This document shows positions 1-47,886 of a DNA stretch of 47,886 nt, in pieces. The first letter of the stretch is position 1. Every line of letters begins with the position of its first letter. Below the pieces are notes generated by a model that saw nothing but the letters and a program-made list of their open reading frames with translations, was not told the origin of the DNA and ran no database searches. Source of the DNA: Microcoleus sp. CAWBG506. Its GTDB lineage: Bacteria > Cyanobacteriota > Cyanobacteriia > Cyanobacteriales > Microcoleaceae. The stretch spans positions 1 through 47,886 of the forward strand of contig JAHREW010000048.1 in assembly GCA_020883125.1 (NCBI GenBank), given 5' to 3'. Position numbers and translations under genes: made by a program.

Positions 1-421
1 CCTACAGGTCATATCTATTCGATCGTGGGTTATTTGTGTGGTGGGGGCGGGTTGATCTAGATTGTTTGTCCGACTCAAATATTATCTGTAAAACCCGCCC
101 CTACAGGTCATATCTATTCGATCGTGGGTTATTTGTGTGGTGGGGGCGGGTTGATCTAGATTGTTTGTCCGACTCAAATATTATCTGTAAAACCCGCCCC
201 TACAGGTCATATCTATTCGATCGTGGGTTATTTGTGTGGTGGGGGCGGGTTGATCTAGATTGTTTGTCCGACTCAAATATTATCTGTAAAACCCGCCCCT
301 ACAGGTCATATCTATTCGATCGTGGGTTATTTGTGTGGTGGGGGCGGGTTGATCTAGATTGTTTGTCCGACTCAAATATTATCTGTAAAACCCGCCCCTA
401 CAGGTCATATCTATTCGATCG
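1..421. repeat. 99-bp tandem repeat, four full copies plus a partial
   Basis: The motif cctacaggtcatatc recurs at 1, 100, 199, 298 and 397, an exact 99-bp period, and the copies look identical. Each unit holds an inverted repeat (gggggcgggtt and aacccgcccc, about 55 bases apart), so each can fold into a hairpin. Because 99 is a multiple of three the array stays open in one frame and gives a false 33-residue repeat ORF. The left edge of the array is cut by the window. I see no gene in 1-473. Confidence 0.95.
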
Positions 422-440
422 TGCGACATCGATCTGTGCG

Positions 441-462
441 TTCTCTGCGCCCTCTGTGGTAA
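441..462. repeat. Dispersed CTCTGCGCCCTCTG motif, copy 1
   Basis: The sequence ttctctgcgccctctgtgg is followed by a run of A. The same motif recurs near 9762 and 34361, each time close to a gene 3' end, so it is a dispersed short repeat. Its function is unknown. Confidence 0.6.
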
Positions 463-473
463 AAAAAATCCGG

Positions 474-2006
474 TTATATAGACATAGAGATAACATACTG
501 TTTCAACACAGCATTCAAACTAAACAAAGTTATCTTTTCCTCTTCTACAACATCCAATAAAAACCGATTTCCAAGCGATCGCACTGCATTAAGTATTTCT
601 GACGGCGAAAACGCTATTTTGTTTAAACATTGAGACACAGCAACCGGTTCAGGTTGATTAGCCAGGTTAACCATCACCGCCAACTCTGCCGCAGTCAAAC
701 GCCCAAAAGGTTGAGATAATTGAAATTGCAACCCTTCATCTAAAATCGGCATTTCGCACTGCAAAAACTCCGAAACTCTTCCCCCAAATAACTCTCGAAT
801 CAGCGTTGCAGTCAACTCCAACCACAGGGGATTTCCTTGATAAATATCAATCAAAGTTGACCATGTTTCCTCATCGGCTAACTTTTGCGATTTCAAAATC
901 TCTTTAGCAGCTTCTCCCAAACTTCCCAATTCAAAACATCGCACGGGACGATCCTCTTTTGATAATCTGGCAATTTCTCTAGGTTTTTCCCAACTATTCA
1001 ATATCAAACAACTTTGATGACAAACTTCGGCAATTAGTTTAAAAAATAACTGATAATCTTCATATCCAGTTTGATATTGTCCTGCGAGTTGTCGGCTACT
1101 AAAAAGCATTTGCACGTCATCGAGGACTATCAGACACCGATAGTTGCCCAGGTAATCGAGGAGTTGGGAAATTTTGGTGTCTATGTTTTGGGGAGTTTCT
1201 GTTGGTTGGGGAAAGATTTGCAGCAGGTTGGTGAGGGTTGCTTCTAGGGTTGGGGAAAAGCGGAGGCTGCGATAGATGATGTAATCGAATTGGGTTTTGA
1301 TTTGGTTGATGAGGCCGAGGGAGAGGGTTGTTTTGCCGATGCCGCTGATTCCGAGGAGTGCGATGAGGCGAGTGCGTTGCTGTGTGATCCAGTTTTCGAG
1401 GGTGGAGAGTTCGGAAGGACGCGCGGCGAAGCTATCCCGTAGGGAATCGAAAAACCTGAATATTTCGGGTGCGTCGCCTAAGTCAATGTGGGGTTGAGTT
1501 GGGTTTTTTTGGGGGTTTTGGGGAGGTGTTGGATTTCTCGCTTTTTCTTGACAAATATTGACGTTGTTAACTGTTACATTATCTCTACCGATAGCTGGTG
1601 AAAAATTGCAGAATTTACCCTTCTTTAATATTGCTCGAAATTTTTTTTTAGTAATCTCTTCTCCGAATCCCTCTGAGAGTATTTGCTATAATTCCGAACC
1701 GATATCCCTGGTATGACCTTCACTGGAATGAGTCTCTTCAGCAATTTGTGGGTATGTCCGACCTTGGAATGTTCCTCCAAGGATAGCTTTTTGCAGATAG
1801 TCTATATGTTCTCCCGTCTTGGCGAAGATTAGTTCGTCTGCGAGTTTCAAGACTTTTGCGATTTCCATAGGTCTGTCGTGTGCTGCGATTTGTCGTATTA
1901 TATCCGATTTTTCCGACATTTTCGACAAGATTCCGACGTTTCCGACATGATTCCGACATTGGCGATCGGGCTGTCTGGGAAAAGTGCCGACATTTCCGAC
2001 ATACAA
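474..2006 (-). pseudogene. NB-ARC/AAA-type ATPase with N-terminal vMAP-like HTH domain, interrupted by one in-frame TAG
   Basis: Reading from 2006, residues about 40-106 match the N-terminal helix-turn-helix domain common in cyanobacterial NB-ARC proteins (LADELIFAKTGEHIDYLQ, then HSSEGHTRDIGSEL). A TAG at 1688-1686 follows, where relatives normally have Trp (the ELW motif). The same frame then stays open, with no other stop, to 474. It carries Walker A GISGIGKTT near residue 219, Walker B CLIVLDDV near 290, and a winged-helix-like C-terminus ending in LKQYV. Total is 511 codons, a normal length for these signalling ATPases. The start could instead be ATG 1919 or ATG 1868, the latter beginning at MEIAKVLKLADEL. 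One point mutation is the only visible lesion, so it could be a young pseudogene, a readthrough gene, or a sequencing error. Confidence 0.75.
1911..2002. repeat. Clustered TTCCGACAT (ATGTCGGAA) direct repeats
   Basis: TTCCGAC(AT) occurs at 1911, 1931, 1940, 1951 and 1994, with variants at 1921 (ttcgaca) and 1985 (tgccgacat). Spacings include 9, 11 and 20 bases. The cluster covers the start region of the NB-ARC gene on the minus strand. It could be an operator array or simply a local tandem duplication. If translated, it would give a repetitive N-terminus (VGNVG). Confidence 0.75.
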
Positions 2007-2076
2007 GAGTTAGCTTTTGCGAGATAATATATACAAATACTTAATAATTCTTCATTATTCCTCTAATCGGTCAAGT

Positions 2077-2740
2077 ATGAATACTTATACAGTCATCATG
2101 CTAGGGCCACGCGGCTCAGGCAAAACAGTATACTTATAGAGTTACATCAGTAGCCTTTACCCCCGATAGTAAAACAGTGATTATTGGAAGTGCTGATGGT
2201 AGGATTAAGTTGTTAGATGCCCGATCGCAAGGGCTAAAAATTGGCACGCTGTCAAGCCATGCTGGGGAGGTAAAATGTCTGGCTGTTGATTTGAATAATT
2301 GGCTTCTTGCTAGTGGGAACAGCAAGGGAGAAGTTAGGCTCTGGGATTTAGGAACTCACAAACAAATTAAACTTATTCAAGAACATTCGCTGCCTGTTAA
2401 TTCATTAGTTTTTAGTCCAGATGGTCAAACGCTTATTAGTGGAAGTGATGACCACACAATCAAGTTTTGGAATGTAAAAACAGGCGAGAAATCTAATGTT
2501 TTGGAATTCGATTATGCAATTACATCAGTAGTTTTTAGCTCGGATGGGAATTTGTTTGCAACTGGAGACTACGGCGGTAATATCCAAATTTGGGATTTCC
2601 AAAGTAAGAAGGATATTTTTAAGGAGCGCGTACATTCCGCACCAGTTACTTCAGTAGTTTTCAGTCCCGACGGGCGTAGTCTGATTAGTGGCAGTAAGGA
2701 TAGTACAATTGCAGTGCTCACTATGATTATAGCAACTTAA
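2077..2740 (+). pseudogene. Remnant: P-loop NTPase N-terminus joined out of frame to WD40 repeats
   Basis: ATG 2077 opens a 20-residue frame (VIMLGPRGSGKTVYL with a Walker A motif) that stops at TAG 2137-2139. Immediately after, from 2141 in another frame, WD40 sequence begins without its own ATG (VTSVAFTPDSKTVIIGSADG). It runs through about four WD repeats (SGNSKGEVRLWD, SGSDDHTIKFWN, TGDYGGNIQIWD). The last repeat breaks after SGSKDSTI, where KLWD is expected, and ends at 2740. The picture is a gene that lost its middle and its 3' end. A GTG at 2177 could start a short WD40 protein, but a truncated propeller is unlikely to fold. I infer decay. Confidence 0.6.
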
Positions 2741-2825
2741 GAGTTAGGGAAGTGCGATCGCCCTTTTCTTCCCAAAGTACCTGAAGCACAGCGGGTGCAT
2801 CTGTGTTTTGCAAATATATTCGTAG

Positions 2826-2892
2826 GGGCGAAGCATGACCGCTGTAAATCTCTGTCTATCGCTAATAAATTGTCTGCGGTCATGCTTCGCCC
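2826..2892. repeat. 17-bp perfect inverted repeat (hairpin / MITE-like)
   Basis: GGGCGAAGCATGACCGC at 2826-2842 pairs perfectly with its complement at 2876-2892 around a 33-base loop. It sits between the WD40 remnant and the 2H-phosphoesterase gene, both of which point towards it, so it may end transcripts from both sides. The form suggests a non-autonomous palindromic element. Confidence 0.8.
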
Positions 2893-2947
2893 TCACAAAA
2901 TCGGGATACTCCCAGCACAGCTATCCTAAAGCGCGATCGACCTAAAT

Positions 2948-3505
2948 CTAACTCCCAGCAAATAAAAACTCAGTAGCAACATTCCACTGACTACCATCAT
3001 GAACTAATAAAATCAACTCCGAAGCGGTAAACTCAAAATAGATCGATCGCTCTTTGAATTCCAACCAAGCAGCATCAAAATTTGGCTTAGTTAAATCGCT
3101 AAACGCCACAGTCATATGCGGTACAAAAGAGCGAGTCTGAGAAACCGAATTGACAATTCCCAAATTTTCCCCAACATAACTCATCAAATCTGTTTGAAGT
3201 TCCAGCAATGCCGGCGATTTGACAACATCAACATAAATGACGCGGGGCGCAAAAGCAGCAAAACCCGACATAGTAATCGGAATTGGTAAGCGCTTAGCAG
3301 CAAACCCCTTCAAACATTCCTCCAATTTGGGAACATCCGCCATAGCCCATTCAAATGGAATTTGCAGCGTGATGTGCGGTGGCGACTGCAAAGCGCGGCG
3401 GCTGTTGTAATGTTCGGTAAAATACTCTTTAATCTGAGTAATCTGCTGTTGAATCTCCAGAGGTGGCACCAAAGCAATGAAAAATCGCTGTTTTAATGGA
3501 TTCAT
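2948..3505 (-). CDS. 2'-5' RNA ligase-like 2H phosphoesterase
   Basis: This is a 185-residue protein of the LigT/2H phosphoesterase family. Both signature motifs are present: PPHITLQ (H44, T46) and VPHMTVAF (H130, T132). Family members hydrolyse or form 2'-5' or cyclic phosphodiester bonds in RNA or small nucleotides; the substrate here is not known. I chose ATG 3505 (MNPLKQRFFIALVPP) because the FFIAL strand of these proteins lies near the N-terminus; an upstream start at 3556 would add 17 unlikely residues. It is the only intact gene in the decaying left region. The REP transposase remnant lies just upstream and a hairpin lies past its 3' end. Confidence 0.85.
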   Translation of the reverse strand: MNPLKQRFFIALVPPLEIQQQITQIKEYFTEHYNSRRALQSPPHITLQIPFEWAMADVPKLEECLKGFAAKRLPIPITMSGFAAFAPRVIYVDVVKSPALLELQTDLMSYVGENLGIVNSVSQTRSFVPHMTVAFSDLTKPNFDAAWLEFKERSIYFEFTASELILLVHDGSQWNVATEFLFAGS

Positions 3506-3568
3506 AGGATAGTATCGCAGTCTAGAAAGGATGCTGGAACATGGAACATAGAGCATTGATCGACTGTT

Positions 3569-4123
3569 CTAACCGATCGTACACTTGCCATTGCCAGCGC
3601 TACTTTGGCGATCGAGGTTGTGATATTGCTCAATATATGGTTTAGTTTGACTCACTAGCAAATATTCACAAAAACTACCAAGAGAACAATTTTTATCTCT
3701 TAGTCTGCGGAGGCAGACTTTATTTTTGTAGACGCGGTTGAAACCGCCGGGTGGATTTAAGTGAATATAGCGAGTAAGATGTAATAAATACTCTTCTCGA
3801 TCTACATTAATCGCCTCAAACCGTCCCTGAAACAGCGAACCTACCCTTTGATAGCGTTTATTGATAGCCTTGGCATAAGATAGAGTAAATGCTTGCATCA
3901 ACTTGGAAAAACGATCGGTTTTCAAATAAACTAATAAATGATAGTGGTTAGGCATTAAATAATACGCAATAATATCGACACCATTTGTAATCAGGTGGTT
4001 TCTTAATTGGCGTCAAAAATAAATATAGTTTTCTAGCTCAAAAAAGATACGCTGACGGTTATTACCTCGGTTATAAACATGATAGTAATTACCCGCTTGT
4101 AATATAACTTGGCGACGTGGCAT
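3569..4123 (-). pseudogene. REP-associated (Y1/IS200-like) transposase with one in-frame TGA
   Basis: Starting at ATG 4123 (MPRRQVILQAGNYYHVYNRG) the frame is typical of TnpA_REP/RAYT proteins. It has the HUH motif PNHYHLLV, a Tyr-bearing helix SYAKAINKRY, and the FQGRFEA and RYIHLNP motifs. A TGA at 4015-4013 follows NYIYF after 36 codons; the frame then continues without a break to 3569 (185 codons in all). A restart at ATG 3955 would lack the first beta strand of the fold. Family members nick and rejoin single-stranded palindromic repeats. Palindromes lie on both sides (4165-4229 and 2826-2892), but their sequences differ, so no substrate is proven. Probably inactive. Confidence 0.8.
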
Positions 4124-4164
4124 ATGGCATATCGGTGGGTAGGTGAGGGAACTGGTGGGGGGTG

Positions 4165-4229
4165 AGAAACCGGGTTTCTTTCCTAAATCTTGGTGGGGAT
4201 GCCAAGATTGTCGCAGAAACCCGGTTTCT
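4165..4229. repeat. Long nested palindrome at the glutamate synthase 3' end
   Basis: AGAAACCGGGTTTCT at 4165 pairs with AGAAACCCGGTTTCT ending at 4229. Inside, AATCTTGG pairs with CCAAGATT. Each outer arm is also nearly self-complementary, so cruciform and hairpin forms are both possible. It begins five bases after the stop codon of the glutamate synthase gene and may act as its terminator. This GAAACCGGGTTTC element is typical of dispersed cyanobacterial repeats. Confidence 0.85.
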
Positions 4230-4233
4230 TGGA

Positions 4234-7200
4234 CTAGCTGCCCCCAATCCGGGCCACATCGCGAGCGTTTTCTTCAAAAGCCGCCGTCAGCGCATCATCA
4301 CCGCTTAAACCCGCAGCGATCGCCCTTTCAATGGCCTCCAACACCCGTTTGTAATCCCGCGGCATCACCTTCACAAACATCGGCACCATCTCATCCCATG
4401 CAGCTAAAACCTTTGATGCTTTTGCACTTCCAGTCAAATCAACATGAGTTTGAAGCATCTGCCGCAAGTCGTTAATTTCCTCAGCATCCTCCAGTTTTTC
4501 CAAGTCCACCATTGACATATTGCAGCGAGTAGCAAAATCCCCCGCTTCATCCAAAATGTAAGCCACACCGCCACTCATTCCCGCTGCAAAATTGCGCCCG
4601 GTTTCACCCAAAACTACAACCTTGCCACCAGTCATGTACTCGCAACCGTGATCGCCCACACCTTCAACTACGGCGTTTACTCCAGAATTGCGGACTCCGA
4701 AACGTTCGCCTGCCATCCCCCGGATGAAAACGTCACCAGCGGTGGCTCCGTAAAGCACTACGTTGCCGACAATCACGTTTTCTTCTGCGACAAAGGTAGA
4801 AGCCGGCGACGGATACAAGATGATTTTGCCGCCGCTGAGGCCTTTGCCGAGATAGTCGTTGGCCTCGCCTTCGAGTTCCAGGGTGACTCCCTTGGGCACG
4901 AATGCGCCAAAGCTTTGTCCGGCGCTACCTTGGAAGTGCAGGTGTACTGTGTCATCGGGTAAGCCTTCCCAGTGGCGTTTGGTGATTTCGTTGCCGAGAA
5001 TTGTGCCGACAACGCGGTTGATGTTGGTAATTGGGAGAGTGGCTTTGACTGGTGTGCCGTTTTCGATCGCACCTTTGCACAAATCCAACAACACAGTCAT
5101 GTCGATCGACTTGTCCAAGTCGTGATCCTGCGCCATCTGACAATAGCGTCCAACATCCGCCCCAACCTCCGGCTGATAAAGGATGTTCGAGAAATCCAAA
5201 CCCTTAGCCTTCCAGTGTTCCACCGCTTGTTGCGCTTCCAAAACATCGGTGCGCCCCACCATTTCATTCAGGGTGCGGAAGCCCAACTGCGCCATGATTT
5301 CCCGGACTTCTTGCGCGATGAAGGTCATAAAGTTTACCGTGTGTTGCGGATCTCCGGTAAAGTTTTTCCGCAGCAGGGGGTCTTGCGTCGCAACACCGAC
5401 GGGGCAAGTGTTCTGATGGCAAACGCGCATCATAATACAGCCCAAAGTCACCAACGGTGCGGTAGCAAAACCGAATTCCTCGGCACCAAGCAATGCAGCA
5501 ATTGCTACATCCCGGCCGGTTTTGAGTTGTCCGTCGGTTTCCACAGCAATTCGGCTGCGGAGATTGTTGAGTACCAGGGTTTGGTGAGTTTCCGCCAATC
5601 CCAACTCCCAAGGTAAACCGGCGTGTTTGATCGATGTTTGTGGCGACGCACCCGTACCGCCGTCGTAGCCGGAGATGAGCACCACATCGGCGTGGGCTTT
5701 CGCAACCCCAGCAGCGATCGTCCCTACTCCCACTTCCGACACGAGTTTGACGCTAATCCGCGCTTCCCGGTTGGCATTTTTCAAGTCGTGAATCAATTCA
5801 GCCAAATCTTCGATCGAATAAATGTCGTGGTGAGGCGGAGGCGAAATCAAACCCACACCAGGAGTTGAGTGCCGGACCTTGGCAATCCACGGGTATACTT
5901 TTTTACCTGGTAACTGTCCGCCTTCTCCGGGTTTTGCCCCTTGCGCCATCTTGATTTGGACTTCCCGCGCTTGAGACAAATACAAGCTGGTAACGCCAAA
6001 ACGCCCGGAAGCAACTTGTTTGATCGCACTGTTTTTTGAGTCACCGCGATCGTTTGTCCAAGTATAGCGATCGGAATCTTCGCCGCCTTCACCGGTGTTC
6101 GATTTGCCACCAATGCGATTCATGGCGATCGCAAGTGATTCGTGGGCTTCTTGGGAAATCGAACCATAACTCATCGCCCCAGTTTTGAAGCGTTTGAGAA
6201 TAGACTCGATCGATTCAACTTCTTCAATCGGTACAGATTCCCGTTGTTTGAATTCCAACAAACCGCGCAAAGTAAAATGCTGTTGATTTTGCTCGTTTAC
6301 CAGGCTTGAATACTGTTTGAACAGCGGGTAACTTCCCTCGCGAACTGATTTTTGCAGGGCGTGAATTGTCTGCGGACTAAATAAGTGTGCTTCACCTTCT
6401 TTTCGCCACTGATATTCACCGCCAACATCGAGAGTATGTCCGCTGCTGGGGCGTTCTGGGAAAGCGTGGGTATGCCGCAAAATCGCTTCTTGGGCGATAA
6501 CTTCCAAGTCTACTCCGGCAATTCGCGATGCTGTCCAAGTAAAGTATTTATCGACTACGGATTTGTTCAATCCGATCGCCTCAAAAATCTGGGCACCGCG
6601 GTAACTTTGAATGGTGGAAATCCCAATTTTAGACGCAACTTTGGTCACGCCTTTCGTGGCGGCTTTTACGTAGTTTTTGCAAGCTGTTTTGGTATCAACA
6701 TTTACTAGCAAACCTTCGCGGATTGAATCGGCGATCGTCTCGAAGGCCAAATACGGATTGATCGCACCGCAACCATAGCCGATTAAAGTCGCAAAGTGAT
6801 GCACTTCCCTCGGTTCGCCGGATTCGATCACCAGTCCCGCCCGCGTGCGCGTTCCTTGGCGGATCAGGTGGTGGTGCAGGCCTGCAACTGCTAGCAGTGC
6901 CGGAATTGGAGCGTTTTCGGCATCAATTCCCCGATCGCTCAAAATCAGGATGTTCACCCCAGAAGCGATCGCGCTATCTGCGGCTGCAAACAGATCTTCT
7001 AACGCCTGTTCGAGACCTTTTACCCCTGTTTTGGGGTCAAACAAAATTGGCATTGTAATAGAGCGGAAATTGCCCGTTGTTACGTGTTTGAGTTTAGCCA
7101 ATTCTTCATTGCTGAGAATTGGTGTTTTCAACTCAATCAAGTGACAGCTTTCTGGTTCCGGTTTCAGCAAATTGCGTTCCGATCCGATCGTTGTTTCGGC

Positions 7201-8829
7201 AGAAGTCACAATCTCTTCTCTGATCGAATCAATCGGCGGATTCGTAACTTGAGCAAACAACTGTTGGAAGTATTCATAAAGTAGCTTTGACCGATTGGAA
7301 AGCACTGCCAGCGGGGTATCTGCACCCATCGCACCGACTGCTTCCACCCCGTCCCGTGCCATCGGCGCTAACAGCAACCGCAGTTCTTCAAAGGTGTAAC
7401 CAAAGGCCATTTGGCGTTGCAGTAGGGGCGGTGCCCCCGTGCCCGCCCCCGTGTCTAATACTGGCGCATCTTTCAGCTTAGCGATTTCGACCATGTGCTG
7501 GTCAATCCACTCGCGGTACGGGTGTGCTGTCGAGATTTGAGTCTTAATTTCTTCATCAGAAACGATGCGGCCTTCCTCCGTATTTACTAAAAACATCCGG
7601 CCTGGTTGTAGGCGGCCTTTTGATGCAATTCGTTCCGGTGCGATCGGCAAAACTCCAGCTTCCGATGCCATGATTACTATGTCATCTTTGGTGATGTAAT
7701 AACGGGAAGGACGTAAACCGTTGCGATCGAGCACCGCCCCGATCGATGTACCATCCGTAAAGGCGATGGAAGCAGGCCCGTCCCAAGGTTCCATCAAGCA
7801 GGAATGGTATTCGTAGAAAGCTTTTTTCTCGTCACTCATGGACTCGTGGGCTGTCCAAGGTTCCGGAATCATCATCATGACGGCGTGCGGCAAAGAACGA
7901 CCGGCTAAAGTCAGCAATTCTAAAGCATTATCAAAGATAGTGGAGTCGCTACCTTCGATGTTGATTAAATTCGGGATTTTCTTTAAGTCATCGCCGAATA
8001 GTTCTGACTCGAACATCGATTGCCGCGCGTGCATCCAGTTGATGTTGCCACGCATGGTGTTGATTTCGCCGTTGTGGGCGATGTAGCGGTAAGGGTGCGA
8101 TCGCTCCCAACTCGGAAAAGTATTGGTGCTGAAGCGCGAGTGAACCAGGGCTAGAGCGCTTTCCATGTCGGGGTCGTGCAGTTCGGGATAATAATCTCCC
8201 ACTTGCACCGGCATCAGCATTCCCTTGTAGACGATCGTCCGACATGACAGTGTGGAATTATACCAGTATGGATCTTTGTCTGTCCTGCGGATCGCATTGT
8301 GGGCGCGTTTGCGGATCACATAGAGTTTGCGCTCAAAAGCCGCTTCATCCATACCTGCGGCGCGGCTGACGAACACTTGCTGCATAAATGGTTCGCTGGC
8401 TTTGGCGGTATCGCCCAGGGATGAGTTATCTGTCGGGACATCGCGCCAACCGAGCACGGGACATCCTTCTTCGGCGGCGATTTCAGCAAAGATGCGTTTG
8501 CCGTTTTCCCGTTGGGTCTGGTTTCGCGATGAGTAAATTGCACCAACTCCGTACTCGCCCGCTGCGGGAAGTTCGATATTTTGGGCTGCGGCTGCTTTTG
8601 AAAGAAACTTGTGGGGCACTTGCATCAAAATCCCCGCGCCGTCTCCGGTGTTGGGTTCGCAGCCACAAGCGCCCCGATGGTCGAGATTCAGCAGGATTGT
8701 CAGTGCCTGTTCGACTATTTCGTGGGATTTGTTACCCTTGACGTGTACGATGAACCCGACTCCGCAAGCGTCGTGCTCGAACTGCGGATCGTACAGGCCT
8801 TGCTTTTCTGGCACTCCGTGGTTGTTCAT
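4234..8829 (-). CDS. gltB: Glutamate synthase large subunit, probably ferredoxin-dependent (Fd-GOGAT)
   Basis: This 1531-residue enzyme makes glutamate from glutamine and 2-oxoglutarate, completing the GS-GOGAT cycle. An N-terminal class II amidotransferase domain follows a short propeptide; the nucleophile is Cys22 (HDACGVGF). A central linker domain and an FMN-binding barrel follow ([25 protein letters not shown]). The 3Fe-4S cysteines lie in [14 protein letters not shown], and the C-terminus is a GXGXG beta-helix. The length and the absence of a gltD small-subunit gene nearby favour the ferredoxin-dependent form (also named glsF or gltS). A short Gly/Pro-rich segment (GAGTGAPP) near residue 465 is encoded by a GC-rich repeat. 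Start ATG 8829 places Cys22 correctly. It is probably transcribed alone and ends at a palindrome. Confidence 0.95.
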
Positions 8830-9030
8830 TTTGATGTGTCTCTCAAAGTGGTGAAAATATGTCGATCTAGAGTAGAGCGTGGGATGGCGATCGATCTAGT
8901 ATGATGTATTATATATAGATTTACTGCATTGGGTAGATGCAGGAAAAAATCAAAGCTGGTGCGATCGATCGACCGTGAAAAATAGTTACAACGGATGAGT
9001 TAACTATGGAACCCGAAGGTCTAAATATTT
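8830..9030. promoter_or_regulatory. Divergent upstream region of gltB and the toxin-antitoxin pair
   Basis: On the minus strand TATAAT (complement of 8908-8913) could be the gltB -10 box, about 80 bases ahead of the ATG. I see no convincing -35 and no clean GTA-N8-TAC NtcA site, although nitrogen control would be expected for this gene. No further gene is seen here. Confidence 0.35.
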
Positions 9031-9249
9031 ATGCTTAAAAAATCTTTAATTATTACTGTATCTCCTGAGATCATGGGTGGCACTCCAGTCTTTGCTTGTA
9101 CTAGAGTTCCGGTACAAACACTTCTAGACTATCTAAAAGGAGGAGAATCAATTGATGATTTTTTAGATGGATTTCCAACTGTGACTAAAGAGCAAGTTAT
9201 GGCATTGCTGGAAGAAGCAGAAAAACAGCTTGTTGGTATGGTGGCATAA
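9031..9249 (+). CDS. DUF433 family antitoxin (VapB-like)
   Basis: This 72-residue protein has the DUF433 pattern: ITVSPEIMGGTPVFACTRVPVQTLLDYL, then a GGESIDDFLDGFPTVT helix-turn-helix-like segment. DUF433 proteins are commonly antitoxins that bind DNA and neutralise a PIN-like partner encoded next to them. The next gene starts only three bases past this stop, which is the usual antitoxin-first order. The upstream region has no strong Shine-Dalgarno. Function is inferred from family and pairing. Confidence 0.85.
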   Translation: MLKKSLIITVSPEIMGGTPVFACTRVPVQTLLDYLKGGESIDDFLDGFPTVTKEQVMALLEEAEKQLVGMVA

Positions 9250-9252
9250 CGC

Positions 9253-9573
9253 ATGAAGCTTCTTTTGGATGAGTGTATAGATCGCAAATTTACCAGAGAA
9301 TTTGTTGATTATGAGATAAAAACGGTTCCACAAATGGGATGGGCGGGTGTAAAAAATGGTCAACTTCTTGCCCTTGCAGAAGCAGAGTTTGATGTTTTCA
9401 TTACAGTCGATCGCAACTTGTCATTTCAACAGAATTTACCACAGTTCAACATTGCGGTAATTGTTCTGCAAGCACCCTCCAATCGCTTGGCAGATTTGAA
9501 GCCTTTAGCTCCCAAAGTTTTAGCGATTTTAGCAATGGCAACTACTGAACAAGTTACGATTGTCAGTGCATAG
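9253..9573 (+). CDS. DUF5615 PIN-like toxin
   Basis: This 106-residue protein resembles the DUF5615/Mut7-C PIN-like nucleases. It has the N-terminal acidic motif LLLDECID, a middle GWAGVKNGQLLALAEAEFDVFITVDRNL, and a C-terminal helix with LAPKVLAILA. The acidic residues of LLDE and TVDRN are expected to bind metal for RNA cleavage. It is tightly coupled to the DUF433 gene upstream, so the two form a likely type II toxin-antitoxin operon. All key acidic residues appear intact, so the toxin may be active. Confidence 0.85.
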   Translation: MKLLLDECIDRKFTREFVDYEIKTVPQMGWAGVKNGQLLALAEAEFDVFITVDRNLSFQQNLPQFNIAVIVLQAPSNRLADLKPLAPKVLAILAMATTEQVTIVSA

Positions 9574-9761
9574 CTTTACGACATACGCTCTATGCAATTT
9601 TTCCCAACAACTGAATCCCTGATCGCCAATCAATCCTATAATAATTTTATAGCGTTGTGCGTGCTGCGTCCATTGATGCGATCGCCTAAACCCAACAAAA
9701 TGATTCCGGGATTCATCTCAAATCCGCTGGTATCGCAATTATTCATCTCTCTCCTCTCTTC

Positions 9762-9781
9762 CTCTGGGCCCTCTGCGCCCT
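9762..9781. repeat. Dispersed CTCTGCGCCCTCTG motif, copy 2
   Basis: ctctgggccctctgcgccct resembles the motifs near 441 and 34361. It lies in the 9574-10094 spacer, next to the 3' end of the possible small peptide gene. An ATG-started frame over 9592-9783 shows no protein-like character. Confidence 0.5.
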
Positions 9782-9788
9782 AGAAAAG

Positions 9789-9893
9789 TTAAATCATTCC
9801 AAAACAACCGTAAATGGTACAAGATGTCCCATTACATAAAGAATCAGCCGCCCCAGATAAAGATTTGATGTAGATTTGGTCGATCGCACCCAT
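9789..9893 (-). CDS. Possible 34-residue peptide with three evenly spaced cysteines
   Basis: From ATG 9893 the frame gives a 34-residue peptide beginning MGAIDQIYIK and ending with Cys20, Cys25 and Cys30 at exact five-residue spacing (LCNGTSC, IYGCFGMI). GTG 9896 or TTG 9905 could serve as alternative starts. A promoter-like pair, TTAACA then TATAGT with a 16-base spacer, lies just upstream on the same strand, leaving a leader of only a few bases. There is no Shine-Dalgarno. I do not recognise the peptide. The shape (polar N-terminal part, Cys-rich hydrophobic tail) would fit a modified-peptide precursor, a metal-binding peptide or a membrane peptide, but no modifying enzyme is next to it. 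It may also be chance. Confidence 0.35.
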   Translation of the reverse strand: MGAIDQIYIKSLSGAADSLCNGTSCTIYGCFGMI

Positions 9894-9907
9894 CACAGGT
9901 GACAACT

Positions 9908-9935
9908 ACTATAGTGATTTTGCTATGGTTGTTAA
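9908..9935 (-). promoter_or_regulatory. Candidate promoter for the small peptide gene
   Basis: Read on the minus strand: TTAACA (complement of 9930-9935), 16 bases, TATAGT (complement of 9908-9913). The -35 hexamer overlaps the left arm of the 12-base inverted repeat at 9927, so a regulator binding there could control it. Confidence 0.35.
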
Positions 9936-10045
9936 GGTCAGTCGATCGGGCAAAGCAGATTTCGCAGTAAAACTGTACCGTTCGCTAACCCATCCGCCCT
10001 GGTCAGCTTTAATTTTAACAATAAATTTAGCTAACCTTAACAACC
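9927..10045. repeat. 12-bp perfect inverted repeat GGTTGTTAAGGT / ACCTTAACAACC
   Basis: The arms lie at 9927-9938 and 10034-10045, 95 bases apart, between the minus-strand peptide frame and the plus-strand cupin gene. They could form a stem in the cupin leader RNA or be two binding sites of a regulator serving the divergent genes. This is the main structure seen in the 9574-10094 spacer. Confidence 0.6.
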
Positions 10046-10094
10046 AACATCGTTTACCAAAGAATTCAGCCAGCAATCCAGAAGGAGTAAAAAC

Positions 10095-10517
10095 ATGGTT
10101 CAGATTCAAGAAAATCCTCAAACATCTACTCTCCACACGCCTGTTGAAATCAACGGTATTACCCCCACAGAAATGCGCCCTTGGGGTTCATTTACTACCC
10201 TCGAAGAAGGGCCTGGATATAAAATTAAACGCATAGAAGTTAACCCCGGACATCGCCTCAGTCTCCAAATGCACCACCATCGCAGCGAACACTGGATAGT
10301 GGTTTCTGGTACTGCTAAAGTTACTTGTGGCGAAAATGAACAAGTTCTATTTACTAATCAGTCTACCTACGTTCCTCAGTGCATCAATCACCGTCTGGAA
10401 AATCCTGGTGTGATTCCCCTGATTTTAATTGAAGTACAGAATGGCGAATATCTAGGAGAAGACGATATTGTACGTTTTCAAGATGATTACGCCCGGACTG
10501 AATCTAAGGCTAAATAA
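10095..10517 (+). CDS. Mannose-6-phosphate isomerase-type cupin (ManC C-terminal-like)
   Basis: This 140-residue single-domain cupin matches the C-terminal isomerase domain of type II phosphomannose isomerase/GDP-mannose pyrophosphorylase proteins. It has RPWGSFTTLEEGPGYKIKRI, then the metal-binding QMHHHRSEHWIVVSGTA, and late YVPQCINHRLENPG. His residues of MHHHRSEHW and NHRLEN would bind the metal. The family interconverts mannose-6-phosphate and fructose-6-phosphate; in stand-alone form the activity is not certain. A good Shine-Dalgarno (AGAAGGAG) sits eight bases ahead of ATG 10095, which fixes the start. A hairpin of heptamer repeats separates it from the next gene. Confidence 0.88.
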   Translation: MVQIQENPQTSTLHTPVEINGITPTEMRPWGSFTTLEEGPGYKIKRIEVNPGHRLSLQMHHHRSEHWIVVSGTAKVTCGENEQVLFTNQSTYVPQCINHRLENPGVIPLILIEVQNGEYLGEDDIVRFQDDYARTESKAK

Positions 10518-10527
10518 CCGATAAACT

Positions 10528-10620
10528 GGTTATTGGTTATTTGCTGTGCCCGCTCGCGTAGTCGAAGATCACCGCAAATAACAAATAACCAATAACCAAT
10601 AACCAATAACCAATAAAATT
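10528..10620. repeat. AATAACC heptamer repeats forming a hairpin
   Basis: GGTTATTGGTTATTTGC at 10528-10544 faces GCAAATAACAAATAACC from 10574, which differs by one extra heptamer. The right arm then continues as further AATAACC units up to the start codon of the iron-sulfur gene. This is a heptanucleotide short tandem repeat (STRR) of the cyanobacterial type; the same family reappears at 27844-27925. Confidence 0.85.
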
Positions 10621-10621
10621 A

Positions 10622-10945
10622 ATGATTCATCTTAGCAAAACCGCAGCTCAGGAAGTAATACGCCTCAAATCTAAGCATCCAAACCCCAATGCTTTATTTC
10701 GTTTAGGCGTGGAATCTAGCGGTTGTTCCGGTTTATCTTATACCATGGCTTTTGAGGATGCGATCGACTCAGAAGCCAATGTTTGCCAGTCGGAGGGCAT
10801 TGAAATTGCGATCGACCCCCAGCATTTAAAATATCTCAACGAGCTCACCTTGGACTATTCAGAGGACTTGATGGGTGGAGGTTTCCGATTTCACAATCCT
10901 AATGCGGCTAAAAGTTGTAGCTGTGGCAATTCGTTTTCTGCCTAG
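10622..10945 (+). CDS. HesB/IscA/SufA-family iron-sulfur cluster assembly protein
   Basis: This is a 107-residue A-type carrier. The three conserved cysteines are present: one in ESSGCSGLSY and two in the C-terminal SCSCGNSF. They bind Fe or an Fe-S cluster for delivery to target proteins. Length and the motif GGGFRFHNPNA are standard for the family. Whether it is SufA or IscA cannot be decided from sequence alone. The start ATG 10622 lies directly behind heptamer repeats with no Shine-Dalgarno, so translation initiation may depend on the A-rich leader. Possible clients include Fe-S proteins such as the nearby glutamate synthase, but no operon link is seen. Confidence 0.92.
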   Translation: MIHLSKTAAQEVIRLKSKHPNPNALFRLGVESSGCSGLSYTMAFEDAIDSEANVCQSEGIEIAIDPQHLKYLNELTLDYSEDLMGGGFRFHNPNAAKSCSCGNSFSA

Positions 10946-10961
10946 GGATAAATACTCAACC

Positions 10962-11018
10962 GGTGCGTCAGTTGCATCTAATTTTATTAGTTGTGAATAT
11001 GCTAGTGGCTGACGCACC
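10962..11018. terminator. 10-bp stem hairpin GGTGCGTCAG / CTGACGCACC
   Basis: The arms at 10962-10971 and 11009-11018 are perfect complements around a 37-base loop, 16 bases past the iron-sulfur gene stop. There is no T run, so it is either a weak terminator or another palindromic repeat. In the remaining spacer to 11290 I see only the small frame at 11230. Confidence 0.55.
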
Positions 11019-11229
11019 TTACCAATTATTAACGAATAACCAATAGGATCGCTGTTAAAGATTGACAAAAATTACAAAAAACCTTAAAAAAAGCAGATCT
11101 AGACTACCAAGTTGAACTATAAAGCGAGAGGATTGCGATCGTTACCAGTCAGATTTCGAGTAAATATACTGATGAATTAATTTAGATTGTAAACTATAAA
11201 TATAAAATAGCGATCGCTCGGAAAATATC

Positions 11230-11301
11230 ATGGCAAAACCCGCTTTTTCCGAAAGTTATTTTGGGAGACTTATTAATAAAATGATCCGTCATGCAGTTTA
11301 A
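11230..11301 (+). CDS. Possible 23-residue leader peptide overlapping the kinase start
   Basis: ATG 11230 opens a frame (MAKPAFSESYFGRL...) that ends with TAA at 11299-11301, so it overlaps the kinase ATG at 11291 by 11 bases in another frame. The kinase start has no Shine-Dalgarno at normal distance, so its translation could depend on ribosomes finishing this short frame. It may instead be chance, or the trace of a longer kinase N-terminus lost by frameshift. Confidence 0.35.
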   Translation: MAKPAFSESYFGRLINKMIRHAV

Positions 11302-14300
11302 AGACTTACCAAATCTAGAGCGAGCGATCGATCGTCACCCCATAACTGTAGCACCTCAAACATCACTCCTGGAAGTTCTACGTTTGATGGGACAAGTAGA
11401 TGGCGAGGATAGTTTCTGGTTCCCACAAGCAACAGTTATTGAGAGTGACGATGAACCAGAAAGTAACCAGAGGATGTCACTTTTACACAATGGTTGCGTT
11501 TTGGTAGTCGAGGAGTCCTCCAATCATCGCACAACATCTCTGGCAGGAATTTTCACAGCCAGAGACGCTGTGTGTCTGGCTGCATCGGGTATAACTTGCT
11601 TAAGCCCGATCAAAATCGCTGATGTGATGAGACAGCCCCAAGTGGTTTTCAAGCTGTCGGAAGCTCAAGATATTTTTACGCCATTATTGATATTTCGCCA
11701 ACATCAAATTTCCTATCTGCCGATTGTAGACGATCGCGATCGACTCTTGGGGATAGTTACTCCCGAAAGTATCCTGGAAACTCTCAAAAGCGCTAATCTC
11801 CTCAAATTAGGCACTGTCGCAGAAGTCATGAAAACTCAAATCCTGAGCGTACCCAGACATACATCGGTACTCAAAATTGCTCAGTTGATGGTACAAAATC
11901 TCGCCAGTTGGGCGCTAATTACCGACAATCTCAGAGAGGGAGTAGAGTACGAAATAGCAGAAATTGACCGCATCATTCCCGCAGGTATCGTCACAGAACA
12001 TAAGATTGTACAAGCACAAGCTCTCGGCATAGATTTAGCACAAACCCCTGCTTCAGCTATTATGAGAAGGCCGGGAACTCACCTCAACCCAGAAGATTCC
12101 CTGTGGCGTGCTTGTCAGCAAATGCAGCAAGAGCAAATGCAGCCCCTATTAGTATCTCAGTTTCGGGAAAATGTCCACGATCCTCTGTTAGGAATCGTCG
12201 CCATGGTAGACTTATTGGGTTTGTTGGAACCAGCCCAAATTTATAAAAGACTCAAACGCGCACAGCAATCTATTCGTCAACTAAAAATCGAAAATACTGA
12301 ATTGCTACGCAGTCGTAATGCAGAACTAGAAACCCAGGTAGAGCAGCGTACTGCTGAACTCCAAGCAGCACTGACAAAAGTTGAACAACAAGCAAAACAG
12401 GCTGCACTCATTAACCAAATTGTCCAGGTAATGCGAGATACGATGGTTGTCGATCAAATCTTGCAGACGACGGTAGATCAGTTGCATGAATCCCTGAATG
12501 TCAATCGCTGCGTAATTTTGGAAGAAAACAGTCACCGAGAAATTTGCATTACCTACTGTAGTGAAGCTACCCCAGAAGCAGAACAATTACTGGGAATGCA
12601 CTGTCCGATATTGAACCGCTACAAACAGCAATTAATTCACGGGCATCAAGTTGTATTTAGCAAAATTGACGACTCTTTAACCCCAGATTTGCAAGTAATT
12701 GCCAATCAGTTTGGTGTTCGTGCTATGTTGATTACACCGCTGATATATCAACAACAGTTCCTGGGTGCGATTTGTCTGCACCAGTGCGATCGCGAACGAG
12801 AATGGACCGATTCCGAATTGGAATTTGTCAAGACGATTTCTACTCATTGTGCGATCGCCATTCATCAAGCCCAACTTTATCAACAAGTACAAACTGAACT
12901 TGCTGAACGAGAGCGCGCCGAAGCAGCCCTACAAACACAAAAAGAATTTCTGCGGAATGTCATCGACACCAGCCCCCACGCCATTTTTGTTAAAGATTGT
13001 GAGGGAAGATATGTTTTAGTTAATCAATCTCTTGCCGAACTTTTAGGGACAACAGTAGAAAATTTGACTGGCAAAAAAGATGCCGAATTTATTGATAACC
13101 CTGCACAAGTAGAGAGGTTTTTGGCTGATGTTCGGGAAATCACCAGCACCTTACAGCCCAAGTTTTTTTTAGAAGAAACCGTCACCACGCCCACCGGAGA
13201 AATTCGGTACTTTCAAATTGTCAAAAAACCTCTTTTATCTGCCGATAGTACCAGTTGTCAAATCCTTGGTGTCGCTACGGATATTACCGAGCGCAAAATA
13301 GCCGAACAAGCCCTACGGGAGAGCGAACAACTCTTTCGCTTAATGGCAGATACAGCCCCAGTATTTATCTGGATGTCAGGTACTGATAGTATGCGGAATT
13401 TCTTTAACCAAAGTTGGTTAGATTTTACAGGTAAAACTTTAGAAGAACAACTAAATAATGCTTGGACATCAGCCCTCAATCCCCATGATTTGCACCAGTG
13501 TTTAGATATCTATCTATCCTCTTTTAACACCCGTCAAAAATTCCTGATGGAATACCGTCTCAGGAATGCTGATGGAGAGTTTCGTTGGATTTTAGATAGA
13601 GGCGTGCCTCGGTTTACACCCAGTGGCGATTTTGCAGGTTACATTGGCTCCTGTATTGATATCACCGAGCGTAAAGTTGCTGAGGATTCCCTGCAACAAG
13701 CCAAAGAGCAATTACAAGCGGTATTGGATGCCGTACCTGGATTTATTTCTTGGATTGATGCTGATGGGAAATACCTTGGTGTTAACCGACATCTGGCTGA
13801 CAGCTTTAACTTGATTCCCAAGGATTTTATTGGCAAAGAACTCGGTTTTATGCAAAATAGCCCCCTGTTTACAGAATTTATGATTCAGTTTATTCGTAGT
13901 TCTGATATAGATGCTTCCCACGTTATTGAATCACAAATTGATGGTCGATCGCGACATTACTTACTCGCCGCTCACAAATATCAACAAGAAACGGCAGCCG
14001 TGTGCGTCGGGATTGATATTACAGAACGCAAACAAGCCGAAGAATCCCTACGGGAGAGCCAGATAAAATTGAGCGCTATCTTCAATAATACATTTCAGTT
14101 TACTGGATTATTGCAATTAGATGGTACTGTGGTGGAAGCAAACCAGACGGTACTAAGTTTCGGTGGCTTGCAGTTAGCTGATGTGGTTGGGATTCCTTTG
14201 TGGGAAACTCGCTGGTGGACAATTTCCACCGCCACTCAAGAACGTTTAAAAGGCGCGATCGCCTACGCCGCATCTGGTAACTTTATCCGTTATGAAGTTG

Positions 14301-17300
14301 ATGTTTGGGGTGTGGGTAATACAATCGCCACTATTGACTTCTCCATCAAGCCAATCAAAGATGAGGTGGGAGAAGTGGTAATGCTGATTGCTGAAGGTCG
14401 CGATATTACTGAATTAAAGCAGGCGCAGAACGATCGCGATCGCTTTTTCAATAATTCGATGGATCTAATGGCGATCGCTGAATTCAACGGTTGTTTTAAG
14501 CTAGTCAACCCAGCTTGCACAGAAATCCTTGGTTATACCACAAACGAATTAGAAGGCAAAAGTTTTCTTGAATTCATTCACCCCGATGACTTACAAACAG
14601 TCCACAATGTATGGGTTCAAGAAAAAAACACTGGTCATGCAGTGCGGGATTTGGAAATTCGCTTTCGTTGTTTGAACGGTACTTACAAGTGGCTCTCTTG
14701 GAACAGCATTCCTTTCCCAGAAGAAGGTATCAGCTATGGCTTTGCTCGCGATATTACTGCTCGCAAAGCTGCTGAAAAAGCCTGGGAACTACTCAATGAA
14801 GAGCTGGAAAACAAAGTCGAGGAACGTACAGCTCAGTTAATGACAGCCAACCACCAATTACACCAAGAAATTAGGGAGCGCCAGCAATTTGAGGCCGCCT
14901 TAAGAGCCAGTCAAGAGCAGCTACAAGCCATTCTAGATTACTCCCCAGCGGTGATTTATTTAATCGACCTTGAAAACAGATATATGCTGGTAAATCACAA
15001 ATTTGAAAAGTTGTTTGAAGTTACCACAGAACAAGTTGTTGGTCAAAGCATTTATACTCAATCTTCAGTAAAGATAGCAGATTATTTTGCTTCCAAAAAT
15101 CGCTTAGTAGTTGAAAGCGGAAAACCCATAAAAAGCGAAGAAACTATACCTTTGAAGGATGGAATCCACACTTATATTACCATCAAATTTCCGCTCAAAG
15201 ATGCCCTGGGAGTTACCTATGCCGTTTGCGGTATTTCTACAGACATTACCGATCGCCAAATTGCCGAAGAAACCCTACGACGACAATTAGCTGCTGTAGA
15301 AGCCGCAACAGATGGGATTGCAATTCTGAATGCCCAAGGTGAATACATCTACTTGAACGCTTCCCACAACCAAATATTTGGATACGACAGCAGCAGTAGC
15401 CTGCTAGGTAAAACTTGGCGAGAACTTTACCATCAAGAAGAAATTGAACGATTCGATCGTGAAATATTTCCCCTATTTTGGCAAACAGGAAAATGGCAAG
15501 GAGAAGCAATTGGTAAAAGACGGGATGGTACAAAAATTGCCCAAGAAATTTCTCTGACATTAATTCAAGAAGGAGGAATCATTTGTGTTTGTCGCGATAT
15601 TAGCCAACGCAAAGTTGCTGAAGAAACTTCAAGAATTAGAGACCGGGCAATTACTGCCAGTAGCAATGGCATTATTATCTCCGATGCGAGGCTCCCCGAT
15701 CATCCATTAATCTACGTAAATCCCGCTTTTGAGTGCATAACTGGTTATTCTGCGGCCGAAGCGATCGGACGCAACTGCCGTTTTCTGCAAGGAACAGAAA
15801 CCAACCAACCGGAGTTAGATCAACTACGTAGTGCTATCAAAGAACAGAAAAATTGTGTAGTTATTTTACGGAATTATCGCAAAGATGGTACAATGTTCTG
15901 GAATGAGTTAAGCATTTCTCCCATTTACGATGCCCACCAAAATCTCACTCATTACATAGGTATTCAAACAGATATCACCGATCGCAAACTTGCCGAAAAA
16001 GCACTTTGGGCTACACAAGACAGATTAAAATATTTACTTTCCTGTAGTCCAGCGGTCATTTATAGTACCAAATCTGTGGGAGATTGCTGTCTTACCTTTA
16101 TTAGCGAAAATATCACCTCACTTGTGGGCTATGAAGCGCGGCAATTCCTAGCAGATTCTAGTTTCTGGAACCGTCACATTCACCCAGAAGATGCCCCCCG
16201 CGTCAGGGCTAATCTACAATCACTAATCGAGGAAGGTTCCAACATTCAGGAATACCGCTTTCTCCACCAAGATGGTACTTACCGCTGGCTATACAATCAA
16301 ACCAAGCTAGTACGAGACGTGGAGGGTAAGCCACGGGAAATAGTTGGTTATTTGGCAGATATTAGCGATCGCAAACAAGCAGAATCAGAGCGATCGCGCT
16401 TGGTAGCAATTCTAGAAGCCAGCACCGACTTTGTAGGTATGTCCGATATTAAAGGCAACATACTCTGGAACAACAACCAGATGAAACAGACCATCGGAAT
16501 CCCAACCAACCAGGAAGTCTTGCAGTGTGATATTCCCGAATATCACCCCCAATGGGCACTGGAAATTATCCAAAATGAAGGCCTCCCCTCTGCCAATCGC
16601 AACGGAGTTTGGGTGGGCGAAACTGCTTTGTTAAGAAAGGATGGAACGGAAATGCCAGTTTCCCAAATGATCATCGCCCACAAGTCACCCACCGGAACCG
16701 TAGAGTATTATTCCACCTTGATGCGCGATATTACAGCCCTCAAGCAAGCTGAGACAGCATTGCAACAAGCTAAAGATCAATTGCAAGCTGTATTAGATGC
16801 CGTACCTGGATCGGTTTCTTGGATTGGTTCCGATCTACGATACCTTGGGGTTAACCAACACCTTGCTGCCACTTTTAACCTAGCCCCAGATGCTTTTGTT
16901 GGTCAAGATATTGGCTTTCTCAAAAACAGTGCTAACTTTGCTCAATTTATGGGTAAATTTATGATAGTACCAGATAGCGCCACCAGTCAAATCATTGATT
17001 TAAAAATTGACGATTCTACCCGCAATTACTTGGTAGTCGCCCAGAAATATCAGCAAGGAGCAGCGGCAGTTTCCGTGGGAATTGATATTACAGATCGCAA
17101 ACAAGCAGAAAGCAAACTCCTAGCATCACTCAAAGACAAAGAAGTCTTGCTTAAAGAAATTCATCATCGAGTCAAAAACAACTTGCAGATAATTTCTAGT
17201 CTCCTAAAATTGCAATCGGGGTATATCAAAGATAGAGAAGCATTAACTATGTTTATTGACAGCTACAACCGAGTCCGATCGATGGCAATGATTCACGAAA

Positions 17301-17752
17301 AGCTCTACCAATCTCAAACTTTGGCAAAAATTGATGCTGCGGACTACATCCGCAATTTAACCGCTAATTTATTCCAGTCTTATACAGTAACCGATACCAA
17401 AATTAAATTGCAGGTAGAAATCGACCGAATAGAATTAGATATTGATACGGCCATTCCTTGTGGTCTCATCGTCAATGAACTTGTATCTAATTGTTTGAAA
17501 TATGCTTTTGTTGGTAAAAGAAATGGCTACATTCACATTAAATTTGTCTATCATCACTCCCCTGAATTTCTCCTAATGGTGAGGGACAATGGAGTAGGAT
17601 TACCACCGGGTTTTGACATTGAAGAAAGCGACTCTTTGGGGCTACAACTGGTTTATAACTTGTCTGAACAACTGGGAGGTGAATTGCAGATATTTACTGA
17701 AGGTGGCACCTGTTTTCAGATTACTTTCGATCTGCCAAAGGCGCGAAATTAA
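11291..17752 (+). CDS. Giant soluble histidine kinase: 4 CBS, GAF, 11 PAS (one LOV), HisKA_2, HATPase
   Basis: This 2153-residue protein has no membrane segment. Four CBS motifs fill about residues 15-320 (e.g. IADVMRQPQVVFKL, VAEVMKTQILSV) and would bind adenine nucleotides. A coiled coil (320-385) and a GAF domain (385-535) follow. Eleven PAS units (about 550-1935) can be counted by their DIT(E/D)RK ends, with a second coiled coil near 1160-1210. PAS 8 (about 1445-1562) is a LOV domain: GRNCRFLQG with photoactive Cys1496, then NYRKDGTMFWNELS and GIQTD. The kinase core is HisKA_2 (EIHHRVKNNLQ, probable phosphoacceptor His1959) plus an ATPase domain (VNELVSNCLKYAF, DNGVGLPPG). It starts a four-gene signalling block. 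The likely output is phosphotransfer to a separate receiver. Confidence 0.93.
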   Translation: MQFKDLPNLERAIDRHPITVAPQTSLLEVLRLMGQVDGEDSFWFPQATVIESDDEPESNQRMSLLHNGCVLVVEESSNHRTTSLAGIFTARDAVCLAASGITCLSPIKIADVMRQPQVVFKLSEAQDIFTPLLIFRQHQISYLPIVDDRDRLLGIVTPESILETLKSANLLKLGTVAEVMKTQILSVPRHTSVLKIAQLMVQNLASWALITDNLREGVEYEIAEIDRIIPAGIVTEHKIVQAQALGIDLAQTPASAIMRRPGTHLNPEDSLWRACQQMQQEQMQPLLVSQFRENVHDPLLGIVAMVDLLGLLEPAQIYKRLKRAQQSIRQLKIENTELLRSRNAELETQVEQRTAELQAALTKVEQQAKQAALINQIVQVMRDTMVVDQILQTTVDQLHESLNVNRCVILEENSHREICITYCSEATPEAEQLLGMHCPILNRYKQQLIHGHQVVFSKIDDSLTPDLQVIANQFGVRAMLITPLIYQQQFLGAICLHQCDREREWTDSELEFVKTISTHCAIAIHQAQLYQQVQTELAERERAEAALQTQKEFLRNVIDTSPHAIFVKDCEGRYVLVNQSLAELLGTTVENLTGKKDAEFIDNPAQVERFLADVREITSTLQPKFFLEETVTTPTGEIRYFQIVKKPLLSADSTSCQILGVATDITERKIAEQALRESEQLFRLMADTAPVFIWMSGTDSMRNFFNQSWLDFTGKTLEEQLNNAWTSALNPHDLHQCLDIYLSSFNTRQKFLMEYRLRNADGEFRWILDRGVPRFTPSGDFAGYIGSCIDITERKVAEDSLQQAKEQLQAVLDAVPGFISWIDADGKYLGVNRHLADSFNLIPKDFIGKELGFMQNSPLFTEFMIQFIRSSDIDASHVIESQIDGRSRHYLLAAHKYQQETAAVCVGIDITERKQAEESLRESQIKLSAIFNNTFQFTGLLQLDGTVVEANQTVLSFGGLQLADVVGIPLWETRWWTISTATQERLKGAIAYAASGNFIRYEVDVWGVGNTIATIDFSIKPIKDEVGEVVMLIAEGRDITELKQAQNDRDRFFNNSMDLMAIAEFNGCFKLVNPACTEILGYTTNELEGKSFLEFIHPDDLQTVHNVWVQEKNTGHAVRDLEIRFRCLNGTYKWLSWNSIPFPEEGISYGFARDITARKAAEKAWELLNEELENKVEERTAQLMTANHQLHQEIRERQQFEAALRASQEQLQAILDYSPAVIYLIDLENRYMLVNHKFEKLFEVTTEQVVGQSIYTQSSVKIADYFASKNRLVVESGKPIKSEETIPLKDGIHTYITIKFPLKDALGVTYAVCGISTDITDRQIAEETLRRQLAAVEAATDGIAILNAQGEYIYLNASHNQIFGYDSSSSLLGKTWRELYHQEEIERFDREIFPLFWQTGKWQGEAIGKRRDGTKIAQEISLTLIQEGGIICVCRDISQRKVAEETSRIRDRAITASSNGIIISDARLPDHPLIYVNPAFECITGYSAAEAIGRNCRFLQGTETNQPELDQLRSAIKEQKNCVVILRNYRKDGTMFWNELSISPIYDAHQNLTHYIGIQTDITDRKLAEKALWATQDRLKYLLSCSPAVIYSTKSVGDCCLTFISENITSLVGYEARQFLADSSFWNRHIHPEDAPRVRANLQSLIEEGSNIQEYRFLHQDGTYRWLYNQTKLVRDVEGKPREIVGYLADISDRKQAESERSRLVAILEASTDFVGMSDIKGNILWNNNQMKQTIGIPTNQEVLQCDIPEYHPQWALEIIQNEGLPSANRNGVWVGETALLRKDGTEMPVSQMIIAHKSPTGTVEYYSTLMRDITALKQAETALQQAKDQLQAVLDAVPGSVSWIGSDLRYLGVNQHLAATFNLAPDAFVGQDIGFLKNSANFAQFMGKFMIVPDSATSQIIDLKIDDSTRNYLVVAQKYQQGAAAVSVGIDITDRKQAESKLLASLKDKEVLLKEIHHRVKNNLQIISSLLKLQSGYIKDREALTMFIDSYNRVRSMAMIHEKLYQSQTLAKIDAADYIRNLTANLFQSYTVTDTKIKLQVEIDRIELDIDTAIPCGLIVNELVSNCLKYAFVGKRNGYIHIKFVYHHSPEFLLMVRDNGVGLPPGFDIEESDSLGLQLVYNLSEQLGGELQIFTEGGTCFQITFDLPKARN

Positions 17753-17830
17753 ATCTAAATTTTAACTAATGACCTCTTAAATTAAATCTCATCGTCAATA
17801 TCTATTTCAGAAATAGCTGAACATAATTCT

Positions 17831-20800
17831 ATGATCTATCGTGTCAATCAAAAAAAATCCAGTTTAGATTCGTCGCTATGGCAAAAAAAATTAATCAAAC
17901 TATTTGCTAGAATTCACCAAAAAACTCAGCGGGTATTTACTTTGCGAGCGCTACCCATGATAGTGGCGGTGAGTATTTGTGCGATTACTATGGTTCTGTG
18001 GCACACTCTACTGACAAACGATCGCCACTCTATTGAAAAAGCAATTAACTTAGAAGCAACCAATACCAAAATCCTGATCGCCCACGAGGTACAAGAGCAA
18101 ATATCCGGGCTAGTTAACATTGCCAAGCAGTGGGAAAAATCAGGAAAGCCATCCAAAAAAATATGGGAAGCTCAAGCAGCCTTTTATCTTGAGAACCGCA
18201 AAAGTTGCCAAGCCATACAATGGGTAGACCCCTCCTTCAATGTATCCTGGAGTCTACCAGTTATAGGCGATCGAACCGAACCTAACTTCAACTTGGAACT
18301 CAAGCAGCAAATAGCACAAGCAATTGCCGCCAAAGAACGGAAAGTAATAGTCAGCCATAGCATTAATCTCAAGCAGGGGGGCAAGGGATTTTTGGTATAC
18401 GTTCCGATTGTCAGGGAAGACAAATTTGCAGGTTTTATTGTTGGTATTTTTAGATTTAAGGAATTATTTAATATTTTATTTGACTCATTAAAATTAAGTT
18501 CGGAAGTTACTTACGCGCTGTCAATTTATGATAGAAGTGAAACAATTTATAGCTCTATATCCGAAGGAGATTTAGCAGCGAATAGCTGGTCAAAAACCAC
18601 CAGGATACAACTGTATAACATAGCATGGCAAATCCAGGTTTTTCCGCTTCAAAAATCCATAATAAAAAGACAATCTCCTCTTCCCGAAATCATCTTATTT
18701 TGCGGATTTATGATGGCTGGGCTGGTAGCATGGACAGTCTATCTAACTCAGCTTTCGCGACGGCGGGCACAGACATTTGAAAGGGTGAATCAGAGACTAG
18801 GAAAAGAAATTTCTCAGCGTCAGCGGGTAGAAGAAAGACTAAAAGAAACCACTCGCTTGCAGCGGGCAATTTTGGACAGCGCCAACTACACAATCATTTC
18901 TACAGATGTCAACGGCACTATTCTTACTTTCAATCCAACTGCCGAACGATTGTTGGGGTATAATGCTTCTGAAGTAATTGGAAAAACCACCCCTCTGCTT
19001 TTCCATAACTTTAAGGAAATATCCAAGCACGCTGAAGATTTGTCCCAAGAATTGGGAGTGATGATTGAGCCGGGATTTGAAGTTTTTGTTACGAGAGCGC
19101 TCCTGGGAAAAATTGAAGAGAGTCAATGGACTTACATCACCAAAAATATTACAAGCACAACCCAAAATAGCATCCCAACAGAGATTACTAATTTCTTAGA
19201 AAATGACAACCGTTCCTATTTTCCTGTGCTGCTCTCAGTGACAGCTTTGCGCGACTTAGAAGCTAACATTACCGGATTTTTGTTTATCGGCAGTGACATT
19301 ACTCAGAGAAAGCAAGCCGAGGCATCCTTGCAGCGCCAACGCGAGTTGTTAGAAGTCACCCTTGCTAGTATCGGTGATGCAGTGATTGCTACTGACAAAC
19401 TAGCTAATATTACCTTTATCAATCCTTGGGCACAAGTGCTGACGGGATGGCCCGCACAGGAAGCTTTAGGACGACCAATTGACGAAGTATTTTGCATGAT
19501 TGACGAGCGATCGCGACAAGAAGTCCAAAGTCCTGTCCAACAGGTACTGCAAACAAAAGTAGCCTTTGAATTAAGCGATCGCACTCTTTTGCGACCCCGA
19601 TCTGGTCAAGAAATACCGATCGACCAAAACTGCACCCCCATTTTCCGCAATACCGGCTCACTTTACGGAGCAGTATTAGTATTTCGCAATACCACCGTCA
19701 GACGACAGGCAGAAAATGCCCTGCGAGAAGCAGAAGCCAAATATCGCAACATCTTTGAAAACGCTGTGGAAGGCATTTTTCAAACCACCCTCGACGGTCA
19801 ATTCATCAATGTCAATCCTTCCCTAGTAGCCATTTATGGCTATCAATCAGCAGCCGATTTAATGCAAAATATTACTAATATTAAAACACAAGTTTATGTC
19901 GATCCAAACCGTCGCGATGAATTTGTCAGCTTGATGCAGCAGCACGATGCTGTGTTCCGGTTTGAGTCGCAAATTTATCGTCAAGACGGCAGGAAAATCT
20001 GGATTTCAGAAAATGTTCGCATAGTCCGCGACTCCGAGGGTCAACCGCTTTATTATGAAGGCAGTGTGGAAGATATCAGCCAGCGCAAACAAGTCGAAGC
20101 AGCATTACTAGAAAGTCAAGAACGCTGGCAGTTAGCAGTGCGTGGCAACAATGACGGTATTTGGGATTGGAATGTCAAAACCAATCAAACCTTTTTCTCG
20201 CCTCGTTGGAAACAAATGATAGGTTATGAAGACCACGAAATTGCCAATCATTTTAGCGAATGGGAAAAACGAATACATCCAGAGGATGTTCCCCGCACTA
20301 TGCAAACAGTTAAAGAGCATTTTGCTCAGCAAACACCTTTTTATATCGTAGAACACCGGATTCTCTGCAAAGATGGTACATACAAATGGATTTTGGCCAG
20401 GGGTCAGGCGATTTGGGATGAAGCAGGAAACCCCGTGCGGATGACCGGTTCCCATACAGATATCACTCTCGCCAAGCAAGCTGAATCAGCCCTCAAAGAA
20501 AGTGAAGAATGGTTCCGCAATTTAGTAGAAACTAGCAGCGATTGGGTTTGGGAAGTAGATGCCAACGACTTCTATACTTATGCCAGTCCCAAAGTACGCG
20601 AGCTCTTAGGTTATGAACCTGAAGAACTGCTAGGCAAAACTCCCTTTGACTTGATGCCACCCGAAGAATTAGCACGGGTTGCTAACTTTTTTTATGCCAT
20701 TGCAGCAGCGCAAGAGCCATTTAATTGTGTGGAAAATACCAATATTCACAAAGACGGTCATTTAGTTGTACTCGAAAGCAGTGGTGTTCCCATCTTCAAT

Positions 20801-21520
20801 GCCGATGGCAGCTTTCGGGGTTATCGTGGCATGGATCGAAATATTACCGATCGCAAACGGTCAGATTTCCAACTCAGAGCCTCCCTGAAAGAGAAAGAAG
20901 TGCTCCTGAAAGAAATTCACCACCGAGTTAAAAACAACTTGCAAGTCATTTCCAGCCTGCTGAAACTGCAAGCCGGATATATCGACGATGAAAACGTGCA
21001 AAGCCTGTTTACAGAAAGTTACAATCGTGTCCGTTCCATGGCACTGATTCACGAAAAACTCTATCAAACCTCTAATTTAGCAAAAATTGATGCTGCTGAC
21101 TATATTCGCAACTTAGTAGATAATTTATTTCGTTCTTACAACATTTCTACACAAAAAATTGACTTGTGCTTAAAAGTTGATAAAATTTTGCTAGATGTCG
21201 ATACCGCAGTTCCTTGTGGATTAATCATCAATGAAATAGTTTCTAATGCCCTAAAGTATGCTTTTACCAATCAAAAATCTGGAGAGATATCTATTCATTT
21301 TATCAAAAACGACCGCGACTATCTATTGCTGTCCATCAAAGACAACGGTACGGGACTGCCTCCAGATTTTAATTTAGAAGAATCGGAATCCCTAGGTTTG
21401 CAGTTAGTTGTTAATTTAACTGAACAATTAGAAGGAACCCTCAACTATGGGAGCAATGGCGGGACTTGTTTTAAAATTTTATTTAAACCGACAATCAGGG
21501 GTGATACCCAATCTTGGTGA
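17831..21520 (+). CDS. Membrane histidine kinase: CHASE, 5 PAS, HisKA_2, HATPase
   Basis: This is a 1229-residue protein. Two membrane helices (about 40-61 and 284-305) flank an extracytoplasmic CHASE-like sensor domain that usually binds small ligands (SIEKAINLEATNTK to GFIVGIFRFKELF). The cytoplasmic part has five PAS units ending at about 488, 620, 748, 877 and 1005, then HisKA_2 (EIHHRVKNNLQVISSLLKL, probable His1031) and an ATPase domain (INEIVSNALKYAF, DNGTGLPPD). The kinase core is closely similar to that of the upstream giant kinase, so the two are paralogues. The gap between them is 78 bases without a visible terminator, so co-transcription is likely. The ligand is unknown. Confidence 0.92.
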   Translation: MIYRVNQKKSSLDSSLWQKKLIKLFARIHQKTQRVFTLRALPMIVAVSICAITMVLWHTLLTNDRHSIEKAINLEATNTKILIAHEVQEQISGLVNIAKQWEKSGKPSKKIWEAQAAFYLENRKSCQAIQWVDPSFNVSWSLPVIGDRTEPNFNLELKQQIAQAIAAKERKVIVSHSINLKQGGKGFLVYVPIVREDKFAGFIVGIFRFKELFNILFDSLKLSSEVTYALSIYDRSETIYSSISEGDLAANSWSKTTRIQLYNIAWQIQVFPLQKSIIKRQSPLPEIILFCGFMMAGLVAWTVYLTQLSRRRAQTFERVNQRLGKEISQRQRVEERLKETTRLQRAILDSANYTIISTDVNGTILTFNPTAERLLGYNASEVIGKTTPLLFHNFKEISKHAEDLSQELGVMIEPGFEVFVTRALLGKIEESQWTYITKNITSTTQNSIPTEITNFLENDNRSYFPVLLSVTALRDLEANITGFLFIGSDITQRKQAEASLQRQRELLEVTLASIGDAVIATDKLANITFINPWAQVLTGWPAQEALGRPIDEVFCMIDERSRQEVQSPVQQVLQTKVAFELSDRTLLRPRSGQEIPIDQNCTPIFRNTGSLYGAVLVFRNTTVRRQAENALREAEAKYRNIFENAVEGIFQTTLDGQFINVNPSLVAIYGYQSAADLMQNITNIKTQVYVDPNRRDEFVSLMQQHDAVFRFESQIYRQDGRKIWISENVRIVRDSEGQPLYYEGSVEDISQRKQVEAALLESQERWQLAVRGNNDGIWDWNVKTNQTFFSPRWKQMIGYEDHEIANHFSEWEKRIHPEDVPRTMQTVKEHFAQQTPFYIVEHRILCKDGTYKWILARGQAIWDEAGNPVRMTGSHTDITLAKQAESALKESEEWFRNLVETSSDWVWEVDANDFYTYASPKVRELLGYEPEELLGKTPFDLMPPEELARVANFFYAIAAAQEPFNCVENTNIHKDGHLVVLESSGVPIFNADGSFRGYRGMDRNITDRKRSDFQLRASLKEKEVLLKEIHHRVKNNLQVISSLLKLQAGYIDDENVQSLFTESYNRVRSMALIHEKLYQTSNLAKIDAADYIRNLVDNLFRSYNISTQKIDLCLKVDKILLDVDTAVPCGLIINEIVSNALKYAFTNQKSGEISIHFIKNDRDYLLLSIKDNGTGLPPDFNLEESESLGLQLVVNLTEQLEGTLNYGSNGGTCFKILFKPTIRGDTQSW

Positions 21521-21752
21521 AAAACTCCTATTTATTGAGAGGGGGAGAGGGGCAGAGGTAGAAATTAACTCGCCACAAAAAAGGGGGTAGCTTTCCCCGT
21601 ATTTTAGCTAAGAACCATAACAAAATGAAAAAAAAATAAGGGTTGTATGTTAATCTCAAAAGTAAGGAATTTGAGGCTAACATAAAAATGTATAAGTAAA
21701 AATTCAATTTATCTAAAAATTACTCACCGGATAATCTCAGGATAAAAATACA

Positions 21753-22856
21753 ATGGACCAAACGACGATTATGGTAGTCGAAGATGAAACTATTATTGGT
21801 ATGGACATTAGAAACAGCTTAAAAAAGTTGGGTTATTCTGTACCACCAGTAATCGCTACTGGAGAAAAAGCCATCGAAAAAGCTGAACAGCTTCAGCCCA
21901 ATCTAATTTTGATGGATATTATGTTAAAAGGCTCCATAGATGGAGTACAGGCTGCCGAACAAATTAGAAAAAGGTTCAATTTGCCGATCGTATATTTAAC
22001 AGCCAATACAGATCCGATTACTTTGCAGCGAGCCAAGGAGACACAGCCTTTTGGTTATATCATCAAGCCCTTTGAAGAAAAAGATTTACACACCACGATT
22101 GAGATTGCTCTGGCTAGGTGTAAAGCCGAAACAGAAATTCGTCGCTCTCTGGAAAAAGAAAAGGAACTCAATGAGCTTAAATCTCGTTTTATCACCATGA
22201 CTTCCCACGAATTCCGCACTCCGCTGACGGCAATTCTCGGCTCGGCAGAGTTGTTAGAACATTACGGTAATAAATGGAGTCACGAAAAACAACTTAGCTA
22301 TCTCCACCGCATTCAAAATAGTGTTCAGCACTTAGTTCACCTATTGGATGAGGTGCTATTAATCGGTCAAGCAGAAGCGGGGAAAATAGATTTTAATCCC
22401 TTACCATTGGATTTGACTGAATTTTGCAGTAGCTTAGTGGAAGAGTTGGAACTGACTGCTAGTCGCCAGTATACAATTTCCTTTCAAGCATTAGGTGAAT
22501 CTACTCCTGCTTGTATGGATGAAAAACTGCTGCGACAGATACTCAGCAATTTGCTCTCGAATGCTATCAAGTATTCGCCTACTGGCGGTATTATAGAATT
22601 CGACCTCACTTTTGAGGGTAAACAAGCAAGATTTCAGGTCAAAGATCGAGGAATTGGTATTCCCATAGAAGATTTGGAACAACTGTTCGATCTGTTTCAT
22701 AGAGCTAAAAATGTGGGTAAAATATCTGGAACTGGCTTAGGACTAGCAATTGTGAAAAAGGCGGTAGATTTACACGGAGGCGAGATCGCCGTCACAAGTG
22801 AAATAGGAGTAGGTACTTCATTTACAGTTCAACTTCCCTTAAATAAAGAGATTTAA
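21753..22856 (+). CDS. Receiver-histidine kinase (REC-HisKA-HATPase)
   Basis: This 367-residue protein starts with a receiver domain (phosphoacceptor Asp55 in LILMDIML, conserved Lys in YIIKPFE). HisKA follows with SHEFRTPLTAIL (His152), then an ATPase domain with LLSNAIKYSP, DRGIGIP and GTGLGLAIVKK. It has no DNA-binding or other output domain, so it probably receives phosphate from a kinase and adjusts its own kinase activity. The receiver resembles those partnered with HisKA_2 kinases (GSIDGVQAAEQI), which fits the two upstream kinases. It is separated from them by 232 bases and followed after four bases by a second protein of the same plan. Confidence 0.92.
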   Translation: MDQTTIMVVEDETIIGMDIRNSLKKLGYSVPPVIATGEKAIEKAEQLQPNLILMDIMLKGSIDGVQAAEQIRKRFNLPIVYLTANTDPITLQRAKETQPFGYIIKPFEEKDLHTTIEIALARCKAETEIRRSLEKEKELNELKSRFITMTSHEFRTPLTAILGSAELLEHYGNKWSHEKQLSYLHRIQNSVQHLVHLLDEVLLIGQAEAGKIDFNPLPLDLTEFCSSLVEELELTASRQYTISFQALGESTPACMDEKLLRQILSNLLSNAIKYSPTGGIIEFDLTFEGKQARFQVKDRGIGIPIEDLEQLFDLFHRAKNVGKISGTGLGLAIVKKAVDLHGGEIAVTSEIGVGTSFTVQLPLNKEI

Positions 22857-22860
22857 ACCG

Positions 22861-24015
22861 ATGAGAAAAATTTTGGTGATTGAAGATGAAAACAATATTC
22901 GAGAAATCCTGATAGAAATACTAAACGCTGAGGGTTTTGATACAACCGGGGCCGAAAATGGTCTAATTGGGGTAGAATTAGCACAACAAATTATACCAGA
23001 TTTAATTATTTGCGATGTCATGATGCCAGAACTAGACGGTTATGGCGTGATTGCTAATTTGCGTAAACATCCTGCAACAGAAACAATTCCTTTCATTTTC
23101 CTCACGGCAAAATCTAGCAAACATGATTTACGTCAAGGCATGGAATTGGGAGCAGATGATTATCTCACTAAACCATTTACCAGAGAAGAACTGTTAGCCA
23201 CTATATCTACTAGATTACAAAAAAAGATGGCTACAGAGCAACGATTTCAAGCAAAATTAAATCATTTGCGCAGTAGCATTAACCAGTCCCTTCCTCACGA
23301 ACTCCGAACGCCTCTGAATGGAATTTTGGTTTCCGCTGATTTGATTTTGGATAAACGTAATTTGCTGGATCCCTCGGAAATTAGAGAGATGGTGGGCTAC
23401 ATCAAAACTTCTGGTCAACGCTTGTATAGATTGATTCAAAATTATCTGCTATATGCAGAAATGAATTTGGTAGCACTAGACGCAGACCGACTAAAATTGA
23501 TGCGCAGCCACCAAACTTTCTCGGCTAAAACAGTTATTAATTATCAATGTATCGAACAAGCAAAAAAAGTCGATCGCGAAAATGATTTGCATTTGGAAAT
23601 AGAAGATGCCACCATTGTGATGTCAGAAAGCCGTTTCGCAAAACTGGTGGAAGAATTGATCGATAATGCTCTAAAATTTTCTGCACCAGGAACTCCTATT
23701 GAGGCGATCGGCACTACTAGTGATGGGATGTTTACTTTGCGCATCAGCGATCGCGGAAGGGGTATGACCCTCGCTCAGATTTCCTCCCTGGGAGCCTATA
23801 CGCAATTTGAGCGCAAACTGTACGAACAACAAGGCTGTGGATTAGGACTGACGATCGCGAAATCTCTAGCAGAGCTGCATGGAGGAAGACTAACCATCAA
23901 AAGTATACCTGGTCAAACCACAACAGTTCAAGTTGTCTTGCCGACACTTCCCCGTATCCATCTAGAGGGAGAGTGGGAGGATGGAGAAATTAGTGAGCTA
24001 CCAAAAAGCGAGTAG
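22861..24015 (+). CDS. Receiver-histidine kinase, second of the pair
   Basis: This is a 384-residue protein. The receiver domain has Asp52 in LIICDVMMPELDGYG and Lys in LTKPFTREE. HisKA follows with LPHELRTPLNGIL (His146), then an ATPase domain with ELIDNALKFSAPG, DRGRGMT and GCGLGLTIAKSLAELHGG. All catalytic motifs look intact. Its start is four bases past the stop of the preceding gene, so the two are certainly co-transcribed and probably translationally coupled. The two proteins may form a phosphorelay or a heterodimer. The ATPase lid GRGMTLAQISSLGAYTQF is typical of cyanobacterial hybrid kinases. The gene ends 38 bases from the convergent glycosyltransferase. Confidence 0.92.
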   Translation: MRKILVIEDENNIREILIEILNAEGFDTTGAENGLIGVELAQQIIPDLIICDVMMPELDGYGVIANLRKHPATETIPFIFLTAKSSKHDLRQGMELGADDYLTKPFTREELLATISTRLQKKMATEQRFQAKLNHLRSSINQSLPHELRTPLNGILVSADLILDKRNLLDPSEIREMVGYIKTSGQRLYRLIQNYLLYAEMNLVALDADRLKLMRSHQTFSAKTVINYQCIEQAKKVDRENDLHLEIEDATIVMSESRFAKLVEELIDNALKFSAPGTPIEAIGTTSDGMFTLRISDRGRGMTLAQISSLGAYTQFERKLYEQQGCGLGLTIAKSLAELHGGRLTIKSIPGQTTTVQVVLPTLPRIHLEGEWEDGEISELPKSE

Positions 24016-24053
24016 TTTTCCACGGATATGCCATCACCAATCAGCAATCAAAA

Positions 24054-25073
24054 CTAATGAATCGCTGCTTCCTTGACTAGGAGCCACTGCATTAACTCTT
24101 GCCACTCAGGAGACTTAGCTAATAAATCTGCATCCAATTCATTACCAGAATTTTGCGAAAATTCTGTGAAACATTCCGCCCAATCAATGAATGTTTCCAC
24201 AGGTAAATAAGGAGTATAATTCCAAGAACGCTGCAAAAACAATACCATCTCGACGGGATGACCAGTGCGGTGCAAATACCAAGCAATCCAAACTAAGGTA
24301 CTGTACTTAATTTGCTTTTCCAACAAGCGTATTTTATCTGGCAATTCAGGGCGGGCAAAAAAATTGTCCATTACCGCCGCGAGGGATTTAGCCTGGGGTA
24401 AACCTTTGTACATGGCACTTTGTTCGTGCTGGCGGTAGCAAACAGTTATTTGGCGCAGCCAATCTGCTTCACATCCCATTAAAGCCAAGCGCAGCACTAA
24501 ATCTGTATCTTCCGCCGGTGGAAATCGCGGATCGAAGCCACCAGCGAGCTCTAACCAATGCCGGCGAAATATCATCGCGCTGGGCAATACTGGCTTCCAC
24601 CGCAGCCACATTTCTAAGTCTAATTTAGGCACATTTTGCCAGGGTTTGACATCTTGAAGTGGCTCGCCTATACTATTAACTAAGCGCCAGCCACTGTGAA
24701 CTATTCCTAAATTTGGTTGTGCAGCAAACACCGCCATTTGTGATGCTAATTTTGCGGGAAGAAAGAAGTCATCTGCATCTAAAAAAGCGACAAATTCTCC
24801 TCGAGCTAACTTGATGCCGTGATTTCTGGCAAGGGAAACTCCTTGATTTTGTTGATAAACATAGCGAATTCGACGATCGCCATATTTCTCTAAAACTAAT
24901 CTGGTATCATCTTTGGAGCCGTCGTCAACTACAATAATTTCCCAGTCAGTATAGGTTTGGCTGACAACACTATCGACTGCTTGACCGATGTAAGCAGCGC
25001 AGTTGTAGGCAGGAATTACCACGCTGACTTGTGGGGGGCGAGCGAGCGCCAAATCCCTCGTAACATCACTCAT
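24054..25073 (-). CDS. Family 2 glycosyltransferase
   Basis: This 339-residue GT-A fold enzyme has VSVVIPAYNCAAYIG at the N-terminus, VVDDGSKDDT, and the metal/nucleotide-sugar motif FLDADDFF. The later AEDTDLVLRLALMG carries the likely catalytic acidic pair. It transfers a sugar from a nucleotide-sugar donor to an unknown acceptor, probably a surface glycan. There is no membrane segment. I chose ATG 25073 (MSDVTRDLALARPPQ); an in-frame ATG at 25121 lies beyond a heptamer repeat that would encode a PSSFFLLPSSF tract. No Shine-Dalgarno is clear at either start. It is convergent with the kinase operon. Confidence 0.9.
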   Translation of the reverse strand: MSDVTRDLALARPPQVSVVIPAYNCAAYIGQAVDSVVSQTYTDWEIIVVDDGSKDDTRLVLEKYGDRRIRYVYQQNQGVSLARNHGIKLARGEFVAFLDADDFFLPAKLASQMAVFAAQPNLGIVHSGWRLVNSIGEPLQDVKPWQNVPKLDLEMWLRWKPVLPSAMIFRRHWLELAGGFDPRFPPAEDTDLVLRLALMGCEADWLRQITVCYRQHEQSAMYKGLPQAKSLAAVMDNFFARPELPDKIRLLEKQIKYSTLVWIAWYLHRTGHPVEMVLFLQRSWNYTPYLPVETFIDWAECFTEFSQNSGNELDADLLAKSPEWQELMQWLLVKEAAIH

Positions 25074-25080
25074 ATAGGAG

Positions 25081-25114
25081 AAGGAAGAAGGAAGAAGGAA
25101 GAAGGAAGAAGGGA
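25081..25114. repeat. GAAGGAA heptamer tandem repeat at the glycosyltransferase start
   Basis: Four perfect GAAGGAA units run from 25081 to 25108 with a partial fifth, eight bases upstream of the chosen start codon. The unit is seven bases, so a change in copy number would shift the frame relative to the upstream ATG at 25121. Confidence 0.9.
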
Positions 25115-25222
25115 AATGCAATCAAATCGATGGTTTCAGCAATTAAAATTTTCGTAACTCCCGACAAGGTTTCCTTGACGTGTGCACCCTCGGATAGTTT
25201 CCAGATAGATAAATATCCCAGA

Positions 25223-26467
25223 TCAAGAATTTGCTAAGGTAAGTCGGTGGGAATTGAGTAAATCGTTGTGGCGAACTGCTAGAGGACTGCGATCGCTTTT
25301 TGCTTTCAAATACTTGTCTACTACTTGCAAAATTTTTTCTGGGGAAGCCGGCTTGCTCAAAAAATCCGAAGCACCTGTCAGTTTCGCCCGCGTGCGGTCA
25401 ACGATACTGTCTTTACCGGTCAAAAATACGATCGGAGTTTCCCGAAAAGCCGATGTTTTCCGCAAAAAACTGCATAAAGCAAAGCCTGTTGTCTTCGGCA
25501 TCAGCACGTCCATAAAAATCAAACCAGGGTTGTGCTTAGCCAGGAGACTCACTCCCTGCATCGGGTCTTGAATTTTCAGGACTCGATAGCCTCCCTCCAA
25601 TAAAACTTGCTCTAAAAATTCGCAGACTGTAGGGCTGTCATCGATGCAAGCAATCAAAGGGCGACCAGGTTTAGCAATGGCCGCGGCCAAACGCCACTGT
25701 TCGATGGGCGATGGCAAATCGGGAACGGTGCGAAAATTAACTAAACCCTGCTTCATGTAGTTCTGCAAAGCGCGGGTGGCGACGGTCACACACTGCTTTT
25801 TTTTAAATGCAATATCCCAAAGAGTATTCTCGCCGTTGAAGACGTTAGCTAGAGTTAGGAAAGAATTAGAACTAAATCGATTTTTTAATTCCGGCGGCAA
25901 TCTTAAAAGAGGTGCTTGTTCTGGTTCTACCAACCACAAACTCATTGCTTTCCACTTCTGCCACATTTGTTGTGTAGAATACAAAAGTTGCTGTAGCTCT
26001 GTTAAAGACACTAGCAAAGAAGGGATAACATGAGACACATATTTTTTTGATGGGCGCCACTCTCGGCGCAAATTCGATTGACCCATCAAAGAAAATAACA
26101 CTTCCGAAAGGCTGGTTTGGACGATCGCCTTAGCTTGTTCCAGGTTCATTTCATTTTTGGCAATTCCTTGCTGAAGCAGTTGATATTCCCACAACTCCCC
26201 AGCATCAAGACCTCTGAGATCCACTTGAAAGTTGCGACAGTGTTGACCGACAGCCCTGTACCAACGTCTCGCCCTATGCCATCCTCCAGTCGCATAAACT
26301 AGACTGCCTCGAAAAAAGTAGAGTTGCCATTGTTGCTCCCCTTGCTCTAAGAGCAGTTTTCCAGTTGCTTGCTTCTGGCTGAGCACTGCCAGCGTATGAG
26401 ACAGCATTTTGTACCCGATTGCTGTAGTACACATTTTCACTTGCATCCCCCGTAGTCCCTTTATCAT
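25223..26467 (-). CDS. PatA/PixG-like response regulator (DUF4388 plus receiver)
   Basis: This is a 414-residue protein. The N-terminal PatA-type domain has TGKLLLEQGEQQWQLYFFRGSLVYATGG and RRWYRAV. The middle holds helical regions, and a C-terminal receiver (about 275-390) has ACIDDSPTVCEFLEQ, Asp in LIFMDVLMPKTTGFAL, and Lys in FLSKPASPEK. Proteins of this plan (PixG, PilG-like, PatA) act in phototaxis, pilus motility or cell patterning in cyanobacteria. No chemotaxis operon is next to it, so it is an orphan. The start is uncertain: in-frame ATGs at 26467, 26446, 26434 and 26407 are all possible, and the domain itself begins near 26407. Confidence 0.85.
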   Translation of the reverse strand: MIKGLRGMQVKMCTTAIGYKMLSHTLAVLSQKQATGKLLLEQGEQQWQLYFFRGSLVYATGGWHRARRWYRAVGQHCRNFQVDLRGLDAGELWEYQLLQQGIAKNEMNLEQAKAIVQTSLSEVLFSLMGQSNLRREWRPSKKYVSHVIPSLLVSLTELQQLLYSTQQMWQKWKAMSLWLVEPEQAPLLRLPPELKNRFSSNSFLTLANVFNGENTLWDIAFKKKQCVTVATRALQNYMKQGLVNFRTVPDLPSPIEQWRLAAAIAKPGRPLIACIDDSPTVCEFLEQVLLEGGYRVLKIQDPMQGVSLLAKHNPGLIFMDVLMPKTTGFALCSFLRKTSAFRETPIVFLTGKDSIVDRTRAKLTGASDFLSKPASPEKILQVVDKYLKAKSDRSPLAVRHNDLLNSHRLTLANS

Positions 26468-26662
26468 ATTTTACAACTTTTGAGAAGTCGGGACAAACAG
26501 TAATATTACTGAGTTTTTGTGAATATTAACAATATCCACATCGCCTCTACTCAGATACACGACTTCTTAAATAAGTCGCCTATTTAACATAAATTTTACG
26601 GGATGAGCCTTTTTCTTCAATTCAAGGGAATGTCTCGGTTAAAAGTATCAGTATTGAATTTA

Positions 26663-26890
26663 CTACTCACAATTATCTGGGGGCGGTACGGGGTCATACC
26701 CCCCAGGATGCAGAGGTTGACAACGCAAAATCCGCTTAACTGCCATGGAGCCACCGCGAGCAACTCCAAATCTTTCTATTGCTTCGATCGCATATTGAGA
26801 ACAAGTTGGGTAAAATCTACAGGCGTTGGGTAAGTAAGGGGAAATTCCGATTTTGTAGCCTTGTATTAATCCGATTACTAATATTTTCAT
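26663..26890 (-). CDS. yidD: Membrane protein insertion efficiency factor YidD
   Basis: This 75-residue protein has the YidD signature: an amphipathic N-terminal helix [18 protein letters not shown], then [19 protein letters not shown] and [14 protein letters not shown]. YidD helps insert proteins into membranes together with YidC. The start ATG 26890 gives the usual length; the frame extends upstream to 26968 but that part overlaps the truB end and is not conserved in type. It lies 31 bases after truB on the same strand, so the two may be co-transcribed. Confidence 0.93.
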
Positions 26891-26921
26891 CTCGATATTT
26901 ATTATTTGGTGTGTGCGATGG

Positions 26922-27845
26922 CTAAAACACAATTTGAGGAGCCAAGATCTTGTTTGTATCTGACTCAACTACTTGACCGATACCCAAAAACTGACCATCT
27001 TCATGATAAACCTGCAAGGGAGAAGATAAGGGAATGGAGGTATTTTTTGCTGATTGCCTACTTTCGATAATTTCTGCTATCGGGAGGCGTTGACCTTGAA
27101 ACCAGCGTTGGGCATATTCAGGAGAAAGGACGATCGGGCCTAAATGGGCCAAAACCTCTGACGGTAAGATGGGGGAGAATTTATTTTCCTGCAATTGTAT
27201 TTCTAATTCTGCAAAACTGAGACTTTGTTCGATCGCAAAACCGCTACTTTCAGTACGAGTCAAACGGGCTAAAGTGCCACCTACATTCAACCTAGCACCC
27301 AAATCGCGAGCGATCGCCCGAATATAAGTACCCGCCCCACAGGAAATCGCCAAATCCAATTCAGGAAAATCCCCAGGCCGCCAATCCAAAACTTCCAGAC
27401 GAAACACCTCTACTTTCCTAGCAGCAACTTCCACAGTTTCGCCCTTCCTCGCCAACTCATAAAGGCGTTTTCCTCCCACCTGAATGGCACTAAAACTAGG
27501 TGGGAACTGCTCAATTTTTCCGATAAACTTCGGCAATTGAGTTTGCACTTCTTCTAAACTTAAATCCGGTGCTGATTGAGAAGTCAGGATTTCTCCTTCC
27601 AAATCGTCCGTAGCAGTAGTTAAGCCAAACCGAATCGTACCTTTGTAAGCTTTATGATGTTGGAGAAATTGTAACAGCCTGGTTGCCTTGCCCAGGGCGA
27701 TCGGCAAAACCCCAGTCACAGCAGGATCGAGGGTTCCTCCATGTCCGACTCGCTTGAGTTGCAAGAGGCGACGCACTCGCCCCACGCAGTCGTGGGAAGT
27801 CATGCCGGCTGGTTTATTTAAATTTAGAAAACCTTCAAAAGTCAT
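26922..27845 (-). CDS. truB: tRNA pseudouridine(55) synthase TruB
   Basis: This 307-residue enzyme converts U55 of the tRNA T-loop to pseudouridine. The N-terminus [17 protein letters not shown] and the catalytic loop [17 protein letters not shown] (Asp40) are standard, as is [12 protein letters not shown]. The C-terminal extension fits bacterial TruB. The ATG at 27845 lies inside an AATAACC heptamer array (AACCAATGAC), so no Shine-Dalgarno precedes it. yidD follows downstream. Confidence 0.95.
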
Positions 27846-27925
27846 TGGTTATTGGTTATTGGTTATTTGTTAGTGGTTATTTGTTATTTGTTGTTTTATT
27901 AACTAATAACCAATAACCAATTAAA
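27844..27925. repeat. AATAACC heptamer repeats between truB and the RTX gene
   Basis: Repeats of ggttatt/aataacc run from the truB start codon to the RTX gene stop, in both orientations, so they can fold into a hairpin (GGTTATTGGTTATT with AATAACCAATAACC). The same family occurs at 10528-10620. It supplies the whole truB leader. Confidence 0.8.
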
Positions 27926-28676
27926 GAATGAAGTCAGCCTGACTAATAGAAGTGCGGGGAACTCCGAACAGAGTAGCCAGAGTTTCCTTAGTGCTGGTAA
28001 GCTGAATAATTGTACTTGGCGTAGTTCCGCTAGTACCAGCGACAATTGTGAGTTCGGCAAAAGTAAGACCGGCGGCCAAGCGAATGCGATCGACACCATC
28101 AGTAAAATCTGTAATCAAATCCGATTCTGACGAAAAACTGAGCGCAAAGGTATCATTTCCCAGCCCCCCAGTTAAAGTATCTTTACCTTTATCGCCGGAA
28201 AGACTATCATCACCAGCACCCCCAAACAAAGAGTCATCGCCAAAACCCCCAAAAAAGGTGTCATTGCCCGCGCCTCCCAACAAAGTATCGTTGTCTTGGT
28301 TGCCAAATAGCAAGTCATTGCCATCATCTCCCGTTTGGGAATCAGCACCTTTGCCACCATAAAGAGTGTCGTCGCCTTCATTACCCAACATAGTATCGCG
28401 ACCGCTACCGCCGAACAGACAGTCATTGCCAGCGTCGCCACGGATCGAGTCGTCGCCGTCTTCGCCGTAAATGAGATCGTTACCTCCTAAGCCAAAAATT
28501 GTATCCGGGCCTCCCAAACCGAAAATAGTATCAGCACCGCTAGTACCTGTGAGGGAATCTGGGCCGGAGGTGCCAATCTTGCCAATCCGGGACACTGTTG
28601 TACCACCGGGGGTGGGGGTGGGTGTGGGGGTTGGGGTTGGTTTGGGAATTGGTTTCAAAGGGGCTGCTGGTGGCAT
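27921..28676 (-). CDS. RTX-type calcium-binding repeat protein
   Basis: This 251-residue protein starts with a Pro/Thr tract (PKPTPTPTPTPTPGG). About twelve glycine/aspartate nonapeptides follow (GGNDLIYGEDGDD, GGAGNDTFFGGFGDD), which form a parallel beta-roll that binds Ca2+. The C-terminal part (LITDFTDGVDRIRLAAGLTF, ending QADFIL) is typical of type I secreted RTX proteins, where it holds the export signal; no N-terminal signal peptide is present. No catalytic domain is seen, so it is a small surface or secreted protein of unknown role. No ABC exporter gene is nearby. Confidence 0.85.
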   Translation of the reverse strand: MPPAAPLKPIPKPTPTPTPTPTPGGTTVSRIGKIGTSGPDSLTGTSGADTIFGLGGPDTIFGLGGNDLIYGEDGDDSIRGDAGNDCLFGGSGRDTMLGNEGDDTLYGGKGADSQTGDDGNDLLFGNQDNDTLLGGAGNDTFFGGFGDDSLFGGAGDDSLSGDKGKDTLTGGLGNDTFALSFSSESDLITDFTDGVDRIRLAAGLTFAELTIVAGTSGTTPSTIIQLTSTKETLATLFGVPRTSISQADFIL

Positions 28677-28786
28677 TGTTTGACCCTGGGTAATTAGATA
28701 AAAATTTGCACTTCTAACTTACCTAATTTCTAACAGAATACCCAGATCTCAATGGCGATCGGATTTTTGATTGCCTCATGGCCAGC

Positions 28787-30520
28787 TTATCGGGGAACAG
28801 GACTCGGCTGAGGTTGAGGAGTTGGGGGTCTAGGGGCGGGGCGACTCGGCTGTGGGGGACTGTTGAGTAACTGTTGCAATTGCTGCGACGTGAGCGATCG
28901 CAAAATTCTCAGCCCTAGGGATTCTCTGGAGATGCTTTGAGCGTAGGAGGGTTCGATATAGGGACGGAATTGGGACTGGTTGTTCAAATAGCTTTCCATG
29001 AAAGCAACGCTGAGTCCGTTTAGGTAGCGACGGGCTAAGGCGGGTTCTGGTCCGATGACATCGGGAGGTGGAATAAAGATGCTTTGAGGGGATTGGTCGA
29101 TGGTGGAGAAGTGAGTGCCGTTTTTCATTAATACCAGATATTTGTTGGGCGATGTCAACCAAGTGAAAGGTTGAATTTGTTCGACCAAAGCGGGGGCGAC
29201 TGTATCGGCGCTGCCTGCGATTACCATGACTGGAATTTGAATTTTACTGAGACTGGTTTCTCCCAGAATGCTGCTGCTAATCGGGTTAACGGCGATCGCA
29301 GCTTTGATGCGCGGATCGCCGAAATTGTACTCTAGGCGCTCCAATCCACGGGCGCGGCACTGCAACAGTAGTGAGATGTTCCAAGTGTCGTTTTCTAGCC
29401 GACAGTCTTTGTCTAGCTGTGCCAAATTCATTGGTGCTCCGGCTAAGGCCAAAGCGGTGTAACCGCCGAAAGATTGACCGATGATGCCGACTCGCTGCAA
29501 GTCTAATTGCCCTCGGTAAGTTGGATCGCTTACAGACAGGCTGGTTAAATAATCTAGCAAGTCTTTGACATCCAGGGGGCGATTGACAAATTCTGCTGGT
29601 CCTACTACTTCGTTGGCTTTGCCTGTGATTAAGTCTTGCAGTTGTTTGGCGTTGCTGCCGGGGTGTTCGGGGACGGCGACGGCAAAGCCGTAGGAGGCTA
29701 GGTGTTTGGCTAAATACTCGAAGGAAGTGCGATCGGACCCCAAACCATGGGAAATTACGACTACTGGGGCTGGTCGAGGGCTACCTTGGGGCAGATAGAT
29801 GTCGATGGGAAAGGTGCGATCGCGATTGGGGTTTTTCAGAGTTACCGATGATTTTTTCCAGGTATAGGGGCCTGGTAGTTGGGGCTGTAGTATTTGGGCT
29901 CTGGGAATTTCCGGTTCTGACACTGCTTGTTCTTCCGACAATTTGGCTACTCCTTCGATCGCCCGATTGGAACGGTTGATCAGCGTCGTCAGTTCGTTGG
30001 CGATGCCCAAGCCACGAGCGATGTCAATCCTGATCCCGTAGGTGGGAAATTTCCGTAACACGTTGACAATTGTGACACCTTCTGGGTCTGATGCCGCTAA
30101 AATTAAGGCAGCTCGAATCGCGTAAAATCCCGGCTGTCTAGCTTTCGTCTGAATTACTCTACCCAACCGCTCCAGCAGCAATTCTCCTTGGTCTGTGTAG
30201 AGGAATTGGGCGATCGTCACGGGGCTGATTTCAGCACGAGCTTGCAAGGCGCTCTGAATCTGGGCTAGCTGTTCTGGTTTGGCGTACTGAGCGAAGCCGT
30301 CTAAGTTGGAGTCTATTTTGCCTTCTGTGGCGAACAGTGCCAGGGAGTCGATCGGAACTGAGACTTCTAGTGGACCGTAAGTTACGTAAATCCGTTCGGC
30401 TGCGATCGCAGGTGTGGCCGTGCAAACAGCCGTAAATGCAAACAATCCTAGGTATTTTTGGATGCCAGAGAGCCGAGTGCGATCGGCACCAAGGGAGAGA
30501 CTCGGAAACAGAAAGTTCAT
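28787..30520 (-). CDS. Exported alpha/beta hydrolase with N-terminal DUF1400 domain
   Basis: This 577-residue protein has an N-terminal signal peptide (YLGLFAFTAVCTATPAIAAE). A DUF1400 domain (about 43-150) is seen in LEVSVPIDSLALFATEG and the helical part after it. An alpha/beta hydrolase of the PAF-acetylhydrolase/dienelactone type follows, with PVVVISHGLGSDRTSFEYLAKHLAS and the nucleophile elbow GQSFGGYT. Later AGSADTVAPA and NGTHFS supply the probable Asp and His. The C-terminus is Pro-rich and may be a flexible tail. It probably cleaves an ester in the periplasm; the substrate is unknown. It is divergent from the HD gene. Confidence 0.88.
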   Translation of the reverse strand: MNFLFPSLSLGADRTRLSGIQKYLGLFAFTAVCTATPAIAAERIYVTYGPLEVSVPIDSLALFATEGKIDSNLDGFAQYAKPEQLAQIQSALQARAEISPVTIAQFLYTDQGELLLERLGRVIQTKARQPGFYAIRAALILAASDPEGVTIVNVLRKFPTYGIRIDIARGLGIANELTTLINRSNRAIEGVAKLSEEQAVSEPEIPRAQILQPQLPGPYTWKKSSVTLKNPNRDRTFPIDIYLPQGSPRPAPVVVISHGLGSDRTSFEYLAKHLASYGFAVAVPEHPGSNAKQLQDLITGKANEVVGPAEFVNRPLDVKDLLDYLTSLSVSDPTYRGQLDLQRVGIIGQSFGGYTALALAGAPMNLAQLDKDCRLENDTWNISLLLQCRARGLERLEYNFGDPRIKAAIAVNPISSSILGETSLSKIQIPVMVIAGSADTVAPALVEQIQPFTWLTSPNKYLVLMKNGTHFSTIDQSPQSIFIPPPDVIGPEPALARRYLNGLSVAFMESYLNNQSQFRPYIEPSYAQSISRESLGLRILRSLTSQQLQQLLNSPPQPSRPAPRPPTPQPQPSPVPR

Positions 30521-30794
30521 AACTTTTATACCCAGGACTTCTAATAATTAGTCGCTCAAACAGTTTATATTGTTTCACCAATATTTAATAGGCAAAAATC
30601 GATCGGTTTTCCATAAATTTAGGTTATGGTGTAAAACATCACCCTAAATCACTTTTTTGCTTTAACAACCCTAGCTTCCTTTTCCAATTCAATGTCTTGA
30701 TGTTAAGCCTGCTAACATCCCAATTAATTATTTTTGCCATCATCTTTAGATATCTGCGATCGCATCTGTAAGTAAAGTTTGAGTGAGAGAATTT

Positions 30795-31778
30795 ATGATG
30801 TTCAATGCCACCGCTATCCTGATAGACGCTTTTGTTCAAGAGCTACAGGCTGGCTATCGCCGTACCTACGGCAAATACAAGCCAGACTACCCAGAAATCA
30901 TCGCCTGGGCTGGGACAATGGCTCTGGAAAATATCGCTAATTGTGATGCTCTATACCACAACGTAGAACATACCATGCTCGTAGCCCTAGTCGGACAAGA
31001 AATTCTCCGGGGCAAGCATATTCGTGAGGGAGGAGTGTCGCCGGAAGATTGGCTGCACTACCTCATATCCCTACTGTGCCACGATATCGGCTACATCAAA
31101 GGCGTTTGTCGCCAAGACCAAGAAGCTGTCGGTCTTTATGCAACGGGCATTGACGGCGGCATGGTGTCCGTACCCATTGGCGCAACTTCCGCCAGTTTAA
31201 CTCCTTATCATGTCGATCGGGGCAAACTGGTAATTGACGAACGCTTCGGCGGCCACACACTAATTGATGCCGAACAAATCAAACGCAATATAGAATTGAC
31301 TCGCTTTCCAGTTCCTGCAAGCGAAACCCATCAAGACAGAAACAATTATTCGGGACTGGCGCGAGCAGCAGATTTAATTGGTCAATTGAGCGACCCCAAT
31401 TACCTGCGAAAAATTAGTGCCCTGTTCTACGAATTTGAAGAAGTCGGCACTAATAAAATTTTAGGTTACAAATCTCCGGGAGATTTGCGACAAAACTATG
31501 CCAAATTTTATTGGAATGGAGTGTTTCCCTACATTCCGGCCGCTCTCAACTATCTAGACTTAACCCAAGGCGGAAAACAGATTGTTGCGAACCTCTATGC
31601 TAATGTCTTTCAGGTAGAACACGCCGAACCCCTCGCTTTCACCAAAGTCAACTCTCAAGATTTGCTCAAATCTCCTGGAAAAGGCAATTTAAAGGGAGAA
31701 AAAGATGCTGAAAATTTAGTGTTTTCAATTTCCGGAGAAACCAAGAAATTTAACGAATTTCCCGATCTAAATCTCTAA
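30795..31778 (+). CDS. HD-domain metal-dependent phosphohydrolase
   Basis: The 327-residue protein has HD metal ligands in YHNVEHTMLV and LCHDIGYIKG, with further His and Asp in YHVDRGKLVIDE and TRFPVPASETHQDRNNYSG. HD enzymes hydrolyse phosphate esters, often of nucleotides or cyclic dinucleotides; the substrate is unknown. I chose ATG 30795 (an adjacent ATG is at 30798); a GTG at 30783 would add four residues. The gene stands alone with 274 bases of divergent promoter region upstream. The C-terminal 40 residues are polar and look disordered. Confidence 0.85.
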   Translation: MMFNATAILIDAFVQELQAGYRRTYGKYKPDYPEIIAWAGTMALENIANCDALYHNVEHTMLVALVGQEILRGKHIREGGVSPEDWLHYLISLLCHDIGYIKGVCRQDQEAVGLYATGIDGGMVSVPIGATSASLTPYHVDRGKLVIDERFGGHTLIDAEQIKRNIELTRFPVPASETHQDRNNYSGLARAADLIGQLSDPNYLRKISALFYEFEEVGTNKILGYKSPGDLRQNYAKFYWNGVFPYIPAALNYLDLTQGGKQIVANLYANVFQVEHAEPLAFTKVNSQDLLKSPGKGNLKGEKDAENLVFSISGETKKFNEFPDLNL

Positions 31779-31971
31779 TCAACTCGTAGCATTAACACAG
31801 ACAAAAATCCAGGGAGCCAGAATTAGAATTAAAAAAGATTAACCTAGTTGCTGACTCTTTTTATTTGAGCTAAAAAAGTACCTCTGCCAATCGCAAACTG
31901 ATCGGGGGAACTCGTTTCCTTTATGAAGTTGAAGATTGGGATCGTTAATCAAGCTTAAAAGTCCAAACTGC

Positions 31972-34324
<2,353 letters not shown>

Positions 34325-34360
34325 ATCCTGGGTAAAACTTAATGTATACCTCTGAACTCT

Positions 34361-34390
34361 TTCTCTGCGCCCTCTGCGCCCTCTGCGGTT
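34361..34390. repeat. Dispersed CTCTGCGCCCTCTG motif, copy 3
   Basis: The motif ctctgcgccctctgcgccct is followed by ctgcggttc and an A run. It lies between ligA and the next gene. It matches the copies near 441 and 9762. Confidence 0.6.
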
Positions 34391-34471
34391 CAAAAAAAAC
34401 TCCTTTGACTGCAACGTAAATTTTGCTAAAATTAATCTAGTACACTCAATCCAAGCCCAAGGAAATACATT

Positions 34472-34927
34472 ATGTCCGAAAGTCCAACAGAACAAACACC
34501 AACCAATTTACCAACTCCACAAACAACTCCAGAAACAACCCCACAAACAACTACCCAAAGCTCCATTTCTGCGGTGGAAAACTTTAAAAATACTTTAGGA
34601 AACGTCCTAAGTAGTTGGAAATTGAAAGCCGGAGTAGCAGTTGCTGTACTGTTTGGAGTATTCCTATTAACTTTTTACTGGCAGCATATCATCGCAGTGG
34701 TAGGTATGAACAGTTGGTCGGCGCGATCGGGTGCTAAGGCGATCGAATGTATGGTAAGAGATACTAATGACGACCAGTATGTCAGTTGTAGCGCCCTCCT
34801 CGATCAGCAGATTGTCCCTCTGGAGTGCAGCGCGAGTTTATTCAACATCGGTTGTCGAGTCAACTATGGAACTGCTGCACCTAACCTGAGACTGATCAGC
34901 CCAAGAGCTGCTACGGGTATCAGATAA
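34472..34927 (+). CDS. Small single-pass membrane protein, unknown function
   Basis: The 151-residue protein has a Pro/Thr/Gln-rich, probably disordered N-terminus (1-35). A short amphipathic stretch follows, with a membrane helix at about 54-73 (AGVAVAVLFGVFLLTFYW). The C-terminal domain of about 75 residues has four Cys (ECMVRD, VSCSALL, LECSAS, IGCRVN), which could form disulfides if the domain lies outside the cytoplasm. I do not recognise the family. ATG 34472 follows AAGGAAATACATT, an acceptable ribosome site. It lies between ligA and the convergent solute-binding protein gene. Confidence 0.75.
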   Translation: MSESPTEQTPTNLPTPQTTPETTPQTTTQSSISAVENFKNTLGNVLSSWKLKAGVAVAVLFGVFLLTFYWQHIIAVVGMNSWSARSGAKAIECMVRDTNDDQYVSCSALLDQQIVPLECSASLFNIGCRVNYGTAAPNLRLISPRAATGIR

Positions 34928-34995
34928 TTGTTGAATGAACAGATTTGTTACTAAAAAAGGGGACTTACAAAACAAATGTGGTCGAGAAATATTAA

Positions 34996-36291
34996 CTATT
35001 TTCCTTCCCAAATCAAATCTAAACGATCTTGAGATTCTTGTAAGGCTTTTTTTACAGGTTGTCCTAGCATAGAAGCTTCGATAGCGCGACCTAAATTTTG
35101 AGAAATGCGACTATATCCCGCGATAATAGGACGCGAGCCGGCAACGGACATTTGATCTACAAAAACTTTAATCACAGGTTTTCGTTTGATAAATTCTTGA
35201 TAAGCTTGACTCTGCGCTGACTTCATATTAGCGGGTAAAAATCCAGTGCCAATACTCCATTTGGTTTGAAATTGTTCGCTCAAAGCATACTCCAAAAACT
35301 TGAGGGCAGCCTTCTGTCTTTCGGGAGTAGTTTTCATCACAAATAATGTCCCAGTTCCCGTGACTGTAGCTGGTCGAATATCGATCGGCACTGGAAAAAC
35401 CCCGTAATCAACATTACTTTTCATAATATATGTCCAAGGGCCAGTAATTTGCATCGCGACACGGCCGGAAATAAAATCATCTTCTTCATAACCTCTTTCT
35501 GGCATTGATAAAGTCGCGGAACCATCTTTTAATAAATCTTGCCAAAATTGTATAGCCTTAATCGCACCCGGATTCATTAAATTAGGGCGATTATTTTCGA
35601 TTATTTGACCATTGGCGCTTAGTAAAAAGGGAAACCAAGTGAAAGTAGTCCATTCTCCTTTTCCAAAAGGAATTAACATTCCATACTGTTCTGGTTTCCC
35701 ATCAGAGTCTTTATCTACAGTTAGTTTTTTCGAGACTTCCCTTAATTCTTCCCAAGTTTTAGGTAATTCGGTGATTCCGGCTGCTTTAAATAATTTAGGA
35801 CGGTAAAAAATCCCTATAGAACTGGTAGAGATAGGCACTGACCATGTATGACCGTTTAATTGAATTTCTTCTAGAACACGGGGATACAGTTCTGACTTCA
35901 CTGGCAATTTGTCTAACCAATCTTCTAGGGGAACAATGGCATCTAAATTAACAAATTGACCTGTCATTTGGGGGTAAAAAGAAAGGATATCCGGTGGAGA
36001 ATTACCCACCACAGAGGTCAGAATTTTGGGTAATTGCTGGTCTAGTTCACCAGCGAAAATAGATTCTACCTGAATGTCATGATTTTTCTGATTAAATTCT
36101 GCGACTAATTTTTGGAATACATCTCGGTTGACAGGAGGGTTAATTCCTTGCCATAGGGTTAAGTGAATGACTCCATCATTTTTGTGACTGACGGTTTGGC
36201 ATCCTGTAAAAATAAACAAACCTACAGCGAGGATAATCGCGATTAAAGCACTTTTTTTGGGTGAAGCGATCGCCTTTATTTTCTTAATCAT
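34996..36291 (-). CDS. ABC transporter sugar-type solute-binding lipoprotein
   Basis: The 431-residue protein has a lipoprotein signal peptide ending in the lipobox IFTGC, so it is anchored outside the cytoplasmic membrane. The mature part is a family 1 solute-binding protein (HLTLWQGINPPVNRDVFQKL, SPPDILSFYPQMTGQFV, ITGPWTYI), probably for a sugar or oligosaccharide. No permease or ATPase gene is adjacent. Its ATG overlaps the stop of the upstream glycosyltransferase gene by eight bases (ATGATTAA), so the two are translationally coupled. Confidence 0.9.
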   Translation of the reverse strand: MIKKIKAIASPKKSALIAIILAVGLFIFTGCQTVSHKNDGVIHLTLWQGINPPVNRDVFQKLVAEFNQKNHDIQVESIFAGELDQQLPKILTSVVGNSPPDILSFYPQMTGQFVNLDAIVPLEDWLDKLPVKSELYPRVLEEIQLNGHTWSVPISTSSIGIFYRPKLFKAAGITELPKTWEELREVSKKLTVDKDSDGKPEQYGMLIPFGKGEWTTFTWFPFLLSANGQIIENNRPNLMNPGAIKAIQFWQDLLKDGSATLSMPERGYEEDDFISGRVAMQITGPWTYIMKSNVDYGVFPVPIDIRPATVTGTGTLFVMKTTPERQKAALKFLEYALSEQFQTKWSIGTGFLPANMKSAQSQAYQEFIKRKPVIKVFVDQMSVAGSRPIIAGYSRISQNLGRAIEASMLGQPVKKALQESQDRLDLIWEGK

Positions 36292-36949
36292 TATTTAAAT
36301 CAATATTTGCTGTAAAACTCTTACTCACACTGTCTTCCGCTCTCGTGTAAATATAAGTACGAGGTTGAGAAATTTTTACCGTGTTGAATTTTTTTTGCGC
36401 CCTTTCCCATAAATCGGTATCCTCTCCATAGGAAATATTTTGAAACCCTTTTAATTCAAACAAAACATGACGTTTGAGAAAAAAAGTAGCACCCATAACA
36501 CACTCTTCAGCATTAATTAGTTTTCCTGGTTGATAATAATCAGCTACAAAAATATCTCCATCCGTCTCAAAGCCCCCCGCAATACAATCCACTTCAGGAT
36601 TAGCTTTCATATACTCCAAACGGGATTCTAAGTGATTTGGTTTATATTGATCGTCGCTATCTAGAAAAGTAATGTATTTACCGAAAGATGCTTGAATACC
36701 CGCATTTCTGGATAATCCCATTTTCCGGTTTTTATGCTTAAAATAGCGGATATTTTCATGTTTTTCCAGAAACAAATTAACCGTATCAAATGTATCATCT
36801 TGACTGCCATCATCTATAATAAGCAACTCCCAATCTTTAAAGGTTTGATTGAGTACGCTATTAATGCAATCGCTCAAATATTTAGATCGATTGTAAGTAG
36901 GTACAATAATTGATATTTCTGGGATATAAGAAAAACTCAGAGGACTCAT
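36284..36949 (-). CDS. Family 2 glycosyltransferase, short form
   Basis: This 221-residue GT-A enzyme has ISIIVPTYNRSKYLSDCINS, IIDDGSQDDT, and the DXD-type motif FLDSDDQY. Acidic residues of SYGEDTDLWERA follow. There is no C-terminal membrane segment. ATG 36949 (MSPLSFSYIPEIS) is preferred; ATG 36994 would add 15 residues. The stop overlaps the start of the solute-binding lipoprotein. Base composition is rich in A and T compared with the housekeeping genes, which may hint at transfer, as is common for glycan genes. Confidence 0.88.
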   Translation of the reverse strand: MSPLSFSYIPEISIIVPTYNRSKYLSDCINSVLNQTFKDWELLIIDDGSQDDTFDTVNLFLEKHENIRYFKHKNRKMGLSRNAGIQASFGKYITFLDSDDQYKPNHLESRLEYMKANPEVDCIAGGFETDGDIFVADYYQPGKLINAEECVMGATFFLKRHVLFELKGFQNISYGEDTDLWERAQKKFNTVKISQPRTYIYTRAEDSVSKSFTANIDLNND

Positions 36950-37055
36950 AGGTGTAAAAAATGATAAATTGTATATTTTGCAAGATGTTGGCAATGGAAA
37001 AATTTATAGCTATCATATCATATCATATTTTAATCTAAATATCAAGCAATCATAT

Positions 37056-37095
37056 CAGCAAGGTAGCTAGTAATATATACCCTAGCTACTTTTGC
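37056..37095. terminator. Near-palindromic hairpin GTAGCTAG / CTAGCTAC
   Basis: The arms at 37063-37070 and 37082-37089 pair perfectly around an 11-base loop. AGCAAG and TTTTGCT extend the symmetry with one mismatch. On the plus strand a T run follows. It lies between the methyltransferase 3' end and the glycosyltransferase start and so probably ends the methyltransferase transcript. Confidence 0.6.
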
Positions 37096-37102
37096 TAATT
37101 TA

Positions 37103-37222
37103 ATGGTACATGATAAGATTAAGACCGTAGTCCTAATCCGGGTCTTGCGTGAGCGAGGGATGATTTATGGCAATTTTCCTGCTACGCTGTCTGGATGTTT
37201 ATTTAACTATGCAATCCTTTAA
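37103..37222 (+). CDS. Doubtful 39-residue frame
   Basis: From ATG 37103 a 39-residue frame (MVHDKIKTVVLIRVLRERG...) runs to TAA 37222 and overlaps the 3' end of the methyltransferase gene on the other strand. It has no ribosome site and I do not recognise it. It is probably chance or a fragment. Confidence 0.12.
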   Translation: MVHDKIKTVVLIRVLRERGMIYGNFPATLSGCLFNYAIL

Positions 37223-37760
37223 TTTCGATGAGTAACAATTCGCTGCCATCAATCCAATGAAATACCTCCTTTGAAACAACATCATAAGCTTCAAAGTCTT
37301 CGATACACCATGAACTTATGTGTTCTTCGTGTGGGTTATTGAACACTTCTTCTTGTGGCCACAATCCCAAGGGAATATTAATGATAATTTTTTCCCCTTT
37401 TTTGATGATTTTTTCAATTAAAGCGACGGCTTCATCTTTATGTAGATGTTCAAGAATATCACCAACAATGATTAAATCATAGTTAGTCACGTCATCAATA
37501 ACTTCTTTTGCGTCTCCTATGAAAATCTGGTCATACAAAAACCGATGAGTATCAAGAATATAAGGCTCAAAAATCTCAATGCCATCTATCTTAATACGCC
37601 ATTCCGATTTGTTGTATCTTCCTTGCCCAATTTCCAGATATTCTCGTAACAGAAATCCCCATTTGCCAAAACCAATACCAATATCTAGTACAGATTTAGG
37701 AGAAATGTCCCATATTTTCTCAATTGTAGGAGAAATATGTTTCCAACTCGATGACGGCAT
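37203..37760 (-). CDS. Class I SAM-dependent methyltransferase
   Basis: The 185-residue protein has a Rossmann-type SAM site: motif I VLDIGIGFGKWGFLLRE, an acidic end of strand 2 (KIDGIEIFEP), motif IV DLIIVGDILEHLHKDEA, and a following strand KIIINIPLG. It probably methylates a sugar or small molecule, which fits the adjacent glycosyltransferase, but the substrate cannot be told. It lacks a target-recognition domain. Start ATG 37760 (MPSSSWKHISPTIEK) fits the fold. Confidence 0.85.
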   Translation of the reverse strand: MPSSSWKHISPTIEKIWDISPKSVLDIGIGFGKWGFLLREYLEIGQGRYNKSEWRIKIDGIEIFEPYILDTHRFLYDQIFIGDAKEVIDDVTNYDLIIVGDILEHLHKDEAVALIEKIIKKGEKIIINIPLGLWPQEEVFNNPHEEHISSWCIEDFEAYDVVSKEVFHWIDGSELLLIEIKGLHS

Positions 37761-37855
37761 ATAATTACCTGCTATTGATTATGCGATCTTAAACCATACC
37801 ATTTATAGGTAAAAAAAGGTTGCTAATTTGACCGACAATATTTTTAATATCTCAC

Positions 37856-38062
37856 TTATCTGGTTCCCGTGTCAAGTATGAGTTGCTTCCAGATGCCTAT
37901 GCTTAAGCTACCCGATATGTCAAGTATAATTTGTACTACCTCAGATGAAATTAGGTCGATTTTTCTACCGTCCCCTAATTGTAAAGTAATGCTAAAGAAA
38001 TCCAGACTTCTGAGTCTATTTGTCTCCGATCCTAACTCTGTGAGATTACCAAGGATTTCCAA
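37856..38062 (-). CDS. Possible 68-residue ORF overlapping the adhesin-CHAT stop
   Basis: The frame starts at ATG 38062, 17 bases inside the 3' end of the giant adhesin gene. It reads [13 protein letters not shown], then [19 protein letters not shown] and a hydrophobic stretch [17 protein letters not shown]. The beta-strand-like pattern looks more protein-like than most chance frames, and the overlap would allow translational coupling. I do not recognise it. If real it could be a partner or inhibitor of the CHAT protein; if not, it is random sequence. It lies in the 37761-38045 gap, which otherwise shows nothing. Confidence 0.3.
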
Positions 38063-41000
38063 TCATGGTGAAACTACTCCAGTAGTAAGGATGAGAGAAA
38101 TTGCGGTTTGATTGCTGTAAATTAGGAGGTAAATTTAAAGTGGCATCGGTTGTGACTAACTGTCGGTTTGTCATCCTAATTTTACCAGCAATCATTGCCT
38201 GTTGAGCAAGTTGCAGAGCCTCTGTCTTAATTATCGATCCTCGTCGAAGTTGGTTGTAAAATTCACTCATCAGCCCCAAAGTGCCTCCATCATCAACATA
38301 CCACAAACTCCCTAGGGCAGATTTAGCGCCGGATTTGACAGCTAAACCTCCAAAACCTAATTCTGCTTCCCGATCGCCTAAAGCCGTTCTACAAGCACTT
38401 AACACCAACAATTCCACTTGGGGATTGCGCCAATTCAAACTTTCCATGCGATCTAGCTGCAATTTATAATTCCACATTTGAATGTAAGAATTGCTGGATT
38501 TTCCAGATAGGAATTCAGCATGAGTCGCTAGGTGAACGATCCGAAAGCCTCCCTGTTTGTGTTGGGAATTGAGATTATCTATAGTGAAAGTCGAATTGAG
38601 AAAAGATTGTCCGCTCCACTCACCATTAATTACCTGTAATTCTAATGGTACACTGGGCAAGGGTTTTTGTTCAACAAACTCCGATCTACCCATTGCTAAT
38701 AAGGAAGCACTCCTCACAGATTGATAATCGGTATTGGTATTGCTGAAACTGGGAATGAGACTAAAATTATATTTTTCAATCAAGAAGCCTTTCCCATCGT
38801 GTAAAGCCGCAAATGGTAGGCTTCGTAGCCCTGGATCTACTGATAGCAACAGGGTATGAATGCCAAATTTTTCTAAATCAGGCTCTAGCTGTGAGAACAA
38901 CCATTTGTATAGTTGTTGGGCGGGTGGCAAATAGGTGGTAGTGTTGATTTTTCTCGGATTAGTAATTTCATCCCGTAGTTGCTTGACGACGGGGAATAAA
39001 GCTGCTCTGTTGGCTGCGGGTACGCTGTAGCGAATCGGTTGTCCTAGGGGAGGAATTAAGATTATTTCTAATTGTTCGTATCGGGAAACTAGATAAATAA
39101 TACCAGACCGCCTACCTGTTTTTTGTTGGATGGTTTGTAAAGTGTTTTGAAATTTATTAATCATCACGTTTTGCTCTGGGATGTTGGCGGTGACACCCAG
39201 ATGTTCTAAAAATTCTTGATTTCTAATTTTTTCGATTTCCCGGACTGTTTTTTGTAGGTTATTTTGTTCAAAAATGCGATCGGGAGACGGAACATATCCC
39301 AGAACTTGAGATCCATTAGGGTTGACAATTGTTGATGGTGTTGAGTCTTTTGGAGGTATAACACCACTGTGGGACAACCGGCTGGTGATACTTGGATCGA
39401 TGGTTAAAACTCGATCGCCTATACCGCCAGGATTGTCTAAGGGTGAGATTTTGCGAGGTTGAGAGTCTTCTGGATTGAGGGTGGAAGATTCTGGTTTGGG
39501 TTTCGGTGTGGGTGTGGGTGTGGCTGTGGATGTGGCTGTGGTGATTGGTGTTACGGGTACTTCGACAGATTCTAGGGTTGATGTTACCTGCTGAATTGCC
39601 GGCTGGTTGATGACAGTTACCCCTGGATTTACCGGCTGGTTTATTACTGTTTTTTCCTGATTTTCCTGTGGATTTATGACAGTTATCAGTGGAGTTTGAG
39701 TTGAATTTATGACAGTTATCGGTGGAGTTTCAGTCGGAATTGTGAGAGTTATCGGTGGAGTTTCAGTCGGAATTGTGAGAGTTATCGGTGGAGTTTCAGT
39801 CGGAATTGTGAGAGTTATCGGTGGAGTTTCAGTCGAAATTGTGAGAGTTATCGGTGGAGTTTCAGTCGGAATTGTGAGAGTTATCGGTGGAGTTTCAGTC
39901 GGAATTGTGAGAGTTATCGGTGGAGTTTCAGTCGGAATTGTGAGAGTTATCGGTGGAGTTTCGCTGGGAGTTGGAGTTACAAGCGCCGTTGGAGTTGGAG
40001 TTTGATTGGGAGTCGGAGTTATCGCCGACGTGGGAGTGGGAGTGACACTGGGAGTGGGAGTTTCACTGGGAGTGGGAGTTATCGCGGGCGTGGGAGTGAC
40101 ACTGGGATTGGGAGTGGGAGTGACACTGGGATTGGGAGTGGGAGTTATCGCGGGCGTGGGAGTGACACTGGGATTGGGAGTGGGAGTGACACTGGGATTG
40201 GGAGTGGGAGTGACACTGGGATTGGGAGTGGGAGTGACACTAGGAGTGGGAGTCACACTGGGATTGGGAGTGGGAGTGACACTAGGAGTGGGAGTCACAC
40301 TAGGAGTGGGAGTGACACTAGGAGTGGGGGTGGGATTGGGAGTGGGAGTCACACTAGGAGTGGGAGTGACACTAGGAGTGGGGGTGGGATTAGGAGTGGG
40401 AGTGACACTAGGAGTGGGGGTGACACTAGGAGTGGGGGTGGGATTGGGAGTGGGAGTGACACTAGGAGTGGGGGTGGGATTGGGAGTGGGAGTGACACTA
40501 GGAGTGGGGGTGGGATTGGGAGTGGGAGTGATGGTGGCATCATCAGTATTGAATGCAATATTACCTACATTCTGTGAGCCTGGAAAGGACTGCGATAGAA
40601 TTGTAGACTGTCCAGTTATGATTGCAGCAGCCGTGCCATTGATAGTAGCATCCCCCACCACAAAGGGTTGAATTGGGGGGCCACCATCGCCTCCTGCGTG
40701 TCTAATGGTGATATTTCCCCCACCGATGCCACCAGCAGTGGAAATACTAGCAAATCCTGTGGGCGAAAGTAGAGTTGGGAAAGAATCTGTAGCGCGGAAA
40801 AATCCGCCTGTGGAGGATACAAAAACAGTCCCACCGGTGCCGCTAGTGCCGCCTTGGGCATTGATGAAACTGACTTGAATATCGCCGATCGGATCTAAGG
40901 AAACATTACCACCATTTCCGACTATACCGCTGGTATTGATTTGTCTTGCGGTAATAGAATCTTTGGCAACTACGGTGATATTACCGCCAATATTTCCTGA

Positions 41001-44000
41001 TGTGGTTAAATTTTTGACATTGACAGTGCCGTTTGGACTCAAAAGTGCGATCGCCCCGCCATTTCCAGAATTAGAAGCAGTAATATCTCCCAAAACATTG
41101 ATATTTCCGGTACTATTTACAGTCAAACTTTGAGCGTTTATTGAGGAATTGGCTGTTACATTACCAGCATTGGCGATCGCCACATTTGCTAGCTGTCTCG
41201 TAGCGCCAACTGCTGCACCGAAAGTGACGCTGCCAGTACCAGCCGCGACATTTAGATCGAAACTGCCATTAACACTGTCGATCGCCCCTCCAAAGGTAAT
41301 ATTGCCACCTCCAGAACTCAATTTAGTATTTTGGCTTAAGCCCAAAGCGCTGTTGAGCGTAATTCCGCCATTATTGGTGGTAACATTACCAGCTAAATTA
41401 GTATTGGTTGCCGTAACACTCAAACCAGAAAGTGCTGTGGTTTGTCCGATATTGCCTTGCAATACCACATTACCTGTACCAGCATCAATGTTCAAACGGC
41501 GATCGCCATCGATCGCACCTGTGACACTCACATTACCACCACCACTACTGATAGCCACATCCTTACCGACTGTGACATTCCCCTTAATAGCGATACCCTG
41601 ATTGGTGGTAGTGATACCACCATTCAAATTCAAGGTGGGAGTATTGAGACTGATGCTGCTGTTGTCATTGCCGGTAATATTGCCATTAAGGGCGATCGAA
41701 CCACTTTTCGTTTGAATATTTACCGGATCGGAAAAACTAAGATTATTAGGAATAGTCACATTCCCACTGCTATCCGATCGCCCAATAGTAATCGAACTAA
41801 AGCCATTTTGAAGCAAACTCATTTCCGATGCAGTCAAATCCAAAGCGCTAGTATTATTATCAGTCCCACCAACAACTATATTTTGTCCCACAGTTGCAGG
41901 TTGCAGCGTTAGCACATTAGTACCAGAAACTTTCCCAGAAAAATCAATTTCGCCAGCGGTGAGATTCAGAGGATTATTCCCGGCGGATAAAGTTGAACCA
42001 AAAGCAATCCTGCCATTTCCCACTCCCCAATTCACAGGACCATTTAATGTCACCGGGCCACTAAAATCAATATTATCATTAGTCGTGGTGATATTTCCCT
42101 TCAGCCCCACACTTCCCAGGCCATTTTGAATCAAAGCACCGTCTAAATTAAGATTATTACCAATATTCACATTCCCGGTATTGCTGATAGTTAGCGTACC
42201 GTTATTGGTGGTAGTTACACTCTGCAATAAATTAATAGTATCACCGGAAATACCGATATTTCCCGCCACATTGACTGCTGCATTAGCAGTGATATTTTTC
42301 CCGCTAATCTGCAACCCGCTTACAGAACTAGAATTGCCGATCGCCCCAGTGAATGTCACATTACCAGTACCACCATTTACGGTCAAATTGCTATTGCCAT
42401 TAACAGTATCATTGAAAGTAATACTGCTACCGGCTAGAGTGGGGTTGTTGGCTATGGTTACTGCATCTCCATAGGTCTGACTGGTGGTGGTTGTCACATT
42501 GCCATTGAGTAGAGTTGGACCGCCAGTATTCGTCGTCAGACTATTAGCTGTAACAGCATTAAAGGTGGTTGTACCGGTAGTATTGGCGGTGATATTTCCT
42601 AATGGTGTGGAATTGCCGATCGCCCCAGTGAATGTCACATTACCAGTGCCACCATTTACGGTCAAATTGCTATTGCCATTAACGGTATCATTGAAAGTAA
42701 TACTGCTACCGGTTAGAGTGGGATTGTTGGCTATGGTTACTGCATCTGCATAGATCTGGCTGTTGCTGGTCACATTGCCATTGAGTAGAGTTGTGCCGCC
42801 AGTATTCGTCGTCAGACTATTAGCTGTCACAGCATTAAAGGTGGTTGTACCGGTAGTATTGGCGGTGATATTTCCTAATGGTGTGGAATTGCCGATCACC
42901 CCGATAACATCAATCTTTCCCGTACCTGTTTCTAAGGTGAGATTCCCACTGCCATTAATGTTATTATTAAACAGAATATTCCCGCCTGCTGCATTGCCTG
43001 TTCCCACCAAGACATTATTGCCAACTAGGGCATTGCCGTTAATTGTAATATCTTGAGATTTGGTAGTAATATTGCCATTCAGGTTATTAGTGGTAGCATT
43101 GAGAGTAATCGAAGCATTATCAGTTCCAGAAATTGATTGATTGGGATTTACTAAAATATTGCCTTGAGTATTGAAACTCACAGGATCTTGAAAAGATATG
43201 GGCAAATTGTCTACAGTAATATTCCCGGTTGTAGTGTTACTGCCGAAAACAATTTTACTAAAGCCATTACGCAAGGAGGATAAAAGCTGTGGTCCTAAAT
43301 CGATCGCCCCTAGATCATCAGCAAGTCCTTTTTGGAAGCGAATGCCGACATTGGGCGCAGACGGTACAATTGACAAAGTACCTTGACTCTTGACCGAATC
43401 TACTCCTCCCGAAAAGCCGATCTCATTGCCACTAATGGTAATATTTCCAGTACCGGACAATCCCTGGGCATCAATCACATTTACCCCAACTTGATTGGGA
43501 GTTGCGATCGCCATATTTCCGGCAGTACCAGCACTAGAACTAGAGTTCCAAATTGCACCTGCACTTGCCACAATGTCGCCTGTTTTGCCGCTGAGAGTGA
43601 TGTTTCCACCATTGCCAGCAGTAGAACTAGAATTAAGATTACCCCCGTTAATCTTGTTGGCACTGAGTGCGATCGGGCCTCCATTTCCGGTAGTAGAACT
43701 TGTATCGATCGCCCCTGTGGAAGTCGTTGTAATCGTACCATTATTGCTGGTCAAGGCGATCGCCCGTCCGGGATTTGTCGTATCGCCAGTAGTAATATCA
43801 CCTGTAGCTGTAATCGCGATGGCGATCGGACTGGTAAGATTACGAGAATTGACTATGTTGAGGGAACCCAAAGGCACTGTCCCCCCAAGAGCCCCGTTGA
43901 GATTAATAATGCCTGTTCCCGTAGTCAAAGTTAGATTGCCACCACCATCAACAGTTCCCCCAAAATTAATATTACCAGCATTAGTTAACCCTGTATTCAG

Positions 44001-47000
44001 AGCGATATTAGAATTAGTAGCGAGAGAGACTTTGCCACCAAAGATAATATTCTGTTCGTTGGTGATAATATTAGAATTAGCTAAAAAATTGGTCGTTGGA
44101 GCATTAAAGGTAATTGAAGCATTGTTTACACCTGTAATGTTGCCACTGACTGCAATGCTGCCCCCTTGCATGGTGACGGGTAAACTAAAAGTAACACCAG
44201 CGGGGTCAATGGCGATCGCACCAGTACCATTTGTGCGCCCGACAATCATTTGGGAAAACCCATTCAATACCGGAGGTGCGAGTTCCGCTGCACTCAAATT
44301 CAAACGAGAGTCCGCAGTATTACCACCCACACTAATATCTAAGCTGGGAGTCAATGGCTGCAACTGGATAGTCCCAGTACCTTTAACTTGACTTTTTCCT
44401 GATAGTTGAATTTCATCCCCAGTCAAAGTCACATTGCCACCTAACTGCGCATCAATCGCACCACCAGCCAGGTTAATTGGAATGGAATTGTTATTAGCCT
44501 TTCCCGTGAGGCTAATATTACCAGTTCCCGTAGCTTGCACCGTTACCAGTGGGGCTGCGGGGAATGTAACGCCGTAACTGCTAAATGCCGTCCCGACACC
44601 AGTACCAGTTAAACTAATATCTCCATTCTGGGATTTTACTGTGGCTGAGTTGATCCAAATCCCGGAATTAGTACCTGTCCCTGCACTCCCCGTCCCCGTC
44701 AGCGTCACCTTTCCCAAGCCTGCGGTTTGGACTGTAGCACCACCATCTATATATATACCCTCGTTCACAGTCCCAGTCCCACCACCAGTACCCGTCAAGC
44801 TGACATTTCCAGAGGAGGCTTTGACAGTACCTGGTCCAACTAATATGCCTCGATTACCATCAGTCCCATTTCCTCCCGTACCGCTGAGAGTCAGACTCCC
44901 AGTGCCTGTAGATTCTACCACCCCAGACACTGAAATGCCCGTGTTGTTGCCCACACTGCCTTTACCTGTTCCAGTGAGAGTGACATCTCCATTTTGCGAT
45001 CGCACTATGCTGGGATTATCAATATTTATCCCCTGATTACTATCCGTCCCATTTCCTGCGGTACCGATGATAGTAAGAGTCCCGTTCCCCTTCGACTCCA
45101 CTGTAGTGTTGTTGATCTTAACGCCAGTATTTTGAGTTAAAGTTCCACCACCGTTACCAGTCAGGTTGATACTGCCCCCAGCCGATCGCACAGTGCTACT
45201 ATTAACAGCGATCCCTGGATTATTAAATGTGCCATTCCCGCCAGTACCGTTGAAAGTAATACTCCCTGTCCCGATCGACTCCACTGTACTGTTATTAATG
45301 TTTATCCCCGTATTTTGGCTAGCAGTGCCACTACCAGTACCTTTGAGGGTAATATTGCCATTGAGCGATCGAACTGTGCTGGTATTATCCATCAAAATCC
45401 CTACATTGCTAGTGATACCATTCACACCAGTTCCAGTCAGACTAATGCTACCTGTTCCCGTGGATTCCACCACTGCACTGGAAGTTAAATAAATACCTTC
45501 TCCAACCCCCTTACTGCTACCAGTCAAAGTAATATCCCCATTGACTGAACTTATCCTAGGGCCACGCAAAACTATTCCCGAACTATTAACACTGCTACCA
45601 CCAGTTCCATTCAGAGTAATACTCCCGATCCCAGTAGTTTGCAATGTGCTAGCAGCATCCACGGAAATACCAATATTGGTTGCCGTATTTCCTGCAACAC
45701 CATTCAGGTTAATGTTCCCACCTCCGGCATTAATTTTGCTGCCCTGGATATCGATTCCATTCCCCAAGGTAGCATTCCCCTGACCATTACCCAGGAAATT
45801 TCCCCCATTGGTATTAATCGTAGAACTCAATATCTTGAGACCACCTCCAGCATTCAGATTAATATTGCCTCCCTGAGTTGTGATATCATTATTAATAGTA
45901 ATATTATTATTAGCATTCAGAGTCAGAGAATTCTTACTAATCCAAGAAACTGGTGCGCTAACTGTAATATCACCTACACTACCAAAATTAGATGCAGTGG
46001 AAATAGTCACACTTGCATTATTTAGCTGTGTTTGCAGCGTCCCATTATTAATCGTAGAAGTAGCCGCAAAGGGAGTAAATACTCCCCCTAATGTACCGCC
46101 ACCTGCATTCGCACCTGTGCTAATAGTGATATCAGTAGGATCTAACAATAAGGTGCCAGCAATCCCAAATGGCGATCGCAAATCAACCGAGCCTTGAAAA
46201 TCCAGCGATTGCTTCCCCGATACTTCCGCAAAACCCCCATTCCCCGACACCAAGCCACCTCTGGCTGTAATATTGCCATTAAAACGAGTAGTTTCATCCG
46301 CCCAAACTATAACTCGCCCGCCATTCCCATTACTCACAGCATCAGCATTAATCGTCGAATCAGCACTCACAAAAGTCCGCGCAGCATTGGGCACCGTCCC
46401 CAAACCCTGATAATCTCCCCCAATCAGTACATTACCGCCACCATTAACACCAGAAGCATTAATATTGCCCCCAATAACTGCTACTTTATCGCCTAAAATA
46501 CTTACAGTACCCCCAGTGTTACCAGAGACATTGAGAGTGCCAGAGGCGATCGTCGTTCCCGGACTCATCGGCACAGCCACATTCCCTGTCAACACCACCT
46601 CACCATTCAGATTTACCACCAAACCCGTAGCCTGTTGCACACCTTTTCCAGTCAACAATTCGGGCAAAGATAACACCGATTGCGTCAAATTATTCGGCAA
46701 CAAACCCTGATTAGCCGTCGGCTGCACTTCCAAACTCAACAAATTTCCTGCTTGAGAAATCCGCACCAAATTTTGACCTGGTACTGCTGTCATCGAAATC
46801 TGACCACCGGGCGCATTCAACTGACCAGTATTCACCACAGTACCGCCCATTAAACTCAAGTTTTGACCATTTTGAACGCTCAAATTCCCAGCATTAACAA
46901 TACTTCCCGGTTGCAAATTAGTAAAAGCAAAACTATTAGGATTGCCGATTAAAGTCGCCCAATTATTATTGCCGATCGCATTAAACCACTGATTCCCCCC

Positions 47001-47435
47001 AAAACCCATCCCCGTCGCCGTATTAGCATTAAAAGAACCAGGCACATTCAAGCTAGCACCAGGCCCAAAAATCATCCCCGAAGGATTCATCAAAAATAAA
47101 TTAGAATTCCCACCCGTAACTTGAATCAATCCATTAATTAACGAAGGATTACCGCCATTAATCCGTCCCAGAATATTTTGGATATTGGGATTAGTCAAAA
47201 AATTAGCAATTTGACCTTCACTGAGATTAAACTGAGTAAAACTGTGAAACAGATTAGCCCGATCTCCGCTGAAAGCTCCCCCAGTAATATCGTAGCGATT
47301 GCCATTTGTAGTAACCTGTGTATTCGTACCGTCTGGTGCTGGGGTGATTGGTTGTGCACCAGCAGGTAAAGCCACTGCACTCAGCCACCCAATTGTGAAT
47401 AACCATCGGATAAAATGCAGTTTATTGGCGTTCAT
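38046..47435 (-). CDS. Giant two-partner-secretion adhesin with C-terminal CHAT protease domain
   Basis: The 3129-residue protein has a signal peptide ending PAGAQ (about residue 28). A TPS/haemagglutinin N-terminal domain (about 28-270, with [14 protein letters not shown]) follows, which a TpsB outer-membrane pore would recognise. A long beta-helix of Gly/Asn/Thr-rich repeats occupies about 270-2290. A Pro/Thr tract ([12 protein letters not shown] type, about 2297-2477) and a [11 protein letters not shown] repeat (about 2490-2580) come next. The C-terminus, from about 2720, is a complete CHAT domain: [19 protein letters not shown], His2972 in HLATHAEF and Cys3015 in [12 protein letters not shown] form the caspase-like dyad. 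CHAT proteins are cysteine peptidases related to caspases and separase. The gene is intact with no frameshift. No TpsB gene is in the window. Confidence 0.92.
39715..39961 (-). repeat. 33-bp tandem repeat in the adhesin linker
   Basis: gttatcggtggagtttcagt begins at 39715, 39748, 39781 and so on to 39946: seven full 33-bp units and a partial. They encode the 11-residue unit [11 protein letters not shown]. Units are nearly identical at DNA level (one has cgaaatt for cggaatt), which points to recent expansion. Confidence 0.92.
40005..40545 (-). repeat. Pro/Thr-rich minisatellite in the adhesin linker
   Basis: Short units such as ggagtgggagtgacactagg repeat with variation and encode [12 protein letters not shown]. 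The plus strand is almost pure G/T/A here, a strong strand bias. Copy number is likely to vary between strains. Confidence 0.9.
42332..42890 (-). repeat. Two near-identical 93-residue beta-helix units
   Basis: The sequence aattgccgatcgccccagtg starts at 42332 and at 42611, with a divergent third boundary at 42887: unit lengths 279 and 276 bases. The two units differ at few positions ([14 protein letters not shown] versus [15 protein letters not shown]), so they are a recent duplication inside the adhesin. Confidence 0.85.
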
Positions 47436-47578
47436 TAATTTAATATTTTAATTATTCGTCTATGCCAATATAACTCAATAGCTAAGGAGTGTCAATATTT
47501 ACCAAGTCAATATAAAGCCCGTAAAAAATCAGGTTCCCAGACTTATTAAATAAGTTATATAGTTTCCAGTTTCATCAC
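47436..47578. promoter_or_regulatory. Upstream region of the adhesin-CHAT gene
   Basis: AT-rich sequence directly ahead of the start codon. On the minus strand I see AT-rich -10-like patches but no promoter I can defend. Confidence 0.25.
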
Positions 47579-47886
47579 TCAGTAGTCATTAGTCAGTAGT
47601 CCGTAGTCATTAGTCATTAGTTAGTAGTCATTAGTTAGTAGTCATTAGTTAGTAGTCATTAGTTAGTAGTCATTAGTTAGTAGTTAGTAGTCATTAGTCA
47701 GTAGTCATTAGTCAGTAGTCATTAGTCATTAGTCAGTAGTCAGTAGTCAGTAGTCATTAGTTAGTAGTCAGTAGTCAGTAGTCATTAGTTAGTAGTCAGT
47801 AGTCAGTAGTCATTAGTCAGTAGTCAGTAGTCAGTAGTCAGTAGTCAGTAGTCATTAGTCAGTAGTCATTAGTTAGTAGTCATTAG
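47579..47886. repeat. AGTAGTC/ATTAGTC heptamer repeat array reaching the window end
   Basis: About 44 seven-base units of the types AGTAGTC, ATTAGTC, ATTAGTT and AGTAGTT run without interruption to the window edge. This is a heptanucleotide STRR as found in filamentous cyanobacteria. It begins about 144 bases upstream of the adhesin start and holds no gene. Its true length is cut by the window. Confidence 0.95.

Follow-up and report, generated by a model that had tools for sequence, protein, structure and literature searches.

We identify, in a 47,886-nucleotide stretch of the Microcoleus sp. CAWBG506 genome (hereafter the window), a protein that joins an N-terminal two-partner secretion (TPS) domain to a C-terminal CHAT protease domain, and that sequence comparison places in a lineage of CHAT proteins linked to two-partner secretion, in which secreted TPR-CHAT proteins form the branch sister to the fusions. 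CHAT proteases are known mostly as intracellular switches, such as separase, HetF and Craspase. That this lineage recurs both fused to and beside exported proteins suggests that it is dedicated to processing them, and we tentatively favor, at somewhat below an even chance, the reading of this protein as an orphan TpsA with a TPS-dedicated CHAT protease that matures, anchors or releases TpsA shafts. A search of the open-access literature returned no description of a TPS-CHAT protein.

Architecture of the window protein

The initial annotation had described a 3129-residue frame with a TPS domain, a Pro/Thr-rich linker and a complete CHAT domain bearing His2972 and Cys3015, and each of these elements held up: the frame is single and uninterrupted (Table 1), the TPS match scores 136.8 bits against a cut-off of 33.5, threonine and proline make up 30.6% and 29.1% of residues 2301–2640, and the CHAT match covers profile positions 2–289 of 289 (E = 3.5e-61), with the histidine within HLATHA and the cysteine within LSACRT. 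Sequence matches of the TPS part in the PDB comprise two HxuA constructs, the adhesin 2odl and EtpA. The initial annotation had also described about 2000 residues of beta-helix; the composition of the intervening shaft (G 17%, T 14%, N 13%) and the TPS domain are compatible with this putative fold, but a periodicity test of the shaft gave nothing over shuffled sequences (188 of 200 shuffles equally strong or stronger). When the protein was compared with all of Pfam, CHAT and TPS were the only families past their cut-offs, with no match to a TPR family or to the Peptidase C14 (p20) domain of orthocaspases and metacaspases.

Table 1. Features of the TPS-CHAT gene, in window positions
Feature	Coordinates	Strand	Basis or remark
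TPS-CHAT fusion gene	38046..47435	-	3129 aa, stop included; intact ortholog known
Sec-type signal peptide, residues 1-27 (AGA|Q)	47355..47435	-	judged by eye
TPS secretion domain, residues 36-243 (PF05860)	46707..47330	-	Pfam E 1.6e-39; PDB sequence relatives
G/T/N-rich shaft, residues 244-2299	40539..46706	-	composition; beta-helix inferred
Pro/Thr-rich linker, residues 2300-2714	39294..40538	-	composition; modelled stretch 2633-2714 has pLDDT <50
CHAT module, residues 2715-3129 (N-terminal helices + CHAT)	38049..39293	-	structure models
CHAT domain, residues 2837-3127 (PF12770)	38055..38927	-	Pfam
His2972 codon, predicted catalytic	38520..38522	-	motif and conservation
Cys3015 codon, predicted catalytic, sole Cys of the protein	38391..38393	-	motif and conservation

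The predicted CHAT module matches the solved Csx29 and separase proteases over its whole length in a fold search of the model, unlike a sequence search of the PDB with the CHAT alignment, which gave no match, and the spacing of 43 between histidine and cysteine equals that of Csx29. Dyad distances reported for TPR-CHAT are about 3 Å in the active and about 7 Å in the inactive state. Both residues are retained in 240/240 and 79/79 relatives—the former set including 7 translations from the own genome and many near-copies, with CHAT tails that form 87 clusters at 90% identity and 48 at 75%—and the dyad is invariant across 28 aligned CHAT rows. Between the window protein and its ortholog in genome G099, the CHAT domain has a dN/dS of 0.15, which falls to 0.09 in the vicinity of the dyad. 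Collectively, the match of the model and the conserved dyad support an intact protease fold. Separately, among 38 CHAT frames taken from TpsB regions, one lacks the cysteine, a divergent 801-aa CHAT on contig C41 of the own genome. We also considered a seemingly conserved linker island (about 35 residues at roughly 2640–2700, picked out by eye in 15 rows) as a docking or cut site, and dropped it because its dN/dS between orthologs is 0.76 and it is disordered in a longer model.

Recurrence of the fusion across cyanobacteria

The fusion recurs, including in genomes assembled as one contig. One of these, G099, holds an intact ortholog of 3022 aa that is alike at both ends; both Pfam domains are present in 105/120 and 97/120 listed relatives (197 in all); and the own genome carries four intact TPS-CHAT fusions and one broken copy. 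Among 145 sampled genomes of the class, 96 carry fusion-type CHATs, as do 57 of 87 genera; these counts refer to the CHAT type rather than to individually proven fusions. The family is also found in Gloeomargaritales and Aphanothece records, and one listed relative (P0159) is named after an Actinomycetota MAG. Within the fusion branch there are also standalone mini-CHATs that lack TPS.

A sister branch of CHAT genes beside tpsA and tpsB

Two signal-bearing CHAT genes of the own genome lie within tps loci, one in the order TPS-TpsB-CHAT (contig C41) and the other following a TpsB gene, a Uma2-like gene (by eye) and two TPS genes (contig C12). Across ten hand-chosen genomes, mostly of few contigs, a TPS domain lay no more than 10 kb from 25 of 37 such operon-type CHATs, against an expectation of 1.3, and from 3 of 51 non-fused CHATs of other types; the 37 are the rows scoring at least 345 bits, a cut chosen after the gap below it was seen. 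Profile A2, used for this search, is biased toward linked CHATs because it was built from CHATs of TpsB regions; three of its own rows are among the 37, and leaving them out gives 22 of 34 near TPS. Twelve of the 37 sit away from any TPS gene, and some may therefore serve other jobs.

A second comparison started from TpsB. CHAT genes were present in 27 of 80 TpsB neighborhoods, some of them short where contigs end, vs. none of 20 control regions, which were placed at round-number positions on long contigs; since CHATs number about four per Mb (25 matches in the 6 Mb of the own genome), this zero is unsurprising, and the 1.3 expected above is the better control. Within the TpsB regions, CHAT genes accompany 24 of 39 that hold a TPS gene vs. 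3 of 41 that do not, or 17 of 32 vs. 3 of 41 when the seven fusion regions are left out (p = 1.6e-5), with no CHAT in the stretch fetched for 15 of the 39.

In a CHAT tree, one branch (100/100) has the fusion-type CHATs to the same side; this tree replaces a quick one that had long branches, and omits four long rows of the own genome, two that were short and eight near-copies, with L113 and a mini-CHAT relabelled as fusion type. A crude signal scan, rough enough to have flagged an internal stretch in one fusion, picked out 16 of the 23 standalone CHAT frames other than L113; among the unflagged frames, L105 and L106 appear signal-like by eye, two are cut by contig ends, and three belong to other CHAT branches. 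Sister-branch frames, which have Sec-type signals and no TPS domain, would be predicted to stay in the periplasm and not reach the outside.

Cysteine is scarce in these proteins. Relatives of at least 1500 aa (n = 196) hold 0.90 cysteines per 1000 aa, vs. 10.4 in 12 other genes of the window. Of 33 non-fused TpsAs, 31 have a cysteine among their final 20 residues, as against 0 of 239 CHAT-ended proteins, a set that includes two standalone CHATs of the own genome and proteins lacking a TPS match. The cysteine-bearing end of non-fused TpsAs is possibly a disulfide anchor, and in the fusions CHAT stands, from these sequences, as if replacing that end segment. CHATs of the operon branch keep a second, invariant cysteine.

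Predicted export and candidate TpsB partners

The initial annotation had suggested inspecting the rest of the genome for a TpsB gene, and three of the ShlB family are there, on contigs C67, C12 and C41. The window contig (C43) has none but stops 451 bp upstream of the ORF; the 20 kb surrounding the G099 ortholog, of which 1.9 kb precede the gene, yielded none either. A tpsB is nearby in only 4 of 79 named fusion-type loci (L205, in which no frame was found, being excluded); fusions do adjoin tpsB elsewhere, in 7 of 80 TpsB regions. In a TpsB tree, 11 of 12 TpsBs filed as fusion-adjacent (including that of L113, whose TPS end is unread) lie on the same side of a branch as the C67 TpsB, vs. 36 of 75 others (p = 0.005), although the label changes 10 times on the tree and so does not mark a single clade (45 of 500 shuffles gave an equally low number). 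The signal-like N-terminus, the TPS domain, the genomic TpsB genes and the scarcity of cysteine support the predicted export of the protein.

These features also place the window protein among TpsA exoproteins such as FHA, HxuA, HMW1, EtpA and CdrA, with which it shares a signal-like N-terminus, an N-terminal TPS domain, a long repetitive shaft and a genomic TpsB, and from which it differs in its CHAT end and in having no tpsB on its contig. Compared with Csx29/TPR-CHAT of Craspase, separase and HetF, its CHAT is signal-bearing and adhesin-tethered, with no TPR match. Gingipains (RgpB, Kgp) belong to a different protease family and use a different secretion route.

Discussion

Among the roles initially offered for this protein, self-processing, or processing of a sister TpsA, has the best support, since this CHAT lineage is also found as signal-bearing genes of its own next to tpsA/tpsB; for neighbor attack and cell death we found nothing positive. 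Under the processing reading, Sec would export the TPS-CHAT protein into the periplasm, and a TpsB (the orphan tpsB on C67 being a candidate) would thread the shaft out N-terminus first, so that the CHAT domain would arrive last and act either in the periplasm or on the surface. It may there make one or few specific cuts by which TpsA shafts are matured, anchored or released. In the fusions these cuts would be made in cis, probably within the disordered linker or close to it; in the operons they would fall in trans on a sister TpsA, by analogy with LapG acting on CdrA. Substrate, activity and location are predictions of this scheme, and no cut site was found. Several further observations weigh against it: most fusion-type loci have no tpsB close by, some operon-type CHATs and some TPS-bearing TpsB regions are found without each other, and the fusion branch includes mini-CHATs that lack TPS.

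LapG is a transglutaminase-like cysteine proteinase, whereas the window enzyme has a CHAT fold. Proteases are known to process TpsAs (PMC5422565; PMC4694147). In the Pseudomonas aeruginosa LapG/CdrA pair, an envelope cysteine protease controls a TpsA adhesin, and the likeness would be one of proposed role (PMC5422565; PMC4694147). Bordetella FHA undergoes proteolytic TpsA maturation, as proposed here, by SphB1, a subtilisin autotransporter whose gene lies apart from the fha locus (PMC5422565).

A wider and still more tentative proposal makes a caspase-fold protease the "third partner" of two-partner secretion, supplied either in trans, as TPR-CHAT genes beside tpsA/tpsB with TpsAs that end in a cysteine pair, or in cis, as fusions in which the protease replaces that end. 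The fusions would then be surface filaments that mature or release themselves, with a protease that becomes active in the envelope; in the operon branch, its second cysteine may place it under redox control.

It is unlikely, in our estimate, that the protein is instead a surface-displayed protease directed at external targets (proteins of the matrix, prey, competitors, phage or nutrients), its CHAT domain tethered by the long flexible linker to an adhesive shaft. The periplasmic location expected for the signal-bearing, TPS-free sister branch argues against this, as does the CHAT relative Csx29, which cuts one partner, Csx30, at one place (PMC10028731). We consider it quite improbable that the protein is a signalling or cell-death executor of the filament, with a contact-sensing shaft that switches a CHAT domain directed at a target in that cell's own envelope: directly downstream, the loci share no conserved partner gene, and the family extends to Gloeomargaritales and Aphanothece, which are not known to form filaments.

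More doubtful again is the view of CHAT as a structural cap, plug or binding domain with proteolysis not its main role. A folded C-terminal domain could by itself stall export and anchor the shaft, but the retention of histidine and cysteine in every relative compared, the low dN/dS near the dyad and the near absence of cysteine elsewhere speak against it.

The initial annotation had likened the position of CHAT to that of a CdiA-type toxin, a likeness that proved positional only. The window protein shares predicted TPS export and a C-terminal effector position with CdiA/BcpA, and caspase-like domains are described as processing and toxin domains in polymorphic toxins (PMC3482391). Delivery of CHAT as a contact-dependent effector of inter-cell competition is nevertheless very unlikely, and we rejected it because there is neither a conserved downstream (immunity) gene nor a variable C-terminus. 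A same-strand ORF of at least 60 aa starts within 400 bp downstream in 29 of 79 named loci (69 of the 79 having over 1 kb of downstream DNA), and the largest set of related ORFs among these has four members; the genes after the four intact fusions of the own genome differ from one another, and the gene downstream of the window ORF is absent at the orthologous G099 locus. The C-terminus is constant where CDI needs variability, a constancy judged from relatives that were retrieved with the CHAT end as query, and Pfam detects no pre-toxin family in the window protein at E 0.1.

Finally, a merger of two genes by assembly or annotation, conceivable in a draft of 81 contigs, has a negligible probability given the intact one-contig ortholog and the many two-domain relatives, and the fusion is real rather than two genes misjoined.

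Together, one CHAT lineage appears bound to an export pathway across many cyanobacteria. If the processing reading is true, TpsA processing becomes testable in cyanobacteria, and a class of "CHAT domain-containing" and "filamentous hemagglutinin" annotations of mat- and bloom-forming genera would gain a possible function.

Anatomy, cysteine content and selection

The window protein carries two domains above Pfam cut-offs, the TPS secretion domain of TpsA exoproteins (residues 36-243) and a CHAT domain (residues 2837-3127), with a Sec-signal-like N-terminus (judged by eye) and an interdomain stretch of about 2050 residues with much G, T, N and S, followed by a linker of 30.6% T and 29.1% P. The initial annotation placed His2972 and Cys3015 in the CHAT domain, and both residues are present, in the motifs HLATHA and LSACRT respectively, within a domain whose model has the CHAT fold. 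Because the window is an entire contig of the 81-contig, 6.03 Mb genome, the DNA upstream of the fusion gene stops 451 bp past its start codon.

Features of the window, of other contigs of the same genome (C1, C5, C12, C41) and of a sampled genome (G195)
Feature	Location	Strand	Description
TPS-CHAT fusion ORF	window, 38046-47435	minus	3129 residues
Histidine kinase cluster	window, 11291-21520	plus	two adjacent giant multi-PAS histidine kinases (2153, 1229 aa), then two response-regulator/histidine-kinase genes
RTX-type protein	window, 27921-28676	minus	251 aa, calcium-binding nonapeptide repeats
Insert	window, 34996-37760	minus	solute-binding protein, glycosyltransferase 2 and 185-aa gene, between conserved 34472 gene and TPS-CHAT gene; missing at orthologous locus of G099
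C41 locus	C41		TPS, TpsB, CHAT
C12 locus	C12		TpsB, Uma2-like gene (by eye), TPS, TPS, CHAT; fusion ~4 kb beyond
L043	C5, ~100.4-102.7 kb		fifth TPS-CHAT gene, split into pieces in differing frames
L045	C1, ~272-274 kb		CHAT gene from another branch, TGA interrupts frame; start signal-like by eye
L113	G195:C1, ~1795413-1796612		fusion-type CHAT ends 5616-aa open frame; TpsB adjoins

Cys3015 is the sole cysteine of the protein. Cysteines per 1000 residues number 0.90 in 196 relatives of at least 1500 aa, 2.48 in 33 non-fused TpsAs and 10.4 in 12 other window genes (77 in 7388), and this loss of cysteine with the catalytic one kept is consistent with an exported, functional cysteine enzyme. In a proteomic table for a water extract of Nostoc, a 10-residue peptide is assigned to a 'CHAT domain-containing protein' (PMC9895726); the peptide is found in four frames of our set, including two TPS-CHAT relatives (P0142 and P0144) where it lies at residue 193, in the TPS-domain region. 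This match weakly suggests that a protein of this kind is produced.

The ortholog in G099, a congeneric genome assembled in one contig, is intact (3022 aa), with four main segments 53-69% identical to the window protein. The dN/dS between the two genes is 0.15 in the CHAT domain and 0.09 around the dyad, with 0.17 in signal plus TPS and 0.29 in the shaft, showing the gene to be under selection.

Family size and spread

Two protein searches (E 1e-20), one with the CHAT end of the window protein as query and one with that of a paralog, returned at least 997 and at least 2932 relatives, and among the matches listed per search 105/120 and 97/120 had both TPS and CHAT. TpsA-CHAT fusions recur: among the matches listed of both searches are 197 distinct proteins with both domains, many of them Planktothrix near-copies. 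Relatives come from Microcoleus, Planktothrix, Kamptonema, Laspinema and others under such names as 'CHAT domain-containing protein', 'filamentous hemagglutinin family protein' and 'Mucin-21', and one among the matches listed (P0159) has an Actinomycetota MAG as its named source. We also used the best 80 of at least 566 confirmed loci from a species-genome collection, where every source record is named as a cyanobacterium (among them Nostoc, Trichodesmium, Okeania, Moorena, Scytonema and one Gloeomargaritales genome); TPS and CHAT share a frame in 48, the CHAT frame is without TPS in 25, the frame is open at the contig start in 6, and one had no frame found. A profile of the CHAT lineage found in fusions (fusion-type; E 1e-95) matched 96 of the 145 genomes sampled from the class, in 57 of 87 genera. 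Of 150 rows among the matches listed, 123 fall in frames of at least 780 aa; the other 27 frames are shorter than 700 aa, and such short frames include signal-bearing standalone 'mini-CHATs' (e.g., P0007).

Association with two-partner secretion loci

We read the first 80 TpsB loci among the matches listed in a 145-genome sample with the window's own genome left out (about 9.5 kb each side, less where contigs ended), together with 20 control regions. CHAT occurred in 27 TpsB regions, TPS in 39 and a fusion in 7, with CHAT in 0/20 controls. TpsB regions with a TPS gene had CHAT in 24 of 39 cases, those lacking one in 3 of 41 (Fisher p = 2.3e-7); seven of these 24 are fusions themselves, and removing fusion regions left 17 of 32 vs. 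3 of 41 (p = 1.6e-5). In the reverse direction, we searched for CHATs in ten genomes and measured their distance to a TPS domain. Operon-type CHATs (TPR-CHATs of the kind found in TpsB regions) lay within 10 kb in 25 of 37 cases (1.3 expected) and were not close to a TPS domain in 12, while other non-fused CHATs lay within 10 kb in 3 of 51. The operon-type profile was made from CHATs found in TpsB regions, and without the three rows belonging to it the count is 22/34. A crude scan for signal peptides flagged 16 of the 23 standalone CHAT frames from the TpsB regions and from the window's own genome, and inspection by eye added two more.

Operon-type CHATs also have a second invariant cysteine (13/13 rows of profile A2, column C87; residue 528 in the operon CHAT P0005), which could possibly be a redox switch or form a disulfide; fusion-type rows mostly have no cysteine there.

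The genome itself encodes fusions of 3129, 1710, 1554 and 888 aa, all four intact, besides a broken one (C5) and one mini-CHAT; a search beyond the window for a TpsB gene found three. Two of the three TpsB loci (C41, C12) have a signal-bearing CHAT gene, and the TpsB on contig C67 has no adjoining TPS or CHAT gene within the 12 kb read.

In a careful CHAT tree (60 rows), fusion-type CHATs including the mini-CHAT occupy one side of a branch (support 100/100), and in a quick tree (74 rows) operon-type CHATs neighbour them (joint support 96), with other CHATs apart. In the TpsB tree, 11/12 TpsBs filed as fusion-adjacent share a side (47 rows, support 97) with the orphan C67 TpsB vs. 36/75 others (p = 0.005), the C12 and C41 TpsBs being on the opposite side; the C67 TpsB is therefore a candidate transporter for the window protein.

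A proposed protease of TpsA proteins rather than a contact toxin

The initial annotation likened the position of the CHAT domain to that of a CdiA toxin, with attack on neighbours or prey as one role, a reading that found no backing in a conserved downstream gene or, by Pfam search of the window protein, a pre-toxin family. Of the 79 loci with a frame, 69 of which are followed by more than 1 kb of DNA, 29 have an ORF of 60 aa or longer on the same strand that starts within 400 bp past the stop, and the biggest related set among downstream ORFs has four members, apolipoprotein N-acyltransferases by eye. Next to the window ORF on its downstream side lies a 185-aa gene (methyltransferase by eye; no Pfam match) that is absent from the orthologous G099 locus, another point against the contact-toxin reading. 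In the type V row of a polymorphic-toxin survey, HINT is the only processing protease listed and cyanobacteria are not named (PMC3482391).

HMW1 and CdrA are anchored by C-terminal disulfides. Among complete non-fused TpsAs (loci L038-L127), 31/33 have a cysteine within the last 20 residues and 31/33 at least two within the last 130, whereas 0/239 CHAT-ended proteins have one in the last 20, so that CHAT appears to take the place of what may be a disulfide anchor in other TpsAs. TpsA adhesins controlled by proteolysis include CdrA, whose periplasmic tail is cut by LapG (PMC5422565; PMC4694147), and FHA, released by SphB1 (PMC5422565); according to a review, the genes for such proteases apparently lie outside TPS operons (PMC5422565). 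Here, one CHAT lineage occurs in two forms, fused to TpsA or encoded on its own, with a signal, next to tpsA/tpsB, as would be expected for an enzyme and its substrate. Because of this dual occurrence, and because CHAT-ended proteins are without the terminal cysteines of non-fused TpsAs, we favour over neighbour attack a role in which the CHAT domain would act on TpsA proteins, in the periplasm or at the cell surface.
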